Shown here: positions 1-64,000 of the stretch, piece after piece
Position numbering within the stretch: the stretch's first letter is position 1
Layout: the number at the start of each line of letters is the position of its first letter
Assembly (NCBI RefSeq): GCF_900110025.1
Contig: NZ_FOCE01000011.1
Span: forward strand, 19,791-83,790
Length of the DNA stretch: 64,000 bases
Source: Gemmobacter aquatilis
GTDB taxonomy: Bacteria > Pseudomonadota > Alphaproteobacteria > Rhodobacterales > Rhodobacteraceae
Direction: 5' to 3'
Translations under genes and position numbers: made by a program
Notes under the pieces: model-generated
What the model was told of the DNA's origin: nothing
What the model saw: the letters and a program-made list of their open reading frames with translations, nothing else
Databases searched by the model: none

Positions 1-47
1 TGCTGGCGGCGTTCCAAGCATCAGCAGGACAACCGGCTCCTGACGTT

Positions 48-62
48 GGGGGACCATCCCCC
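48..62. repeat. GC-rich hairpin, copy 1
   Basis: Perfect 6-bp inverted repeat GGGGGA-CCA-TCCCCC in non-coding DNA. A second, longer hairpin with the same arms lies at 216-234, just before a small gene. No T-run follows, so a simple terminator is not supported. The role is unknown. Confidence 0.5.
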
Positions 63-215
63 GCTCGCCATTCCCTTCCTTGGCCCGAATCCCGTCTTCG
101 AGATCAACCCGCGAGGGGTCGGACTACGGGCGAGCCCTCGCCGCCGGGTGGATTCGGGCGAGCCGAACGCACCCGGTGATGTCAGCCAGTCTTCGGGCCT
201 GCGGGGTCCTGTCGC

Positions 216-234
216 GCGGGGGATGGTCCCCCGC
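216..234. repeat. GC-rich hairpin, copy 2, upstream of small membrane ORF
   Basis: Perfect 8-bp inverted repeat GCGGGGGA-TGG-TCCCCCGC. It ends 22 nt before the ATG at 257 and just upstream of the purine-rich CAGGAG. It could fold in the mRNA or in single-stranded transferred DNA. Its function is inferred only from its position. Confidence 0.5.
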
Positions 235-256
235 CTCCCAGACAGGAGCCAAACAG

Positions 257-421
257 ATGTCCCGCAAAGATGCTCACGCCTTCGCCGCCTCCCTCGCCGC
301 CACGCTCATGGTCTCTATTGTCGTCTTCCAGGCAGGGGATGGAACCTTCGGCGCCGTCCCCGCCGATGAAGTCGACGGCGACGAGGTTCAGGTGATCGCT
401 GAGGTTGACCCGTGGGCATGA
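257..421 (+). CDS. small single-pass membrane protein, hypothetical
   Basis: 54 residues. The ATG at 257 is preceded by CAGGAG at a good distance, which is why this start was chosen inside a longer open frame. A short charged N-terminus (MSRKDAH) is followed by one hydrophobic stretch of about 18 residues (roughly 8-26), then an acidic tail rich in Asp, Glu and Val. This fits a small inner-membrane protein with a cytoplasmic N-terminus or an uncleaved signal anchor. No family is recognised. It stands alone upstream of the convergent Fic gene. Confidence 0.45.
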   Translation: MSRKDAHAFAASLAATLMVSIVVFQAGDGTFGAVPADEVDGDEVQVIAEVDPWA

Positions 422-569
422 TGCCCACGGCCTCAACGAGGGCTCGGCGTCGGGGCAGGGGCCCCGGTCCGGCCCTTTCGCCTGTCAGCCGTTCCAGCCG
501 ACCGGAAAGTTGGGCCGACGTGGTGGTCGGCACGACCGCTTTCCAAGGCGTGACGCACCGCGTCGAGAA

Positions 570-1663
570 TTACGGCCCGCCCGACACGTCGAGGAAGAGT
601 TTCACCAGGGCGACGTTGATGAAGTAGTTGTTCTTTCCAGAGCGGTGCTTTTCGACAAAGCCGTGCTCGGCCAAGGTGTCGAGATACTTCGCGGCTGTCT
701 GCCGACTGACATCCAGATCGTTCTGCAGATATTCGATCCGCGTGTATGGGTGGCGGAACAGGTTGTTCAGAAGTTCCTGGCTGTAGATCTTCGGCAATTC
801 ATCCCGAAGCCTATGCTTCACGTCCGCCATTTGCTGTCGTATGCCGGTGACGATCTCGACCGTAGTCGCAGAAGTTTCTGCGACAGCCTCCAGCATGTAG
901 ATGACCCAAGCTTCCCAGTCCCCGGTGTCGCGCACCGCCTGCAAGTGTCTATAATAGTCCGCCTTGTTGCGGGTGATGAAGCGCGACAGGTAGAGCACCG
1001 GGATATCGAGCAACCCAGTCCTGGTGAGATAGAGCACGTTCAGGATGCGCCCGATCCGTCCGTTCCCATCCGGAAACGGATGGGTGCTTTCGAATTGATG
1101 ATGGATCAAGGCCATCTTGATCAAAGGGTCGAGTGGGCTGAGGTCATCGTCGTTGATGAACCGTTCGAGCGCCGTCATGTGGCGGACAATCTCTCGCGCG
1201 TCCTGGGGTGGAACGAAGACGATCTCCCCTGTTTGCTCGTTTTTCAGGGCGGTTCCTGGTGTCGCGCGAAACCCATCGCTGCGGCCCTTCAGCAAGCGGA
1301 ACATGTCGATGAGCGCCGAATTCGGGATGAGGCCGCCGGTTTCGCCCAAGCGCGCATATCCAAGCCGCAAAGCGTCGCGATAGAGAGCAACTTCTTTTGC
1401 CGCAGGGGACTGCGGATCGTCGGGGAAAACGTCCGCCTGAAACAGCTCGTCCTGCGTCGTGACGATGTTCTCGACCTCTGACGATGCTTTAGCTTCCTGT
1501 AGTGCCAAAGTATCGATCAGGATGCCTGGTTCGGGATGGTTTTTGCCTGACCCTTCAGATCCGCAAGCGCGCGGCTGGCGCGAGCGAGCGCCTTCAGCAC
1601 CGGAACGGTTTCAACCTCTGCCTCGGGTGGCAAGGCGGGAATGGCGTAAGTCGGCTTTAACAT
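570..1663 (-). pseudogene. Fic-family AMP-transferase, frameshifted near the N-terminus
   Basis: Fic proteins transfer AMP (or another nucleotide part) to target hydroxyls. The downstream frame (570-1508, about 312 residues) has the complete motif HPFPDGNGRIGR with catalytic His about residue 143, and a C-terminal winged-helix-like part. It also has the class-II inhibitory motif S-x3-E-N in SSEVEN near its start. The natural beginning (ATG at 1663, after AGGGA) reads MLKPTYAIPALPPEAE and stays open to about 1525. There one missing base in the stretch read as P-N-Q-G-I-L-I-D shifts the frame into a stop. A TTG at 1508 could reinitiate a protein that keeps the catalytic core. It is either a pseudogene or a sequencing indel. 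Confidence 0.8.
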
Positions 1664-1781
1664 GTTCCCTGTGCCGTGTTAAGAAATCCTCATTTTTCTA
1701 ACATGAGTGGGCAGTCATGTCAGAAAAAACTGGTTTCCTTAACTTGGCCATGCTTCTTAACGGCGTGGTCACCCAACGTCG

Positions 1782-2099
1782 TCAGACTGCCAGGGCGCTC
1801 GGGTCTTTGCCCGCATTGATGTGATCCGCGAACCACTGCGGTTTCCGGCCACGGCCAGACCAGGTGAGAGCCGCGTTCTCAGGGTGACGGTACTTCGCCA
1901 CGGCAGGCGCACGGGTGGCTTTCACTTCGGTGCCGATCAGGTCGGCGAGGGAATAGCCCATCTCTTTTGCGATGGCTTCCAGCTTGGCGCGGGCTTCGGC
2001 CTTGTGCCGGTCCTCGTAAGTGGAAATCGCCTTGGCGAGGTCCTTCTGCAATTGCCGCAGGTCCTTGAGCGACAGTGCCTCGAGATCGAAATCAGTCAT
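1782..2099 (-). CDS. H-NS family nucleoid-associated protein
   Basis: 105 residues, matching H-NS/HvrA/Spb proteins of Rhodobacterales. The N-terminal half (about 1-55) is a charged heptad-like helix expected to form the oligomerising coiled coil. The C-terminus contains TWSGRGRKPQW, the AT-hook-like DNA-binding loop of the family. The ATG at 2099 gives the usual family length, although the frame is open further upstream. Such proteins silence AT-rich or foreign DNA; a plasmid copy may dampen the cost of the element. A 420-nt gene-free stretch lies upstream. Confidence 0.85.
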   Translation of the reverse strand: MTDFDLEALSLKDLRQLQKDLAKAISTYEDRHKAEARAKLEAIAKEMGYSLADLIGTEVKATRAPAVAKYRHPENAALTWSGRGRKPQWFADHINAGKDPSALAV

Positions 2100-2521
2100 T
2101 TGGCCCTCGTATCCTGAATGATGCCTCCGGGATAGCCGTCCGGTCGCAACATCGCAACTCCCGTGGAGTTCACCACGATAGGGCAGGGGGCGGAGTTGGC
2201 CTGGGCCGCGGGGTCGTTTCGTTCGCAACGGCTTCAACCCCGTAGCCTCGGCAAGGAAGGACAAGTTCTGCAAGAGCCCCAGGTCGCTCCCTATCCCCGG
2301 CGCCATCCCTTCGACTGACAATCCCCTAAGCCTGTTCGGCCTCTGGCGCGCAACCCCGCGTCAGTCCGGGCCGTGTTGCCCCTTCGGGGCTGCCCGCTCC
2401 ACCCCGGCCTTTTGGAGGTTTCCGGTCGCCGTTCCGTCTCCCGTGCACACCTCAGCCGACAGGCTTTTTCCGGGTCTTGTCGAAGGGACGGTCCCAGGGA
2501 CAGGAAACACAGGAGCTTACC
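2100..2521. other. gene-free interval between H-NS-like gene and ssb
   Basis: Both neighbours read outward from this 420-nt stretch, so it should hold both promoters. The open frames crossing it look like shadows with no recognisable family. No repeat or clear operator was found beyond short GC hairpins. Confidence 0.4.
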
Positions 2522-2926
2522 ATGCAGAACATCGTCATCCTCGCTGGCAACATCGGTCAAAAGCCCGAAGTGCGCTCGACCCAAAGTGGCACGAAGATCA
2601 CCAACTTCACCCTGGCCACCTCGCGGCCGCGCCTCTCGGAAGGTCGCGTGATGCGCGACGAGAACGGCTACCGGGTCATGGACACCGAATGGCACCGCAT
2701 CACCTGCTTCAACGGTCTCGGCAAGACGGTCGCTGAGCACTGCGAAAAGGGCATGAAGGTCCTCGTCCACGGTCGCATCCACTACACCAAGTGGACCGAC
2801 GCAACCGGCACCGACCGCTACGGCTGCGAGATCATCGCCGAGAAGGTCGACTTCCTGAGCCGCCCGAAGACGGCCGAGCACGAAAACCCCGAGCTGGTCG
2901 ACCGCGACGACGAGATCCCGTTCTGA
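2522..2926 (+). CDS. ssb: single-stranded DNA-binding protein
   Basis: 134 residues. The OB-fold starts MQNIVILAGNIGQKPEVR and includes DTEWHRITCFN, typical of bacterial SSB. The tail ends in DDEIPF, the acidic tip that recruits replication and repair partners. It is shorter than chromosomal SSBs because the Gly/Pro-rich linker is almost absent, as is common in plasmid-borne copies. CAGGAG precedes the ATG. SSB genes are frequent in leading regions of conjugative elements, where they protect the incoming single strand. Confidence 0.95.
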   Translation: MQNIVILAGNIGQKPEVRSTQSGTKITNFTLATSRPRLSEGRVMRDENGYRVMDTEWHRITCFNGLGKTVAEHCEKGMKVLVHGRIHYTKWTDATGTDRYGCEIIAEKVDFLSRPKTAEHENPELVDRDDEIPF

Positions 2927-3058
2927 AAGGAACGGGGGCTCACCCTCGGACCCGGTGGAGAAACCCGCCGGGTTCCGGGCATTCTGCCAGCCGAAAACCC
3001 CTCCCGTTCAACCGGCCATTTCGATAGCTGGGCCGCCCCAGAAATCGAAGGATGGAAA

Positions 3059-3151
3059 ATGAAATCAACATCTTCTGCACTCACGCGGCTCTGTTGCACA
3101 AATTGGCTGATGGCCGGAGTTTCCCCATCCCCGGACAGACTTATCCTGTGA
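3059..3151 (+). pseudogene. possible 5' stub of a gene cut by the IS5-type element
   Basis: An ATG at 3059 follows AAGGA at a good distance and opens MKSTSSALT before running into the IS end at 3087 and stopping inside it. It may be the first codons of a gene that followed ssb and was interrupted by the insertion. The evidence is only the ribosome binding site and position, so this may be chance. Confidence 0.25.
3087..3103 (+). repeat. left terminal inverted repeat of IS5-type element
   Basis: GGCTCTGTTGCACAAAT. It matches the reverse complement of 4053-4069 at 16 of 17 positions. Confidence 0.9.
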
Positions 3152-4006
3152 CTTGCGTGATGGGCGTGCCGAGCGCGGTGAAGCCGTTGAGCACGGCGAC
3201 GCGGACCTGGAACTCCGCAACCTGACGGTCGAAGTCTCGGGCGGACAGGCGCTGCCCCAAGAGCTTGACGCAGTGCATCTTGGTCTCGGCGCGGCTTCGA
3301 CGGTGATAGCCGCTCCATCGTCGCCAGATCGTCCGGCCAACACGCTTCGATGTGCGCAGGATTTCGTTCCGGGCTATGGCTCCTGCGGTGTCGGGCTTCC
3401 AAGGCTTGGCGTTCTTGCGGGGCGGGATGATCGCTGCCGCACCCCGGGCGGCGATGGCGTCGTGGCATTTGCGGGTGTCGAAGGCGCCGTCGGCGGTGAC
3501 GCTGGCGATCTCCTGCTCGAGTGGGATCTGCTCCAGCAGCTCGGGCAACATCGGTGCATCGTCTACATCGCTGGTGGTGAACTCGGCGGCCCGGATTTCC
3601 AACGATTTCTCGTCGATGCCGATATGGATCTTGCGCCAGACCCTGCGTTTGGCGCCGCCATGCTTACGGGCGTTCCACTCGCCCTCACCTTCGACCTTGA
3701 TCCCGGTGCTGTCGACCAGCAGGTGCAACGGGCCGTCCGAACCGCGATAGGGAATGTTCACCTTCAGGGTCTTCTGGCGCCTCGAAAGCGTGCTGAAATC
3801 AGGCACGGCCCGGTCCAGGCCGATCAGACGCAGCAGGCTCTCGACGAACCCTGTGGTCTGGCGGAGCGCCATGCCGAACAGGCCTTAATCGTCAGGCAGG
3901 TCTGGATCGCGGCGTCGCCATAGGCGGGCTGCCGCCCGCGCTTGAGCGCTTCGTTATAGGCCGGCCAGTTCCTGGTCTTGTAAGCGGGGGGTGTGGGTCT
4001 GCTCAT
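3141..4006 (-). pseudogene. IS5-family transposase, deletion plus frameshift
   Basis: The main frame (3141-3872) carries most of the DDE transposase: VDSTGIKVEGEGEW with the first Asp, TADGAFDTRKCH with the second, and the YHRRSRAETKMHC region with the Glu. The N-terminal part (3824-4006, MSRPTPPAYKTRNWPAYNEALK) lies in another frame; the change occurs around 3880-3890 between QTCLTIK and GLFGMALRQ and fits a one-base deletion. In the family about 22 residues normally separate EALK from RGRQP; here they are missing in frame. This copy should be inactive unless a relative acts in trans. Confidence 0.9.
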
Positions 4007-4052
4007 GCAGTCCAGCTACCACGCTGGATTCACGAGATGAATCCCTCTCGGG

Positions 4053-4069
4053 ATTTATGCAACAGAGCC
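4053..4069 (-). repeat. right terminal inverted repeat of IS5-type element
   Basis: Partner of 3087-3103. Reading through it from etfB adds the codons Gly-Ser-Val-Ala and a stop to the truncated EtfB. Confidence 0.9.
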
Positions 4070-4804
4070 CTTTGCGACGTGTTCGTCGACCGAACTCACC
4101 CTCACTCCCGCCTTCCGACTTGCCGGTTCCGAGGTTTTCACTACCGACAGACGCGGTGCGATGTTCACCCCATAGTCGGCGGGGACCTTGGTTGCGAGCG
4201 GCTTGGCCTTGGCCTTCATGATATTGGGCAGCGAGGCATAACGCGGTTCGTTCAAGCGCAGATCGACGGTCGCGATGGCGGGCATCTTGACGGCGATGGT
4301 TTGAAGGCCGCCGTCGACTTCGCGGGTTACCCTCGCAGTGTCGCCTTCGATGGCAAGTTCGGAGACAAAGGTCCCCTGCGACCAGCCCAGCAGGGCGGAT
4401 AGCATCTGGCCGGTGGCGTTCATGTCGTTGTCGATGGCCTGCTTACCACAAAGGACAAGGCCGGGGCCTTCTTCCCGCACCACGCCGGCCAGCAGTTTGG
4501 CGACGGAGAGCGGTTCTATATCGGTTTGGACGTTGTCGGTGGCCTCGATCAGGATCGCGCGGTCGGCACCCATCGCCAGAGCTGTACGCAGCGTTTCCTG
4601 CGCTTGTTTCACCCCAATGGAGACGACGATGATTTCGGTGGCGATGCCCTTTTCTTTCAAACGGATCGCCTCTTCAACGGCGATCTCGTCGAACGGGTTC
4701 ATTGACATCTTCACATTCGCCAGATCGACGCCTGACCCATCCGACTTTACGCGAACCTTCACGTTGTAGTCGATCACGCGCTTCACAGGCACAAGGATCT
4801 TCAT
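4055..4804 (-). pseudogene. etfB: electron transfer flavoprotein beta subunit, 3' end replaced by IS
   Basis: EtfB carries electrons from acyl-CoA dehydrogenases to ETF:quinone oxidoreductase as a dimer with EtfA. 249 residues with [14 protein letters not shown] at the start and the family signature in [11 protein letters not shown]. The normal C-terminus continues past VDEHVAK for about ten residues; here the IS inverted repeat supplies GSVA and the stop. The partner etfA, normally directly downstream, is absent in this window. Last gene of a minus-strand run that includes the monooxygenase and the SDR. The truncated protein may still fold, but it would need an EtfA from elsewhere. Confidence 0.85.
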
Positions 4805-4871
4805 GCGAGGTATTCCCTTTCAAGTCCCTTGCCCGTCCGGTGCGAGCGGACGGATAAGGCATGCTCGGACA

Positions 4872-5627
4872 TCAGTTTGCGGTGTAGCCGCCGTCCACGA
4901 CAATCTCGGCGCCATGAACGAAGGAGGCTTCGTCCGAGGCAAGGAATAGCACGGCGTTCGAGACTTCTTCCGGCTTGCTGGGGCGCTTCAGCAGTGTGCA
5001 ACCCAAGATCGCCTGGCGGATGGCCGGATCGGTATGCAGCAGATCCTTGGTCATCGGCGTGTCAATCACGCCGGGGTGGATCGAGTTGACCCTGATCCCC
5101 GTGTCCGCCAGATCGACCGCACAGGATTTGGTCAGCATCCGCACGGCGCCCTTGGACCCGATATAGGCCCCTGCCATCGCGGCACCTACGATGCCATAGA
5201 TGGACGAGATGTTGATGATCGAGGCCTTGCCCGATTCTTTCATCAGCGGCACCGCGGCCCGAATGCCCAGGTAAACGCCCTTGACGTTGACGTTCATCGT
5301 CAGGTCAAACTCATCCGGCGTGGTTTCGTGCAGCGGCTTCAGGATCAACACGCCAGCGTTGTTCACCAGGATGTCCAGCCGCCCGGCTTTCGCCCGAACG
5401 GTGGAGATGGCATTGTTCCAGTCGGCTTCGCTGGCCACGTCATGCTTGATGAAATCAGCCTTGCCTCCGGCGGCCACGATGCCCTTGGCCACCGCCTCGC
5501 CCGCTGCCGTATCGCGGTCGGTGACGAAGACATGCGCGCCCTCGCGCGCCAGAAGTTCGGAATGCGACTTGCCCATCCCCATGGCGCCGCCGGTGACCAA
5601 AGCCACCTTACCTGTTACGCGTCCCAT
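4872..5627 (-). CDS. SDR family alcohol dehydrogenase, cyclic-alcohol type
   Basis: 251 residues, classical short-chain dehydrogenase. TGGAMGMG (12-19) binds NAD(P); NNAG is at 89-92; the catalytic Ser is at 141/142 and Tyr155-x3-Lys159 lies in AYIGSK. It ends in VVDGGYTAN, typical of the family. Its place beside a Baeyer-Villiger monooxygenase and an esterase resembles cyclopentanol and cyclohexanol dehydrogenases (CpnA, ChnA). It would oxidise a cyclic or secondary alcohol to the ketone used by the monooxygenase. The substrate is inferred from context only. Confidence 0.85.
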   Translation of the reverse strand: MGRVTGKVALVTGGAMGMGKSHSELLAREGAHVFVTDRDTAAGEAVAKGIVAAGGKADFIKHDVASEADWNNAISTVRAKAGRLDILVNNAGVLILKPLHETTPDEFDLTMNVNVKGVYLGIRAAVPLMKESGKASIINISSIYGIVGAAMAGAYIGSKGAVRMLTKSCAVDLADTGIRVNSIHPGVIDTPMTKDLLHTDPAIRQAILGCTLLKRPSKPEEVSNAVLFLASDEASFVHGAEIVVDGGYTAN

Positions 5628-5705
5628 AGACTCTCTCCCTTATTTCCATGGTTTTTCTGTAAATAGCCGGGCCGGAGGATTTGCCCCCGGCCCTGATGCC
5701 TGTCC

Positions 5706-7340
5706 TCAGGCCAGCGCGTTGGCGCGGTCGAAGATCATGGTCTGATAGCCGCCGTCCTTCACCGCCCCGATGGCGCCCCGGTAATTGCCAAGGCCCGCCA
5801 TGTAGAACATCACGACGTTCTTCTTGCCGGGGCTGTTGGCGCCGAAAATCCAGGACTCCGCCTTGGGGAACAGCGTCATGTCGGCGATGGTGCGGCACAG
5901 GCCGACCCACTCATCCCGTGCGGCTTCGGTCGGCTCGATGCTGACGCGGCCCTTGGCCTCCATCATCTCGATGGTCTCGGCGATCCATTCCACCTGCGTT
6001 TCGATCGAAGGCGGCAGGTTGGTGAAGGGGCCGTTCGGGCCAAGGATCATGAAGAAGTTGGGGAAATCCGTCTCCATCATCCCCAGATAGCCCAGCGGGC
6101 CGTCCTTCCACTTTTCGCGCATCGTCACGCCGCCGCGCCCGCGCATGTCGATGCGGGTATAGTTGCCGTCCACCGCGTCAAAGCCGGTGGCAAAGATCAC
6201 CACATCCAGCTCATGTTCCGCCCCACTTTCAAGGCGGATGCCCGTCGGGGTGAATTCGGCAATCGGGTCGGCTTTCACGTCGGCCAGGGTGACGTTGTCG
6301 CGGTTATAGACACCGTAGTAGTTGTTGGCGCACAGAGGCCGCTTGGCATAGATATCCTTCGGCGTCAGCATCTTGGCGATTGCAGGGTCTTTGACGATCT
6401 CGGTGATCTTCTTCTTGATGAAGCCCGCCGCCGCATCATTGGCGATCTGGCTGGTGGCGATGTCGCAGAAGGTGCCGAACATGAAATAGAACCCGCCGCC
6501 GCGCTGCCATGCCGCTTCGAAGACCGCGTTGCGGACCTCTTCCGAGGCGGTTTCGGCCGGGATCGTGCTTTCCTCAAACCCAAAGGCCACGACCGAGGAT
6601 TTCACCTGTTTCCAGATGTCATCGTAGTTTGCCTTCTGTTCCGCGATCACCTCGGCGCTTTGCGGGGTGTTGCCGATCGGCACAACATATTGGGCCGAAC
6701 GCTGGAAAACCGTCAGGTGTTTGGCGATGGGGGCGGTGGCGATGATGACCTGCACCCCGGTTGACCCGGTGCCGATGACGCCGACGCGCTTGCCTTCAAG
6801 TTGGGCATCCTGAGCCCAGGCACCCGTGTGCATGATCTGGCCCTTGAAGCTGTCAATGCCCTTGAAGTTCGGCTTGTTGACCGCCGACAAAAGCCCCAGC
6901 CCGGTGATCAGGTATTTTGCGGTGACGGTCTGCCCCTTGTCGGTCGTGACCTTCCACAGGCCCGTGACATCATCGAAATGCGTCGCGGTGACCTTGGTGC
7001 CAAACTGATAGCTGCGGCGCAGGTCGTAGTGGTCGGCCACCTCGTTCATATAGTCCAGGATTTCCGGCTGCGTCAGATAGCGGGTCTTCCAACGGCCCTT
7101 TTGCAAAAGCTCACCGCTGAAGGAATAGCGGTAGACATAGCTTTCGGTGTCCGAAACCGCGCCCGGATAGCGGTTCCAATACCAGGTGCCGCCCACGTCG
7201 CCCGCGCTGTCAAAGCCCAGGACGTTCAGCCCCTGTTCGTCGCGCAGCTTGTAGACGGAATAAAGCCCGCCAAAGCCCGCGCCGATGATGACGGCGTCAT
7301 AATCGGCGCCCTTGGTTTTGGTCGTTTCAGATTTGGTCAT
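5706..7340 (-). CDS. Baeyer-Villiger monooxygenase, FAD/NADPH, cycloalkanone type
   Basis: 544 residues, close to the length of cyclohexanone monooxygenase. Two Rossmann motifs flank the family fingerprint: GAGFGG (20-25, FAD), FKGQIMHTGAW (165-175) and GTGSTG (190-195, NADPH). The last fingerprint position is Ala instead of the usual Pro or Asp. GGTWYWNRYPG is typical of the cyclopentanone/cyclohexanone group. It inserts oxygen next to a carbonyl to give an ester or lactone. The ATG at 7340 was chosen because GGAGG lies 6 nt upstream, whereas the earlier in-frame ATG sits directly against it. Confidence 0.9.
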   Translation of the reverse strand: MTKSETTKTKGADYDAVIIGAGFGGLYSVYKLRDEQGLNVLGFDSAGDVGGTWYWNRYPGAVSDTESYVYRYSFSGELLQKGRWKTRYLTQPEILDYMNEVADHYDLRRSYQFGTKVTATHFDDVTGLWKVTTDKGQTVTAKYLITGLGLLSAVNKPNFKGIDSFKGQIMHTGAWAQDAQLEGKRVGVIGTGSTGVQVIIATAPIAKHLTVFQRSAQYVVPIGNTPQSAEVIAEQKANYDDIWKQVKSSVVAFGFEESTIPAETASEEVRNAVFEAAWQRGGGFYFMFGTFCDIATSQIANDAAAGFIKKKITEIVKDPAIAKMLTPKDIYAKRPLCANNYYGVYNRDNVTLADVKADPIAEFTPTGIRLESGAEHELDVVIFATGFDAVDGNYTRIDMRGRGGVTMREKWKDGPLGYLGMMETDFPNFFMILGPNGPFTNLPPSIETQVEWIAETIEMMEAKGRVSIEPTEAARDEWVGLCRTIADMTLFPKAESWIFGANSPGKKNVVMFYMAGLGNYRGAIGAVKDGGYQTMIFDRANALA

Positions 7341-7437
7341 ATGCATCCTCCCAGAGCATGCCCCCTTGGTCCCGTGAAACACGGGGCGGGGCCGGATTGT
7401 GTGACGGATGGCCCCGGATGCCCCCGGGGCCTTTGGG

Positions 7438-8337
7438 TTACAGCGCGCGATACCAGGCGGCGATGCGGGCCAGTTCTCCATCAGCCTCGGGCGCGCGGCC
7501 CGACAGTGCCGGAAAGACGTGCTGCATGCCCGGCACGACCGAAAGCGCGGTCTTGACCCCTGCGGCCTTGGCCTTGGCATAAAGCGTTTCCGAGTCGCTT
7601 TGCAAAGTCTCGGCCCCACCACAGGTGATATACAGCGGCGGGAAGCCGACGAAGTCGTTCTCCAACGGGTTGGCCAGCGGGTTCAGCGCATCGGTCCCGC
7701 CCAGGAACATGCCCGCCATCGCCTCCAGGATCGGCTTGCCAACCAGGGCGTCGGTGGCAGCATTGGTTGTCAGCGTGGCACCGCGCATCGCCATATCCAG
7801 CCAGGGCGAATACGCGATCACCGCGCCGGGCAGGGGCAGCCCAAGGTCGCGCATCTTCAGCACCGAGCCGATGGCCAGGTTGCCGCCCGCGCTGTCGCCC
7901 GCTGTCAGGATGTTGCCCGCCTGATAGCCTTTGCCCAAAAGCGCCTTGTAGGCGGCCACGGCATCCTCGATCTGCGCCGGGAAGGGATGTTCAGGCGCAC
8001 GCCGGTAATGCAGGATGACCGAGGTCACGCCCAGGGCCTTGGCCAGATGGCCCGCCATCTTGCGGTGACTGTCTGCCGATCCCACGGCAAAGCCGCCGCC
8101 ATGGGTATAGACGATGACCTTCTTGGCGTCCGCGCCCACGGGCAGCGCCCAGATCGCCTCGACCCCGCCGACGATTTCGCTTTTGTAGGTGACGTTTTCC
8201 GGCTCCAGCGCGGGCTGGTGCCATTCGTCGAACATGCTGCGCAGGTTGGCGATGGTCAGGCCGGGGTTGGCAACCATCTGATCTGTCCAGCTTTGGTAAA
8301 GTGCGCGCAGGGTATCGGCTTCTTTGCTTACGGCCAT
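7438..8337 (-). CDS. alpha/beta hydrolase (HSL family), probable lactone or ester hydrolase
   Basis: 299 residues. HGGGF (80-83 region) forms the oxyanion hole and GDSAGG places the nucleophile at Ser149; the C-terminal QHVFP supplies the His. These are features of hormone-sensitive-lipase-like esterases. Between a Baeyer-Villiger monooxygenase and oxidation genes it most likely opens the lactone to a hydroxy acid, as CpnC and ChnC do. A strong GAGGAGG precedes the ATG at 8337; the frame is open further upstream but without a site. Confidence 0.87.
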   Translation of the reverse strand: MAVSKEADTLRALYQSWTDQMVANPGLTIANLRSMFDEWHQPALEPENVTYKSEIVGGVEAIWALPVGADAKKVIVYTHGGGFAVGSADSHRKMAGHLAKALGVTSVILHYRRAPEHPFPAQIEDAVAAYKALLGKGYQAGNILTAGDSAGGNLAIGSVLKMRDLGLPLPGAVIAYSPWLDMAMRGATLTTNAATDALVGKPILEAMAGMFLGGTDALNPLANPLENDFVGFPPLYITCGGAETLQSDSETLYAKAKAAGVKTALSVVPGMQHVFPALSGRAPEADGELARIAAWYRAL

Positions 8338-8497
8338 GTCATCCTCCTCATGAGTGGCGTATCGGGCTGCCGCATCCCGCCTTTGATCGGCTGACGGGTT
8401 TGGGCGGCGGCCCAAGGTTGACGGAGGCTACGGGGCGGAAGCAGGCACTGTATTGCACGAACTTGCTTGTTCCATGGCCTGTTCTTGCTGTGCGGGA

Positions 8498-10525
8498 TCA
8501 GTTCAGGCTGGCCAGCGACTGCCCCCTGTCAGCAAGCCTGCGCAGCAAGGGCGGCACAACCCAGCTTTTCGGATCGGTTTCCGCCAGCGCAGAATAGCGG
8601 TCCCGCAGATCGCCAAGGCTGTCGGCATGATGCATCAGCCCGCCGCGCCACCGCGGGAAGCCATAGCCGTGGATCATCACAAGGTCGATGTCCTGCGGTC
8701 GCCCGGCTATGCCCTCGTCCAGAATGGCGCATGCCTCGGCGATCATGGCCAAGGTGATGCGCTCTACAATTGCGTCCGCCGGGAAGTCCCCTCGCGTCAG
8801 GTGCAAGGCCTCCGAGGTGGCGCGGATCACATCGGCCACCAGAGACGAGTCCGCCGCCCGCCCCCCGGCGTCATAGTCATACCACCCCGCGCCCGATTTG
8901 CGGCCAAGGCGCTGGTAATCCTCGACCAGCCGTTCAACCAGCGGAACGCCAGCGCCGCCCTGTCGTTTGATGTTTGCATAGGCGATGTCCAGACCGGACA
9001 TGTCCTGCGCCTCGAACGGCCCCATCGCCATGCCAAAGCCCCGCATCGCCGCATCCACCTGATCCGGTAAGGCGCCCTCGACCAAAAGCCGGTTGGCCTC
9101 TTGCCGGTAGCGCATCAGGATACGGTTGCCGATGAAGCCATCGCAAACCCCGGAAACCACCGGCACTTTCCCCAACCGCCGTGCCAAGGCAAAGGCCGCG
9201 CCAAGGGTCTGCGGCGCGGTCGCATCGCCTTTGACGATCTCCAACAGCTTCATGATGTGGGCCGGACTGAAGAAATGCAGGCCAAGACAGCGCGACGGGT
9301 CTTTCAGGCCAGACGCCAGAAGGTTCACATCCAGATAGGAGGTGTTGGTGGCAAGGATCGTCTGGGCGGGCAAGGCGGCCTCCAGTTCGGCAAAGATCGC
9401 CTGTTTGACGCCCATATCCTCAAAAGCCGCCTCGATGGCCAGATCGGCGGGCGGCAGAGCGCTGTAGCCCACAAGACCGCGCAGCCGCGATTGGACCGCC
9501 AGCCCTTCGGAGGCAGATAAACTGCCCCGGCTGACGCCCTGATCAACCAGCTTGTTCAGGTTCGCCTCGGCACGCCCCGCTGCAGCGGCATCACGCTCCA
9601 CAACGGTCACCTCCAGGCCTGCAACGGCCAGGGCATAGGCAATCGAAGCACCCATGTTGCCGCCGCCCACCACGATGGCCGTGGTCATCGGGTGGAGGGG
9701 CTTGGGGTAGTCCCGCCCCCGGTTCGCCGCCGCCCGTTCGGCAAAGAACACATGCCGCAGTGCCGCCGCTTGGGGCGAGGTGCGCAGGGTCAGAAACGCC
9801 GCCCTTTCCTGCGTCAGCCCCTCGGCCAGCGGCAGTGTGGCACTGGAGGACACCAGATCAATCGCAATAGCGGGGGCAATCTGGCCCGCAAAGCGGCGCT
9901 TGATCTGGGCGTGCATGGCCTGGACGGCCTCGGCGTCGGCAGACGGGGCTGGACGCTGGTCAGCGATTACTGCTGGCGCATCAAAGGTCAACGCCGCGGC
10001 CATAGGATCATTGGCCACAAGGTCCACCAGCCCGATGGCCTGCCCCTTGGCCGCTGAAATGGCTTTGCCTTCAACGATCATCTCTAGTGCGACCTTGATC
10101 CCCACCAGACGCGGCAGGCGTTGCGTGCCGCCTGCACCGGGGATCAGGCCCAATGTGACCTCGGGCAGGCCGAGCTGCGCTGCTGGGGCCGCGATGCGTG
10201 ACCGGCAGGCCAGCGCTATCTCAAGCCCGCCCCCCAGCGCCGTGCCGTTCATGGCGGCGATGGTCGGGATCGGCAAGGTTGCCAATTCCGCCAGCACATC
10301 GTTCAGATGCGGCGCGACTGGAGGTCGGCCAAACTCAGTTGCATCGGCCCCAGCGACGAAGACAGTGCCAGCGCCGGTGATGACAAGCCGCTTGGCTCCT
10401 TGCGCCGTGACTTCGGCCATGGCCCGCAACAGCCCCGCGCGCACCTCGGCGCTGATCAGGTTCAGCGGCGGGTTGTCGATAGTCAGGATCGCGGTGCCGT
10501 CCTGAAAGGTCAGATTGACAGACAT
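8498..10525 (-). CDS. bifunctional enoyl-CoA hydratase / 3-hydroxyacyl-CoA dehydrogenase
   Basis: 675 residues, FadJ-like fusion. The crotonase domain (about 1-190) has the oxyanion segment NGTALGGG and Glu102, and Glu122 in PEVTLGLIPGAGG. The dehydrogenase domain has the NAD loop GGGNMG (287-292), LHFFSPAHIMKLLEI with the catalytic His, and a C-terminal dimerisation part. It hydrates a 2-enoyl-CoA and oxidises the product to 3-oxoacyl-CoA. It lies 7 nt from the aldehyde dehydrogenase gene, so the two are co-transcribed. No thiolase gene accompanies it in the window. Confidence 0.92.
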   Translation of the reverse strand: MSVNLTFQDGTAILTIDNPPLNLISAEVRAGLLRAMAEVTAQGAKRLVITGAGTVFVAGADATEFGRPPVAPHLNDVLAELATLPIPTIAAMNGTALGGGLEIALACRSRIAAPAAQLGLPEVTLGLIPGAGGTQRLPRLVGIKVALEMIVEGKAISAAKGQAIGLVDLVANDPMAAALTFDAPAVIADQRPAPSADAEAVQAMHAQIKRRFAGQIAPAIAIDLVSSSATLPLAEGLTQERAAFLTLRTSPQAAALRHVFFAERAAANRGRDYPKPLHPMTTAIVVGGGNMGASIAYALAVAGLEVTVVERDAAAAGRAEANLNKLVDQGVSRGSLSASEGLAVQSRLRGLVGYSALPPADLAIEAAFEDMGVKQAIFAELEAALPAQTILATNTSYLDVNLLASGLKDPSRCLGLHFFSPAHIMKLLEIVKGDATAPQTLGAAFALARRLGKVPVVSGVCDGFIGNRILMRYRQEANRLLVEGALPDQVDAAMRGFGMAMGPFEAQDMSGLDIAYANIKRQGGAGVPLVERLVEDYQRLGRKSGAGWYDYDAGGRAADSSLVADVIRATSEALHLTRGDFPADAIVERITLAMIAEACAILDEGIAGRPQDIDLVMIHGYGFPRWRGGLMHHADSLGDLRDRYSALAETDPKSWVVPPLLRRLADRGQSLASLN

Positions 10526-10532
10526 GGCATCC

Positions 10533-11987
10533 TCACTTCACGGGCACGGAATTGCGCGAGATGAACTTGGTGGACAGATACCCGTCGAAAGTCTCGGTCC
10601 CGCCCTCGCTGCCATAACCGCTGTCGCGCTGTCCGCCGAAGGGCGTCTCTGGCAGCGCCAGGCCAAAGTGGTTGATGCTGACCATGCCCGCCTGCAAGCC
10701 TGCCGCGGCCCGGTCCGCCCGCTCTAGACTGTTGGTGAAGACATAAGAAGCCAGACCGAACGGCAAGCCATTCGCCCGCGCCAGACCATCCTCGACCTCC
10801 CAGAAAGGCGAAACAACGGCAACCGGGCCGAAGGGCTCTTCCCGCATCAGGGCGATCTTGTCGTCGGGCGTGTCAACCACGGTTGGCGCATAGAAACTGC
10901 CCGCATTGCCAATCCGGTGGCCGCCGGTCAGCACCTGTGCGCCCCCCTCGCGCGCATCGGCCACCAGCTTTTCCATCGCCGTCACGCGGCCCGGATGGCA
11001 GAGCGGCCCCATCTGGGTGCCGTCCTCCTGCCCGTCGCCCACTTTGACGGCCTTGAACGCCGAAACCAAGGCGTCAAGAAAACGGTCATGCACCCCGGAC
11101 TGCACAAAGAACCGTGTCGGCGCGATGCAGACCTGCCCGGCATTGCGCAACTTGTTGAGGGCCAGCGCCCGGGCAGCAGCCTCAGCATCGGCGTCATCAA
11201 AGACCAGAACCGGGGCATGGCCGCCCAGTTCCATCGTTGCCCGCTTCATGTGGCGCCCGGCCAGCGCGCCCAGATGCTTGCCCACCTCGACCGACCCGGT
11301 AAAGGTGATCTTGCGCACCTCGGGCCTTGGGATCAGCGTTTCCGAGATGAAGGCCGAGTTGCCCCAGACCAGGTTCAGACAACCCTCAGGCAACCCTGCC
11401 TCTTGCAGGAAATGCGCGATGGCAAGGCAGCCCGAGGGCGCCTCTGCCGGGCCCTTCAGGATCATGGTGCAACCCGAGGCCAAAGCGGCGGCCACCTTGC
11501 GGACGGCCTGGCTGAGCGGAAAGTTCCATGGCGTGATGGCCAGACAGACGCCGACCGGCTCGCGCACCACCAGTTGTTGCACCGATGGGTTGCGCGCGGG
11601 CACGATGCGCCCGTAAATCCGCCGCCCTTCTTCGGCATGCCAATCGACATGGTCGGCCGAGGCCTGCACTTCCGCCAGCGCCTCGGCCAGGGGCTTGCCC
11701 TCGTCCAGCGTGATCCAGCGGGCGATCCGGGCTTCGTTCTGCCGCAGAAGATTGGCAAAGCGGCGCAGGATGGCGCTGCGATCCATCGGGGACCGGTGCC
11801 GCCAAAGCGCGAAGGCCGATTCGGCAGTGCGCACCGCAAGATCCAGATCCTGCGCCGTCGCTTGGGGAATGCGCCCGATCTGAAGCCCGGTCGCAGGGTT
11901 GGTGACGGCGCGGTCTGCCTCGCCCTCGGGCGCGCTCCATTCCGGCCCGATCAGATGCTGGATCACTGGATAGGTCATATCATTCAT
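10533..11987 (-). CDS. NAD(P)+ aldehyde dehydrogenase, semialdehyde type
   Basis: 484 residues. The catalytic Cys287 lies in GQVCIAPTR and the general base Glu253 in MELGGHAP; TPWNFPL (152-158) and FTGSVEVGK shape the cofactor site. It is closest in pattern to succinate-semialdehyde dehydrogenases, which fits oxidation of an omega-oxo acid to a dicarboxylic acid. The start MNDMTYP at 11987 gives the family length; the longer open frame to 12089 crosses the putative operator. First gene of the minus-strand operon, divergent from IclR. Confidence 0.9.
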   Translation of the reverse strand: MNDMTYPVIQHLIGPEWSAPEGEADRAVTNPATGLQIGRIPQATAQDLDLAVRTAESAFALWRHRSPMDRSAILRRFANLLRQNEARIARWITLDEGKPLAEALAEVQASADHVDWHAEEGRRIYGRIVPARNPSVQQLVVREPVGVCLAITPWNFPLSQAVRKVAAALASGCTMILKGPAEAPSGCLAIAHFLQEAGLPEGCLNLVWGNSAFISETLIPRPEVRKITFTGSVEVGKHLGALAGRHMKRATMELGGHAPVLVFDDADAEAAARALALNKLRNAGQVCIAPTRFFVQSGVHDRFLDALVSAFKAVKVGDGQEDGTQMGPLCHPGRVTAMEKLVADAREGGAQVLTGGHRIGNAGSFYAPTVVDTPDDKIALMREEPFGPVAVVSPFWEVEDGLARANGLPFGLASYVFTNSLERADRAAAGLQAGMVSINHFGLALPETPFGGQRDSGYGSEGGTETFDGYLSTKFISRNSVPVK

Positions 11988-12060
11988 AGCCTTATTCCCC
12001 TGATTTTTCGCGCCACCCGCGTTCCTTCGGAGCCAGCGGATCAAGGCGGGCGGCGCCAAT

Positions 12061-12087
12061 ATTCCGCTATGCGGAATACTATTCCGC
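12061..12087. promoter_or_regulatory. palindromic operator between divergent catabolic operons, likely IclR site
   Basis: ATTCCGC-TAT-GCGGAAT is a perfect 7-bp inverted repeat (12061-12077). A third half-site ATTCCGC follows at 12081-12087. It lies in the 163-nt gap between the aldehyde dehydrogenase start and the IclR-type gene. IclR regulators commonly bind palindromes with TTCCGC-like arms, so autoregulation and control of both operons is a reasonable inference. Confidence 0.6.
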
Positions 12088-12150
12088 ACTATTGACGCCG
12101 ACCTTAGCTTGCGCTTAATTGAGTTTCAAGACGCGGCAGGGGAGGCACTG

Positions 12151-12942
12151 ATGCGGCCAAGGAAGGAACGCGACGAGGATGACGGGCAGGACCGCGATTT
12201 CGTGACCGCCTTGGCGCGCGGGCTGGAATTGTTGCGGGCGTTTGGGCGCGAAGGCGAGTCGCTGGGCAACCGCGACTTTGCGGAACGGACGGGGCTGTCG
12301 AAATCCACCGTCTCGCGGCTGACCTATACGCTGCACAAACTGGAGTATCTGTCCTACAACCCAGATACGGCGCGCTATCAACTGGCGCCGCCGGTGCTGT
12401 CGCTGGGATTCTCCTGCCTGGCGGGGATGCCGCTGCGGCAGTTGGCCAAGCCCCTGATGCAGGCGATGGCCGAGGCGACCACCCTGCCTGTTGCAATGGC
12501 GGGCCGCGACCGCCTGTCGATGGTCTATCTGGAGCGCTGCCGGGGCACCAATGCGGTGGCGCTGAACATCGAGGTCGGCGCGCAGATCAAGCTGGCCACG
12601 ACGGCCATGGGCCGGGCCTATCTGGCCGCCATGGACGACGACGCCCGCGCCGCCGCGATGGAAGACATCCGTCAGGACGAGGGCGCCAACTGGCCTGTGG
12701 TCCAGCGCGGCATCGAAGACGCGGTGGAAAGCTATCACGTTCGGGGGTTTTGCACGTCTATCGCCGAATGGCGCCCGGATGTCGCGGCAGTGGCCGTGCC
12801 GTTCAAACCCCGCGACGGCTCGCCCATGGTGGCCTTCAACTGTGGCGGTTCCGCCCAGACCCTGACGCGCGACCATGTCGAATACGACCTGGCGCCGCGC
12901 CTGACCGATCTTGTCCGCCGCCTTGCGGCGATTGCTCCCTGA
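12151..12942 (+). CDS. IclR family transcriptional regulator
   Basis: 263 residues. The N-terminal winged helix (about 20-85) contains LGNRDFAERTGLSKSTVSRLTYTL with the recognition helix; the C-terminal effector domain (about 100-260) has the IclR pattern with FCTSIAEWRPDVAAVAVPF. The ATG at 12151 follows GGGGAGG. It faces the aldehyde dehydrogenase operon and heads the acyl-CoA dehydrogenase operon, placing it as the likely switch for the catabolic block. The effector is unknown; a pathway acid such as a dicarboxylate is possible. Confidence 0.9.
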   Translation: MRPRKERDEDDGQDRDFVTALARGLELLRAFGREGESLGNRDFAERTGLSKSTVSRLTYTLHKLEYLSYNPDTARYQLAPPVLSLGFSCLAGMPLRQLAKPLMQAMAEATTLPVAMAGRDRLSMVYLERCRGTNAVALNIEVGAQIKLATTAMGRAYLAAMDDDARAAAMEDIRQDEGANWPVVQRGIEDAVESYHVRGFCTSIAEWRPDVAAVAVPFKPRDGSPMVAFNCGGSAQTLTRDHVEYDLAPRLTDLVRRLAAIAP

Positions 12943-12954
12943 AAGTGCAAAACC

Positions 12955-14112
12955 ATGGCTCTTGATCCCGACACCCTTTCCCAGTTCCTTGAAGCGCTTG
13001 ACCGCTTCGTGAAGGATCGCCTGATCCCGAACGAGGCCCGCGTGGCCGATGACGACGCCATCCCGCCGGCCCTTGTACAGGAAATCCGCGAGATGGGCCT
13101 GTTCGGCATGGCCATCCCCGAGGAATATGGCGGCCTTGGTCTGTCGATGGCCGAAGAGGTGAAGGCAGCTTTCATCCTGGGCCAGACCTCTCCGGTGTTC
13201 CGGTCCTTGGTTGGCACCAACAACGGCATCGGCTCTCAGGGCATCATCATAGACGGCACGGCCGAGCAGAAGGCGCGTTATCTGCCTGCGTTGGCCTCGG
13301 GTGAGATGATCGCCTCCTTTGCACTGACCGAGCCGGATGCCGGGTCGGATGCGGGGTCCCTGCGCACCACGGCGCGACGGGATGGCGACGATTACATTCT
13401 GAACGGCACCAAGCGCTATATCACCAACGCGCCCCGTGCCGATGTCTTCACAGTCTTTGCCCGCACGAATGCCGAAGTTAAAGGCTCTGCCGGGGTCAGC
13501 GCCTTTATCGTTGAGGCGGGGACGCCGGGGCTGACGCTGGGAGCAACCGATCGCAAGATGGGGCAAAAGGGCTCGCACACCTGCGACGTCATCTTTGAAA
13601 ACGTGCGGGTTCCGGCGACCAATATCATCGGCGGCGCCGCGCGGGAAAATCAAGGCTTCAAGACCGCGATGAAGGTCTTGGATCGCGGCCGTCTGCATAT
13701 CTCGGCGGTTTGCACCGGGGCGGCAGAGCGGTTGATCCGCGATGCCCTGGCCTTTGCCATGGAGCGCAAGCAGTTCGGCGAGCCCATCGCGGAAAAGCAA
13801 CTGGTGCAGGCGATGCTGGCCGACAGCAAGGCCGAGGCCTTCGCCGCCCGCTGCATGATCGAAGAGACGGCGCGGCGCAAGGATGCCGGGCAGAACGTCT
13901 CGACCGAAGCGGCCTGCTGCAAGATGTATGCCAGTGAAATGGTGGGACGGGTGGCTGACCGCGCCGTGCAGATCCATGGCGGGGCGGGCTATATGGCGGA
14001 TTATGCCGTCGAGCGGTTCTACCGCGATGTGCGCCTGTTCCGCATCTACGAGGGCACGACCCAGATCCAGCAATTGGTCATCGCCCGCAACATGATCCGC
14101 GACGCGGCGTGA
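12955..14112 (+). CDS. acyl-CoA dehydrogenase
   Basis: 385 residues, full length. FALTEPDAGSDAGS is the FAD/substrate signature in the middle domain. The second signature, QIHGGAGYMADYAVERFYRDVR, lies near the C-terminus, and the catalytic Glu366 lies in RIYEGTTQIQ. It forms the 2-enoyl-CoA and passes electrons to ETF. The position before a CoA-transferase suggests a dicarboxylyl-CoA (adipyl- or glutaryl-CoA) substrate, as for DcaA or GcdH, but no specific substrate residue can be read. It starts 12 nt after the IclR stop. Confidence 0.9.
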   Translation: MALDPDTLSQFLEALDRFVKDRLIPNEARVADDDAIPPALVQEIREMGLFGMAIPEEYGGLGLSMAEEVKAAFILGQTSPVFRSLVGTNNGIGSQGIIIDGTAEQKARYLPALASGEMIASFALTEPDAGSDAGSLRTTARRDGDDYILNGTKRYITNAPRADVFTVFARTNAEVKGSAGVSAFIVEAGTPGLTLGATDRKMGQKGSHTCDVIFENVRVPATNIIGGAARENQGFKTAMKVLDRGRLHISAVCTGAAERLIRDALAFAMERKQFGEPIAEKQLVQAMLADSKAEAFAARCMIEETARRKDAGQNVSTEAACCKMYASEMVGRVADRAVQIHGGAGYMADYAVERFYRDVRLFRIYEGTTQIQQLVIARNMIRDAA

Positions 14113-14120
14113 GGAAAACC

Positions 14121-15275
14121 ATGGATTTCAACTTCCTGTCCACTCCGAAGATCGTCTGCCAATCGGGCGGGCTGTCACAATTGGGCACCCTGATGCAGGG
14201 CCTTGGCGCGACCCGCGTTCTGGTGATCTCTGATCCCGGCATCGTCGCCTGCGGTTTTGCCGCCGAGGCCCTGGACGCCCTGGCCTCCGCGGGACTGGCC
14301 GCCGAGGTCTTCGACAAGGTCGAGGCCGATCCCCCCGTGGCGGTGGTGGGTCTTGCGGTCGAAGCGGCGCGGGCCTTTGGGGCCGATGGCATCGTGGGCC
14401 TGGGCGGCGGCAGCTCGCTTGATACCGCCAAGGTCGTGGCAGCTGCGGCTGCCAGCGGGCAACCTGTGGCCGAGATGATCGGCGTCGATCGCGTGACAGG
14501 CAAACGCCTGCCGCTGATCCAGGTGCCGACCACGGCGGGCACTGGGTCAGAAGTCACATGGGTCTCGGTCCTGACCTCGGACAGCCATGAGAAGAAGGCG
14601 GTCTATGCCCCCCAGCTTCTGCCGGATGTGGCGCTCTTGGATGCGCGGCTGACCCTGGGCATGCCCCGCGCCATCACGGCGGCGACGGCTCTGGACGCCA
14701 TGGTTCACGCCATCGAAGCCGCGACCAGCCGGACCCGCAAGAACCCTGTGTCGGACGCCTTGGCCGACAAGGCGCTGGTTCTGTTGGGTCAGAACCTGCC
14801 CTTGGTGCTGGAGACGCCGTCCAACCTTGCTGCCCGCGAGGCGATGCTGCTGGGCGCAACGCTGGCGGGCATGGCCTTCATCAATGCCAGCGTGGGCGCC
14901 ATCCATGCACTGTCCTATCCTTTGGGCAGTGGCTTTCATGTGCCGCATGGCCATGCCAATGCGCTGGTCGCAGGGCCGGTCCTTCGGTTCAACCTGCCAG
15001 CCGCCGAAGCCGAATATGCGCGCCTGTCGCGGCTGCTGCTGCCGTCGCGGCCCTTCAACTCTGATGCCGCAGCGGCCCTGGCGCTGATTGACGAACTGGA
15101 GCGGTTGCTGAAAACCAGCGGCCTGAAAACCCGGCTGTCGGATATGGGCGTCACCAAAGCGGCCATTCCCGGCATGGCGCAACAGGTCGTCACCGGCATC
15201 AGCCGCCTTCTGGCCACCAATCCGCGCGACATGACCGCCCCCGAAGTCGAAGCCCTGTATCTGGAGGTTTTGTGA
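14121..15275 (+). CDS. iron-containing alcohol dehydrogenase
   Basis: 384 residues, group III (Fe-ADH) fold. GGGSSLDTAK binds NAD; TTAGTGSEVT is typical. The metal ligands lie in TALDAMVHAIEA (Asp and His) and in HALSYPLGSGFHVPHGHANA (two His). It probably oxidises the hydroxy acid released by the hydrolase to the omega-oxo acid used by the aldehyde dehydrogenase (the role of CpnD or ChnD, which belong to other families). The ATG at 14121 follows GAGGA; the alternative GTG at 14109 overlaps the previous gene. Confidence 0.9.
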   Translation: MDFNFLSTPKIVCQSGGLSQLGTLMQGLGATRVLVISDPGIVACGFAAEALDALASAGLAAEVFDKVEADPPVAVVGLAVEAARAFGADGIVGLGGGSSLDTAKVVAAAAASGQPVAEMIGVDRVTGKRLPLIQVPTTAGTGSEVTWVSVLTSDSHEKKAVYAPQLLPDVALLDARLTLGMPRAITAATALDAMVHAIEAATSRTRKNPVSDALADKALVLLGQNLPLVLETPSNLAAREAMLLGATLAGMAFINASVGAIHALSYPLGSGFHVPHGHANALVAGPVLRFNLPAAEAEYARLSRLLLPSRPFNSDAAAALALIDELERLLKTSGLKTRLSDMGVTKAAIPGMAQQVVTGISRLLATNPRDMTAPEVEALYLEVL

Positions 15276-16462
15276 TGGGCGCTCTGGATGGTATCCGCGT
15301 TCTGGACCTCAGCCGCGTTCTGGGCGGCCCTTATTGCACGCAGATGCTCGCCGATCATGGGGCCGAAATCATCAAGGTCGAGCCGCCGCAAGGCGACGAG
15401 ACGCGCGGCTGGGGGCCGCCCTTCAATGCCGGTCTCAGCGCCTATTTCTCGGGGGCCAACCGGAACAAGCGGTCCATCGCCATAGATATCGGCAAGCCCG
15501 AGGGGCAGGCGATCATCCTGCGCCTGCTGGAAACGGCCGATGTGCTGGTTCACAACTTCAAGGCGGGCACTTTGGAAAAATGGGGTCTGGGCTATGACGC
15601 CGTATTGAAAGACCGCTTTCCAAGGCTGATCCTCGCCCATGTCACCGGCTTTGGTGCCGATGGCCCCTTGGGCGGCTTTCCCGGCTATGACGCCGTGGTC
15701 CAGGCCATGACCGGGCTGATGAGCATTAACGGCACACCCGGCGCGGGTCCGACCCGGCTGGGCACGCCGGTGGTCGATATCAGCACCGGGCTGATCGCCT
15801 GCAACGCCGTGTTGGCGGCGATCATCGAGCGCTTTCGCTCGGGCCTTGGGCAGGCGATCGAAGTGCCGCTTTATGACTGCGCCCTCAGCGTCATGCATCC
15901 GCAGACGGCCAATGCGCTGATGTCGGGCAAGGTGCCGGTGGCGACCGGCAACGGGCATCCCAACATCGTGCCCTATGACATGTATGAGACCCGCACCGGC
16001 AAGCTCTACCTCGCCGTCGGCAACAACGGCCAGTTCGCCAAGCTGTGCGAGCTGCTGGCCCTGCCCGATGTCCCCGCCGATCCCCGCTTTGCCGACAACG
16101 CCGCCCGTTTGGCCCACCGGGCCGAGATCACCGCCATCCTTTCGGCGCGGCTGGCCGAGCTTGACGCACAGGTGCTGGAGCCCCGGTTGCTGAAGGCAGG
16201 CGTGCCTGCCGGGGTGGTTCGCAACGTCAACGAGGCGCTGGCACATCCCCATACGGCCCATCGCGGCATGGTCGTCACCGCGGGCAGCTACCAAGGCACA
16301 GGCATTCCGGCGCGGTTCTCGCGCACGCCCGGCGTCGTCCGCCTCGCCCCGCCCCGCTTTGCCCAACACAGCCGTGCCCTGCTGCAGGAGGCCGGGTATT
16401 CCGACGACCAGATCGACACCTTGACCCGATCGGGGATCGTTCTGGAAGAACAACCGGATTGA
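15275..16462 (+). CDS. CoA-transferase, CaiB/BaiF (class III) family
   Basis: 395 residues. Class III transferases form an aspartyl-CoA intermediate; the Asp lies near residue 168 in TPVVDISTGL. The start MGALDGIRVLDLSRVLGGPYCTQMLADHGAEIIKVE is diagnostic of the family. It would activate a pathway dicarboxylate with CoA from succinyl-CoA or another donor, comparable to succinyl-CoA:glutarate CoA-transferase. The start codon overlaps the preceding stop by one base after GGAGG, so translation is coupled. Confidence 0.9.
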   Translation: MGALDGIRVLDLSRVLGGPYCTQMLADHGAEIIKVEPPQGDETRGWGPPFNAGLSAYFSGANRNKRSIAIDIGKPEGQAIILRLLETADVLVHNFKAGTLEKWGLGYDAVLKDRFPRLILAHVTGFGADGPLGGFPGYDAVVQAMTGLMSINGTPGAGPTRLGTPVVDISTGLIACNAVLAAIIERFRSGLGQAIEVPLYDCALSVMHPQTANALMSGKVPVATGNGHPNIVPYDMYETRTGKLYLAVGNNGQFAKLCELLALPDVPADPRFADNAARLAHRAEITAILSARLAELDAQVLEPRLLKAGVPAGVVRNVNEALAHPHTAHRGMVVTAGSYQGTGIPARFSRTPGVVRLAPPRFAQHSRALLQEAGYSDDQIDTLTRSGIVLEEQPD

Positions 16463-16503
16463 CCCCGTTCGACCCACATGGATTGCGACAGAGGGAGAAA
16501 GGC

Positions 16504-17385
16504 ATGCAACAGACGCTCGTGGCACCCGACAAGATACCCGACTGGATTCCGGGCCAGATGACGCTGGACTCCTCGCCCCATGACTGGAAGGGCATCACGC
16601 TCAAGGGCTATCACTATGACCGGCAAGAGGTCGCCATCCCGCTGATGCGCGATTACATGATCGTGGCCTATGACGGCGCGCCCACCACGATGCGCCGCAC
16701 CAGTGGCGGTCCGTGGCAAAGCGGCCAGGTCGGCAGCGGGCGGATCTCGCTTCTGACCCGGGCCGAGCAATCGACCTGGGCCTGGGCCGAGCCGATCAAG
16801 GTTCGCCACATCTACCTGGCCCATGACAGCCTGGAAAGCACGGCACAAACCGTCTTTGGCCGCGACCCGCAGTCAGTCGAGATTGATGACCAGATCGCTG
16901 CCGAGGATTCTCTGATTCTGGCATCGTTCCAGATGCTGGAAACCGAACTGAAATGCGGCGGCATCGGGCAACGGCTGATGATCGACACTCTGCGCAGCCA
17001 GTTGGCGGTGCATCTTCTGCGCCACTACGCCAAAATCACCCTGACCGAAGACAAGGGTTCTGCCTTCAGCGGTGCGCAACGCAACCGGATCAATGATCTG
17101 ATCGAAAGCCGGCTGGCCGAGGATATCAGCCTGGACGATCTCGCAGAGGCCACCGGTCTGAGCGCATTTCACTTCTCGCGTCAGTTCAAGGCCGAATTCG
17201 GCCTGGCGCCCTATGCCTATGTCATCCGCAAAAGGGTTGCAAAGGCACAAGAGATGCTGCGGCAAGGCAAGGCGGCCCACAAGGTTGTGGCCCTGGATTG
17301 CGGTTTCTCTGATCAAAGTCACTTTTGCAGGACATTTCGAAAAATCGTCGGCACGACCCCGGCCCAGTATCAGAACGACACATGA
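16504..17385 (+). CDS. AraC family transcriptional regulator
   Basis: 293 residues. The C-terminal double helix-turn-helix (about 195-293) has the AraC pattern EDISLDDLAEATGLSAFHFSRQFK and ending GFSDQSHFCRTFRKIVGTTPAQY. The N-terminal part is a variable sensor domain. Last gene of the plus-strand run, 41 nt after the CoA-transferase, with GAGGGAG before the ATG. In Acinetobacter the cyclohexanol pathway is controlled by the AraC-type activator ChnR; a similar role is an inference here. With IclR this gives the block two regulators. Confidence 0.9.
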   Translation: MQQTLVAPDKIPDWIPGQMTLDSSPHDWKGITLKGYHYDRQEVAIPLMRDYMIVAYDGAPTTMRRTSGGPWQSGQVGSGRISLLTRAEQSTWAWAEPIKVRHIYLAHDSLESTAQTVFGRDPQSVEIDDQIAAEDSLILASFQMLETELKCGGIGQRLMIDTLRSQLAVHLLRHYAKITLTEDKGSAFSGAQRNRINDLIESRLAEDISLDDLAEATGLSAFHFSRQFKAEFGLAPYAYVIRKRVAKAQEMLRQGKAAHKVVALDCGFSDQSHFCRTFRKIVGTTPAQYQNDT

Positions 17386-17555
17386 AAGGGAGCAGGTCTG
17401 CCTCGGCGTGTAGCCGGTTGCACTGTTCGCGAATGGGCCATGCGCGCACGCCATGAGCCTGGAAGACCCAAGTTCAGCCAGAATTTGGAATACATACCAT
17501 CTTCAGTTTCCCGGCACTGCGCCGAGATCAGTTTTCTTGGAGAAGTAGAAGTAAG

Positions 17556-18036
17556 ATGGCGCAAGAAGCCTTTCTATTCCCACGCAGAATATTCTTTGGT
17601 GACTGCGACTTGCTTGGAATCGCGTTCACTGGCCGGATCACCAATTTCGCTATCGAAGCTCTCGAGGCGTTCTGGGACGAACTCTTGGATGGATGCGGCT
17701 GGCTCTATCTTCTGACGGAAGAAAAGATCGCAATCCCCTTCGTTAATCTGACCTTTGACTTCATGTCTCCAGTCAGGGCTGGCATGCCTCTTGTTTCCGA
17801 AGTTCGCGTCCAGCAGGTCAGTGGGTTTGCAAGTTATTGGTCGCCAAGGACAGACTACATGCTTCGAATGCCGAGCGACTTCAGTATTTATGGATGCAAG
17901 GGTCTTTAGCAAGATTCCGATCAGCGACACAATTCGCGAGGCACTTCTGCGCGTTGTGTCCAACTCAAGGCTATGGGTTGGTTCCAGCGACGACATCACC
18001 GAAAGTCAGAAAAAATCGCCACCTGATCGAACATGA
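17556..18036 (+). pseudogene. acyl-CoA thioesterase (4HBT hotdog), frameshifted
   Basis: The first frame (17556 to about 17820) reads MAQEAFLFPRRIFFGDCDLL with the active-site Asp of the YbgC/4-hydroxybenzoyl-CoA thioesterase family in FGDCD. It then loses family sense. The next frame resumes with VGLQVIGRQGQTTCFECRATSVF and ends at 18036, so an indel lies about 17815-17850. The segment is visibly lower in GC than its neighbours and starts 170 nt after the AraC gene, pointing to a separate origin. It is unlikely to give a functional enzyme. Confidence 0.65.
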
Positions 18037-18162
18037 CGCAGAGCCTGTTCGCCTGTTGTGTCGTCCAACGAATAGCCGATTTCGCAGAACCAAAATTAAA
18101 TCCGTAGAATAGTCGAATGTCCGCTTCCCGCCCATTTTCGTCGTTGGCGCTGCACATTGCCC

Positions 18163-21100
18163 TCAATGGAAATCCCGACTTGGGAACAGTTTCCTTGCCT
18201 GTTCGCGCGGATGGCGCGCGGTGGAGTGGATGCTGCCCCCAGCGGGCGACCTGGTCTCGTCGGCACGCCCATCATTGGCGTCAATGATCACCGGGCGACC
18301 CAACGTGGCAAGGAGCGGCGAGACATCCTCGACTCGTTCGGCGATCAGATGGACGACCGGGCCATCGCGCTCGATCCGGCCCGTGACGCGGAGCAGCCGC
18401 CCGGCGATCACCGCCTTGCGGAAGGTGTCGTAGACCTTCTTCCAGACCATGACATTGGCGGTGCCGGTTTCATCCTCCAGCGTCAGGAAGATCACGCCCG
18501 AGGCCGTGCCGGGACGCTGGCGGGTGATGACGAGGCCGGTGACGGTGACGCGGCCTTTCGCCAGCGACAGTCGGTCATGTGGCAGGCTTTCGGGCAGGCG
18601 GGGACGCAACAATTCCATCGGATGGGCGCGCAGAGATAGGCGCAGGGACAGATAATCCTCGATCACCTCCTGACCGAGGGTCATCTGCGGCAGGGTGACG
18701 GTGGGTTCAGTGCCACCTTCGCCATCCGGGCCGAAGAGGGGCAGCGGGGCCGGGGCTTTCAGCGCCTTTGCGGCCCAAAGCGCATCGCGGCGGGTCAGGC
18801 CAAGGGCGGCGAAGGCGTCGGCTTCGGCGAGGCGCTCCAGCGTATCGGGATGCACGCCCGCGCGGCGCCACAGGCTTTCCACGTCGGGATAGCCGTTGCC
18901 GCGCGCGGCGGCGATCCAGGCGGCGTCCTCCTCGCGCATGCCCTTGATCTGGCGGAACCCCAACCGCAGCGCCAGTCCACCATCCGGGCGCAGTTCCAGC
19001 GTGCAATCCCAGAGCGAATGGTTGACCGAGATCGGTCGCACCTCCACACCATGGTCGCGGGCATCGCGCACCAGCTGCGCCGGGGCATAGAATCCCATCG
19101 GCTGGCTGTTCAGAAGCGCGCAGGTGAAGACTGCCTGATGGTGGCATTTGAGCCAAGCCGAGATATAGACCAGCCGCGCAAAGCTGGCCGCGTGGCTTTC
19201 GGGGAAGCCATAGCTGCCGAAGCCTTCGATCTGGGCAAAGCAGCGCGCCGCGAAATCCGCATCATAGCCGCGCGACAGCATTCCGCTGACAAAACGGCCG
19301 CGAAAGCTGCCAATGGTGCCCATCCGCTTGAAGGTGGCGAGGCTGCGGCGCAGGCGATCCGCTTCTGCGGGGGTGAAGCCCGCCGCGACCACGGCGATCT
19401 GCATCGCCTGTTCCTGGAACAGCGGCACGCCATAGGTGCGGGCCAGAACCTCCATCAGCGCCGGGCCAAGATCTTCGACCGGCTCGCGGCCCATGCGACG
19501 GTTGATGAAGGGATGCACCATGCCGCCCTGGATCGGGCCGGGACGGACGATGGCGACCTCACAGACCAGATCGTAGAATTTGCGCGGCCGCATCCGGGGC
19601 AGAAAGTTCAGCTGCGCCCGGCTTTCCACCTGAAACACCCCGATGGCATCGGCGCGGCAGAGCATGTCATAGACCGGCGCATTTTCAGGTGGGACGTTGG
19701 CGAGTGTCAGCTTCTGGCCGCGATGATCGGCCAGAAGGGTAAAGGCCTTGCGGATGGCGGTCAGCATGCCGAGGGCGAGGATATCGACCTTCAAGAGGCC
19801 AAGCGCGTCGATGTCGTCCTTGTCCCATTCGATGATGGTCCGGTCGTCCATCGCAGCATTTTCGATGGGGCAGAGTTCGTCCAGCCGTCCGCGCGTGATG
19901 ACGAAGCCGCCGACATGCTGCGACAGGTGGCGCGGAAAGCCGATGATCTCACCGATCAGGTGCACGGCCAGTTGCACCCGCCGATCTTCGATGGAGAGGC
20001 CTGCGTCGCGCAAGCGATCCTCGCCGGGGGCAGCGGAGGACCAGCCCCAGATTTGCCCGGAAAGCCGGGCGATCACGTCCTGGCTGAGGCCCATGACCTT
20101 GCCCACTTCGCGGATGGCGGCACGGCTGCGGAAATGGATCACCGTGGCGGTCAGCCCGGCGCGCTCCCGGCCATAGCGGGCATAAATCCACTGGATCACC
20201 TCTTCCCGGCGCTCGTGTTCGAAATCCACGTCGATGTCGGGCGGCTCGCCGCGTTCCTTGCTGATGAACCGCTCGAAGATCAGGGTAATGGATTCAGGCG
20301 GCACCTCGGTGATGCCCAACAGATAGCAGACCACCGAATTGGCGGCAGACCCGCGCCCCTGGCAGAGGATGCCCTTCGATCGCGCAAACTGGACGATGTC
20401 ATGCACAGTCAGGAAATAGGGGGCGTATTCCACCTCGCGGATCAGGGTCAGCTCCTTTTCCACGCGATGTACGATCTTGGGCGGTGGGCCAGCGGGATAG
20501 CGCCAGTGCAGCCCCTCCCACGCCAGCCGCTCCAGCCGGTCTTGTGCCGGTTCACCCTCTTGCGCTTCATCCGGGTATTGATAGCTGAGGTCGCTCAGGC
20601 GGAAGGCGCAACGATCCGCAATCTCCAGCGTGCGACGAATGGCTGCCGGGTGGCGGGCGAAGAGCCGGACCAACTCGGAGCCGGATTTCAGGCGGCGCTC
20701 GCCATTGGCCAGCCGGTGGGTGCCGATGTTGTCTATGGTGCAGCCAAGGCGCAGACAAGTGAGCACATCGGCCAGAGGGCGGCGGGCGGCACGGTGCATC
20801 AGGACGTCGCCCACAGCGACCAGGGGCAGGTTCGCGCCTTGGGCCAGCATGGCCAGCTGATCAAGGCGGGCTTGATCGCGGCCATCATAGCGCGGGGCGG
20901 CACCAAGGAAGCACTGGCCGGGGAAGGCGCGGGTGACGGTCAGCAGATCGACGCGGGTGGTCTTGGAGTTGGCATCGTCCAGCGGGTCTGGCGGGAGGGC
21001 GATCAGGATCATGCCTTGACCCCATTCGGTCAGATCGGCCCGCTGCAGGTGGCATTCGCCCTTGGGCGCGCGGCGGTTGCCCAAGGACAGGAGCCGGGTC

Positions 21101-21534
21101 AGCCGCGACCAGGCCGCCAGATCGGTCGGCAGGGCCAGCCAGTCCACAGCAGAGTCGGTCAGCACAAGCCGTGCCCCCGCGATCAGTTTCGGCAGGGGGG
21201 CACCGGTTTGAACTGGGGCGGCTGTCGCGCCTGTGAAATGCGGCACGGTCTGGCGGCTGGAATGATCGGTGACGCGCTGCGACCGGATGGTCGGGCCATC
21301 CTGTGCTGCCTCGGCAGCAGCTTGGGATTCGTCCCGCAGCCGCGCCAGTTCCTTCAGCGCGGAAAACGCCCGCACCACGCCCGCAACCGAATTGCGGTCC
21401 GTGATGGCGATGGCGGCAAGGCCCAGTTCAGCGGCGCGGGTGACAAGCTCTTCTGGATGGGAGGCCCCATGCAGAAAGGTGAAATTGCTGGTGACGCAGA
21501 GTTCGGCATAGGGCTGGACGCGGGCGGAGGTCAT
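18163..21534 (-). CDS. dnaE2: error-prone DNA polymerase III alpha subunit DnaE2 (ImuC)
   Basis: 1123 residues. An N-terminal PHP domain (YAELCVTSNFTFLHGASHPEEL) is followed by the polymerase core with catalytic acids in PPDIDVDF (about residue 430), and a C-terminal OB fold (SGVIFLTLEDETGTANVMV). The end PSRDFH is typical. DnaE2 performs mutagenic lesion bypass with ImuB and ImuA during the SOS response. The ATG at 21534 overlaps the imuB stop (ATGA) after GGGGAG, so the two are translationally coupled. Confidence 0.95.
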   Translation of the reverse strand: MTSARVQPYAELCVTSNFTFLHGASHPEELVTRAAELGLAAIAITDRNSVAGVVRAFSALKELARLRDESQAAAEAAQDGPTIRSQRVTDHSSRQTVPHFTGATAAPVQTGAPLPKLIAGARLVLTDSAVDWLALPTDLAAWSRLTRLLSLGNRRAPKGECHLQRADLTEWGQGMILIALPPDPLDDANSKTTRVDLLTVTRAFPGQCFLGAAPRYDGRDQARLDQLAMLAQGANLPLVAVGDVLMHRAARRPLADVLTCLRLGCTIDNIGTHRLANGERRLKSGSELVRLFARHPAAIRRTLEIADRCAFRLSDLSYQYPDEAQEGEPAQDRLERLAWEGLHWRYPAGPPPKIVHRVEKELTLIREVEYAPYFLTVHDIVQFARSKGILCQGRGSAANSVVCYLLGITEVPPESITLIFERFISKERGEPPDIDVDFEHERREEVIQWIYARYGRERAGLTATVIHFRSRAAIREVGKVMGLSQDVIARLSGQIWGWSSAAPGEDRLRDAGLSIEDRRVQLAVHLIGEIIGFPRHLSQHVGGFVITRGRLDELCPIENAAMDDRTIIEWDKDDIDALGLLKVDILALGMLTAIRKAFTLLADHRGQKLTLANVPPENAPVYDMLCRADAIGVFQVESRAQLNFLPRMRPRKFYDLVCEVAIVRPGPIQGGMVHPFINRRMGREPVEDLGPALMEVLARTYGVPLFQEQAMQIAVVAAGFTPAEADRLRRSLATFKRMGTIGSFRGRFVSGMLSRGYDADFAARCFAQIEGFGSYGFPESHAASFARLVYISAWLKCHHQAVFTCALLNSQPMGFYAPAQLVRDARDHGVEVRPISVNHSLWDCTLELRPDGGLALRLGFRQIKGMREEDAAWIAAARGNGYPDVESLWRRAGVHPDTLERLAEADAFAALGLTRRDALWAAKALKAPAPLPLFGPDGEGGTEPTVTLPQMTLGQEVIEDYLSLRLSLRAHPMELLRPRLPESLPHDRLSLAKGRVTVTGLVITRQRPGTASGVIFLTLEDETGTANVMVWKKVYDTFRKAVIAGRLLRVTGRIERDGPVVHLIAERVEDVSPLLATLGRPVIIDANDGRADETRSPAGGSIHSTARHPREQARKLFPSRDFH

Positions 21535-23039
21535 GCGAACTCCCCCTGGACATACCAATTTAGCGGTCCTACGGGCGCGGGCCCATCCTGTGCGCCCTGC
21601 GATTGCGGGGTGACAAACAGCCAGAGACGCGGGCCCTCCTGTGTTTCGACCCTCCAGTAATCACGCAGACCAGACCGCCAGGCGGGATCGTCGAACCACC
21701 ATTCCGGGGTGATCCGCTCCGGCCCCGTCGCGCGCAAGGTGGTAAAACGCATGCGCCGCCAGCGGAAACGGGCGGGTGGTGTGCCGGAAGCCGCCGTCAC
21801 CGGCTCTGGTGAAAAGAGGATGATCGGCCGCGCCACCCCTGCGCGATGCGGGATCGGCTCGGGTGTCGACCAGGCGGCGGGGGCCAGCAGGAAGCTGCGC
21901 TCCGGGATCAGACTGGTTGCGGGCAAGAGCCTCAGCACCCGGTCAAAGCCGATGCGATTGCCGACGGAGGACAGCAGGTCCGCCAGTGCATCTTCGTGTC
22001 GTATCGTCGGGCCACCGCCGATCTGTTCAGGAGCAAGGGTTTCGGTCACCGGGGCTGTCAGCCGCAGCGCGTCGATGCCGAAACCGGACTCCACCTCGTC
22101 TACCCCCTTGGCAAACAGGACAGCAATCCGGGCAGGGTCGCGCATCGGTCGGGCGAGGCCGATCTCGACCTGCGCCGTGCCGCGATCCACCCGGCGCAGC
22201 TCCAGCCGCACCCGGCGCGCGCCCATTCGATGCCGGGCCAGTTTGGCGCAGAGCCGCTCCAGCAGGCGCGCGAGGCCCGCCATCACATCTGATTGCAGGC
22301 CAATCGGCTCAGGCAGGGTCATCCGAACCCCGAACTGCGGGGCGTCCGGTTCTGCGGCCACTGGCTCGGCCTGCGCCCCAAGCGCCTGATCCAGCCGCAG
22401 CACCAGCCCCGACCCGAACCGCCGGGCCAAGGGCGCGCGCGGCAAGTGGGTCAGATCGGCAATCCGCGCCAAGCCGACCCGGGCCAGCGCCTCTGCCGTG
22501 TCGTGGTCCACCCTGAGCGCGGTGACCGGAAGATGCCCAATCCCCTCTGCCAACTGTCCATCGGCGACAATGCCGCCGCCATGACGCGCGAGGGCATGGG
22601 CCGCCCCACGGGTTCCGGCAATGGCGCTGGTGGCGTGCAGGCCTGCCCTCTCCAGCCGTGCCTGCAAATCATCGCGCAGGTCGGCCTCGCCGCCGAACAG
22701 ATGCGGCACGCCGGAGATATCGGCCATCAACCCGTCGACGCCATCGGTGGCCACCATCGGAGCATAGCGCCCGGCCCAGCGGCGCAGGCTTGCAAGGGCG
22801 GCGGCCTCGCGCGCCAGGTCGGCGGGGCGGGTGGCAAGATCGGGGCAGATCGCGCGGGCATCGGCCAAAGCCATGCCGCGATGCAAACCGCGCGACGAGG
22901 CCGCTTGGTTCAGGCAGTGCAGGTGATCGCTATTGCCCGACCGATGGGTCAGGGCAAAGGGCCCCTCAACGGGCCGTGCCCGCAGGCTCGTGTCGCTGGC
23001 GAGCCTCGGAAACCATATGGACAGCAGCCGACGCGCCAT
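21531..23039 (-). CDS. imuB: Y-family polymerase-like protein ImuB
   Basis: 502 residues. The Y-family fold is seen in DGLMADISGVPHLFGGEADLRDDL and the helix-hairpin region ALARVGLARIADLTHLPRAPLARRFG. ImuB lacks the catalytic acids of active Y-polymerases and serves as an adaptor linking DnaE2 to the beta clamp. The C-terminal part (RFRWRRMRFTTLRATGPERITPEWW) matches the ImuB extension. The start overlaps the end of imuA by 74 nt, consistent with a tight operon. Confidence 0.92.
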   Translation of the reverse strand: MARRLLSIWFPRLASDTSLRARPVEGPFALTHRSGNSDHLHCLNQAASSRGLHRGMALADARAICPDLATRPADLAREAAALASLRRWAGRYAPMVATDGVDGLMADISGVPHLFGGEADLRDDLQARLERAGLHATSAIAGTRGAAHALARHGGGIVADGQLAEGIGHLPVTALRVDHDTAEALARVGLARIADLTHLPRAPLARRFGSGLVLRLDQALGAQAEPVAAEPDAPQFGVRMTLPEPIGLQSDVMAGLARLLERLCAKLARHRMGARRVRLELRRVDRGTAQVEIGLARPMRDPARIAVLFAKGVDEVESGFGIDALRLTAPVTETLAPEQIGGGPTIRHEDALADLLSSVGNRIGFDRVLRLLPATSLIPERSFLLAPAAWSTPEPIPHRAGVARPIILFSPEPVTAASGTPPARFRWRRMRFTTLRATGPERITPEWWFDDPAWRSGLRDYWRVETQEGPRLWLFVTPQSQGAQDGPAPVGPLNWYVQGEFA

Positions 23040-23565
23040 TCCAGTTCAACACCCAGCTTCCAGAAGTTCCCTTTTTGTTCTTATTAAGATCCCATTGATG
23101 CAGAGTCGAGTCCGCAGCCGTGCTGGCCACGGGTTCACACTTCCAGCGGGTCTCGGTGGCATTGCTGCCTGCGCCCTCGCGGATCAGCATCAGGCCGGTG
23201 GTGCGCCCGGCCTCGGCCGCCAGTTGCAACCGGCGGCCAGCGGTCAGCGACATCGGCTTTTCCGGCTCGGCGATGACAAGACTGACCGGGGCGGCGCGCA
23301 ATGCTTCCTCAATGCACCACAGCAGGTCCGTCTCACCAACGGGGCGAAACAGATGCAGCCGTTCGCCCACGCCCCGCGGCAACCCGCGCAGCATCGGCAG
23401 TTCGGGCACATAGGCAGGCAGGATCCAGACCAGCGGGCCGGGATGCCGCTCCGCCTGAAACAGTGCAAAGGCACGGCGACCCCGCCCCTCGGCCTCATGC
23501 ACGCGGCGCGGACGAAGGTCGAACAGATCGGTTGGGCCCGTCTGCATGCGAAGGTCAGACCGCAT
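22966..23565 (-). CDS. imuA: SOS mutagenesis protein ImuA
   Basis: 199 residues, at the short end for ImuA. It is RecA/SulA-like: RRAFALFQAERHPGPLVWILP and LWCIEEALRAAPVSLVIAEPE match the family core around the degenerate Walker region. The ATG at 23565 is favoured because AAGGGGG lies 7 nt upstream; it overlaps the SRAP stop by 11 nt. ImuA binds ImuB and is needed for DnaE2-dependent mutagenesis. Identification rests on sequence pattern plus the diagnostic order imuA-imuB-dnaE2. Confidence 0.85.
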   Translation of the reverse strand: MRSDLRMQTGPTDLFDLRPRRVHEAEGRGRRAFALFQAERHPGPLVWILPAYVPELPMLRGLPRGVGERLHLFRPVGETDLLWCIEEALRAAPVSLVIAEPEKPMSLTAGRRLQLAAEAGRTTGLMLIREGAGSNATETRWKCEPVASTAADSTLHQWDLNKNKKGTSGSWVLNWNGASAAVHMVSEARQRHEPAGTAR

Positions 23566-24235
23566 CCTCACGCCCCCCTTCCGCTACGATCTGGAGCATG
23601 CCGTCGGCCAAGGGGCGTTGCAGCCGCAGGGCTTCCGCCGTCGGAGCGGTCAGCCAGCATCGCCATTCCTCCGGCTTTGTCAGGATGACCGGCATCGCCT
23701 TGGGATGAACAGAGGCTACCTCGCGGTTTGGGGCACAGGTCAGGAAGCCGAAGAGTTCTGCCGTGACCTCGCCCTCCTTCAGCTTGCGCACCGATGTCCA
23801 TTCGGTGCGGATACCTGCGAAGAAGACCAGGGGCCGATCAGGGCCAAGCGCGAACCAGACCGGATGGTTGCGAGGGGCGCCCGGACGGCTGTCGATCTCG
23901 GAAAAGCTGGTGAAGGGCACGAGGCAGCGATGAGCCACCCCAAGCCAGCGCTTCCAGTGCTTTGATCCCACATTGCGGATATTGGTCACGCCGGGGGCGG
24001 TGCGCTTTCCCACCAGAAACACCTCCGGCGTCGGCATGCCCCAGCGGGCCTTGGTCAGCTGCCAGTCGCCCTGTGGCCCGTGCCGGATGATCGGTGCGGG
24101 ATAGTCGGGGAAGATCCCGGCCATCGGGGGCAGGTTGCCGCTGGTGTCGATCAGGTCTTCGTCCTCCTCGACCATATCGTCAAAGACATGCCGCATCGCG
24201 TCCTGGGATTTGGTCTGCGAGTAAAGGTTGCACAT
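23555..24235 (-). CDS. SOS response-associated peptidase (SRAP/YedK/HMCES family)
   Basis: 226 residues. It starts MCNLY with catalytic Cys2, which forms a DNA-protein crosslink with abasic sites in single-stranded DNA. The Glu is in TSFSEID and the His in VASVHPKAMPVILT. The family protects abasic sites from error-prone processing. First gene of the SOS operon and 30 nt downstream of a consensus LexA box. Placing an abasic-site shield ahead of a mutagenic polymerase makes sense as one damage-response unit. Confidence 0.93.
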   Translation of the reverse strand: MCNLYSQTKSQDAMRHVFDDMVEEDEDLIDTSGNLPPMAGIFPDYPAPIIRHGPQGDWQLTKARWGMPTPEVFLVGKRTAPGVTNIRNVGSKHWKRWLGVAHRCLVPFTSFSEIDSRPGAPRNHPVWFALGPDRPLVFFAGIRTEWTSVRKLKEGEVTAELFGFLTCAPNREVASVHPKAMPVILTKPEEWRCWLTAPTAEALRLQRPLADGMLQIVAEGGREDAV

Positions 24236-24264
24236 CGGCGAGTCCTCGAAATCGGGGTGAGATG

Positions 24265-24279
24265 GAACATTGCCAGAAC
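24265..24279 (-). promoter_or_regulatory. SOS (LexA) box, GTTC-N7-GTTC
   Basis: The plus strand reads GAAC-ATTGCCA-GAAC, the exact alphaproteobacterial LexA operator in reverse. It ends 30 nt upstream of the SRAP start, in position to control the four-gene SRAP-imuA-imuB-dnaE2 run. Confidence 0.85.
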
Positions 24280-24357
24280 GTATGCCGCGTTGGAAGCCTT
24301 GCTGGCTGGGCTGACATTTCTGACCAAGGCCAGCGCGCCGTCCTTTGGTTTGGGCCG

Positions 24358-24412
24358 CAGAGGCAGAGAGGGGCTGGTTGCTTTCGCGATGGGTTGAAGG
24401 CTGGGAGAGTGG
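24358..24412 (+). promoter_or_regulatory. variant of bipartite leader motif upstream of DUF932-like gene
   Basis: CAGAGGCAGAGAGG (24358-24371), then GGGAGAGTGG (24403-24412), 84 nt before the start of the next gene. It resembles the better-conserved leaders at 26871, 29489 and 36060 in sequence and spacing but is a weaker match. Confidence 0.35.
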
Positions 24413-24441
24413 CTTCCAGCGCCTGTCACGGAGGGATGCCG

Positions 24442-25641
24442 ATGGGCGTTGTGGAGGTTCTGGATCCGGTGCAGCCGGTGCGGGCGGGTGGCTGGAAGGT
24501 AGATGCCAGCCGGGGGGAGCGGAACGGGCGGGTCTCGTCCGAATGGTTCAACCGGCCCGATGATGAGCGGTATCTCTCGCTCGATGATCTTTGGGCATCA
24601 GTGAAGGGCCGGTCTGAGCGCAGCCGCAGCCGGGTGGTGCAGACGGCCGACATTCGGGTCGAGGCCGCGCGCGACAGCGCCGAACGGCTGCACCTCGTCC
24701 TGCCGAAAGCGCATGAACCCGTCGCGCCCACGCACTGGGCCTTCGGCCAACTTGCCAGCATCGTCGGCGCGCCGGCCTCCTACCTGCGGCAGCTGCCCGC
24801 GCCACTGGCCGGGATCAACCTGCAATACGGCCTTGCCAATCACCGCGCCGAGCAGGTGAAGACTTTCGAGACCGAGGATGGCCGGACGGAACTGCGCGCC
24901 GTGACCGGCCCCGACTATGGCCGGATCCACGACTACGAACTGGTCGAGGCGGTGCAGCGCATCGCGGGCAATGGCACCGGCGACACGCGCTGGAAGGTGC
25001 CGGGCGTGCTCGACTGGTCAACAGGGGTCTACAATCCCGATGTGAAGATCAGCCGCGACACGACGACGCTCTACGCCTCGGACCGCGACGTCTTCCTGTT
25101 CCTGGTTGATGACCTGAACCCGATCGAAGCGGGGCGGCTGGCCGATGGATCGCCGGACCTCTACTTCCGGGGATTTTATTGCTGGAACTCCGAGGTCGGA
25201 GCCAAGACCCTCGGCATGGCGAGCTTCTATCTGCGCGCCGTGTGCCAGAACCGCAACCTGTGGGGCGTTGAGGATTTTCAGGAAATCACCATCCGGCACT
25301 CGAAGTATGCCGCCTCGCGCTTCGCGCATGAGGCGGCCCCGGCGCTGACGCGCTTCGCCAATTCCTCGCCACAGGGCTTCGTGAACGGCATCAAGGCAGC
25401 GCGGCAGCAGATTGTCGCACGGACCGATGCGGACCGGGATGACTTCCTGAGGAAGCGCGGTTTTTCGAAGGCCGAGTCCGGCAAGATCATCGAGAAGGTG
25501 CTGATGGAAGAGGGCCGCCCGCCGGAGAGCATCTTCGATTTCGTGCAGGGGATCACGCGACTGGCGCGCGACAAGACCCAGCAGGATGCGCGTCTCGACA
25601 TGGAAGGCCGTGCCAAGAAGCTCCTCGACCGCGTCGGCTGA
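24442..25641 (+). CDS. DUF932 / phage-plasmid-like protein
   Basis: 399 residues. The core (about 100-370) includes HWAFGQLASIVGAPASYLRQLP, NPDVKISRDTTTLYASDRDVFLFL and YFRGFYCWNSEVGAKTLGMASFYLRAVCQNR. This is the pattern of DUF932 proteins found on conjugative plasmids and phages. The biochemical role is unknown. The ATG at 24442 has GGAGGG 8 nt upstream; the in-frame ATG at 24436 is too close to it. Divergent from the SOS operon and first of a plus-strand series of element genes. Confidence 0.75.
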   Translation: MGVVEVLDPVQPVRAGGWKVDASRGERNGRVSSEWFNRPDDERYLSLDDLWASVKGRSERSRSRVVQTADIRVEAARDSAERLHLVLPKAHEPVAPTHWAFGQLASIVGAPASYLRQLPAPLAGINLQYGLANHRAEQVKTFETEDGRTELRAVTGPDYGRIHDYELVEAVQRIAGNGTGDTRWKVPGVLDWSTGVYNPDVKISRDTTTLYASDRDVFLFLVDDLNPIEAGRLADGSPDLYFRGFYCWNSEVGAKTLGMASFYLRAVCQNRNLWGVEDFQEITIRHSKYAASRFAHEAAPALTRFANSSPQGFVNGIKAARQQIVARTDADRDDFLRKRGFSKAESGKIIEKVLMEEGRPPESIFDFVQGITRLARDKTQQDARLDMEGRAKKLLDRVG

Positions 25642-25792
25642 GCCAGCGTCGTAGCCTGCCATCTCCCACCTTCGGTGGGGCAGGGGGCTGCTGCACCTCC
25701 ACATCCTCTCTTCCCCTTCCCGGGCTTTACCCCTCGCCAACCGCGTGCCGCGGATTGGCGAGGACCAGCCCTTCATTTCCCGAAAGGCCCCC

Positions 25793-26233
25793 ATGACCCC
25801 GCAAGAAGAAACCGTGATTCTCGAGGCCCGCGAAATCCTCGGCCGCTATTTGAACCGGAATCCGGCGCTGACCTCGTGGCAAGTCGTCTGCGACTATTGC
25901 GCCGTGACAGTGCGCGGCCCGGAGGAGCGCTTCCATGTTCTCTACCTCGACCGGAAAAACCGGCTGATTTCGGACGAGCGAATGGCGGTCGGCACCGTCG
26001 ACCATGTCCCGGTCTATCCGCGCGAGGTGATCAAGCGGGCGCTGATCCTCGGGGCCAGTGCTTTGATCCTGATCCATAACCACCCGTCCGGGGATCCGAC
26101 GCCGTCCGAAGCCGACCTTACCATGACCAAAGAAATCCAGAAGGGATGCCGCTTTCTGGGTCTGACGCTGCACGACCACATCATCGTCGGCGCGGGCTAT
26201 GAGCTGTCGCTGCGCAGTCTGGGCAAGATGTGA
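25793..26233 (+). CDS. radC: RadC-like JAB domain protein
   Basis: 146 residues: only the JAB/MPN domain, without the helix-hairpin-helix part of chromosomal RadC. The JAMM metal motif is complete: His95-x-His97 in HNHPSGD, then Ser105 and Asp108 in SEAD. Short RadC-like proteins are common on plasmids and in prophages. Their substrate is unknown and a direct DNA repair role is disputed. The ATG at 25793 follows GAAAGG. Confidence 0.85.
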   Translation: MTPQEETVILEAREILGRYLNRNPALTSWQVVCDYCAVTVRGPEERFHVLYLDRKNRLISDERMAVGTVDHVPVYPREVIKRALILGASALILIHNHPSGDPTPSEADLTMTKEIQKGCRFLGLTLHDHIIVGAGYELSLRSLGKM

Positions 26234-26346
26234 CCTGTCTGACGATCCTGCCCCACCGACGCCGCCCTTCGAGGAAGAGGGCGGCGGTTTTGTCTTTGAC
26301 GGCTGAAGCGAGAGGAGAGGCCCCCCGCGCCGTCGGAGACCTCCCG

Positions 26347-26865
26347 ATGCTTGACCATGTCCCCCTGGCTTCCAACATGCTGCCGCCCACCGAGCTTCCG
26401 GTTGCCTTTCTCCTGTCGTCCTTTTCGCCGGACCATCCCTTTGCCTTGACCCTGCCCAATGTGAACCCTGCCGCAGCCCTGTCGGGTATGGCGCAGCCCG
26501 TGGTTCTCGCCCGCTTCGCGAGCTTGGCCGATGCGATGGAGGGGGCCGTCAAGGCAGCCGACCACATGGAGTTCCAGGCCGCTCCCCAGATCCTCGCCAT
26601 CCTCGACCGAGACGATCGGCTGGTTCTGGCGGGCGTCGCCACCTCCGGTACCGTCGCCTGGTGCCACCCGGTCCAGAGCGCCGCTGAGGCGCGCGCCGTC
26701 GTCATGGAGGCAAGCGCGCTGCGCGCCCAAGTCGCCCGCGTCAGCGATTGGCAGGAGGCCGAGCTCGCCGCCCGGCTTCGCCAGCGGGCCCAACGCCTCG
26801 AGGCACGCCTCGTCGATCCACTTTGGCGCGCCTTTGCCGCCCGCACGCTGCAAATCGCCGCGTGA
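26347..26865 (+). CDS. conserved plasmid hypothetical protein
   Basis: 172 residues from the ATG at 26347; the open frame extends to 26230 but the upstream part is Arg-rich and unconvincing. Alternating hydrophobic segments (LPVAFLLSSFSP, QPVVLARFASLADAMEGAVKAADH) are followed by a C-terminal Ala/Arg-rich helix (QEAELAARLRQRAQRLEARL). No family is recognised. It lies between the RadC-like and DUF6878-like genes on the same strand. Confidence 0.55.
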   Translation: MLDHVPLASNMLPPTELPVAFLLSSFSPDHPFALTLPNVNPAAALSGMAQPVVLARFASLADAMEGAVKAADHMEFQAAPQILAILDRDDRLVLAGVATSGTVAWCHPVQSAAEARAVVMEASALRAQVARVSDWQEAELAARLRQRAQRLEARLVDPLWRAFAARTLQIAA

Positions 26866-26870
26866 TCCCA

Positions 26871-26922
26871 GAGAGGCAGAGGAGGGCAGGGGGATTGCGA
26901 GCCTGGCGGGATGAGAGAGATC
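26871..26922 (+). promoter_or_regulatory. bipartite leader motif, copy A
   Basis: GAGAGGCAGAGG at 26871-26882, then GAGAGAG starting about 26913. The first box lies 94 nt before the next ATG (26965). Same layout as copies B (29489) and C (36060). It could be a shared promoter element or an RNA leader. Confidence 0.5.
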
Positions 26923-26964
26923 GCCCGTCCGGCTCCGATCCCTTCCCCCTTTCCGGAGACAGCC

Positions 26965-27456
26965 ATGACCCAAACCCAACCTACCCTCGCGGCCCCGATG
27001 CCGCCCTCGACCATCGATCTGGTGTCGATCTTTGCAGGCCACGCCGAACGCACCGCCCGGATCGAGGCCCTGCGCCCCGGCAACAAAGACCGCCTCTTCG
27101 ACGGCTTGATGGCCGCCGGCATCACCCATGTCACCGTCACCTTCGATGGCGAAGGCGACAGCGGCCAGATCGAGAGCATCGCGGCCTGGAATGGCGAGAC
27201 TGCCGTCGATTTCCCGCCCGTGGAAATCGCCTATGCCGCGTTGACCTGGGATGACCCCGAGGTCGAAATGCGACAGCTTTCACTTGAGGATGCTGTCGAG
27301 CAGCTGGCCTACGATTTCCTCTCCGACACCCATGGCGGCTGGGAAAACAACGACGGCGCCTATGGCGAGTTCTGCTTTGACGCGGCTGCCCGCTCCATCC
27401 ACCTTGAGTTCAACGAACGATTCACGTCGTCCGAACTCTTCACCCATGATTTCTGA
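26965..27456 (+). CDS. DUF6878-like conserved plasmid protein
   Basis: 163 residues. Acidic protein with GITHVTVTFDGEGDSGQIESI and THGGWENNDGAYGEFCFD, the latter typical of DUF6878 proteins on alphaproteobacterial mobile elements. No catalytic motif is evident. The start follows CCGGAG. It lies behind leader copy A and 10 nt before the DUF6915-like gene, so the next genes probably share its transcript. Confidence 0.7.
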   Translation: MTQTQPTLAAPMPPSTIDLVSIFAGHAERTARIEALRPGNKDRLFDGLMAAGITHVTVTFDGEGDSGQIESIAAWNGETAVDFPPVEIAYAALTWDDPEVEMRQLSLEDAVEQLAYDFLSDTHGGWENNDGAYGEFCFDAAARSIHLEFNERFTSSELFTHDF

Positions 27457-27466
27457 GGGGGCGGCA

Positions 27467-27844
27467 ATGGCACATCCGTATCACCACGCCCTGTCCTCGG
27501 TGAAGAAATGGGGCGGCACCGTTGACGATTTCCAGCCTATCCACGCTTGGTACGATAGCTCGAAAGCCCAATGTGCGGACTTTCGTCACAGAGCGATGTT
27601 TCATCATGCCGCCGGGATTTGGCTCTCGGAGACGATCTTCGGGGCGACGATCACGCTCTCGACGGGCCGCATCATCCCGACCCGCTGGGTCGGCGAGCAG
27701 CATGTGCGGGAGGATCTGGGGTTCATCCCGAGCTTCACCGACTGGGTGAAAACGATCCGGCCCGAGCCATGGATGGGCCGAGCCGAGAAGATCGAAGCCT
27801 TGGTCGACCCGCATCTGGCCCCGCCTGTCCTGGAGGTCCGCTGA
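27467..27844 (+). CDS. DUF6915-like conserved plasmid protein
   Basis: 125 residues: MAHPYHHALSSVKKWGG and ADFRHRAMFHHAAGIWLSETIFG, with several His residues that could bind metal. The motif pattern matches DUF6915 proteins. GGGGGCGG precedes the ATG at 27467. The function is unknown. It is coupled to a small downstream gene starting 2 nt after its stop. Confidence 0.7.
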   Translation: MAHPYHHALSSVKKWGGTVDDFQPIHAWYDSSKAQCADFRHRAMFHHAAGIWLSETIFGATITLSTGRIIPTRWVGEQHVREDLGFIPSFTDWVKTIRPEPWMGRAEKIEALVDPHLAPPVLEVR

Positions 27845-27845
27845 C

Positions 27846-28040
27846 ATGTGCAGAGCCTATCAAGACCTTTGCCTGCCGCCCGAGGCGTCGAACCTGACGG
27901 TTCTGCGCACCGCGATCCGGCGCTTGCATCCCGACACGCTGGCCGTCCGCAGCTGGCGCGCGGCGCGCAAGCGATACTACCGCGATCTGCTCAGCGCCCA
28001 CCAAGCGGCGCAGGACCAGGCGCGCGTGCAGCCGGGCTGA
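27846..28040 (+). CDS. small conserved hypothetical protein
   Basis: 64 residues, strongly basic (RTAIRRLHPDTLAVRSWRAARKRYYRDLL), starting 2 nt after the preceding stop. The central RRLHPDTL resembles a J-domain HPD tripeptide context, but the protein is too short to call one. Probably part of the same operon. Confidence 0.5.
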   Translation: MCRAYQDLCLPPEASNLTVLRTAIRRLHPDTLAVRSWRAARKRYYRDLLSAHQAAQDQARVQPG

Positions 28041-28121
28041 CGCGCGTCTCACCCATCGATCCCGAAATTTCCATCGCACCCGGCCTAATGGGGTCGGGTG
28101 CCTTCACTTATGGAGGGCCGA

Positions 28122-28559
28122 ATGGCCGATTATTTCACCCACTTCTCCTGCGTCTTGGACGCAGGCACTCCCGAGAAGGCCGCGCATGCACTTGATCTCC
28201 ATGTCCGTCTGCTCGCGGAAGACGAGGCTTCCGGTGAGCCTGAGCATGGCGGCTTCTCGCTGGCGCTGCAGGACGGGCCCGGCACTTCGGTGCTCTGGTT
28301 CCATGATGATGGGCAGGGCGATGTCGACAGGCTCATCACATTCGTCCTGCGCCTGGCTGCCGAGATCGACCTGACGGGCTTATGGGGTTTCGACTACGCC
28401 CTGACCTGTTCAAGGTTCAGGCTGGAGGCTTTCGGCGGCGGCGCCCATGTCATTGACCTCGGCGCGCGCAAGAGCATCGGCTGGATCAGTACCCACGAAT
28501 GGCTGACCGCGGCATTGAATGGTGAGGATATCGACGCGGTGGAGGCGCTGGTCCGATGA
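28122..28559 (+). CDS. conserved plasmid hypothetical protein
   Basis: 145 residues from the ATG at 28122 after GGAGGG. Acidic, with GGFSLALQDGPGTSVLWFHDDGQGDVDRLITFVLRLA and IDLGARKSIGWISTHEWLTAAL. No family is recognised with certainty. Its stop overlaps the next ATG (ATGA), showing translational coupling. Confidence 0.6.
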   Translation: MADYFTHFSCVLDAGTPEKAAHALDLHVRLLAEDEASGEPEHGGFSLALQDGPGTSVLWFHDDGQGDVDRLITFVLRLAAEIDLTGLWGFDYALTCSRFRLEAFGGGAHVIDLGARKSIGWISTHEWLTAALNGEDIDAVEALVR

Positions 28560-29433
28560 ATACCGCCCTTCCGCCCCGCGCGCCCGTTTCCTGCCCCGTC
28601 CCGGACTTCGGTGTCAGCTCCGACGGCCTCTTTGTCGCCCGGCTCGGCGAGGCCGCCTTTGCCATGATCCCGAAGCGGAACGGCGGGTACTTCCTGGGCA
28701 GCGGCTGGAGGCTGTCGAAATCCTTCTCGGACTGGACCCGCTCGGACTTCTTCGGTCATGGCGGGGATGTCGGCGACGAAACTGCCTTCCGCGCCCTGGT
28801 CCATGAGCAGACCGAACATCAGGCAGAGAAGGCTGCCCTTGGTCGACGCGAATCCCGCACTGCCGCCAGCACGCCCTGGGGCCGTCGCAGGGCGCGGTCT
28901 GCTATGGCGAGGGAGTGGTGTTTCACACGACCGCCGGGCACGGTGGCTTTCATCTCTCGCCCGAGCGCAATGCCAAGGTGCATCCCCTTCTGCGCAACGT
29001 GGCGGGTTACTACGAAGAGGACGCCGCCTGGTCCGCCGTTGCCACCGCCTGGCCAGATCTCTTCACGGCCCTCGAGCGGCGGCAGGCCGAAGAGGCCCTG
29101 CGCCACAGCTGGCCGGATGCCTGGGAGGCCATCCACGGTCGGGCGCTCCGCCCCGGCGAATCTCGCGCCCGGGATGCCGAGGCCTTCGCACAGGATCATG
29201 CGAAAGACTGGGTCGTGATCTCGGCGATCCATTCGGATCACCATCCCGGCTTCACCGAGGTCGTCGCCACCCTCGGCGGGCAGCGCGACCCTTCCGCCCA
29301 AGAGCGTCGCTTCCTTGTTCCCTCCAAGGACTACAAGGTCGGCCCCTTCGGCTTCGTCATGGATGAAACCCGCCATGTCGCCTATGACGGCCCGTCGAGC
29401 TTCATCGGCTGGCGCGACCGGGGCAGGGAGTGA
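28556..29433 (+). pseudogene. DUF7007-like protein, single-base frameshift
   Basis: The first frame (MNTALPPRAPVSCPVPDFGV to SRTAASTPWG) is open to about 28880. The continuation GPSQGAVCYGEGVVFHTTAGHGGFHLS lies in another frame and runs to 29433. The break falls in a G-run at 28878-28881; one extra G would restore TPWGPSQGAV. Both halves look intact, so a homopolymer sequencing error is as likely as a true mutation. Coupled (ATGA) to the preceding gene. Function unknown. Confidence 0.75.
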
Positions 29434-29488
29434 CCTCGGCCCGCCGCCGCGGGGAGCCAATCACGACGGCTCTCGTTGGCGGCGGGTC

Positions 29489-29536
29489 GAGAGGCAGAGG
29501 TAGGTGGAGTTTGTCGGACGTGCAGGCGGGTCGAGA
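29489..29536 (+). promoter_or_regulatory. bipartite leader motif, copy B
   Basis: GAGAGGCAGAGG (29489-29500), a 32-nt spacer, then GAGAGAG from about 29533. The first box lies 93 nt before the ATG of the antirestriction gene at 29582. Confidence 0.5.
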
Positions 29537-29581
29537 GAGTTGCTGAAGTGCGTTCCTCACCCCTGAACCGGAGGATTTCCG

Positions 29582-30004
29582 ATGATCCTGACTGCCAACG
29601 CCGCCACGCCCGCCACCCTCGTCCCCGAAGCCCGCCGCATGTCGTTCCTTCCGGGTCTCTTCGGTCGCAAGTTGATTCTTGTTGGCGAGCGCACCGTCTA
29701 TCAGTTCATGTCCTGGCTCGCCCCGGACGACTACACCGGGGGCATGTGGCATTTCCATGAACTCGGGGGCCAGCCCTTGTTCCTCTCGCCAGCAGCTGAA
29801 AAACGCTTCCGCATCTCTTGCGAGACGAACGGCTACCAAGGCGAGGTCTCGGCGGAAGCGGCGGGCCTGATCGCCACCCTTTTCGCTCTCTCACACCTGT
29901 CCTTCCAGCAGGAATCCGACCAGCTCGCCGACGCCTACTTGCGGCTTTGCGCCTTCGCCGGGGACCATCCCGAGGCGGGCAAGATCTTCAAAGCCATCGA
30001 CTGA
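29582..30004 (+). CDS. antirestriction protein, ArdB/KlcA family
   Basis: 140 residues. RRMSFLPGLFGRKLILVGERTVYQFMSWLAPDDYTGGMWHFHELG is the family core (motif YxGGxWHF-EL). These proteins block type I restriction in the cell without mimicking DNA directly and help an incoming plasmid to establish. CCGGAGGA precedes the ATG. It has its own leader copy, so it may be expressed together with the DUF6878-like operon and the large helicase gene. Confidence 0.88.
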   Translation: MILTANAATPATLVPEARRMSFLPGLFGRKLILVGERTVYQFMSWLAPDDYTGGMWHFHELGGQPLFLSPAAEKRFRISCETNGYQGEVSAEAAGLIATLFALSHLSFQQESDQLADAYLRLCAFAGDHPEAGKIFKAID

Positions 30005-30051
30005 GAGGACCCATCATGTCCTGCCCCCCGCACGACGGGGCGGGGCATGGC

Positions 30052-30969
30052 TCAGCCGAGGAGCTTCAACAAGGCGTCGCGCTGCGCGGTATGTTTTCCG
30101 GGGTTGTCGCGCTTCAACTTGTTCAGGTTGAGGAGTTTCCACTTCACGGCCGGTAGGTCAGCAGCTTGCGACCGGTCGATCGCCGCAAAGTGAGGCGCTC
30201 CGTCCTGCAGTGTCAGGAGGAACTGCCTGGCCTTGTCATCGAGCCTCGATTGCAGATCGGCGACCAGTCTTTTGCGGGTCGCCAAGAGTGTGTCGAGAGG
30301 GACGGGTGTCCTGGTCATGCCCTCGAATTCCCGCGCATAGGGTTGCGCGAGATCAATCAGGTTGGGATCGAGCAGCTCATGCGCCGGCCGCGGGGAGCTG
30401 GCAACATAGATCAGGAAAGTAAGGAACAGGTCCTGCGTCAGGCCTTCGTTTTCGTAAAGAAGCGTGACGTCGTAGAGATCCCGGGGGTGCTGCCTGTCCA
30501 AGGCGGCGTGCAGCTTTCCAGCGAACAGGTCCTCGAACGAGACGATCTGCATTTCGGCATAGCCGTAGGCATCCTCGACGGCGGCCGAGACGGCCCGGGT
30601 CTCCGGGTCGTGGACGACGCCCCGGGTCACGGGTGAGGTTTCGATTTTGATCTCGGCATTCCCAAGACGCGCCAAGAGCCGCGTGGCTCCGCCGCCGCCT
30701 CCCTGGATGCGCTGAGATTTCGCGCCGCGGATGCCGGTCTCAATGGCCGCCGCAAGGCGATCCATCGCGGCATTGATCTCGGCCAGGCTCTCGGTGCGTT
30801 CCTTGATTGGCAGGTAGGTCAGGTCTATGTCGACCGACAACCGCGGCAGGTCGCGGTAGAACAAGTTGATCGCCGTACCGCCTTTGAGCGCAAAGACACT
30901 TTCTCCCGCGACATGGGAAAGGACGCGTACCAGGAGTGCAACCTGGGCTTCATAGGTCTCACGCGCCAC
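30052..30969 (-). CDS. AbiEii-type nucleotidyltransferase toxin
   Basis: 305 residues. The nucleotidyltransferase core has GGTAINLFYRDLPRLSVDIDLTY, containing the GG-x and D-x-D metal motif. AbiEii/MenT toxins modify nucleotide substrates or tRNA and cause growth arrest or abortive phage infection. The GTG start at 30969 overlaps the end of the AbiEi-type antitoxin by 11 nt, as expected for a type IV pair. Confidence 0.88.
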   Translation of the reverse strand: MARETYEAQVALLVRVLSHVAGESVFALKGGTAINLFYRDLPRLSVDIDLTYLPIKERTESLAEINAAMDRLAAAIETGIRGAKSQRIQGGGGGATRLLARLGNAEIKIETSPVTRGVVHDPETRAVSAAVEDAYGYAEMQIVSFEDLFAGKLHAALDRQHPRDLYDVTLLYENEGLTQDLFLTFLIYVASSPRPAHELLDPNLIDLAQPYAREFEGMTRTPVPLDTLLATRKRLVADLQSRLDDKARQFLLTLQDGAPHFAAIDRSQAADLPAVKWKLLNLNKLKRDNPGKHTAQRDALLKLLG

Positions 30970-31771
30970 TCTCGGCCTCCGGTTTCACGAATTCTTCCGG
31001 CACCACGATCCGGTAGTGTGGGTGGATCTTGCCGCCTTTGATCAGGGCTCGGTCGCCGCTTCCGAGGTCGAAGGCCTGCGGGTCGATCCGCTTGCGCCAA
31101 GGATGATTGTGACGGTCGGCGAAGACGAAGAACAGGCGCTTGACTTTGATCTTGCGGCACGCCTGCAAGAGGTCAGAAAGCAGTCTCGGGCGCAGGTTTG
31201 TCAGGCTCTCGAAGACCATGTCGAGCGTGTGAAAACTTTCATTGTCGGGCAGTTCGTCCATGGCTTCCAAGATCGCGCGCTCCGGCGTCGACATCGTGAG
31301 ACCCCAATCCCATGGTAGGTCCGTCCTGTTGCCCAGGGTCACGCTGAGCTTCGGATCGGCGAACAAGGACCGGGGGCGGATATTGATCGGGACATCCGTC
31401 GGCAGTTTGACCAACCACTTCGGGATACTGTCGCCATAGACCCAGACCGGGGCGCTTTTCCCGAGGCGCAAGTAGTGGGCATGTCCCTGTTCGCCAAGTG
31501 CCGTCGTGCCGCCGACGTGCAAATCATGGCCCATGATGTGCTGCATGGACAGGATGCAGGTCTTCCAGTTGATGCTGTTTGTCGTCGGTGTGGTTGGGAT
31601 CGGCCTGCGGAAGACACCGCGTGTGATACGCTCCAGCCAGCCGCGTTTGACATAGTCGCGAAAACTCTCATAGGCGATGCCATGCGAGACGAGCCATGCG
31701 GCATCGACCAGATACCCGGCCGGCACAGCGTCGATCAGCTTCTTCAGGTTTTGTGATCTTACGGCGTCCAT
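30959..31771 (-). CDS. AbiEi-type antitoxin (type IV TA)
   Basis: 270 residues. The N-terminal winged helix (AAWLVSHGIAYESFRDYVKRGWLERITRGVFRR) is the DNA-binding part; the central and C-terminal parts match the AbiEi family (HVGGTTALGEQGHAHYLRLG). It represses its own operon and counters AbiEii. Directly upstream of the toxin gene with overlapping frames. A symmetric sequence sits just before its ATG. Confidence 0.85.
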   Translation of the reverse strand: MDAVRSQNLKKLIDAVPAGYLVDAAWLVSHGIAYESFRDYVKRGWLERITRGVFRRPIPTTPTTNSINWKTCILSMQHIMGHDLHVGGTTALGEQGHAHYLRLGKSAPVWVYGDSIPKWLVKLPTDVPINIRPRSLFADPKLSVTLGNRTDLPWDWGLTMSTPERAILEAMDELPDNESFHTLDMVFESLTNLRPRLLSDLLQACRKIKVKRLFFVFADRHNHPWRKRIDPQAFDLGSGDRALIKGGKIHPHYRIVVPEEFVKPEAESGA

Positions 31772-31778
31772 GACACCT

Positions 31779-31818
31779 AAAGTGACATATTTCTAAAGAG
31801 AGTGCCACTGGTTACTTT
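31779..31818. promoter_or_regulatory. candidate AbiEi autoregulatory site
   Basis: AAAGTGAC (31779-31786) and GTTACTTT (31811-31818) are inverted repeats (7 of 8), with the short palindrome AGTGCCACT (31801-31809) between them, 8-47 nt upstream of the AbiEi start. AbiEi proteins are known to bind inverted repeats in their promoter. Confidence 0.35.
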
Positions 31819-31969
31819 GGAGGAAGACGGTTTTCAGCGTTATAGACGCTCCAAACTGCAGATCGTCAAAGAGCTTGGTGAGCGGCTTCAAACAGAGGGA
31901 GATCCGACGAAGCATGGTATCATGATGGCCGCCGTGCTGCTGTGATTGCCGACTGTCGGTTCGGGCGCC

Positions 31970-31988
31970 TCCCGGCGTGCCGCCGGGA
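31970..31988. repeat. strong GC hairpin in gene-free spacer
   Basis: TCCCGGCG-TGC-CGCCGGGA is a perfect 8-bp stem with a 3-nt loop, in the interval between the AbiEi promoter and the HipA stub. No T-run follows. It may mark an old recombination or insertion boundary. Confidence 0.45.
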
Positions 31989-32037
31989 CCGGGCTTTGGT
32001 CCTGCGGGGGCTGTTGAAGAAGTCCGATGTCTCTGAT

Positions 32038-32100
32038 TCAGTTGGCTGAATGTAAGCCGACGGGCTTGTCATGTGCCTCGATCCAGACATTCATCCTCAT
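32038..32100 (-). pseudogene. hipA: hipA 5' stub (20 codons)
   Basis: The ATG at 32100 overlaps the hipB stop (ATGA), exactly as in hipBA operons. The peptide MRMNVWIEAHDKPVGLHSAN resembles the start of alphaproteobacterial HipA kinases (NVWIE-x-D-x-PVG) and then stops. The rest of the kinase gene is gone; the sequence beyond has no HipA similarity. The short palindrome ATTCAG-TTGG-CTGAAT lies on the break point. Confidence 0.6.
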
Positions 32101-32345
32101 GCCCGCGGCTCCGCTAGCAGGTCGATGCCGAGCGCGCTGCACAGGCGCAGATAGGTGTCGAGTGTCGCCTTGGCGGTGCCGCGCTCGATCTTCGACAGGT
32201 TGCCCTGATCGACCCCAGCGCTGCTCGCGAGGTCGCCCTGCTTGATGGCGAGCGCTTCACGCCGGTTGCGGATGAGGTTGCCGAGATCTGTCGCGCTGTT
32301 GATCTGCAGCTCTGGCCAAAGGTTTTGGTTATCTCGCCAAAACAT
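32097..32345 (-). CDS. hipB: HipB-like XRE antitoxin without functional toxin
   Basis: 82 residues from the ATG at 32345. The helix-turn-helix is IKQGDLASSAGVDQGNLSKIERGTAKATLDTYLRLCSALGIDL, typical of HipB. HipB binds operators upstream of hipBA and neutralises the HipA kinase. Three palindromes of one design lie at and above its start. Only a stub of hipA remains, so the protein would now act only as a repressor, perhaps cross-binding another hip operon. Confidence 0.8.
   Translation of the reverse strand: MFWRDNQNLWPELQINSATDLGNLIRNRREALAIKQGDLASSAGVDQGNLSKIERGTAKATLDTYLRLCSALGIDLLAEPRA
32323..32342. promoter_or_regulatory. hip-type operator 1
   Basis: TTTTGG-N8-CCAAAA palindrome, overlapping the first codons of the hipB-like gene. 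Confidence 0.6.
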
Positions 32346-32371
32346 AGTGGGCAGGGACGTTCCAGGCAACA

Positions 32372-32393
32372 AATTTGGCCGATCAGCCAAATT
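32372..32393. promoter_or_regulatory. hip-type operator 2
   Basis: AATTTGGC-N6-GCCAAATT, perfect 8-bp arms, 27 nt upstream of the hipB-like start codon. Confidence 0.6.
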
Positions 32394-32423
32394 CGCATCT
32401 CAGACGGCGAAGGTTCGCACCAT

Positions 32424-32441
32424 TTTGGTTATCAAGCCAAA
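32424..32441. promoter_or_regulatory. hip-type operator 3
   Basis: TTTGG-N8-CCAAA with the same TTATC spacer start as operator 1. The three sites span about 120 bp. Confidence 0.55.
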
Positions 32442-32583
32442 TCAAGCAGACGGGCGCGCTTGAGCGGATGCGCCTTGCGTTGTCATTTTCTTTGACGATT
32501 GCGCGCCAAAAGCGCGACAGATTCCGCGCCATTTGCGCGCCATCAGAACCGAGTGATCTTGGTGATGACGGCTAAAAGGGCAT

Positions 32584-33243
32584 TCAGATGCTTGCCCGCC
32601 CCTCAAGGCCAGCCTGCGCATCACCATCTGATCCGGGAACGCGCATCTCGAACACGTTGTCGATCACCGTATAGTCGAAATACCCCAACCGTGCGATGGG
32701 TCGGATCGCGGGGATGTCGAGCCGCCCGTCCGGCCGGATAACCCGGTCGTCGATGTGGATTTTCTCCACCCGCGCAAACACGATGTCGATCGTTCCGACC
32801 GGCGAGTTTCCTTTGATGCGGTGGGTGGACAGGTAGCGACACTCGAACTTGACCGGGCTTTCACGCACCAACGGAATGGGGGCGTTGTCGGCATAGTCGC
32901 GCGTGACGGTCAGATGATCGAATTCGCTTTCGCCGGGCGGCAAGGCCATAGCGCTGAGATTGACCTGCTCGCGCAGATCCCATGTGGCCATGTTCCAGAC
33001 GAACCAACCGGCCGTCTCGGCGTTGATGACCGTGTCCTTGCGCCGCCCATCCGGGTATTGATTGGCGGAGAACATCACCATGGGCGGATCGAAGGACAGG
33101 TTCTGCCATTGGCTGTAGGGGGCGATGTTCTCGACTCCCGTGGGGCTGACCGAAGACAGCCACCCGATCGGCCGGGGGATCGTGCAACTCTTGAATGGGG
33201 AAAAAGGCAACGGGCTCGGTTCGATATGTGGGGCATATTTCAT
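32584..33243 (-). CDS. flavin reductase family protein (FMN-binding split barrel)
   Basis: 219 residues. IPRPIGWLSSVSPTGVENIAPYSQWQNLSFDPPMVMFSAN is the family signature for FMN binding and S-F-DPP. C-terminal GYFDYTVID is also typical of the DIM6/NTAB group. Possible roles are an FMN reductase or an FMN-dependent oxidoreductase; no partner monooxygenase is adjacent. Divergent from a GntR gene with a perfect palindrome between them, which suggests that regulator controls it. Confidence 0.82.
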   Translation of the reverse strand: MKYAPHIEPSPLPFSPFKSCTIPRPIGWLSSVSPTGVENIAPYSQWQNLSFDPPMVMFSANQYPDGRRKDTVINAETAGWFVWNMATWDLREQVNLSAMALPPGESEFDHLTVTRDYADNAPIPLVRESPVKFECRYLSTHRIKGNSPVGTIDIVFARVEKIHIDDRVIRPDGRLDIPAIRPIARLGYFDYTVIDNVFEMRVPGSDGDAQAGLEGRASI

Positions 33244-33284
33244 GGCTGATTTGTCCTGGGCTGCTGCGCATTATTCGACATATC

Positions 33285-33298
33285 ACCGATATATCGGT
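33285..33298. promoter_or_regulatory. perfect palindrome in divergent flavin reductase/GntR promoter
   Basis: ACCGATATATCGGT, a 14-bp perfect palindrome, 42 nt from the reductase start and 72 nt from the GntR start. It is the only clear symmetric site in the interval and a likely operator for the GntR protein. Confidence 0.5.
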
Positions 33299-33369
33299 TG
33301 CATGGCAAGTGATTCCTTGCCAAGACCGCCGTGTCGCAAGATCGGCTTTCAGGGAGTGCGGGGGAAATC

Positions 33370-34017
33370 ATGGGTAGCCAGTCGGATCAGGCCGTTGCCT
33401 TGCTGCAAGACATGATCGAACGGGGAGAGCTGAAGCCCGGCTCGATGGTTTCGGAACGCGGGCTTGTGGAAGCGACCGGATTGGGCAGAACGCCGGTGCG
33501 TGAAGCGCTTCAGAGGCTCGCCCTGATCCGGATGCTGCGGATACATGCCAGCAAGGGCATCGAGATCCCGGCTGTGTCGGTCGAGGATCAGCTCAATGGG
33601 CTCGAAGTCCGCCGCGTGATGGAACGCCTGTCCGTGCTGCTGGCCTGCCAGCGCGCGACATCGAAAGACATCGGCGAGCTGGCCCAATTGCGGGCAACTT
33701 TGGCTGACGCGTTCGATCTGCGCGGCTATGCCGAAACTGTGCGGCAGACCCACGCAGTCATCATTCGCGCAACAGGCAACCCTTATCTCGAAGCCGCACT
33801 GACCCCATTGCAAAGCCTGTCACGCAGATTCTGGTTTCTGCATGTGCAGGACGAGACCAAGGAAATCACTGCGGGAAAGGCGCTGCACACAGCCATCCTG
33901 TCAGGCGTCATGGAACGCGATGCCGATGTTGCTTGTGCCGCATCACTGGCGCTGAACGATTATCTTGTGCGCTTCGCACTTGCGACAGTGTCAGAACGGG
34001 CAAGACCTGCGTCCTGA
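33370..34017 (+). CDS. GntR family regulator, FCD subfamily
   Basis: 215 residues. The winged helix is at about 10-70 (GSMVSERGLVEATGLGRTPVREALQRLALIRML, with the GRTPVREAL recognition helix) and the helical FCD effector domain at about 80-205. The ATG at 33370 follows GGGG. Divergent from the flavin reductase. With the reductase it forms a two-gene cassette inserted among plasmid genes. Confidence 0.9.
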   Translation: MGSQSDQAVALLQDMIERGELKPGSMVSERGLVEATGLGRTPVREALQRLALIRMLRIHASKGIEIPAVSVEDQLNGLEVRRVMERLSVLLACQRATSKDIGELAQLRATLADAFDLRGYAETVRQTHAVIIRATGNPYLEAALTPLQSLSRRFWFLHVQDETKEITAGKALHTAILSGVMERDADVACAASLALNDYLVRFALATVSERARPAS

Positions 34018-34080
34018 CTGCCGGGCGTTCCCACGACAAACGCCCCCCTCTCTCCATCACTTTTCTACACCTGACAGGGA

Positions 34081-34290
34081 GTGGAGGGTTCAGACGCCCC
34101 CGACCCGACCTGGCAACCGCCCACCGAGGACGCGGAAGAGGTCGTGACCGAGGCGCTGCGCGATCTGGCCCGCTGGCTCTACCGCCAGCTTGAGGCCGAA
34201 TACGACCACCTCACCTCGGACGAGGCCATCGAGGAAGGGATCATCGTCAACGAGTACACCTTCACGGAAGGCGGACGGCGCTTCGGGTGA
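34081..34290 (+). CDS. small conserved plasmid protein
   Basis: 69 residues from a GTG after AGGGAG. The core DLARWLYRQLEAEYDHLTSDEAIEEGI and the end YTFTEGGRRFG form one compact, acidic helical protein that I associate with alphaproteobacterial plasmids, without a known function. The start is uncertain because no ATG is available and the GntR cassette lies immediately upstream, so the 5' end may be trimmed. Confidence 0.5.
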   Translation: MEGSDAPDPTWQPPTEDAEEVVTEALRDLARWLYRQLEAEYDHLTSDEAIEEGIIVNEYTFTEGGRRFG

Positions 34291-34368
34291 TGATCAATGA
34301 CGACGCGCAGTTCATTTGATCTTTACAATAGGGTCATATGAACTATGTTGAGGGCGATGGAGGACGAC

Positions 34369-34758
34369 ATGCACGTCGCAGAGAAAATCCGGGAACCTGC
34401 AAAGGTCAACGCCGTCGCGTTGAAGGCCTATGCGCGCGTGGCCGATGCCTGGGGCCTCAACCTGAACGAAGCGGCTGGCCTTGCCGACATGACGGTGAGC
34501 ACGTGGAAGCGTGCCAAGAAGCCGGACTTTGCGGGAGAACTGACCAAGGATCAACTGCTGCGGCTCAGTGCGGTGATCGGCATCTACAAGTCGCTCGAAC
34601 TCTACTTCTCCGAGCCGCTCGCGCGAAGCTGGTTCACCCGACCGAACACAGGGCCGCTGTTTGGGGGTAGCCGTCCGGTTGACATCGCCATCGACGGTGG
34701 CTTGCCGCAGATCCTCGCAGTGCGGACCTATCTCGATGCCCTTCGTGGTGGGGCATGA
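34369..34758 (+). CDS. Xre/MbcA/ParS-type antitoxin
   Basis: 129 residues from the ATG at 34369, which follows TGGAGGA; two earlier in-frame ATGs are possible. The N-terminal helix-turn-helix region (LNLNEAAGLADMTVSTWKRAK) is followed by a DUF2384-like C-terminal part (PNTGPLFGGSRPVDIAIDGGLPQILAVRTYLDALRGG) that plugs the toxin active site. It overlaps the RES toxin gene by 4 nt (ATGA). A TCATATGA palindrome lies upstream at 34334-34341. Confidence 0.87.
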   Translation: MHVAEKIREPAKVNAVALKAYARVADAWGLNLNEAAGLADMTVSTWKRAKKPDFAGELTKDQLLRLSAVIGIYKSLELYFSEPLARSWFTRPNTGPLFGGSRPVDIAIDGGLPQILAVRTYLDALRGGA

Positions 34759-35456
34759 AGCAGACCGAGATTTCCGATCGCGGTCTCGTTCGCCTCCTGC
34801 CCGCCACCTACCACAAACCGCCATCGCTGCGCGGTCTCGTCGATAGCGATGACGAGATGGCGATCTTGGCAGAGATCGAGGGGCTGACCAGTGGCCGTCT
34901 TCTGGCCGAACGCGGGCGCAACCCGCATCTGGACCCGCGCGAGCTTGCCTGGCAGCGACGCAGCCGCGATCTGCGCATCTACGGCGACAGCCATGTCAAT
35001 GCTGCCTTCACCTATACCCGCGCAGGAGGGAACCGCTTCAACATCGAGGAGCGCGGAGCTTGGTATTGCGCATGGGATGTGATGGTGTCCGTCAGCGAAG
35101 TGGCCTGGCACCGCACGCGCGAACTTGGCTTTACGGGCAGCTTCCATGACAGCGCCCGCTATGTGGAACTGCTGGCGGATTTCATCGGGATCTTCGATGA
35201 TCTGACCGATGAGCCGGAACATCCGGCGCTGCATCCCGATCCGGCCGTTGGATATCCCGAGGGGCAAAGCCTAGCCCAACATCTGCGCCGAGCGGGATCC
35301 CGCGGTCTGATTTACCCATCAGTCCGGGCGCCTGCTCTTGGCGGGAATTGTCTGGTCTGCTTCGAGCCGCACGCCATTCAGAACGTCCGACCGGGCGCAT
35401 CCTGGGATCTTGTTTGGGATGGGACAGCACACTACTCGATTACGGCTGTCGGCTGA
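34755..35456 (+). CDS. RES-domain toxin (NAD+-degrading family)
   Basis: 233 residues. The RES core is visible as GGNRFN, the YCAWDVMVSVSEVAWHR segment with the Glu, and GLIYPSVRAPALGGNCLVCFEPHA with the Ser. RES toxins such as MbcT break down NAD+. They pair with Xre/MbcA antitoxins, as here. This is a full-length, apparently intact gene, coupled to the antitoxin. Confidence 0.88.
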   Translation: MKQTEISDRGLVRLLPATYHKPPSLRGLVDSDDEMAILAEIEGLTSGRLLAERGRNPHLDPRELAWQRRSRDLRIYGDSHVNAAFTYTRAGGNRFNIEERGAWYCAWDVMVSVSEVAWHRTRELGFTGSFHDSARYVELLADFIGIFDDLTDEPEHPALHPDPAVGYPEGQSLAQHLRRAGSRGLIYPSVRAPALGGNCLVCFEPHAIQNVRPGASWDLVWDGTAHYSITAVG

Positions 35457-35493
35457 CCAGTCAGAGACCGCGCGCCCTTGGAGGTCCGAAGAA

Positions 35494-35670
35494 ATGAAAG
35501 CACCTAGCGACATAAGCCCCGACGTCACGAACCTGAAGCCATGCGACCATCAGGCGTTCTTTGAGGCGTTGGATTCCCCGGCTTCACCGACCGAGGCGCT
35601 GCGTGCCGCTTTTCGCAGGCGAAAGCACCTCCGTGCGGGTAAGCACGATTTCACGCAGTCCGACGAGTGA
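35494..35670 (+). CDS. short protein resembling the C-terminus of a DUF1778/TacA antitoxin
   Basis: 58 residues. HQAFFEALDSPASPTEALRAAFRRRKHL resembles the toxin-binding tail of TacA-type antitoxins, but the N-terminal ribbon-helix-helix domain is missing. GAGG lies 10 nt before the ATG. No GNAT toxin follows. It is probably a remnant or a solitary toxin-neutralising peptide. Confidence 0.4.
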   Translation: MKAPSDISPDVTNLKPCDHQAFFEALDSPASPTEALRAAFRRRKHLRAGKHDFTQSDE

Positions 35671-35676
35671 TGTTCG

Positions 35677-35975
35677 TCACTTGTTCCCGTCGATCCACTT
35701 CGACATCAGCCCCTTGTCGTGGAAGCATTCGTCCGGGACGGCGCGGCGCTTGATCCGGGCGAGTTTCTCCGCGAAGGCCACCTGCTTCGAGGTCGGCAGC
35801 CGGTCCATGTCCGATACCGGGCGCAGTTGGGCCTGCGCCTCGATCCAAGCGCTGAGCGACCGGCGGTCCTGCTGAACCTCCCAGGGCAGGAGGGTCTGGT
35901 TGCGCAGGGCAAGCGACCGGGGGCATAGGCGATCTGCTTGGGTGTCGCGGGCAGGGCGTGCGTGGTGCTTTCCAT
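35677..35975 (-). pseudogene. conserved plasmid protein, two-base frameshift
   Basis: The start MESTTHALPATPKQIAYA (ATG at 35975 after GGGAG) is in one frame. The rest, RSLALRNQTLLPWEVQQDRR to CFHDKGLMSKWIDGNK, is in another. The join is a run of five C on the coding strand (35919-35923) where three would keep the frame. About 98 residues when repaired. The repeated pattern TPKQIAYA / TSKQVAFAEKLA hints at two similar halves. Function unknown. Confidence 0.65.
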
Positions 35976-36059
35976 GGGGGAACTCCCTTTCAGGCTTGAC
36001 CTCAAAAATAGAACATAAAAGGAACAAAATCAACCCGAGCGTCCGGGACGCGTCGGTTC

Positions 36060-36110
36060 GAGAGGAAGAGGGGGGCCGGGAAAGATCAGGCCTGAGGGCG
36101 CCCGAAAGAG
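36060..36110 (+). promoter_or_regulatory. bipartite leader motif, copy C
   Basis: GAGAGGAAGAGG (36060-36071), a 32-nt spacer, then GAAAGAG from 36104. The first box is 93 nt before the ATG of the large helicase gene at 36153. Confidence 0.5.
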
Positions 36111-36152
36111 GGTGACCGGGCCTGTCCCTGTCCCTCATTCCGGAGTTTCCCG

Positions 36153-39100
36153 ATGACCTATCTCGCGACCGTTGCGCCTCCCGTCGCTGTTCCGTCCGCG
36201 GATCGCGCGCCCGCGATCCTCGCCGTCGCCGAAGTGCTGCAGCCTGATCTGGCGCAAGGGTTTCAGATCGACGCGCTGCGTCTGCGCCTCGAGATGGAGC
36301 GCGCCTTCGGCGGCTCCGATGCCGATGGCGCCTGGGACTGGAAGCTCGCCTATGAGGCGGGTGAGGTGGCGCTCGTCCTCTTCCTGCGGAAGTTCGGCCG
36401 CGCCCTTTTGGCCCGGGCGGGCTCGCCCGCAGTACTCTTGTCCATCCTCGCCAAGATGACGGGCCTGTTGCCGACCCACACCCGCCGCTCGGAGGAGATG
36501 GAGCGCTTCCAGCAGTTCTCGACGCCGCTGCCCATGGGGCTCGCGGCCCTCACTGCTGCACAGATCACGCCCCGTGACCTGGTCCTCGAGCCTTCGGCCG
36601 GGACTGGCTTTCTCGCGATCCTCGCCGAAATCGCGGGCAGCAGCCTCGCGCTGAACGAACTGGCCGAGACCCGCGCCGATCTTCTGCGCCTCCTTTTTCC
36701 GGGCCGGCGCGTCACCACCTTCGATGCCGCGCAGATCGACGACCATCTGGACGCTGACTTGCGCCCGAGCGTCATCCTGATGAACCCGCCGTTTTCCGCC
36801 GTGGCCAATGTCGATGGCCGCACGACCGAAGCGACGGCTCGGCATCTGCGATCGGCGCTCGCCCGTCTCGCGCCCGGCGGTCGTCTGGTCGCCATCACCG
36901 GGGCCGGTTTCGCGCCGGATGCGCCCGCTTGGTCCGAGACCTTCGGTCGCCTGACAGAGACCGCGCATCTGGTCTTCACCGGCGCTGTGTCGGGCGCGGC
37001 CTTTGCCAAGCATGGCACCAGCTTCGAGACGCGGATTTTGGTCTTCGACAAGTGCCGGGGCGGCGAACGAGGTGGCATCACCGCCAATCTCAACCAGCCC
37101 ATGTCTCCGGATGTGGCGAAGCTCTTTTCCCGGATCACGGCCGAGGTCCCACCGCGTCTCGAACTGGATCAGATCGCAGCGGCAGGACAGGCCCGTTCTT
37201 CCCTCCTCCCGGGGATTCCATCGCCCGCCGTGCGCAAGGCTATCAGCCCGTCTCGCCCGGCACCCTCGGCTCCGCCCGCGCATGGTCCCGTGCGGATCGA
37301 GGCCGAGGATCTGGCCTATGCGCAGCGCAGCGCCGAAGAGGACGAGGTTGCCGCGCGCCTGTCCGATGCGATCTATGAGACCTTCCGTCTGCAGGCCATC
37401 GACATCCCCGGCGCGGCACCGCACCCGACCAAGCTGGTGCAATCGGCGGCCATGGCTTCCGTTGCACCCCCGAAACCCAGCTACCGCCCCAAGCTGCCCG
37501 CCGCCGTTCTGCGGGACGGATTGCTTTCCGACGCACAGCTTGAAACCGTGATCTACGCGGGCGAGGCGCATGACGCATATCTCGCCGGATCATGGTGTGT
37601 CGATGAAACGGGCGACATGGTCTCGGCCGCACCGGAGGATGCCGCTGATGCTGTCTGCTTCCGGCGCGGCTTCTTCCTTGGCGATGGCACCGGTGCAGGC
37701 AAGGGCCGCCAATCGGCCGGAATCCTGCTCGACAATTGGTGCCAAGGCCGCCGAAAGGCCCTCTGGATCTCGAAAAGCGACAAGCTGCTGGAGGATGCGC
37801 AGCGCGACTGGTCTGCGCTGGGTCAGGAGCGGCTGCTCGTCACGCCGCTCTCGCGCTTTGCCCAAGGCCGCGACATCCTTCTGACCGAGGGCATCCTGTT
37901 CACCACCTATGCGACGCTGCGCTCGGAGGAGCGCGGCGCCAAGAAGTCTCGCGTCGACCAGATCGTCGGCTGGCTGGGCGCGGACTTCGACGGCGTGATC
38001 CTCTTTGATGAAAGTCATGCCATGGCCAATGCGGCCGGGTCGAAGGGCGAGCGCGGTAACACCGAGGCATCGCAGCAGGGCAGGGCGGGCCTGCGCCTGC
38101 AGCACAAGCTGCCGAATGCCCGCGTGGTCTATGTCTCGGCCACGGGGGCTACGACGGTCCACAACCTCGCCTATGCGCAACGCCTCGGGCTCTGGGGCGG
38201 GGAGGATTTTCCGTTCGGGACGCGCGGGGAGTTCGTCGAAGCCATCGAGGCGGGCGGGGTCGCTGCGATGGAGGTCCTCGCGCGCGACCTGCGGTCTCTC
38301 GGCCTCTACACCGCCCGGTCGCTTTCCTATGACGGCGTCGAATACGAGATGCTGGAGCATGCGCTGACCCTCGAGCAGCGCGGCATCTACGATGCCTACG
38401 CTGGGGCCTTCGCCATCATCCACAACAACCTGGCTACCGCGATGGAGGCTGCCAACATTACGGGCGACAGTGGCACGCTGAACCGCCAGGCCAAGTCCGC
38501 CGCCCGGTCGGCCTTCGAATCCGCCAAGCAGCGCTTCTTCGGCCATCTGCTGACCAGCATGAAAACCCCCACGCTGATCGCCGCCATCGAGGGCGATCTG
38601 GCGGTGGGCCATGCGGCCGTCATCCAGATTGTCTCGACGGGCGAGGCGCTCATGGAACGCCGCTTGTCGGAGATCCCGACCGAGGAGTGGAATGACATCC
38701 GCGTCGACATCACCCCGAGGGAATACGTCCTGGATTACCTCGCCCATTCCTTCCCGGTGCAGCTCTACGAGCCCTTTACCGACAGCGAAGGCAATCTCTC
38801 CTCCCGGCCCGTCGTGCGCGAAGGCCAGCTGGTCGAATGCCGCGAAGCCGCCCGTCGGCGTGACGCGCTGATCGAGAAGCTGGCTGGCCTACCGCCCGTG
38901 CCGGGGGCGCTCGACCAGATCGTCCAGCGCTTCGGCACCGACCTCGTGGCCGAGGTCACGGGCCGCTCGCGCCGTATCGTGCGCAAGGGCGAAGGCATCG
39001 CTGCGCGCCTCGTCGTGGAAAGCCGGGCCGGATCGGCCAATCTCGCGGAAACCGCCGCCTTCATGGATGATCAGAAGCGCATCCTGATCTTCTCGGACGC

Positions 39101-40514
39101 CGGCGGCACAGGGCGCAGCTATCACGCCGATCTAGGGGCAAAGAACCAGCGACTGCGGGTCCACTATCTCCTGGAACCCGGCTGGAAGGCCGACGCTGCC
39201 ATCCAGGGCCTCGGGCGCACCAACCGCACCAATCAGGCGCAACCGCCGCTCTTCCGACCGGTAGCCACCGATGTGAAGGCGGAGAAGCGGTTCCTCTCGA
39301 CCATCGCGCGACGCCTCGACACGCTGGGTGCCATCACGCGGGGTCAGCGCCAGACCGGGGGGCAGGGGCTGTTCCGCCCCGAGGACAACCTCGAGAGCCC
39401 CTATGCCCGCGACGCCCTGCGCCAGCTTTACCGGCGCATCTATCGCGGCGATGTGGCGGGGTGCTCGCTCGGGGCCTTTGAGGACGCCACCGGGCTCAGC
39501 CTGACCGATGACAACGGTCTGAAAGATGACCTGCCCCCGATCACGACCTTCCTCAATCGCCTGCTGGCGCTGAGGATCGACATGCAGGCCGTGCTCTTCG
39601 CGGCCTTCGAAGAGCTTCTCGATGCGCGGATCGAGGGCGCCATTGCGGCGGGGGTCTATGACCTCGGGCTCGAGACTCTGCGCGCCGAAAGCTTCCGCAT
39701 CACGGATGCAAGGGTGATCTACACCCATCCCGGTTCCGGTGCAGAAACCCAGCTTCTGACCATCGCGGAAAAGCGCTGTAACATGCCGACCGCGCTCGCC
39801 GATGCGCTCGACTGGCTCGATGACCCCAAGGCGCGGCTTCTGATCAACAGCCGCTCCGGTCGCGCCGCAGTGCAGGTGCCTGCCACCAGCCTGATGCTCG
39901 ACGATGGCACCATCGAACCGCGCCTGCGCCTGATCCGTCCGACCGAGACGAGCACCGTGCCTGCCAAGATCATGGAGGACACCCACTGGCTCGAGGCCGA
40001 CCGCGCCGCGTTCTCCGCTGCATGGACCGCAGAACTGGCCGAGGTGCCGGAGTTCTCGGAGTCCACGCTGCACATCGTGGCGGGGCTGCTGCTGCCGATC
40101 TGGAAGCAGCTTCCGCAGGACGAAACCCGCGTCTATCGCCTGCAAACCGATGATGGCCAGCGCATCATCGGCCGCCGTGTCTCGCCCGCCTGGGTCGCCA
40201 CCACGCTTGCCGCCGATGCGCCCAAGCTGACGCCCGCGCAGGTCCACGCCCTCGTTCTGGAGGGCAAGACCGTCGTGCGGCTGGCCGAGGGGATGGAGTT
40301 GCACCGGTCTCGCGTGATGGGCGTGAACCGGATTGAGCTGTCCGGCTTCACCGAAGCCGCCAAGGACCGGCTCAAGGCCGATGGCTTCTTCTCGGAGATC
40401 ATCAGCTGGAAGCTCAGGCTCTTCTGTCCGACGGATTCGAGCGGGATCAACGTGCTCTATCAACTGCTTGCACGCTTCCACATCCAGGGACTACACGCAC
40501 GCAAGGGTTGTTAA
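36153..40514 (+). CDS. giant methylase-helicase protein, strawberry-notch type
   Basis: 1453 residues. The N-terminal third is a SAM-dependent DNA methylase fold with EPSAGTGF (about 146-153) and NPPF at Asn211. The centre is a strawberry-notch/SF2 ATPase with GDGTGAGKGR (from about 510) and DESH (from 619). The second helicase lobe contains SDAGGTGRSYHADLG and the arginine-finger-like GLGRTNRTNQ. Related methylase-helicase fusions of phages and plasmids (for example P1 DarB) are packaged or transferred to protect DNA from restriction. No cleavage domain is visible. It likely acts in antirestriction or establishment; the biochemistry is unproven. CCGGAG precedes the ATG. Confidence 0.85.
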   Translation: MTYLATVAPPVAVPSADRAPAILAVAEVLQPDLAQGFQIDALRLRLEMERAFGGSDADGAWDWKLAYEAGEVALVLFLRKFGRALLARAGSPAVLLSILAKMTGLLPTHTRRSEEMERFQQFSTPLPMGLAALTAAQITPRDLVLEPSAGTGFLAILAEIAGSSLALNELAETRADLLRLLFPGRRVTTFDAAQIDDHLDADLRPSVILMNPPFSAVANVDGRTTEATARHLRSALARLAPGGRLVAITGAGFAPDAPAWSETFGRLTETAHLVFTGAVSGAAFAKHGTSFETRILVFDKCRGGERGGITANLNQPMSPDVAKLFSRITAEVPPRLELDQIAAAGQARSSLLPGIPSPAVRKAISPSRPAPSAPPAHGPVRIEAEDLAYAQRSAEEDEVAARLSDAIYETFRLQAIDIPGAAPHPTKLVQSAAMASVAPPKPSYRPKLPAAVLRDGLLSDAQLETVIYAGEAHDAYLAGSWCVDETGDMVSAAPEDAADAVCFRRGFFLGDGTGAGKGRQSAGILLDNWCQGRRKALWISKSDKLLEDAQRDWSALGQERLLVTPLSRFAQGRDILLTEGILFTTYATLRSEERGAKKSRVDQIVGWLGADFDGVILFDESHAMANAAGSKGERGNTEASQQGRAGLRLQHKLPNARVVYVSATGATTVHNLAYAQRLGLWGGEDFPFGTRGEFVEAIEAGGVAAMEVLARDLRSLGLYTARSLSYDGVEYEMLEHALTLEQRGIYDAYAGAFAIIHNNLATAMEAANITGDSGTLNRQAKSAARSAFESAKQRFFGHLLTSMKTPTLIAAIEGDLAVGHAAVIQIVSTGEALMERRLSEIPTEEWNDIRVDITPREYVLDYLAHSFPVQLYEPFTDSEGNLSSRPVVREGQLVECREAARRRDALIEKLAGLPPVPGALDQIVQRFGTDLVAEVTGRSRRIVRKGEGIAARLVVESRAGSANLAETAAFMDDQKRILIFSDAGGTGRSYHADLGAKNQRLRVHYLLEPGWKADAAIQGLGRTNRTNQAQPPLFRPVATDVKAEKRFLSTIARRLDTLGAITRGQRQTGGQGLFRPEDNLESPYARDALRQLYRRIYRGDVAGCSLGAFEDATGLSLTDDNGLKDDLPPITTFLNRLLALRIDMQAVLFAAFEELLDARIEGAIAAGVYDLGLETLRAESFRITDARVIYTHPGSGAETQLLTIAEKRCNMPTALADALDWLDDPKARLLINSRSGRAAVQVPATSLMLDDGTIEPRLRLIRPTETSTVPAKIMEDTHWLEADRAAFSAAWTAELAEVPEFSESTLHIVAGLLLPIWKQLPQDETRVYRLQTDDGQRIIGRRVSPAWVATTLAADAPKLTPAQVHALVLEGKTVVRLAEGMELHRSRVMGVNRIELSGFTEAAKDRLKADGFFSEIISWKLRLFCPTDSSGINVLYQLLARFHIQGLHARKGC

Positions 40515-40525
40515 GTGTGTGTGCC

Positions 40526-41557
40526 ATGTCATTGGAAACAGAAGATCTGCTGCGAGACCTCTCGCAAAATGCCGAAAGCGTCTGCCGTCATTATCTTCCC
40601 GCCGGGAGGCGGGAAGGCTCCTACTGGATGGTCGGCGATCTGCAGAACAATCCGGGCCGCTCGCTGTTTGTCAGGTTAACTGGCCCGACCTCTGGACCGG
40701 GTGCCAGAGGCAAGTGGACCGACAGTGCCACGTCCCAGTTTGGCGATCTCCTTGACATCATTCGCGAACGGACGGGCATCACCCGCTTTCCCGATCTTCT
40801 GGCCGAGGCCCGGGTGCATCTTGGCCGTCCGCAGCCGGTTCTCCCGGATGGCAATCCCTCGCGCAGCCGAAAATCCCCCTCAGGCACGCCGGCAGCAGCA
40901 TCGCGCTTGTTTGCGGCCTCGCTTCCATTGGCCGGTTCCTTGGCAGCAACTTACCTGCGTTCCCGGGGCATCACCCAGGCGGTGCCAAGTGCGGCCCTGC
41001 GCTTCCACCCGAAGTGCTGGCATCGGGATGAGGGTCAGACCAGGCCCGTTCCCAGACCTGCGATGATCGCTGCGGTCACCGATGGGGCAGGGGTCCTGCA
41101 AGGTGTGCATCGCACCTGGTTGGCTCCTGACGGACAGGACAAAGCGCATGTCGAGATCCCCCGTCGGGCAATGGGTCACCTCCTCGGCAATGCTGTCAGG
41201 CTGAGCCCGTGTGACTCCGTCCTCGTGCTGGGTGAAGGCATCGAGACCATGCTGTCCATCCGCGAGGCGGCCCCTTCTTTACCCGTCTGGGCGGCGCTGT
41301 CATCGTCTCACCTCGGAGCCGTCATCCTGCCCGCGGGGGTGCAGCGCCTCTACATTGCCCGCGACCGCGATCCGGCCGGGGCACGCGCGACGGAGAGGTT
41401 GACCGCCAGAGCATCCAAGGACGGGCTTCAGGTCATGGTGCTCGAGCCGCAACTCGGGGATTTCAACGATGATCTCCGCGCCCACGGCGTTGAAGCGCTG
41501 CGTCAACATCTGGCAGAGCAGATCGGCCCTGAGGATTTGCACCGTCTGCCGATCTGA
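40526..41557 (+). CDS. toprim-domain (DUF7146-like) plasmid primase-related protein
   Basis: 343 residues from the ATG at 40526, 11 nt after the helicase stop. The toprim motifs are VLGEGIETMLS (acidic Glu) and YIARDRDPAG (D-x-D), and GDFNDDL follows. The N-terminal part lacks the CHC2 zinc-finger cysteines expected of full primases. It may synthesise or process primers on transferred DNA or work with the helicase next door. It accompanies the helicase gene in many plasmid regions of this type. Confidence 0.78.
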   Translation: MSLETEDLLRDLSQNAESVCRHYLPAGRREGSYWMVGDLQNNPGRSLFVRLTGPTSGPGARGKWTDSATSQFGDLLDIIRERTGITRFPDLLAEARVHLGRPQPVLPDGNPSRSRKSPSGTPAAASRLFAASLPLAGSLAATYLRSRGITQAVPSAALRFHPKCWHRDEGQTRPVPRPAMIAAVTDGAGVLQGVHRTWLAPDGQDKAHVEIPRRAMGHLLGNAVRLSPCDSVLVLGEGIETMLSIREAAPSLPVWAALSSSHLGAVILPAGVQRLYIARDRDPAGARATERLTARASKDGLQVMVLEPQLGDFNDDLRAHGVEALRQHLAEQIGPEDLHRLPI

Positions 41558-41960
41558 GCCCCCTAGCGCAAAGGCAGTCTGGCAAAGCGGGGCAGGCGGC
41601 GCACTTCGCCGGAGGAAATTCGGTCGTGGTCTATTGCCATGTCCCGGCTGTCAAACCCGCCCGACACCCGCACGTCCTTCAAGAGATGGGCAGGCGGCCG
41701 TCAAAGGCGCCGCCCCTGCAAGGACGGGGCGCAACTGATTTCCGCCGCGGGGAACCCCACCCCATGCGACAGGTCGCATGGGAACCCCGAGGTTTGCCCC
41801 CGCTTTGCATCGCGAAGCAAATCAGCCGCCCCCCGTCCTCCTCCACATGCGTTCCGGCCCCGAAGAGGGGGTGAAGGGGCGTCCCCAGTGACAGCTTTCG
41901 CAGCCCATGAAGGCCGCGCGGGGATGTCGCGCGGGCCCGAGCAGCCGGAGGCAAAAGACC
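41558..41960. other. 400-nt gene-free interval with a strong hairpin
   Basis: No convincing gene: frames here are low-complexity and lack family pattern. It contains a perfect 9-bp stem CCCATGCGA-CAGG-TCGCATGGG (41761-41782) and several GGGGAACCCC-like runs. It separates the toprim gene from the DUF2493-like gene. It could be a regulatory leader, a single-strand promoter or part of a transfer site. Confidence 0.45.
41761..41782. repeat. perfect 9-bp stem-loop
   Basis: CCCATGCGA-CAGG-TCGCATGGG with a 4-nt loop, 180 nt upstream of the next gene. No poly-T follows. Confidence 0.6.
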
Positions 41961-42896
41961 ATGACGACCCAATTCCAGAGCGAGGATTTCGACCGCAGCC
42001 CCGCCCTTTCCCAGACCGCCTGGGCGCTTCAGGAGCTTCAGCTCTATGGCACCCGTGCCTTCCAGGACGAGGCCGATCTGCGCCCGATGCCAGAACCCGA
42101 GCGCCTCATCGACGCGGTCACTGATATCTTCGATGCCCTCGTCGCGACCCTCGGCGATACCCGCATGGAACCCGACCTCGAAGAACTGCTCTGGGGTCAG
42201 GTCAACCTCTTCCACCGCGCCGCCGCCCGCACCGAACGCCTGCTCGATGACAACGAAGTGGCGCAGCACCGCCTTCAGCGCGAACAGGACGGTTCTGAGG
42301 TGAAATCGACCGAGCTTGAGCGCCTGACGGCCGAAGGCACCAGCCTTGTCGAACGGCGGCATTGTCTGGAAGCCTTCCGCGACCGCAGCGCCGAGGCATT
42401 CGAGCTGCACACCGGCTCAACCTGGCGGCCTCGCTCTGGCTCGATGGTGAACCACCGGCATCTGACGGCGGCGCTGATCGACAGCCGCGATTTCCTCTCA
42501 GCCAAGCGCCGCGCCGAAAACGAAGTACTACTCCCCTCCGGCCCCAAGGTTGCCCTCACCGGCGGGACCGACTTTAACGATCACCGCCTGATCTGGGTCA
42601 AGCTTGATCAGGTCCAGGCCAAGTATCCCGACATGGTTCTCCTGCACGGTGGCAGCGCCAAGGGGGCCGAACTCATCGCCGCCAAATGGGCCGATGCCCG
42701 CAAGGTTACGCAGGTCGCGTTCAAGCCGGACTGGACCAAACACGCCAAGGCCGCACCCTTCAAGCGCAACGACGCCATGCTGGATGTACTCCCCGTGGGT
42801 GTCCTCGTCTTCCCGGGCAACGGCATCCAGGAAAACCTCGCCGACAAGGCCAAAAAGCTGGGCATCCCGGTCCTGAAGTTCGAGAAGGGGGCGTGA
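41961..42896 (+). CDS. DUF2493-like conserved plasmid protein
   Basis: 311 residues. The C-terminal Rossmann-like domain (about 195-311) reads VALTGGTDFNDHRLIWVKLDQV, MVLLHGGSAKGAELIAAKWA and PVGVLVFPGNGIQENLADKAKKLGIPV, the DUF2493 (SLOG-like, nucleotide-binding) pattern. The N-terminal half is acidic and helical. SLOG-like domains bind nucleotides and sometimes act as sensors in conflict systems. GGAGG precedes the ATG. Last gene of the element region before the IS110-type insertion. Confidence 0.8.
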   Translation: MTTQFQSEDFDRSPALSQTAWALQELQLYGTRAFQDEADLRPMPEPERLIDAVTDIFDALVATLGDTRMEPDLEELLWGQVNLFHRAAARTERLLDDNEVAQHRLQREQDGSEVKSTELERLTAEGTSLVERRHCLEAFRDRSAEAFELHTGSTWRPRSGSMVNHRHLTAALIDSRDFLSAKRRAENEVLLPSGPKVALTGGTDFNDHRLIWVKLDQVQAKYPDMVLLHGGSAKGAELIAAKWADARKVTQVAFKPDWTKHAKAAPFKRNDAMLDVLPVGVLVFPGNGIQENLADKAKKLGIPVLKFEKGA

Positions 42897-42930
42897 GCCC
42901 CCCCAGCAACTTCAATTCCGGCCCATATGT

Positions 42931-42944
42931 ATGTGTCGGCTGCT
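42931..42944 (+). repeat. IS110-type inverted repeat, left
   Basis: ATGTGTCGGCTGCT; exact inverse of 44289-44302. Confidence 0.85.
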
Positions 42945-43163
42945 GTTCGCAATTGAGAATTTGGCACGACTTCGGAAATCGCTCATATGTATCCGGCCTG
43001 TTGATCGGCTCGCGGGCCGTGGCCTTGATGGGGTTACGCACGCGCCTTGGTCTCATTAGCGGCAAGGTCCTGGCTGACCATAAGGGCCGTCAGACTCTGG
43101 GGGCGTATTTTCTCCGTTCCATGCTGTCTCTCTGTCGCGAACTCCTTCTGACCGTGGAAAGCG

Positions 43164-44231
43164 TCAGATGGTTTCCATGGCCATATCTCTTGGGGCGTCG
43201 AACCGGGTCCCGTGTCGCAGAACGCTCCATGCGGTTCGGGCAAGTTTGTTGGCCAGCGCAACGGCTGCCTTGTTGCGCGGCATGCGTTTCACCGCTTCGG
43301 TCAGCCAGGGGCCGAAGCTGAAGGTGGACCACCTGTTCTGACGCATCATGATCACCTTCGCCGCCTGAACGAAGAGCATACGAAGATAGCGGCTGCCCCG
43401 TTTGGTGATCCGCCCGAGGATCGTTCTCCCGCCCGTGCTGTATTGGGTCGGCACCAAACCGACCCACGCGGCAAAGTCCCGACCTCGGTCGAAAGCCTCC
43501 CCCTTGCCAACTGCCGCGACCATTGCCGTCGAGATCATTGGACCGATCCCGGGGATGGTCATGACGTTGGCGCAGTTCTCTTCCGTGCGGCTGATCTCCT
43601 CGATCTCGCCCGAGACGTCCTCGATCCGTTTGTCCAGCCACAGCCAGTCGCCGTAAAGCCCGATCAGAATACCGCGCATCCGGGGCGAGATCTCGCCCCG
43701 CCGCTGTTCGAGGATCGCCTCAAACGAATTCCTCAACGCCCGCAGACCCGAGCGCACAGTGATGCCCTGTTCGATCAGAAAGGCCCGGATCTGGTTGATG
43801 CTCGCCGTGCGCCGCGAAACCAGCCGTGCCCGGACCCGATGCAATGCCTGAAGATCAAGTTGATCCTGATCCTTCTCCGAGACGGTCCGCAGGTTAGGTC
43901 GCAGCGCCGCCTCAGCGATTGCCTCGGCGTCATTGTAGTCATTCTTCTGGCCCTTGTTGAAGGGCTTCACGTAAATTGCGGGGATGATCCGCGGCTCGAA
44001 ACCCATGCCTCGTAGCGTCCGGCTGACAAAATGGGCGCTGAGGCAGGCTTCCATCCCGACGATGCAGCGTGGGAGCTGTTCGAATGTGGCACTCAACGCC
44101 AGCCGCTTGATCTGCTTGCGCATGACCAGCTGGCCGGCGCGGTCGAACCCGACCAGATGAAACGTGTCCTTGCCGATATCGACACCGACGACGACAAGGT
44201 CTTCGAAGCTTCCTGTCTTGTTTGCACACAT
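43164..44231 (-). CDS. IS110-family transposase (DEDD)
   Basis: 355 residues. The RuvC-like N-terminal domain has VGVDIGKDTFH (first Asp), GMEACLSAHF (Glu) and NDYNDAEAIAEAA (Asp pair). The C-terminal transposase_20 part has MTIPGIGPMISTAMVAAVG and the catalytic Ser region GGRTILGRITKRGSRYLRMLFVQAA. The start at 44231 follows AAGGAG. The gene is intact, so this copy may be active. Confidence 0.93.
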   Translation of the reverse strand: MCANKTGSFEDLVVVGVDIGKDTFHLVGFDRAGQLVMRKQIKRLALSATFEQLPRCIVGMEACLSAHFVSRTLRGMGFEPRIIPAIYVKPFNKGQKNDYNDAEAIAEAALRPNLRTVSEKDQDQLDLQALHRVRARLVSRRTASINQIRAFLIEQGITVRSGLRALRNSFEAILEQRRGEISPRMRGILIGLYGDWLWLDKRIEDVSGEIEEISRTEENCANVMTIPGIGPMISTAMVAAVGKGEAFDRGRDFAAWVGLVPTQYSTGGRTILGRITKRGSRYLRMLFVQAAKVIMMRQNRWSTFSFGPWLTEAVKRMPRNKAAVALANKLARTAWSVLRHGTRFDAPRDMAMETI

Positions 44232-44288
44232 GGCTACTTCTCCTTGTTGCACGGTTGATCCCTCTTCAGGGTAACCCAACGGTGGGGA

Positions 44289-44302
44289 AGCAGCCGACAC
44301 AT
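44289..44302 (-). repeat. IS110-type inverted repeat, right
   Basis: AGCAGCCGACACAT; partner of 42931-42944. Confidence 0.85.
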
Positions 44303-44406
44303 CCCATTAGCCGCCATTGGATCGCCGCTGCAGCAAATATCTCGGTCATATGTCGAGCGAAAGGCGGCCGCCCCTCACGCTGGACTACAAATCGTCGCTC
44401 CAACCA

Positions 44407-44560
44407 TCACGACCGGGCAACCCAGCCCTTGAAAGTGAGGGCGGTGCACAACAACTGGATGTCCCGGAAACCGGCGGTTTTCAGCAGCTCCACCTCTTAC
44501 TTGGGCGGCAGGATCGGCAGGCGTTCCTCCATTGCCGCGATACTGGCCACCGCCTGGAGG
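44407..44560 (-). pseudogene. C-terminal fragment of a SAM-dependent methyltransferase
   Basis: The minus strand reads GVLQAVASIAAMEERLPILPPK, an in-frame stop, then EVELLKTAGFRDIQLLCTAL followed by TFKGWVARS and a stop. The AGFRDI-x-L-x-TALTFKGWVA ending is common in small class I methyltransferases. The gene start is missing, presumably lost at the IS110-type insertion side or by deletion. Only 150 nt, so the assignment is tentative. Confidence 0.4.
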
Positions 44561-44565
44561 ACTCC

Positions 44566-45486
44566 TCAGTTCTTGATAACGCCCGTACGTTGCCATTCAT
44601 TGACCAGGAGGTCCCTAAACCGCATGGCTGCAGGTGAGAGCGGGGCGCCGCGGCGCTCGACGATGCCGATCGTGCGAGACACGACGGGATCTTCAAGCTG
44701 GACGGTGGCAATCAGCGGGTGTTCATGTTGCGGTGTGGCGAGTTTCGGAAGTACGGAGATTCCCAGCCCCGCTTCAACCAGCCCCAGGGACGTCGACAGG
44801 TGGTTGACCTCGTAAAACCAGTTCAGTTCCAGCTGCAAACCTGTCGCGGCCAGAGCCCGGTCGAGAACGGCACGGTTGCCGGATGACTTTGACACCCCGA
44901 TCAGCGGATGCCCGACGAGTTCGCTCCACGGCAGGGTCTTGCGCCCCGAGAACGGATGATCGCGGCGGCAGGCGAGGACAAACGGGTCTTCCATCAGTGG
45001 CGTGAACAGCAGGTCATCCCGCGTGGCGCCGGTAATGTTGATGCCGAATTCGACTTCGCCGTTGGCGACGGCATCAAGCCCCTCGTTCGCCGACAAGTCC
45101 ATGATACGGAAGCGAATTCCTGGGTATCGCGCATTGAACTCCCGCACGATGCCCGGCAGGAAGTAGAAGGCGGCGGTGGGCACCGAGGCCAGCCGGACCT
45201 GCGTTCGATGGCGTCCGCCCAGATCGGAAATCGACAGGATCGATTCCTCGAATTCATCGACGAGCCGGCGCACCAGCGGCATCAATTCGCGCCCGACCTG
45301 CGTGGGGCCGACGCGGCGCGTTGTGCGCTCTATCAGTTGCGCGCCCACGGCCTCCTCCAGCGCGCGGATGCGACGCGAGAGGGCAGGGGGTGACAGATTA
45401 AGCAGTTTGGCTGCCACGTGGAACGATGAAAGCTCCAGCACCGCGAGAAAGGCCTTGAGGTCAAGGAATTCGAAATTATTCCGCAT
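44566..45486 (-). CDS. LysR family transcriptional regulator
   Basis: 306 residues. The N-terminal helix-turn-helix is FLDLKAFLAVLELSSFHVAAKLLNLSPPALSRRIRALEEAVGAQL. The periplasmic-binding-like effector domain (about 90-300) has VEFGINITG and GLVEAGLGISVLPKLA. It is divergent from the PrpF gene, so it is the likely activator of the tricarboxylate operon. A 23-bp symmetric site overlaps its start codon. Confidence 0.92.
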   Translation of the reverse strand: MRNNFEFLDLKAFLAVLELSSFHVAAKLLNLSPPALSRRIRALEEAVGAQLIERTTRRVGPTQVGRELMPLVRRLVDEFEESILSISDLGGRHRTQVRLASVPTAAFYFLPGIVREFNARYPGIRFRIMDLSANEGLDAVANGEVEFGINITGATRDDLLFTPLMEDPFVLACRRDHPFSGRKTLPWSELVGHPLIGVSKSSGNRAVLDRALAATGLQLELNWFYEVNHLSTSLGLVEAGLGISVLPKLATPQHEHPLIATVQLEDPVVSRTIGIVERRGAPLSPAAMRFRDLLVNEWQRTGVIKN

Positions 45487-45497
45487 AATGGAATAAT
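45475..45497. promoter_or_regulatory. palindrome over the lysR start, divergent promoter
   Basis: ATTATTCC-N7-GGAATAAT, perfect 8-bp arms. It covers the ATG of the LysR gene at 45486 and lies 89 nt upstream of the PrpF start. It suits LysR autorepression with activation of the opposite gene. Confidence 0.5.
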
Positions 45498-45585
45498 AGA
45501 TCAATTCTTTGCAATTCACAACACAGAAGATTCCCGGCATTCCATGTCCAAGGGGCGGCAAGTTCCGCCTGGGAGGAAGACCCAA

Positions 45586-46656
45586 ATGGATGACCTGATG
45601 CGCATACCGTGCGTCCTGATGAGGGGCGGCACGTCCAAGGGACCTTTTTTTCTGCGCAGCGATCTGCCCGCAGACCCGGCGCAGCGCGATGCGCTGCTGA
45701 TAGAGATCATGGGCTCTGGCCACCCGCTGGAGATCGACGGCATCGGGGGGGGCAACCCCCTGAGCTCAAAGGTCGCCATCGTCGGACCGGCCAGCCGCGA
45801 GGGGGCGGATGTCGACTACCTCTTTGCGCAGGTGAAGGTCGATGAACAGATCGTCGACACCGCGCCCAACTGCGGCAACATGTTGTCGGCGGTCGCGGCG
45901 TTCTCAGTTGAGCGCGGGCTGGTGCTGGCCGGGCCGTCCGAGACGCGGGTGCGCGTGCACAACGTAAATACCGGCAAGATCATCGAGGCGCGTATCCTCA
46001 CGCCGGGGGGCGAGCTACGCTATCAAGGTGACGCCGGTATCGACGGCGTGCCGGGCACGGCGGCGCCGGTCTATCTGGCATTTCTCGAGGCGATCGGGGC
46101 CAAGACCGGGCACCTTCTGCCCTCGGGCGCGCCGCAAGAGGTGATTGATGGGGTTCCGGTCTCGTTGATTGATGGCGCGACGCCGGTCATGATCGCCCGG
46201 GCCGAGACCTTCGGACTGACAGGTTCAGAAAGCGCACAGGAACTCGACCGGAACACCGCGTTCATGGCACGGCTTGAGGCCGTTCGCCTGAAGGCCGGGC
46301 AGAGGATGGGTTTTGGCGACGTCGCGCAGTCGGTGCTTCCCAAACCGGTGCTGATCGGCGCCCCGCAACGCGGGGGCGATCTGGCCGTGCGGTACTTCAC
46401 ACCATGGAGTTGCCATTCATCGCTTGCAACGACCGGGGCCGTTTCGGTTGCCGTTGCCGCGACGCTGCCGGACAGCATCGTGGGCACTGCCATGCCGGAT
46501 CTGCGTTTGCCCACTGACCTCACATTCGAACACCCGTCCGGTCGCATGGCCGTGCGCGTGGAGACCGACGCAGCGACGGGCCAACCCGTCGTCTTCGTCA
46601 CCCGTACCTGCCGCCGTCTGTTCGAAGGCGCTGCTCTGGTGCGACGCAGAAACTGA
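45586..46656 (+). CDS. PrpF-family isomerase/tautomerase
   Basis: 356 residues. MRIPCVLMRGGTSKGPFFLRSDLP and IDGIGGGNPLSSKVAIVGPA are diagnostic of PrpF (2-methylaconitate isomerase) and GalD (4-oxalomesaconate tautomerase). DTAPNCGNMLSAVAAFSVE holds the catalytic Cys region. It would move a double bond in an unsaturated tricarboxylate such as aconitate or oxalomesaconate. The ATG at 45586 follows GGGAGGA. It opens an operon with a tricarboxylate transporter and an ATP-citrate-lyase-like enzyme. Confidence 0.88.
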   Translation: MDDLMRIPCVLMRGGTSKGPFFLRSDLPADPAQRDALLIEIMGSGHPLEIDGIGGGNPLSSKVAIVGPASREGADVDYLFAQVKVDEQIVDTAPNCGNMLSAVAAFSVERGLVLAGPSETRVRVHNVNTGKIIEARILTPGGELRYQGDAGIDGVPGTAAPVYLAFLEAIGAKTGHLLPSGAPQEVIDGVPVSLIDGATPVMIARAETFGLTGSESAQELDRNTAFMARLEAVRLKAGQRMGFGDVAQSVLPKPVLIGAPQRGGDLAVRYFTPWSCHSSLATTGAVSVAVAATLPDSIVGTAMPDLRLPTDLTFEHPSGRMAVRVETDAATGQPVVFVTRTCRRLFEGAALVRRRN

Positions 46657-46724
46657 CGGCAAGCCGCTGGAGGGGCTGGACCTGCAGGCGGAACCGGAGA
46701 TCTTTGTTCAAGGGAGGAACTGAC

Positions 46725-47696
46725 ATGCTGAAATTCAATCGTCGTGCCGCGCTGGCGCTTGGGGTGGCGCTGTTGTCGACGGCGGGCCTGCCCGCGCTGG
46801 CGCAGGACTATCCGTCCAAGCCGGTGACACTGGTCGTGTCCTATGCGGCTGGTGGTGGAACCGATGCGATTGCACGCGTCTTTGCCGCGCGGCTCGAAAA
46901 GGCGCTGAATGGCCGCGTGATCGTGGAAAACCGCCCCGGTGCGGCCGCAAACATCGGGACCGAGGTGGTCGCAAGCGCCGATCCCGATGGTTACACCCTG
47001 CTGGTGGGCAATCAGGGCCCGATGGCGGTGAACCCGCATATCTTCAACCTGAAACACGACCCGGCCGAAGCGCTGGACCCGATCGCAATGATCGCCGATG
47101 CCTCGCTCGTGGTGGTGGTCGGTCCGCGCCTGCCGGTCACCTCGCTGGCCGAGCTTCTTGAAAAGGCCAAGGCGGGAGAGTTGGTTTACGGTTCGGCCGG
47201 CAACGCCTCGGCAAGCCATGTCGCGACGCTGCTTCTGGGTCAGACGGCGGGGATCGATCTGAAGCATGTGCCTTACAAGGGTGCAGGCCCGGCGGTGAAT
47301 GATCTGGTCGGTGGCCATATCGACTTCATGGTCACCACCATTCCGTCGGTCATCGGCCTCGTCGGCGACGGCACGCTGACCGCGCTGGCGGTGACCGGCG
47401 CTGAGCGCTTTGCTGAACTGCCCGACGTTCCGACCGTCGCCGAGTCCGGACTGCCGACCTACACCGCCTCGGCATGGTATGGCCTGCTGGGGCCCAAAGG
47501 GCTGCCGCAGGACGTGCGCGACAAACTGGCCAGCGCCACGGCCGAAACACTCGCGGATCCGGAGTTCATCGCCAAGCTGAAGAACGATGGCGGCGTGCCC
47601 TCGGCCCTCTCCGGGCAGGCTTTCGCTGACTTCATGGCCGCGGAACGTGCCCGCTGGGGTGAGGTCGTCAAGGCCGCCAACATCAAGGTGGAGTGA
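46725..47696 (+). CDS. tctC: tripartite tricarboxylate transporter substrate-binding protein TctC
   Basis: 323 residues. A signal peptide (MLKFNRRAALALGVALLSTAGLPALAQ, cut after ALA) is followed by YPSKPVTLVVSYAAGGGTDAIAR, the family start. VPYKGAGPAVNDLVGGHIDF is a further TctC/Bug landmark. Periplasmic binding protein for a carboxylate. GGAGGA precedes the ATG. Directly upstream of tctB and tctA, so the complete uptake system is present. Confidence 0.93.
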   Translation: MLKFNRRAALALGVALLSTAGLPALAQDYPSKPVTLVVSYAAGGGTDAIARVFAARLEKALNGRVIVENRPGAAANIGTEVVASADPDGYTLLVGNQGPMAVNPHIFNLKHDPAEALDPIAMIADASLVVVVGPRLPVTSLAELLEKAKAGELVYGSAGNASASHVATLLLGQTAGIDLKHVPYKGAGPAVNDLVGGHIDFMVTTIPSVIGLVGDGTLTALAVTGAERFAELPDVPTVAESGLPTYTASAWYGLLGPKGLPQDVRDKLASATAETLADPEFIAKLKNDGGVPSALSGQAFADFMAAERARWGEVVKAANIKVE

Positions 47697-47701
47697 CAGA
47701 A

Positions 47702-48217
47702 ATGAGCCACGAGGTCACCAACCCGCCCCCGCCACGACCCTTGATCGGCCGAGAACGGCTGGCCGGGCTCTGCCTCGTGGTTTTCGGGCTCTTTGCCCTC
47801 TATGCCAGCGCCGATCTTCCCTTCTTCACCGAAGGGGGGGTTGGATCAGGCCTTCTGCCGCGCGCGTTGTCGGTGCTGATCATCCTTCTGGGAATTGTGC
47901 AGCTGGCGATCTGCTGGCGCGAGCCACCGGAATCAACCGGCAACTGGCCGATCCGAGACATGGTTCCGGTGCTGGTCGGGATCTTCCTCTTTGCCCTGAC
48001 GATCCGTGGTTTTGATTTCGGATCGTTCAAGATCCCGGTGCTGGGAATGGCGGTCGCAACGCCGCTGGCGATCTTCTGCTCGGGCATGGCGGCAAAGGAT
48101 GCGCGTCTGGTGGAGCTTCTGATCTTCACGGTGGTGTTGTCTGCGCTCTGCATTGCCTTGTTCCGTTTCGCGCTCGGGCTTTCGCTGCCTGTTGCGCCTT
48201 GGCTGATCGGATACTGA
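47702..48217 (+). CDS. tctB: tripartite tricarboxylate transporter small membrane subunit TctB
   Basis: 171 residues with about four hydrophobic segments (LAGLCLVVFGLFALYA, ALSVLIILLGIVQLAIC, PVLVGIFLFALTI, LLIFTVVLSALCIALF). It matches TctB in size and position between tctC and tctA. It starts 5 nt after the tctC stop. Confidence 0.88.
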   Translation: MSHEVTNPPPPRPLIGRERLAGLCLVVFGLFALYASADLPFFTEGGVGSGLLPRALSVLIILLGIVQLAICWREPPESTGNWPIRDMVPVLVGIFLFALTIRGFDFGSFKIPVLGMAVATPLAIFCSGMAAKDARLVELLIFTVVLSALCIALFRFALGLSLPVAPWLIGY

Positions 48218-48218
48218 C

Positions 48219-49724
48219 ATGATGGACATGCTGTACAATCTGGGGCTGGGCTTTGCCGTCGCGCTCACGCTCAAGAATGTGTTTTTCTGCTTTGTTGGCT
48301 GCCTTATCGGCACGCTTGTGGGTGTGCTTCCCGGTGTCGGCCCGGTCGCGACCATCTCGATCTTGCTGCCGGTCACGCTGGCGCTGGACCCGACCGGTGC
48401 CCTGATCATGCTGGCCGGGATTTACTACGGCGCGCAGTATGGCGGCTCGACCACGGCCATTCTGGTGAACATCCCGGGCGAGGCCACGGCCGTCGTCACC
48501 GCGATTGACGGGCACGAGATGGCAAAGCGCGGGCAGGCCGGGCTGGCACTTGGGCTTGCCGCCATCGGATCGTTCATCGCCGGCACCTTTGCGACCATCG
48601 TCATTGCGGCGCTTGGCGTTCCGATGACCAAGCTGGGTCTGCTCTTCGGTCCGGCAGAGTATTTCTCGCTGATGGTCATGGGCCTCGTGTTTGCGGTCGT
48701 GCTGGCGCATGGATCGCTGACCAAGGCCGTGGCGATGATCCTGGCGGGCGTGCTTCTGTCCTGCGTTGGGGCGGATATGGAAACCGGGCGCGAACGGATG
48801 ACCTTTGGCCTGCACATGCTGACCGACGGGATCGAATTCGTCGTGCTGGCGATGGGCGTCTTCGGCTTCGGCGAGATCTTCAAGAATCTGGCTGACCCCG
48901 AAAAGCGCGATCTGGTGAAGGGTTCGATCGGGCGGCTCTGGCCCAGCCTGCGTGACCTGCGCGAAAACATGGGCGCAATCCTGCGCGGGACGGGTATCGG
49001 TGCGGTGCTCGGTGTGCTTCCCGGCAACGGCGCGATCCTCGGCCCATTCGCCAGCTACGCGATGGAAAAGCGGCTGTCGAAGCGCCCGCAGGACTTTGGC
49101 ACCGGCGTTTCGCAGGCGGTTGCAGGGCCTGAATCGGCAAACAATGCCGGCGCGCAGACCTCGTTCATTCCCTTGATGACGCTGGGCCTGCCACCCAATG
49201 CGGTGATGGCGCTTATGGTGGGCGCCATGATGATCCAGGGCATTGTTCCCGGTCCGCAGGTCATCGAGCGCAACCCGGAGCTGTTCTGGGGCCTGATCGC
49301 CAGCATGTGGATCGGCAACCTGATGCTGGTCATCATCAACCTGCCCCTGATCGGCCTCTGGGTGAAGCTGCTGCAGGTGCCATACCGCTTGCTCTTCCCT
49401 GCCATTGTCGCCTTCTGCTGCATCGGTCTCTTCTCGATCTCGAACGAGCCGACGCAGGTGATGATGGCTGGTGCGATGGGTCTGGTGGGATTTGCGCTGT
49501 GGAAGCTGCAGTTCGAGGCCGCGCCGCTTGCGCTTGGCTTCGTGCTGGGCCGGCTGCTGGAAGAAAAGCTGCGTCAGGCGCTGATCATTTCGGATGGCAG
49601 CATGACCACCTTTATCACCTCGCCGCTGTCGGCCTTCCTTCTGGCCATCGGGGCCTTCGCTCTGCTCGTCGCGGTGCTGCCGTCGATCCGCAAATCGCGC
49701 GACGAGGTGTTCAAGGACGCCTGA
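48219..49724 (+). CDS. tctA: tripartite tricarboxylate transporter large membrane subunit TctA
   Basis: 501 residues, about 11-12 transmembrane segments. GTLVGVLPGVGPVATISILLP and AGIYYGAQYGGSTTAILVNIPGE are the conserved first-half motifs; LPGNGAILGPFASYAMEK and NNAGAQTSFIPLMTLGLPPNAVMALM are the second-half equivalents. It moves the substrate with a cation. It starts 1 nt after the tctB stop. Confidence 0.94.
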   Translation: MMDMLYNLGLGFAVALTLKNVFFCFVGCLIGTLVGVLPGVGPVATISILLPVTLALDPTGALIMLAGIYYGAQYGGSTTAILVNIPGEATAVVTAIDGHEMAKRGQAGLALGLAAIGSFIAGTFATIVIAALGVPMTKLGLLFGPAEYFSLMVMGLVFAVVLAHGSLTKAVAMILAGVLLSCVGADMETGRERMTFGLHMLTDGIEFVVLAMGVFGFGEIFKNLADPEKRDLVKGSIGRLWPSLRDLRENMGAILRGTGIGAVLGVLPGNGAILGPFASYAMEKRLSKRPQDFGTGVSQAVAGPESANNAGAQTSFIPLMTLGLPPNAVMALMVGAMMIQGIVPGPQVIERNPELFWGLIASMWIGNLMLVIINLPLIGLWVKLLQVPYRLLFPAIVAFCCIGLFSISNEPTQVMMAGAMGLVGFALWKLQFEAAPLALGFVLGRLLEEKLRQALIISDGSMTTFITSPLSAFLLAIGAFALLVAVLPSIRKSRDEVFKDA

Positions 49725-49812
49725 TCCGTCCCCCTGACCTGGCCGCGCGCTGACCTGCGGCCAGGTCCCCTCCTATCTCCCCCAAAATCTCATAGCCAAC
49801 TGGAGGAACCTG

Positions 49813-51087
49813 ATGCAGGTGACCGGAATGCTCACGGGTGCACGTCTGCTGGCCCATGTCGGATTTCCCACGTCGGAAATCCTTGGCCCCGACGCAACAG
49901 AGGATCAGATCCAGGGTCTGATCGACCGACACGGCCTGATCTTCATCAAGCCGCTGTTCCGGGGCGGGGTGGGGAAGAAGGGCAAGGCCGGGCTGATTGG
50001 TCGCGCCCGTGATCTGGGAACCGCACTGGCGGAAAAGGAGCGGCTCTACTTTGCCGAGCACCGCCACGGCAATGCGGTCGCCAAGGCCAATGGCGTGACC
50101 TTCGAGGCGGGCGTCCCTGCGGAACATGAGGTCTATTTCGCGATCACCGACGACACGCGCTTTCGTGCCCCAACGATGACGCTGACCCACCGCGGCGGGG
50201 TGGATATCGAGGAACTCGACAAGTCCGAGATCGCGAGCGTTCCGTTTGATGCATTGACGGGGATGAAGGCCTTCGTCGTCGCCAATGCCTTGACCGAGAT
50301 CGGTGCCCCGCGTGAGATCATCTCGCCCCTGACGCAGCATCTGCCGAAACTGTGGGAGCTGATGCACCACTACGGCATGACAACGCTGGAGTTGAACCCG
50401 ATCCGCATGATGCCGGGCCGCGATGGCCGGCTGACCCCCATCGCCTGCGACTTCAAATGCGGCTTTGACCGGGACGACCTGCGCGTGGGTCGCCTCGGCC
50501 TGCCGGATTATCTGTTCGCCGCCGACATTTCCGAGTTCGAGCAAGAGGTGAACCAGCTGCGCACCCATCAGGGGCAGTCGGACGTCTTCGTCATCAACGA
50601 AAAGGGCACCATCCTTGCGCCAACCTTTGGCGGTGGGGCGAACAGTCTGGTGACCGAGGTTCTGGGCGATGCCGCCATCATCTCCTCCGATTTTGGGGGC
50701 AACCCGCCCTATGAGAAGATGAAGGCCGTCGCCTCGATCTGCTACCGTCATTTCCTGAAGCAGACCAATGTCCTGTTCATCATTGGCGGCAAGTCGAACA
50801 ATACCGACATTCTGGAAACCTTCCGGGGCATGGGTGATGCTCTGCGCGAGCACTTTGCCCGGCATGGACCGGTGCCGCTCTATGTCGTGGTTGGGCGCGG
50901 CGGTCCGAACCTTGTGCGCGGCATGGGCAACCTTGCCGATACGCTGGACAGCCTTGGCGTGCCCTACCGCTTTTTCGGCTTCGACAGCGCAATTTCCGAA
51001 GTGGTCAACCATGCCAAGCAGGTCGACCAATGGATGCGCGGCGGTGGGCGTGCCGAGATTGCCCGCGCGATGAACATCAGCATCTGA
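49813..51087 (+). CDS. ATP-citrate-lyase-like small (ATP-grasp/citrate-binding) subunit
   Basis: 424 residues. Motif order follows the N-terminal half of ATP citrate lyase: KPLFRGGVGKKGKAGL, HRGGVDIEELD, TTLELNPI (ATP-grasp), TFGGGANSLVTEV, then the citrate-binding domain with IIGGKSNNTDILETFRGM and VVGRGGPNLVRGMG. The Asn, Thr and Arg that hold citrate appear kept, although the GGGAS loop reads GGGAN. With the next gene it should form citryl-CoA (or an analogue) at the cost of ATP. It starts 88 nt after tctA and 13 nt before the large subunit. Confidence 0.82.
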   Translation: MQVTGMLTGARLLAHVGFPTSEILGPDATEDQIQGLIDRHGLIFIKPLFRGGVGKKGKAGLIGRARDLGTALAEKERLYFAEHRHGNAVAKANGVTFEAGVPAEHEVYFAITDDTRFRAPTMTLTHRGGVDIEELDKSEIASVPFDALTGMKAFVVANALTEIGAPREIISPLTQHLPKLWELMHHYGMTTLELNPIRMMPGRDGRLTPIACDFKCGFDRDDLRVGRLGLPDYLFAADISEFEQEVNQLRTHQGQSDVFVINEKGTILAPTFGGGANSLVTEVLGDAAIISSDFGGNPPYEKMKAVASICYRHFLKQTNVLFIIGGKSNNTDILETFRGMGDALREHFARHGPVPLYVVVGRGGPNLVRGMGNLADTLDSLGVPYRFFGFDSAISEVVNHAKQVDQWMRGGGRAEIARAMNISI

Positions 51088-51100
51088 CAGGAGACTTGCC

Positions 51101-53812
51101 ATGTATCGCCAAGGGGTCGCGGATTTTCCGTATTTTCTGGGCATTGACCGTCTGGATCAGATCGCAACGCCCGATGACCGGGTTTGTGTGCTGAACATTC
51201 TGGGGAGCGAAAGCCGCACTGTGACGCCGGTCAGCCACGCCTTCTCGGGTGGCAATGTGGTGTTCGGCACCTCGCCGGGCCGGTCGGGGCAGGTTCTGAA
51301 GACGCTGGCAGGCGACATTCCGGTGTTCAACACCGTGCTTGAAGGGCTGAGAGCCGGGCATCGTTTCAACACCGGGGTCGTCTATCTGCCACCTTCGGGC
51401 GTGCGCGATGGCGTGGCCGAGTTGATCCGCGTCAACCCGGAGCTGCGCAAGATCGTCATCATCACCGAAAAGATCGCGGTCCATGACGCGCGCGAGATCC
51501 GGGCCATGGCGCAAACCTCGGGCATCGATATCGTCGGGGGCAACTGCCTTGGTGTTGCTGACAGTTGGTCGCGCGTGCGCATTGGCGGCGCGCTTGGTGG
51601 AGATCACCCCGAGGAGTCACTCATCAAGGGCTCGGTCGCCGTTTTCTCGAACTCGGGCGGGTTCACGACCACCATCGCGCAATACATGGCGACGGCTGGA
51701 TGGGGAACGACGACGCTGATTTCGTCGGGCAAGGATGTGTACATCCAGTATGCCGCGCGTGACTTTGCCCACGCCTTCGGCAATGACTCCCGCTCGCGTG
51801 CGGCGGTGCTCTATGTCGAACCTGGCGGCTATTACGAACGGGGCATCGAATGGTCCAAGCCCGTGGTTGCCTGTGTGGTGGGCCGCTGGAAATCACGGCT
51901 GACACGCGCCGTGGGCCATGCCGGGGCGATGGCAGGCGCGGGCGACAGTGCCGAGGACAAGGAGCGCTGGTTCATGGAAGCGTTCGGAGTCAAAGGCATA
52001 TTCACGCCCGCAACACCGCACGTTTCGGCCAAGGGTGCACTGGTGACGAACATTGCCGACATTCCGGCGGCGCTTACGGCGGTGATGGCGCTGAACGGGG
52101 CCTCACCCGATTTTGCGCCGCGCGGATCGCTGACATTGAAGCCATGGATCGCGAACGATCAGGGGCTGCCGCTGCCATCCGAGATCGCCCTGCCCGTGGT
52201 GACCGCACCTTCCCCTTACGACCAGCAGATCGCCGGACTGTCTGACCAGATCGGCGCGGTCATCGCGCGGCAGGGGATGAAGGACAAATCAGGTGCCAGC
52301 GTGATGGATGCCCAGACACAGGTGACCAGCGTGCATGGTCACACTGTGCTCGATCTGGCGCTGCAACCGCTTGAGGCAATGTTTGCCTTGCCGCTTGTCC
52401 ACGAAATTGCCGACGCGAATGATCGGGCGCTGCTCGATGTAGCTGTGGCTGCTGAGGTCAACCTGGTGGGGGATCCGATCCTTGTCGCGACCGATGCCGC
52501 GCGTGCGGGGGCCAATGCCCCAAACGCGATCATGGCGGTCGCCGCGGGTATTACCGGCCCGCACCGGCTGGAGCGGGCCCTGGCCTGCGCGCAGGCGCTG
52601 ATCGAGCTTTTCGCCAAATCCGGCTTGCGCGATGGCCGCGACGAAGGCTTTGACCTGTCCAGGATCCAGATCGATGACGCGACGCGCCGGTTGTTCCTTG
52701 CCACCGCCGATGAGGCTGACGACCCAAGACCCGAGGCGATGCTGGAGGCGATTGCCGCCCGTGGCGGCCGGTCGGTCTTTCTGAACTTCCTGATGGGTCT
52801 GGGCGCCCGTGTCTCCCGTGACGCGATCCTTGCCGCCATCACCACGACGATCGCCTGGGGCCCGCTGGTGCGCAAGCGGATCAGCCGACTGACGGCCGGG
52901 ACGCTGCCCTGGTATCTGCGGCTTTATGGCGTGATGGTGGGGGCGACGATCCCCGGCCAGCATCACCAGCCCGGCAGCCTCTGGGGCATTCCCCGCGCCG
53001 AGCGGTTTCAGGACTGGACAATGGCCGACCTCTGCTGCCTTGCAATGACCGGCAAAAGGCCAGCCCCGAACGAGGCACTTTACATCCAGATCCTCATCGG
53101 GCTTCTGATCTCCAACGGCCCCGGTGCAATCTCGGCGCAGGGTGCCAAGGGCGCGGTGGCCGCCGACGGCCCCCAGACACCCGAGCGCGTGCAGATCAAC
53201 AAGGCGATGATGGGCTTTCTGACCCATTCGGGCTACAGCCACGGCGGCAACGGGTTTGAGGGCATGGCTTTCCTTCTGGACCAGTTCCGCGACAGCGGGC
53301 TGACAGATCCGGCCAACCCGGACCACGGGCTTGACCTGAAGGCGATGGCCCGCCGCTTTGCCCTTGCCTACAAGGCCGAAAAGCGCAGCGCCAAAGACCT
53401 GGGGCAAGAGGTGCGCGCCCTTCCCGGCGTCCACCATCCGGTCTTCAAGGGCAAGCCTGAAAACTTTGACCCGCGCGAACGCTTTATCGCGCGCTTCATG
53501 GAGGAACGGGGCGAATACAACGTCTTCCACGATTTCTACCGACATCTGGTGCGCGAGTTGTTCGAGGTGGGGGCCTCTCCCTATGTCTTCTGCGTAAATG
53601 TCGATGCGATCATCGCGGCGCTGCTTCTGTCTGTGCTGTGGAAGGATTACCAGTCCGGGGCCCTGACCTCGCGCGATCTGGAAACCGCGGCCTTTACCGT
53701 GTTCCTGTTCGGTCGCATGATCGGGGCGGCCGCCGAAATCGACGACCATCTGAACAGGGGGCGCAACATGGATACCCGAACGCCCGCATCCGCTTGTGGC
53801 CATGTCCTCTGA
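51101..53812 (+). CDS. ATP-citrate-lyase-like large subunit, extended
   Basis: 903 residues; typical bacterial AclA-type subunits are about 600. The N-terminal part (about 1-350) is a succinyl-CoA-synthetase-alpha fold with SNSGGFTTTIAQYMATAGWG and the phosphohistidine His273 in VGHAGA. The C-terminal citrate-synthase-like lyase (about 610-890) has HSGYSHGGNGFEG, the GVHHPVFKG segment (His778/779) and NVDAIIAALL with Asp835. Between them (about 375-610) lies a second, partial citrate-synthase-like region containing AARAGANAPNAIMAVAAGITG. It cleaves a citryl-CoA-like thioester to a CoA ester and an oxo acid. It could act on citrate or an analogue. Confidence 0.78.
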   Translation: MYRQGVADFPYFLGIDRLDQIATPDDRVCVLNILGSESRTVTPVSHAFSGGNVVFGTSPGRSGQVLKTLAGDIPVFNTVLEGLRAGHRFNTGVVYLPPSGVRDGVAELIRVNPELRKIVIITEKIAVHDAREIRAMAQTSGIDIVGGNCLGVADSWSRVRIGGALGGDHPEESLIKGSVAVFSNSGGFTTTIAQYMATAGWGTTTLISSGKDVYIQYAARDFAHAFGNDSRSRAAVLYVEPGGYYERGIEWSKPVVACVVGRWKSRLTRAVGHAGAMAGAGDSAEDKERWFMEAFGVKGIFTPATPHVSAKGALVTNIADIPAALTAVMALNGASPDFAPRGSLTLKPWIANDQGLPLPSEIALPVVTAPSPYDQQIAGLSDQIGAVIARQGMKDKSGASVMDAQTQVTSVHGHTVLDLALQPLEAMFALPLVHEIADANDRALLDVAVAAEVNLVGDPILVATDAARAGANAPNAIMAVAAGITGPHRLERALACAQALIELFAKSGLRDGRDEGFDLSRIQIDDATRRLFLATADEADDPRPEAMLEAIAARGGRSVFLNFLMGLGARVSRDAILAAITTTIAWGPLVRKRISRLTAGTLPWYLRLYGVMVGATIPGQHHQPGSLWGIPRAERFQDWTMADLCCLAMTGKRPAPNEALYIQILIGLLISNGPGAISAQGAKGAVAADGPQTPERVQINKAMMGFLTHSGYSHGGNGFEGMAFLLDQFRDSGLTDPANPDHGLDLKAMARRFALAYKAEKRSAKDLGQEVRALPGVHHPVFKGKPENFDPRERFIARFMEERGEYNVFHDFYRHLVRELFEVGASPYVFCVNVDAIIAALLLSVLWKDYQSGALTSRDLETAAFTVFLFGRMIGAAAEIDDHLNRGRNMDTRTPASACGHVL

Positions 53813-54176
53813 GCAGCCAGCGGGCGAGCCGTCATCCGCACCATCGCCATGCCCGCCGACGCCAACCCGTCGGGCGATAACTTTGGGGGCTGGCTGATGG
53901 CCCAGATGGACCTTGCGGCGGGCAATCTTGCCGCAAGGGCATCGCGGGGCCGTTCGGCCACCATCGCGGTAGAGGGGATGACCTTCCACAAGCCTGTGAA
54001 GGGTTGGGAGGAAATGTCGCTTTACGCGGACATGGTTTCGACCGGTCGGACATCGATGCGCATCCATGTCGACGCATGGCGGCGCAACAGATATGCCGAA
54101 GAGAGCGTGATGGTGACCGATGCCACCTTCACCTTCCTCGTGCTGGACAGCGAGGGGCGGCCCGCCTCTTGGTTGA
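53802..54176 (+). pseudogene. YciA-type acyl-CoA thioesterase with two single-base indels
   Basis: The hotdog core is clear: IRTIAMPADANPSGDNFGGWL, MTFHKPVKGWEEMSLYADMV, GRTSMRIHVDAWRRN. The likely start MSSEQPAGEP (ATG at 53802) is in a different frame, and one base is missing near 53829. At the other end removal of one C near 54162 would give EGRPPLG and a stop at 54176, a normal family end; as written the frame runs on into the convergent GntR gene. It would release CoA from short acyl-CoA. It is either broken or affected by sequencing indels. Confidence 0.65.
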
Positions 54177-54230
54177 CCGGCAGGACGCGTCGCCCGATCG
54201 CTCTGCACTCTGGCCCGCTGCGATGGCGGT

Positions 54231-54899
54231 CTACGGCTCGTCGTGCAGCGGGATCTCGCGACCACGCATGGCGCGGATGCGCATGGACAGGGCCGCTTCG
54301 ACATGGGCCCGCATCGCCGCTTCGGCCGTCGCCCCGTCACGGGCCTGCAGCGCCGCCAGGACGGTGGCATGTTCGCTCAGGGAGGCCGTCACGCGGTCAG
54401 GGTCGGTGAGCGTGCTGGACCCAAGGATCAGCAGCGTCTTTTGCAGCGCGCTGACTGCCTTGACCAGAAACCGGTTGCGTGCGGCATCAAGCAGCGTGCG
54501 GTGAAACTGCCGGTTCAACTCGCGCGCAATGGGGCCCGGCGGGGCAGAGGCCAGATCAGCGTTCAGTGCGGCAAGTTCCGCCAGTTCGATCTCGGATGCG
54601 GCCCGCGCCGCAAGTCGCGCCGCCGTCCCCTCCAGCACCGCGCGCATCTCGTAAAGTTCGATCACTTCAGCATAATCGAGGCTGCGCACCGTCGCGCCCT
54701 GACGCGGCAAATGCACGACCAGCCCGTCGGCCTCCAGCTGGCGGATCGCCTCGCGCACGGGGGTTCGGCTGATTCCCAGACGCGCGGCAAGATCGGTCTC
54801 GCGCAGACGCGTTCCAGGGCCAAGCCTGCCCGCACGCACCTCTTCAAGCAACTGGCGGTAGGCGCCCTGTCCTTGGGAAAGGTCGCTGTCCTCCGTCAT
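54231..54899 (-). CDS. GntR family regulator, FCD subfamily
   Basis: 222 residues. Winged helix with RLRETDLAARLGISRTPVREAIRQLEADGLV, then the FCD domain with YEMRAVLEGTAARLAARAA and LNRQFHRTLLDAARN, whose His and Asp/Arg pattern suggests metal-assisted binding of a carboxylate. Convergent with the tricarboxylate operon and divergent from the AbrB-family membrane gene; a TGTATACA palindrome lies between the divergent pair. Confidence 0.9.
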   Translation of the reverse strand: MTEDSDLSQGQGAYRQLLEEVRAGRLGPGTRLRETDLAARLGISRTPVREAIRQLEADGLVVHLPRQGATVRSLDYAEVIELYEMRAVLEGTAARLAARAASEIELAELAALNADLASAPPGPIARELNRQFHRTLLDAARNRFLVKAVSALQKTLLILGSSTLTDPDRVTASLSEHATVLAALQARDGATAEAAMRAHVEAALSMRIRAMRGREIPLHDEP

Positions 54900-54932
54900 C
54901 CTGACACCTCACTTGCCATTTTGGTGTCCATA

Positions 54933-54940
54933 TGTATACA
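54933..54940. promoter_or_regulatory. GntR-type palindrome upstream of divergent genes
   Basis: TGTATACA within ATGTATACAACTGTAT, resembling the TTGTATACAA sites bound by FCD-type GntR regulators. It is 33 nt from the GntR start and 31 nt from the membrane-protein start. Confidence 0.45.
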
Positions 54941-54971
54941 ACTGTATTCAAAATCGGCAAGGAGTCGCATC

Positions 54972-56003
54972 GTGTTTTCTTCGCTGTCCATGCGGCTTGT
55001 GACTTTCGGCCTTGCGTTGGCGGGTGCCGTCCTGTTCCAGATCGCCGGGTTGCCGCTACCCTTCCTCTTCGGGCCGATGGCCGCCTGCCTGCTCGCGGCT
55101 CTGGCCGGGATGCCGCTCAAGGGGGTGGGGCTGATCTCCACCCTGTCGCGGGCTATTCTGGGGGTCGCGATCGGCGCATCGATCACGCCCGAGGTGGTGG
55201 GGCGCATCCCGCAGATGGCGGGCAGCGTGGCGCTGGTTCCAATCTATGTGGTGTTGATCGGCTTGGTGGGCGTGCCGTTCTTTCGACGTCTCGGATTTGA
55301 TCCCGTGACGTCGTGGTATGCCGCGATGCCCGGCGGGCTGCATGACATGGTGACCTTCGGACAGGAGGCAGGTGCAGATGTGCGCGCGCTGTCCCTGATC
55401 CATGCAACCCGGGTTCTGGTGATCGTGACTGCGGCCCCGATGATCCTCGCAGGGCTTTATGGCGCGGGGTTGACCGGTGCCATCGGCGCGCCGCTTCGCG
55501 ATCTTCCGGTTTCGGAGATCATCCTGATGACCGCCGCCGCCTTGATCGGCTGGAAGGGTGCCGAGCGGTTTGGTCTGTTCGGTGCCTCCATCCTTGGGCC
55601 GATGATCGTGACTTCCGCGCTGACGCTTTCGGGGCTGATCCATGCCCGCCCACCCGCCGAGGCCATTCTGGCGGCGCAACTCTTCATCGGCATCAGCATC
55701 GGGGTCCAGTACGTGGGTGTCACCCTGCGCGAACTGCGGGGTTTTGTCCTGTCTGGCCTCGCCTTTGTCGCCATTCTCGCGGTTCTGGCTGCCGCCTTTA
55801 CCGAGCTTGTCACCCTGACGGGGCTCGCCAATCCGGTCGAGGGGTTTCTGGCCTTTGCGCCGGGTGGGCAGGCAGAGATGACCGTGCTTGCGCTGGTGGC
55901 CGGTGCCGACCTTGGCTTCGTGATCCTGCATCACCTGACGCGAATGGTGGTGGTTATTCTCGGCGCACCGGTTGCGGCGCGTCTGTCTGGCATAAAACGT
56001 TAG
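54972..56003 (+). CDS. AbrB-family (PF05145-like) integral membrane protein
   Basis: 343 residues, about 10 hydrophobic segments in two similar halves: LPLPFLFGPMAACLLAALAGMPLKG and ILGPMIVTSALTLSG mark the repeats. The family is often named ammonia monooxygenase or AbrB regulator but is a membrane protein of unknown, probably transport, function. A GTG start at 54972 is chosen because AAGGAG lies 7 nt upstream; ATG at 54990 is possible. It probably exports or imports a compound sensed by the adjacent GntR protein. Confidence 0.8.
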   Translation: MFSSLSMRLVTFGLALAGAVLFQIAGLPLPFLFGPMAACLLAALAGMPLKGVGLISTLSRAILGVAIGASITPEVVGRIPQMAGSVALVPIYVVLIGLVGVPFFRRLGFDPVTSWYAAMPGGLHDMVTFGQEAGADVRALSLIHATRVLVIVTAAPMILAGLYGAGLTGAIGAPLRDLPVSEIILMTAAALIGWKGAERFGLFGASILGPMIVTSALTLSGLIHARPPAEAILAAQLFIGISIGVQYVGVTLRELRGFVLSGLAFVAILAVLAAAFTELVTLTGLANPVEGFLAFAPGGQAEMTVLALVAGADLGFVILHHLTRMVVVILGAPVAARLSGIKR

Positions 56004-56363
56004 CTTTCCTAAGAATTGTATTGGGTGACGATGACATTCGGAGCGCCCGATCTCTGCTTGTGCAAGGGGCCGCTATCTCGGTCTACGCCGGTTACTGCGC
56101 CGCACCGACATAGGCCGCTTCCCGCCCGTCAGGTGGTTTCAACTTGGTTGGCCGCTGCGGTCTGCATTAGCGTCCGCTATCCTGGGGGCGCTGCGAGTGC
56201 CACGCTGCACTGCCATCAGGCCGCTTTCCATAGCCGCCGGTCGACCTCCACCTATGCTGCGCGACGGCGATCCCGAAAACGGTCATTCAAAAGGGGCGCA
56301 GCGTACGGGTCTGTTGGACGGCCGATCTGCGAAAGCGTAGCGCCTATCCTCCTCGTTGACTGA
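56004..56363. other. 360-nt interval without recognisable gene
   Basis: Frames here start with rare codons and show no family pattern; two run into or against relB. Composition resembles old degraded sequence between the AbrB-family gene and the TA pair. No repeat of note was found. Confidence 0.4.
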
Positions 56364-56379
56364 GTATCATTTGAGATAC
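56364..56379. promoter_or_regulatory. inverted repeat in relBE-type promoter
   Basis: GTATC-N6-GATAC, 31 nt upstream of the antitoxin ATG; a likely autoregulatory site for the RelB/DinJ protein. Confidence 0.4.
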
Positions 56380-56410
56380 ATACTGCCATCTCAACACCGC
56401 GGAGCAGGCC

Positions 56411-56704
56411 ATGCCCACACAGTCTTCGATGATCCACATTCGGGTCGATGATCAGCTTAAGGCGAAAGCCGCTGACGCCCTTGCGGGGGTGGGCCTCACC
56501 CTTTCGGATGCGGTTCGAATACTTCTCACGCGTGTGGCAGCAGAAGGTGGGATGCCGGCCGGGTTGACGGCAAATCCGGACGCCTACGACTCTTGGTTTC
56601 GGGCCAAGGTGCAGGAAGCGCTGGCTGACCCAACGCCCGCGACTCCGCATGACCAGGTCATGAGTGAAGCTCGAGCACTCATCGCCGGAAAGCATCGTGT
56701 CTGA
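56411..56704 (+). CDS. RelB/DinJ-type antitoxin
   Basis: 97 residues. Ribbon-helix-helix N-terminus MIHIRVDDQLKAKAADALAGVGLTLSDAVRILLTRVAAEGGMP is the RelB/DinJ signature. The C-terminal tail is acidic and flexible, as needed to wrap the toxin. The toxin start overlaps its last codons, and a symmetric site precedes it. Confidence 0.88.
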   Translation: MPTQSSMIHIRVDDQLKAKAADALAGVGLTLSDAVRILLTRVAAEGGMPAGLTANPDAYDSWFRAKVQEALADPTPATPHDQVMSEARALIAGKHRV

Positions 56705-56972
56705 ACTCCTGTGGAAGGCTGCCGCAGCTTCTGACCTGATGGCAATCGTTGACTACATCTCCGATGACAATCCTGAAGCAGCGCTCGCTCTGATGGACGA
56801 GATCGAAAGCAAGGTTGCCCTGCTTCCTGCCCATCCCAAGCGGTGCCGAGTTGGCCGCGTGCAGGGGACACGGGAGCTTGTGGTTCGACCGAACTACATT
56901 GTCGTCTACCGTGAGGACGCCGAAGCCGTGACAATCCTCCGCGTTTTGCACGCGGCGCAGATGTGGCCTTGA
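56697..56972 (+). CDS. RelE/ParE superfamily toxin
   Basis: 91 residues from a GTG overlapping the antitoxin stop by 8 nt. SDLMAIVDYISDDNPEAALALMDEIESKVALLPAHPKRCRVGRVQGTRELVVRPNYIVVYR follows the RelE/ParE plan (helical hairpin then beta sheet with Arg-rich ends). Either mRNA cleavage at the ribosome (RelE) or gyrase poisoning (ParE) is possible. The HPKRCRVGRVQGTREL-x-V-x-x-NYIVVY pattern is common to both. Confidence 0.87.
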   Translation: MSELLWKAAAASDLMAIVDYISDDNPEAALALMDEIESKVALLPAHPKRCRVGRVQGTRELVVRPNYIVVYREDAEAVTILRVLHAAQMWP

Positions 56973-57208
56973 AGGAACCAAGGCGGCCCTAAGCTGTCCG
57001 TCGGGCTCATCTCATGCTACGCGGCCTCATTCTCCGAAGCTGCCCTCGACTGGTGCCACGGCGAAATCCTGATCAGGATCGTCGCCCCACCGGATGGAAC
57101 CGGCCGTCAATGGTTGGTCTGATGCAACGCTTATCCGCGTCCGTTTTCTGCCCGCTGTCATTTAGCGTGATGGTGTTGTATTGATGGCGAGACGATTCAG
57201 GACAGATA

Positions 57209-57487
57209 ATGCGACCTCATTTTGCTGCGCTCCTCGCCCTCATGATCGCTACCGGATGCACGGTCGGTTCTGGTGCAGTCGTCAAAGGTGCCGGGTCAGA
57301 TGATCTCCTGAAGCTTCGCGAAGGCCCGGGCCTCAACCACAAAATCATAATCGGCCTGCCAGACGGAACGCGCCTCACCCGTCAGAACTGCGTGACGAAT
57401 AACGGTAAGGTCTGGTGCAAGGTCTTCCTCACCGACAAGCCCAGTGTCTCGGGGTACGTTTCGGCGGACTATCTAGCGCATCGCTGA
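57209..57487 (+). CDS. SH3-domain lipoprotein
   Basis: 92 residues. Signal peptide MRPHFAALLALMIATGC with lipobox IATGC (lipidated Cys17). The mature part is a bacterial SH3 domain: DDLLKLREGPGLNHKIIIGLPDGTRL, then VWCKVFLTDKPSVSGYVSADYL. Such domains bind cell-wall peptides or other ligands at the envelope. It stands alone on the plus strand between the RelBE-type pair and the exporter operon. Confidence 0.82.
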   Translation: MRPHFAALLALMIATGCTVGSGAVVKGAGSDDLLKLREGPGLNHKIIIGLPDGTRLTRQNCVTNNGKVWCKVFLTDKPSVSGYVSADYLAHR

Positions 57488-57610
57488 CAGCGATATTCTG
57501 CTCAGGCCGACGGCTGAACTCGGCGCCGAGCCCCGCCGCTGGCGGCCCAAAGTGGCCGGTGGCTCTGGACCAAGGCAGTAAGGCAAGTACTTAGAAGCCG
57601 CCAGTCAAAG

Positions 57611-57994
57611 TCATATTTGGCGGACTCTTCCGTTGGCTTTTGCCACTATTGCGATCATCATCCAGATGGCCAAGCGCAACACCATGGCTCCCATGGTGCG
57701 GGTTTCAAAAGCTGCTTCGGTCGAAATCCGCCACAGAAACGCCGCGAAGACAGCGGCAGTGGCGAGGGCGATGATAATCGCAAGGCCCGTTGCCCAGCCG
57801 GTCTGATACCAAAGGCCCAGACCGGCAGCGACATAGGCAAACCCTGCCAGGAAGTTGAACCACAGAACAAATGGGACGACAGCGCCCATGTCGGCGCCGC
57901 CGAAGAGCGCGCGCCCGCCCGAGACCAGGGTCAAGAGACCGAAAGCGATTGCGAGGATGGCTACGACATTCAGGGAACGGGTGCGGGTGGGCAT
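57611..57994 (-). CDS. four-helix membrane protein, hypothetical
   Basis: 127 residues with four hydrophobic stretches (VVAILAIAFGLLTLVSGG, VVPFVLWFNFLAGFAYVAAGLGLW, GLAIIIALATAAVFAAFLW, LRLAIWMMIAIVAKA). No family is assigned with confidence; it is similar in shape to small DoxX-like or DUF membrane proteins. It follows the ABC ATPase gene by 15 nt and probably ends the exporter operon. Confidence 0.65.
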   Translation of the reverse strand: MPTRTRSLNVVAILAIAFGLLTLVSGGRALFGGADMGAVVPFVLWFNFLAGFAYVAAGLGLWYQTGWATGLAIIIALATAAVFAAFLWRISTEAAFETRTMGAMVLRLAIWMMIAIVAKANGRVRQI

Positions 57995-58009
57995 GGCCTT
58001 CTCCTTTGT

Positions 58010-58702
58010 TCAGGCGTCCGCAAGGCGACCATCGCGCAGGTGGATCAGGCGGTCGAAGCGGTCGAAGATCTTTTCGTCATGGGTTACCGCAATGATGCAG
58101 GCCTCTTGTTCTGTTGCGAGTTTGCGCAAGAGATCCATCACCAGTTGCGCCCGACCACTGTCGAGCGCGGCAGTGGGTTCATCGGCCAGAATGATGCGGG
58201 GCCTGTTGGCTAGGGCTCGCGCGATAGCCACGCGTTGCGCCTCGCCCCCTGACAGCAGGGCGGGTTTAACCTTTGCGCGATGTCCGACCTCCAGATAGTC
58301 CAGAAGTTCGCGCGCACGAGCGCGGCCCTTCGCTGCGGACCAACCGGCAAGATCCAACACGACCGAGACATTTTCCTCGGCCGTCAGGAAGGGCAGAAGG
58401 TTATGCGCCTGAAAAATGAAGCCGATCTTGTCGAGCCGGAGCCGCCGTAGATCACTGCGCAGCCATATGCCGTCAAACACTGCGTCTCCGTCGAGTTCGA
58501 CCCGGCCGGCGGTCGGGGCAAGAATGCACCCGATGACGTTGAGCAGCGTCGTCTTCCCGGACCCCGATGGGCCCAGCAAGGCGATGACCTCTCCCGCGTG
58601 CACGCGCAGATCGATGGAGCGCAGGGCATCGACACGGGTCTCACCCTCGCCATAGTGTTTGGCAACGCCCTGCACATTGACCAGAATATCGCCCAAGGTC
58701 AT
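58010..58702 (-). CDS. ABC transporter ATPase, MacB/LolD/DevA type
   Basis: 230 residues. Walker A GPSGSGKTT, signature LSGGE, Walker B RIILADEPTAALD and the switch His in VTHDEKIF are all present. The family drives MacB- and LolCDE-like permeases that move substrates in the periplasm rather than across the membrane. It starts 3 nt after the permease stop. Confidence 0.9.
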   Translation of the reverse strand: MTLGDILVNVQGVAKHYGEGETRVDALRSIDLRVHAGEVIALLGPSGSGKTTLLNVIGCILAPTAGRVELDGDAVFDGIWLRSDLRRLRLDKIGFIFQAHNLLPFLTAEENVSVVLDLAGWSAAKGRARARELLDYLEVGHRAKVKPALLSGGEAQRVAIARALANRPRIILADEPTAALDSGRAQLVMDLLRKLATEQEACIIAVTHDEKIFDRFDRLIHLRDGRLADA

Positions 58703-58705
58703 GTG

Positions 58706-59839
58706 TCAGCCCCCGAGTGCAGTAGCGGGATCGACCTTCAGCGCCGCGCGAACGCCAAGTCCCGATGCGACAAGGCAGACCACCAGAATGATGCCGGTCA
58801 GCACGAGTGCGTTGAAGGGCTCCAGCACGACGCGACGGGGGAAGTTGTCCTTGACCAAGAGGATCAGTGCCAGCCCGATCCCAAGACCCGAGGCCCCAAG
58901 GAGCATCGCCTGTTGCACGATCAGCGCCACGATGGTGCGGTCCGGCGCACCGATCAGTTTGAGCGTGGCGATCTGTTTCAGCTTCTCCATCGTCATCGTG
59001 TAGATGATCAGCGCAATGACTACGGCACTTACCGACAACAGGATGCCCAGGAACAAGCCGATCTGCCGCCGCGCCCGATCCACGACCGAGGCGAGCAAGA
59101 GGTCTTCCTGTTCGGTCTGGCTGAGGGCGGCGAGGTGTTTCCATTGCCGCACCGTCGCCGTGAGCAGCGCCACATCCGCGCCGGGTTCAAGCCGCGCAAT
59201 GACGGCTGCCACGGTTGCGGGACGGATGCCCTGATCCCCGCGGGCGACCTGCACGCGAGCGGCCGCGGGGTCAAGCGCGGTCTGCAGTGTCAGCGCGTCG
59301 GCCAAGGTCACGTAGACGGCCGGATCGCCAACTGAATTCATCGCGTCTTCGACCAACCCCGCTACACTGAACCGGTTACGGCCAAGACGGATGGTGTCAC
59401 CCAGCACGAGCCCGGTCTTGCGATCGGCCAGCAGTTCGAAATGGCTCGTGCCCAAGCCACGCCCCTCGGCGATGCGTTGCGGCCCGCCGGGGCGGCCAGG
59501 TTCAAAGCCGATAACGTAAAGGCGCAGCGTCTGGCCCGCATGCGCGGCCTCGATCGTCTGGTAGGTGATGGCACCGGCCTCAGCTACGCCGGGCATGCGC
59601 GCCACGGCGTCGCGGGTATCGGCGGGGATGCTTGACGCTTCGGCAAAGGGACCCTGCGTGCCCGCCTCTACCACCCAGATATCGGCGGCGGGGGCCTTCA
59701 CCACGGCCAGAGCATCGGCGACAAGGCCGTTGTAGATGCCGATCATCGCCAACACGACGGTCATCAGAAGGCCAAGCCCAAAGCAGGTCAGCACAAACCG
59801 GAAAAGGCCGTGGCGAATGTCCTTGATGGCCAGGTTCAT
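58706..59839 (-). CDS. ABC transporter permease, FtsX/MacB (DevC) type
   Basis: 377 residues. One N-terminal transmembrane helix (FVLTCFGLGLLMTVVLAMIGIYNG), a periplasmic domain of about 220 residues, then three helices at the C-terminus (SVSAVVIALIIYTMTMEKLKQIATLKLIGA is the FtsX signature). The start overlaps the adaptor stop (ATGA). The order adaptor-permease-ATPase equals devBCA. Confidence 0.88.
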   Translation of the reverse strand: MNLAIKDIRHGLFRFVLTCFGLGLLMTVVLAMIGIYNGLVADALAVVKAPAADIWVVEAGTQGPFAEASSIPADTRDAVARMPGVAEAGAITYQTIEAAHAGQTLRLYVIGFEPGRPGGPQRIAEGRGLGTSHFELLADRKTGLVLGDTIRLGRNRFSVAGLVEDAMNSVGDPAVYVTLADALTLQTALDPAAARVQVARGDQGIRPATVAAVIARLEPGADVALLTATVRQWKHLAALSQTEQEDLLLASVVDRARRQIGLFLGILLSVSAVVIALIIYTMTMEKLKQIATLKLIGAPDRTIVALIVQQAMLLGASGLGIGLALILLVKDNFPRRVVLEPFNALVLTGIILVVCLVASGLGVRAALKVDPATALGG

Positions 59840-60981
59840 GGCGCGGCCTCGATGCGTGCCAACCGCCCCTCGTCCGCGCCCTGTGGCGGAGCAGCGACGA
59901 TCTGCGCGCCGTCTGGCAGGCCGCCCGTCACCTCGACCCGACCGCGATCATCCCGCGCGTCAAAGGTCAGCTGAGTTCGTGCCAACCGTCCATCTTGAAC
60001 GATCCAGACAGTTCCGCGATGGCCGTCGAAGCCGGAGATTGCGATCTCGGGCACCATCAAAGCGCTGTCGCGCGTACCAGTCAGGATACGCACCTCGGCC
60101 TGTTCGCCGAGGAACATCTGGGTCGGACAATCGGCGCAGGTCAGCCAGACGCGGCGTTCCTCGTTCACCCGGTCGCTTTCGAGTCCTATCCGCGCGATGG
60201 TGCCGCTGTATTCGCCGGCAGGCTGTGACCGAAGGCGAATAATGCCGGGCTGGCCAAGCGCCAGCTGTCCCGCGCGTTCTTCGTCGATATAGGCCTGAAT
60301 CCAGATCGTAGCGGGGTCGATCAGAATAAAAATCGGGTTGCCTGCGCTGACCACGGCCCCGGCCTCGGCGAGGCGGGTTACGACTAACGCGTCGAAGGGC
60401 GCGGTCAGGCGGTGGTGATCAAACAGAGTCTGTTCGAGTTGCAGAGCAGCTACAGCATCCTGCCCCTGCGCCCGGATGACGGCCAGCTCGGCCTCTGCCA
60501 CAGCCACCTCGGCGCGGGCGACATCTTCATCGCGCTGCGCTTCCTCTGCCCGCTGGGCGGGCGCGTTGCCCTGCAGCGTCAGTTCCACCTGACGGCGATT
60601 GGCGGCCTCGCGCTGTGCCAGAATGGCCAGCGCGCGGACAACCGCCGCTTCAGCCTTGGTCTGATTGGCGGTATTCGCCGCCATGGCGGCGCGGGCACGG
60701 GCGACGCGAGCCTCCTGCTCGGCCTGATGCAATGCGGCCAAGTCCTGGCCCTGCGACACGCGGTCTCCGGCATCGGCTGAAAGCGACAAAAGCGCCCCAC
60801 CCACCTCGAACCCCAGGCGCGCCAGCACCCGCGCCTCGACCGTGCCAAGACCATAGATGCGTAGGGCCACGTCGGCTTCGGTCGGAACCACCGTCACCGT
60901 CAGCGGGCGCTCGGTCAGGAATACCGCCCCGGCACCTGCAGCCACGACAGCCGCCACCGCAAATAGCCAGGTCTTGCGCAT
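59836..60981 (-). CDS. HlyD-family periplasmic adaptor (DevB-like)
   Basis: 381 residues. An N-terminal anchor (WLFAVAAVVAAGAGAVFL), lipoyl/barrel-sandwich parts (GDRVSQGQDLAALHQAEQEARVARA and HHRLTAPFDALVVTRLAEAGAVV), a coiled coil of about 90 residues between them, and a beta-barrel part. It links the permease to an outer-membrane channel, which is not encoded nearby. Second gene of a TetR-headed operon. Confidence 0.88.
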   Translation of the reverse strand: MRKTWLFAVAAVVAAGAGAVFLTERPLTVTVVPTEADVALRIYGLGTVEARVLARLGFEVGGALLSLSADAGDRVSQGQDLAALHQAEQEARVARARAAMAANTANQTKAEAAVVRALAILAQREAANRRQVELTLQGNAPAQRAEEAQRDEDVARAEVAVAEAELAVIRAQGQDAVAALQLEQTLFDHHRLTAPFDALVVTRLAEAGAVVSAGNPIFILIDPATIWIQAYIDEERAGQLALGQPGIIRLRSQPAGEYSGTIARIGLESDRVNEERRVWLTCADCPTQMFLGEQAEVRILTGTRDSALMVPEIAISGFDGHRGTVWIVQDGRLARTQLTFDARDDRGRVEVTGGLPDGAQIVAAPPQGADEGRLARIEAAP

Positions 60982-60984
60982 CAG

Positions 60985-61581
60985 TCAGGCTCCCTTTGCT
61001 GAAAGCAGGTGCAACTGGACATCCAGCAGGCGCAACCCTTCTGCGTGCAGGGCAAAATCGCGCGCGCCGAGCGACCATCGGATAGCCACCCCCTGAACCA
61101 GCGAGGCTAGCAGCACTGCCGCATCCGCCGCCGCCACATCGCTGCGCAGGGCATCGGCCCGCTGCCCTTCTGCCACCTCGCGCGCCAAGTGGCCGTGAAA
61201 CGTGGCCAACCGGCCCCGGAACGCCGCCCGGAGATCCGCGTTCTCGACATTCAGTTCGCGCGAGAAGAGGAGCATGGGCATCGCGGGCGTTGCCGCGATC
61301 TGGCCCAGTTGCGCGCCGATCAACGCCTTGATGCGTTCAACCGGAAGGTCGGCCTGCGCCAACGCCGCATCCCAGGCCGTGGTCAGCGTTTCGGCGACAT
61401 GATCGGCCACCGCGTTCCACATCGCGGCCTTGGTTGGAAAATGCCGGAAAATGGCGGCTTGCGTCACGCCAACTTCGATAGCGACCGCACCGGTGGTCAC
61501 CCGATCCGGCCCTATCCGGTCAGCGAGGCCCAGGATGGTGGCGACGATTTCAGCCTTCCGCAGATCGGACGTCTTGCGCAC
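60985..61581 (-). CDS. TetR family transcriptional regulator
   Basis: 198 residues from a GTG. The N-terminal helix-turn-helix region ATILGLADRIGPDRVTTGAVAIEVGVTQAAIFRHFPTKAAMWNAVADHV is characteristic. It heads the exporter operon (3 nt before the adaptor gene), so it most likely represses it until an exported compound binds. An AT-rich stretch with repeated AGTNA and TTACT-like units (about 61590-61622) upstream may be its operator. Confidence 0.88.
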   Translation of the reverse strand: MRKTSDLRKAEIVATILGLADRIGPDRVTTGAVAIEVGVTQAAIFRHFPTKAAMWNAVADHVAETLTTAWDAALAQADLPVERIKALIGAQLGQIAATPAMPMLLFSRELNVENADLRAAFRGRLATFHGHLAREVAEGQRADALRSDVAAADAAVLLASLVQGVAIRWSLGARDFALHAEGLRLLDVQLHLLSAKGA

Positions 61582-61635
61582 GGGCGGTCTCCAAGTAAGT
61601 GAGTAACTGACTACTAACTTAATCGTCAGGCTAAG

Positions 61636-61911
61636 TCAATCCGGCGTGGCGGACGACCGGGCTCGGACTGGAAAGCGCGACGTTGACAGGATCGTGCCCG
61701 CTTCATCCACCGTGAACCGGCAGGCGCGGCCTGCATGGCGAAAGGTCAGGCGCCAGCGCCTGGCGTCGGCGTCCACGCCAGCCTCGCAGATCGAGGTCAG
61801 GCTACAGTCCCGTATGGCCTGCCGTATCCCGTCTTCGGTCACTTTGAAAGCCTGGACCAGCAGGGGGGCGGAAACGACAAAGTCCGAGCCATCGCGTTCC
61901 ACCTGTGTCAT
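61636..61911 (-). CDS. DUF6522-like small protein
   Basis: 91 residues. SAPLLVQAFKVTEDGIRQAIRDCSLTSICEAGVDADARRWRLTFRHAGRACRFTVDEAG matches the DUF6522 pattern seen beside nitrogen-oxide response genes. The two Cys in DCSLTSICEAG are notable, but no cofactor is known. The start overlaps the NsrR-like stop by 4 nt, so it is coupled to the sensor gene. Confidence 0.75.
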   Translation of the reverse strand: MTQVERDGSDFVVSAPLLVQAFKVTEDGIRQAIRDCSLTSICEAGVDADARRWRLTFRHAGRACRFTVDEAGTILSTSRFPVRARSSATPD

Positions 61912-62348
61912 TGCGGGACCACCAGAGTGCCCGGTGTCTTTTCCAGTGGCGTCAAGGCGATATCGGCCAGGGTTGAGCGGTCCAGATCGTCAAGGAAGGC
62001 CGCCTCTGCTGACCGCAGGCGGGTTTTCAGGCGGCAGCGGGCATCGATGGAACAAGTGCCGCCCCCTGACCCGAAACACTCCACCAGCGGCCGGCCTTCC
62101 TCCAGAAGCCGGATGATCTGGCCCAGCCGGATCTCGGCCGCAGGGCGGGCCAGCATGGCCCCACCGCCACCGCCGCGCCGCGTCTCGATCAGACCGGCGC
62201 GCGCCAGATGCTGGATGATCTTGGCCAGATGGTTGCGCGACAGGCCAAGGTTCCCGGCCAGTTCGGCGCTTGTGAATGCGCGGGATGGATCGCCCGCCAT
62301 CCGCATCAGCATCCGCAAGCCAAAGTCGGTGAAGGAGGTGAGGCGCAT
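61908..62348 (-). CDS. nsrR: Rrf2 family regulator, NsrR-like
   Basis: 146 residues from the ATG at 62348. Winged helix FTDFGLRMLMRMAGDPSRAFTSAELAGNLGLSRNHLAKIIQHLARAGLI. Three Cys in ECFGSGGGTCSIDARCRLK match the Fe-S ligands of NsrR, which loses repression when the cluster meets nitric oxide. Divergent from the RIC-like gene, with a 15-bp palindrome between them. Neighbouring NnrS and RIC genes support the assignment. Confidence 0.88.
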   Translation of the reverse strand: MRLTSFTDFGLRMLMRMAGDPSRAFTSAELAGNLGLSRNHLAKIIQHLARAGLIETRRGGGGGAMLARPAAEIRLGQIIRLLEEGRPLVECFGSGGGTCSIDARCRLKTRLRSAEAAFLDDLDRSTLADIALTPLEKTPGTLVVPQ

Positions 62349-62369
62349 GTCAGTCGCAATCCTTGAATG

Positions 62370-62384
62370 GGTATTTATAATACC
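62370..62384. promoter_or_regulatory. palindrome between NsrR-like gene and RIC operon
   Basis: GGTATT-TAT-AATACC, perfect 15-bp palindrome, 22 nt from the NsrR-like start and 41 nt from the RIC start. The AT-rich symmetric form is compatible with an NsrR operator. Confidence 0.6.
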
Positions 62385-62424
62385 TATTAACAGGTCTAAG
62401 CCAGACTGCAAGACGGAGACTCAG

Positions 62425-62909
62425 ATGGACATGGGTGCAATCAAGACCCCACCGCCCTGACCCACTACATCGAGACGCGTTATCACGCCCGCCACCGGGA
62501 ACAATTGCCGGTGCTCGCCGCCATGGCCGAGCGGGTCGAAGATGTGCATTTCGGCGATGACGGTGTTCCCGAGGGCCTGTCCATCCTGTTGCGTCAGATG
62601 ATCGGCGAGATGGAGGTGCATATGAAGAAGGAAGAACTGATCCTGTTTCCGGCCATCCGTCGAGGCGGCATGCCCGGGATCGAAAACCCGATCGCAGTGA
62701 TGCGCGCCGATCATGCAGGGCATGACTGCGAGGTGGCCGAAATTCGCCGCTTGACCGGGAACCTGTCGTTGCCAGATGGGGCCTGTGGCACCTGGACCGC
62801 GCTGTACCGGGGTCTGGCAGAGTTCACCGCCGACCTGACCGAGCATATGCGGCTGGAAAACGATGTGCTATTTCCACAGTTTGAACCCGCTGGGCGGGCC
62901 GATGCCTGA
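62425..62909 (+). pseudogene. hemerythrin-like iron-sulfur repair (RIC/YtfE-type) protein, 5' frameshift
   Basis: The main frame encodes DPTALTHYIETRYHARHREQ, MIGEMEVHMKKEELILFPAI, MRADHAGHDCEVAEIRRLT and LTEHMRLENDVLFPQFE, with the His and Glu ligands of a di-iron hemerythrin domain. No start codon lies in this frame before a stop. The ATG at 62425 (MDMGAIK) is one frame away, and one added base near 62445 would join them. RIC proteins repair NO-damaged Fe-S clusters. The N-terminal ScdA-type domain is absent. Probably a functional gene with a sequencing indel, or translated from ATG 62505. Confidence 0.7.
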
Positions 62910-63588
62910 GGGACGTCTGCTCGCCTCGTCCCCCTGTCTGGCCGGCGAAATCGCTCCCAATGGGTTCGACCCGCTGGCGGTGGACCCCGAACAGGCACGG
63001 GATGTTGCGCGCTGGCGCCGCGCGGAACGCGTCCGCCTGCGTGTGGCACGGGACGCGCTGAGCGTGGCAGACCGGCAAGCGGTAGGTGTCGCTCTATCCG
63101 CGCATTTGCGTCACTTGCTGGCCCAGCAGTTTTCCGGGGCGGCGGGCCTGACCCTGTCTGCCTACTGGCCGATCAAAGGTGAACCAGATCTGCGCGACCT
63201 CATGGCGGATTTGCACGGCAGGGGCGTGACCCTGGCGCTGCCGGTGGTCGCGGTGAAGGCCGCCCCGCTGGTCTTTCGCCGCTGGATGCCCGGCATGGCC
63301 ATGGTGCGGGGCGACTGGAACATCCCCGTGCCGCCGCCCGATGCCGAACCACTGACGCCCGATATCGCCCTTGCCCCGCTTGTCGGATGGGATAGGGTGG
63401 GCTTTCGGCTGGGCTATGGCGGGGGCTACTTTGACAGGACACTTGCTGCGCTGTCGCCGCGCCCGTTCACCATCGGCATTGGCCTGCAATCCGCGCGCCT
63501 TGCCACGATCTTTCCCCAACCCCACGACATCGCGCTGGACGTCATCCTGACCGAGGCCGGGGTTCAGTTCCACCGCGAGGGCCCATGA
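62902..63588 (+). CDS. 5-formyltetrahydrofolate cyclo-ligase
   Basis: 228 residues from the ATG at 62902. GFRLGYGGGYFDRTLA is the ATP/folate signature of the family; DWNIPVPPPDAEPLTPDIALAPLVGWD precedes it. The N-terminus is about 30 residues longer than usual. It converts 5-formyl-THF to methenyl-THF. It overlaps the RIC gene by 8 nt and the NnrS gene by 4 nt, so a folate enzyme is translationally locked into a nitric-oxide operon. Confidence 0.9.
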   Translation: MPEGRLLASSPCLAGEIAPNGFDPLAVDPEQARDVARWRRAERVRLRVARDALSVADRQAVGVALSAHLRHLLAQQFSGAAGLTLSAYWPIKGEPDLRDLMADLHGRGVTLALPVVAVKAAPLVFRRWMPGMAMVRGDWNIPVPPPDAEPLTPDIALAPLVGWDRVGFRLGYGGGYFDRTLAALSPRPFTIGIGLQSARLATIFPQPHDIALDVILTEAGVQFHREGP

Positions 63589-64000
63589 CCACATCCACCG
63601 AACAGATGCGCGCTTGGGCAGGGCCCGCGATCCTGACTTATGGCTTTCGGCCCTTTTTCTTTGGGGCTGGGGTCTGGGCCGCCTTGGCAATGGTGCTTTG
63701 GGTGCCGATGCTGTCGGGCGATCTGACCTTGCCCACCGCCTTTGACCCCGTGTCATGGCATGCGCATGAATTCCTGTTCGGCTATCTGGGGGCCGTCATC
63801 GCGGGATTCCTGCTGACCGCAGTGCCGAACTGGACCGGACGGCTGCCGATTGTCGGTTGGCCGCTGGGCGGGCTGTTTGCCCTTTGGCTGATCGGACGGG
63901 CGGCGGTGGCGGTGTCGCTGTATCTGCCGCCGCTTGGCGTGGCCCTGGCTGACCTGGCCTTGTCCCTGGCCCTTGCCGCCGTGATCGGGCGCGAAATCGT
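63585..64000 (+). CDS. nnrS: NnrS family membrane protein, cut by window end
   Basis: 138 residues visible, no stop before the edge. TYGFRPFFFGAGVWAALAMVL, WHAHEFLFGYLGAVIAGFLLTAVPNWTGRLP are diagnostic of NnrS, a heme- and copper-containing membrane protein that protects cells from nitric oxide stress. The ATG overlaps the previous stop (ATGA). It completes the NO response module. Confidence 0.92.
   Translation, partial: MTTSTEQMRAWAGPAILTYGFRPFFFGAGVWAALAMVLWVPMLSGDLTLPTAFDPVSWHAHEFLFGYLGAVIAGFLLTAVPNWTGRLPIVGWPLGGLFALWLIGRAAVAVSLYLPPLGVALADLALSLALAAVIGREI

Follow-up and report, generated by a model that had tools for sequence, protein, structure and literature searches.

A type II-like ATP-citrate lyase large subunit with one complete and one degenerate citryl-CoA lyase module, encoded beside tricarboxylate uptake genes in Gemmobacter aquatilis

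The window, i.e. the whole 64,000-nucleotide stretch of Gemmobacter aquatilis DNA that was analyzed, encodes the large subunit of a type II ATP-citrate-lyase-like enzyme (ACL), in which a citryl-CoA synthetase part is followed by two citryl-CoA lyase (CCL) modules, the first of them degenerate and the second retaining all catalytic-type residues. We consider it fairly probable that this subunit and its small partner form an uptake-linked two-subunit ATP-citrate lyase of the type II kind, which enables cells to grow on citrate or related acids and is built on a live/dead lyase pair; both the substrate and the quaternary structure of the enzyme are what we infer. The enzyme type itself is very probably known but uncharacterised, and what is new is its pairing of a live with a dead module and the existence of a clade linked to uptake.

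The open reading frame of the large subunit occupies exactly 51101–53812 on the plus strand (903 codons), and the motifs quoted in the earlier note, which was made from the sequence of this DNA, are present. That note had contrasted its length with the about 600 residues usual for AclA-type proteins, and rightly so, as the 903-aa protein carries two lyase modules and not the single one of type I. Residues 1–365 (51101–52195, plus strand) constitute a part resembling SucD or the citryl-CoA synthetase small subunit, whose CoA_binding and Succ_CoA_lig are the only Pfam domains passing their cut-offs in the large subunit. Its best solved relative is 6hxq, the citryl-CoA synthetase small subunit (E 1.8e-34 over residues 25–301), and the predicted model of this part aligned with 6hxq_A at a Z of 34.5; Chlorobium ACL matched the window protein at E 2.6e-12 over largely the same N-terminal part, which scored 48.7 bits against Chlorobium AclA versus 122 against citryl-CoA synthetase. 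Within it, His273 in the GHAGA motif (51917–51919, plus strand) is His in 81/81 aligned relatives, and we take it from family knowledge to be the phosphohistidine-type residue. Module 1, a degenerate and nearly complete CCL module, spans residues about 400–622 (52298–52966, plus strand), supported by profile and predicted structure, and module 2 spans residues about 626–903 (52976–53809, plus strand), supported by NCBIfam and hhalign. An NCBIfam citryl-CoA lyase model was found in module 2 with an E of 1.4e-5; two such models matched weakly and below cut-off at residues 711–894 and 640–844, and the same two matched 42 and 40 of the 52 relatives in the 52-row family alignment. The Pfam Citrate_synt domain was found neither in the whole window protein nor in its own module 2; it was seen at E ≤ 0.01 in 19 of the 36 module-2 rows of a 36-row relative alignment, the window's own row not being among them. 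The general features of an ATP citrate lyase, namely an ATP-grasp plus citrate-binding subunit, a phosphohistidine-type His and lyase catalytic-type residues, are present. On the opposite strand, long reverse-strand frames overlap the large-subunit gene, and one group of such frames, represented by a frame across from the small-subunit gene, turns up in 38 of 88 stretches; these are presumably high-GC shadow frames.

The relationship between the two modules was assessed by comparing profiles with hhalign. The profiles derived from the 52-row alignment, which consisted of the window and 51 of 80 named loci (L093 was excluded because its translation contains a stop, and 28 further loci were absent), cut to residues 370–625 and 630–903. 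Module 1 matched module 2 with a score of 61.2 and a probability of 95% over 123 columns (residues 500–622 versus 725–883), compared with 25.0 for the best of 200 column-shuffled controls and 14.8 when module 1 was set against the synthetase part; the module 1–module 2 score was 72.4 (E 4.4e-10) when 81 rows were used. The earlier proposal of two citrate-synthase- or CCL-like modules, the first degenerate, is borne out by this comparison and by the predicted fold described below. The direct local match is confined to the second halves of the modules, and the first half of module 1 is backed by a global alignment and by a profile of stand-alone lyases. Specifically, residues 389–592 matched the profile of six stand-alone citryl-CoA lyases with a score of 50.6 over 201 columns, versus 13.8, 16.8 and 19.6 in three shuffles, and module 2 scored 66.4 against the same six; both alignments with the lyase profile traverse the RGYD-like stretch near the start of lyases. 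Against a profile of nine ordinary citrate synthases, module 1 gave no signal (14.6) and module 2 a weak one (37.0); before these reference profiles were built, a motif filter had reduced the lyase loci from 11 to 6 and the citrate-synthase loci from 10 to 9. A search of PDB sequences with the module 1 profile returned five matches at E 0.22–0.63, none of which was a citrate synthase or lyase.

The earlier note had named structure prediction as a check and an unrelated fold of the middle region as the outcome that would overturn its reading; the prediction instead gave module 1 a CCL fold. The AlphaFold2 model of the full protein, based on the 52-row alignment, had a mean pLDDT of 82.5 and a pTM of 0.64, so that the packing of its domains is not fixed by the full model, and the ten-residue blocks over 411–670 had pLDDT values of 84–97; residues 400–628 modelled alone reached a pLDDT of 84.8 and a pTM of 0.81. 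By VIA-align, the top 21 rows for the module 1 model were all CCL or ACL lyase modules (Z 12.6–13.9), followed by citrate and methylcitrate synthases (Z 7.1–10.4) and then by the unrelated Cas10d at a Z of only 4.7. The predicted model reached a Z of 13.9 with 6hxk_B (rmsd 4.2, 186 aligned), 6poe_A, 6hxp and 6hxi_B, and the VIA-align matches extended to residue 222 of its 229. Foldseek returned 81 matches at E ≤ 10 and none at E ≤ 0.001, with citrate synthases and lyases frequent among the 50 matches listed; since these are not significant, the structural case rests on the second aligner together with the profile result. In the full model, solved ACL large subunits from bacteria and archaea (6hxj_B, 6hxi_B and 6znw_B) aligned over residues 14–622, i.e. 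through module 1, and human ACLY holoenzymes spanned the model to residues 896–903 with a large rmsd, because the domains shift. As far as profiles and predicted models go, module 1 is confirmed as a CCL homologue comprising nearly the whole fold without the catalytic His loop. The earlier assignment of a first module at about 375–610 was therefore right as to its CCL likeness and wrong in taking it for the first half of a lyase, given that nearly the whole fold, minus that loop, is predicted at about 400–622.

The second module had been called complete, and it is, with every catalytic-type residue kept in 81/81 relatives: His714 of the HGG motif (53240–53242, plus strand), His779 of GVHHPVFKG (53435–53437, plus strand), Asp835 of NVDA (53603–53605, plus strand) and Arg872 of GRMIG (53714–53716, plus strand). 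The first three aligned with AHGG, GYGHR and NVDG of 6hxp, respectively, in an alignment that is weak overall (E 0.24) with H714, H779 and D835 falling on the lyase motifs; the stand-alone lyase profile carries the same motifs. These three residues are presumably the counterparts of citrate synthase H274, H320 and D375, and, judged by motif, Asp835 would correspond to the Asp mutated in D1026A human ACLY. The active-lyase set, i.e. the HGG His, the GxGH His, the NVD Asp and the cis Arg, is not complete in module 1: the His loop is absent from the module 1–module 2 alignment, most of the 81 relatives have R or E at position 489, the offset equivalent of H714, the Asp at 574, opposite D835, is kept in 54/81, and R872 is matched by V611 in the window protein. 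There is no support for a new substrate pocket in module 1, which had been suggested as one consequence of the duplication, since this module lacks the counterparts of the catalytic residues or has not conserved them; the other suggested consequence, a new interface, is plausible between module 1 and module 2.

The earlier note had also proposed searching other genomes for the same architecture and its neighbours, and the ∼900-residue form was indeed recovered. The distribution of the large subunit is patchy. Matches were found in 40 of 398 genomes of the phylum sample, the window's own included, and in only 1 of 196 genomes, again the window's own, within its order at E ≤ 1e-40; at least 524 stretches of named genomes encode a relative, and 19 plasmid records hold ≥80% of the large-subunit gene in one place. 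Among the relatives examined, the two-module architecture is constant: 36 of the 40 phylum-sample matches cover practically the whole protein, three are partial and one (G196) is a synthetase subunit only, closely followed by a separate lyase, and 78 of the best 80 named loci, out of the at least 524 stretches, match over ≥892 of 903 residues. On these counts, a rarity peculiar to the window genome was rejected.

In the window, the large-subunit gene follows that of the 424-aa small subunit (49813–51087, plus strand), which carries the Pfam ATP-grasp_2 and ATP citrate lyase citrate-binding domains. Also on the plus strand lie genes for a PrpF-family isomerase (45544–46656), the tricarboxylate-binding receptor TctC (46704–47696), TctB (47693–48217) and the tripartite tricarboxylate transporter permease TctA (48219–49724), and for a 4HBT acyl-CoA thioesterase below the YciA model cut-off (53849–54409). 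A survey of neighbours in 87 loci, i.e. the best 80 named loci of the at least 524 stretches plus seven plasmid loci, found the small subunit beside the large one in 82, the five loci without it beginning no more than 560 bases from a contig edge. Transport and sensing neighbours were a response regulator (31 loci), a sensor kinase (30), TctA (29), PrpF (15), the thioesterase (14) and TctC (12), with DctA (5) and TctB, TcuA, TcuB, a 2-hydroxycarboxylate transporter and MFS (4 each) being rarer; neighbours of the reverse-TCA type were monomeric isocitrate dehydrogenase (10), aconitase (9), HdrA-like (7) and KorB-like (5) genes. These counts are to be read with the provisos that the sensor kinase and response regulator references are members of very large families and that several reference proteins were drawn from the same loci in which they were counted. 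A quick unrooted 81-row tree (LG+G4, SH-aLRT) separated a distant clade, made up of 29 rows and supported at 100, from a mainly reverse-TCA clade with 11 of 13 rows so labelled and a window-side clade of 38 rows, of which 22 were labelled as uptake, 4 as regulators only and 12 had no label; 16 of the 38 therefore lacked a transporter label, and contig ends truncate 6 of the 12 loci that have no label. A single change on this tree accounts for ‘uptake’ versus ‘rTCA’, and 15 are needed for uptake versus all other labels, since rows with no label or with regulators only are interspersed. For the distant clade, of which 20 of 29 loci were fetched, the context references gave only the small subunit and a few regulator matches. 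Respiratory complex I-like genes, NuoA- and NuoD-like by eye, recur at the distant loci.

The sole reverse-TCA marker searched genome-wide was the 2-oxoacid:acceptor oxidoreductase model TIGR03710, counted at E ≤ 1e-20 and over its curated cut-off. In the window genome, which has one ordinary citrate synthase and in which no RuBisCO was found, no 2-oxoacid:acceptor oxidoreductase exceeded the cut-off, the one match of 21.7 bits being far below it; co-occurrence with reverse-TCA key genes, as judged by TIGR03710, is thus not seen in this genome, which bears on the role of the enzyme and not on its kinship. Among the 38 other phylum-sample genomes with the enzyme, the marker was found in 36 at E ≤ 1e-20, the two misses being genomes 57% and 65% complete, and in 35 over cut-off, compared with 9/40 and 8/40, respectively, in genomes of the same sample lacking the enzyme. 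The reverse-TCA clade together with L103 had it in 14/14 genomes at E ≤ 1e-20, versus 9/29 on the window's side, where 20 of 29 genomes were without it at this threshold. Over cut-off the contrast nearly vanishes (6/14 versus 9/29), with the remaining eight genomes of the reverse-TCA clade matching only from model position 158–193 onward, as separate-subunit forms would. Tree rows exist for 18 of the 29 window-side and 29 of the 38 phylum-sample genomes. The over-cut-off counts led us to lower slightly our confidence in the preferred reading, which stays at the strength given at the outset.

The name ‘type II’ ACL goes back to Hugler and Sievert (2011), and the enzyme is described in Magnetococcus, tubeworm symbionts and Thioflavicoccus (PMC3522073, PMC6783814, PMC6315080, PMC5459899); in the passages available to us, three of these four papers term it novel, proposed, putative or postulated, those of PMC3522073 and PMC6783814 calling it putative or postulated and reporting no assay of a purified enzyme. 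Magnetococcus MC-1, in which other ACL genes are missing, is reported to show citrate cleavage (PMC6783814, in the passage available), and forms from Planctomycetes are placed between CCS-CCL and type II in the part of PMC5459899 available. According to the passage seen of PMC3522073, the published type II primers acl2F1 and acl2R1 encode VAKEEWF and NGFEAIA. Variants of these peptides lie at window residues about 285–291 and 717–723; the loose patterns KE.W[FYL] and NG[FY]E[AG] (window residues 287–291 and 717–721) occur in 80/81 and 79/81 family proteins, and both exact cores in 2/81. At the DNA level, the primer sites were 1285–1318 bases apart with 2–6 mismatches per primer in 8 of 16 loci, the other eight having their best sites elsewhere. 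The family is very probably the type II ATP citrate lyase, a kinship read from the primer sites only, which support it without proving it.

With the described type II enzymes (Magnetococcus Mmc1_3638/3639, the Riftia, Tevnia and Lamellibrachia symbionts, and Thioflavicoccus), the window system shares the two genes, the ATP-grasp/citrate-binding small subunit and the primer-peptide variants in the large subunit, and relatives of the window protein at 54–56% identity occur in genomes with 2-oxoacid:acceptor oxidoreductase; it differs in that genes for tricarboxylate uptake lie in the window operon and in that the genome has neither the reverse-TCA nor the RuBisCO marker that was searched. Type I ACL, as in Chlorobium AclA/AclB and human ACLY, likewise has a synthetase-like part followed by a lyase module and an ATP-grasp plus citrate-binding small subunit, whereas Chlorobium AclA (617 aa, 6hxj_B) has one lyase module and aligns with model residues 19–621, the window protein having a second. 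The separate synthetase (6hxq) and lyase (6hxp) system provides the best solved match of the synthetase part, the weak motif alignment of module 2 and one of the highest structural scores of module 1; however, 6hxp is a separate one-module protein of 268 aa, and the window protein fuses two modules to a synthetase subunit. Neither two lyase modules nor an uptake-linked clade is mentioned in the passages available of PMC3522073, PMC6783814, PMC6315080, PMC5459899, PMC3136470, PMC5441870, PMC6194059 and PMC6593406, and titles and the beginnings of abstracts pointed to no literature on this architecture or on citrate uptake tied to ATP citrate lyase, which does not prove its absence.

We propose that the small subunit and residues 1–365 would activate citrate with ATP and CoA to citryl-CoA via phospho-His273, by analogy with the family, and that module 2 would split citryl-CoA into acetyl-CoA and oxaloacetate, as its conserved residues suggest. 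Module 1 may derive from a tandem duplication or from a second lyase that became fused to the protein, the homology holding for either route; having lost the catalytic-type residues, it most likely pairs with module 2 and would take the place of the identical partner subunit found in ordinary lyase dimers. In the window's clade, whose gene context is mostly that of uptake, the enzyme would serve the catabolism of imported citrate, or of acids leading to it, and not reverse-TCA carbon fixation, the reaction and, on an unrooted tree, the direction of change being deduced.

An enzyme of the same architecture could instead act on another tricarboxylate, e.g. a 2-substituted citrate or an acid produced in the metabolism of tricarballylate, aconitate or 4-oxalomesaconate, which we regard as unlikely. 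The PrpF-family neighbour does exceed the cut-off of the 4-oxalomesaconate tautomerase model, and TcuA/TcuB (tricarballylate) lie beside 4/87 and a thioesterase beside 14/87 loci; yet the citrate-binding domain of the small subunit speaks for citrate, the catalytic-type residues are shared with the reverse-TCA clade, whose expected substrate is citrate, and the TcuAB product is cis-aconitate, which leads on to citrate anyway. Somewhat less likely still is that module 1 is a regulatory domain with a retained ligand site, e.g. for CoA or a dicarboxylate, and not a pairing partner. Module 1 has invariant residues of its own in 81/81 relatives (Q407, R468, P474, G486, S558, W586 and G614), so that it appears to be kept for something other than cleavage, and position 593 is always R or K; these residues would suit such a site, but conservation is lowest in module 1, with a mean top-residue fraction of 0.69 versus 0.74 in module 2 and 0.81 in the synthetase part. 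That the middle region folds as a helical domain of unrelated origin and resembles lyases by chance, as the lack of sequence matches to solved structures and of Foldseek significance might suggest, is very improbable in view of a profile score of 61 versus at most 25 in 200 shuffles, the 201-column CCL match and a structural ranking headed by 21 lyase modules.

Returning to the live/dead lyase pair, we advance tentatively, and with rather less confidence than the reading of the window's own enzyme, a twofold generalization: that type II ACL is inherently asymmetric, a dead tandem lyase module replacing half of a dimer, and that one large clade of alpha-, beta- and gammaproteobacteria uses the enzyme in uptake-coupled growth on citrate, aconitate or tricarballylate and not in carbon fixation. 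Type II ACL is the enzyme to which citrate cleavage in magnetotactic bacteria and tubeworm symbionts has been ascribed, and one live and one dead lyase module would offer a concrete structural model of it; a type II-like gene alone would not count as evidence for carbon fixation by the reverse TCA cycle. Among the members of the uptake-linked clade are named isolates such as Gemmobacter, Halomonas and Caballeronia, which make the activity genetically approachable.

Upstream of the operon, the interval 36153-44300 of the window encodes a large strawberry-notch-type helicase (AAA_34 plus Helicase_C_4). Toprim/DUF7146 and YspA SLOG proteins are also encoded there, together with an IS110 transposase, and the operon therefore adjoins a mobile or plasmid-like region. 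Near-complete relatives of the large subunit (51101-53812), covering at least 80% of the protein in one place, were present in 19 plasmid records. On the Aminobacter plasmid pUSP3 (locus L004, 15465-18210), the genes adjoining the lyase pair carry the annotations CBASS phospholipase and nucleotidyltransferase. A Paracoccus denitrificans plasmid carries only a fragment (5001-5483 of locus L010), matching residues 617-777 of the 903-residue protein with 81% identity, which is perhaps a decayed copy.

Downstream, the thioesterase is followed by an AbrB-duplication membrane protein (54243-56003), which was found close to 2 of the 87 relatives in the flank comparison (the best 80 of at least 524 stretches from named genomes, plus 7 plasmid loci).

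The copy at L082, in a MAG named Anaerolineae (Chloroflexota), was nearly identical to that at L079, in an alphaproteobacterial MAG, with a summed branch of ∼0.05 in the 81-row tree; the Anaerolineae-named MAG is probably misbinned.

An unfused form was observed at L123 in genome G196, of the same phylum as the window, where a separate synthetase small subunit is closely followed by a stand-alone citryl-CoA lyase scoring above the family cut-off; its position in the evolutionary history of type II ATP-citrate lyase would be worth establishing.
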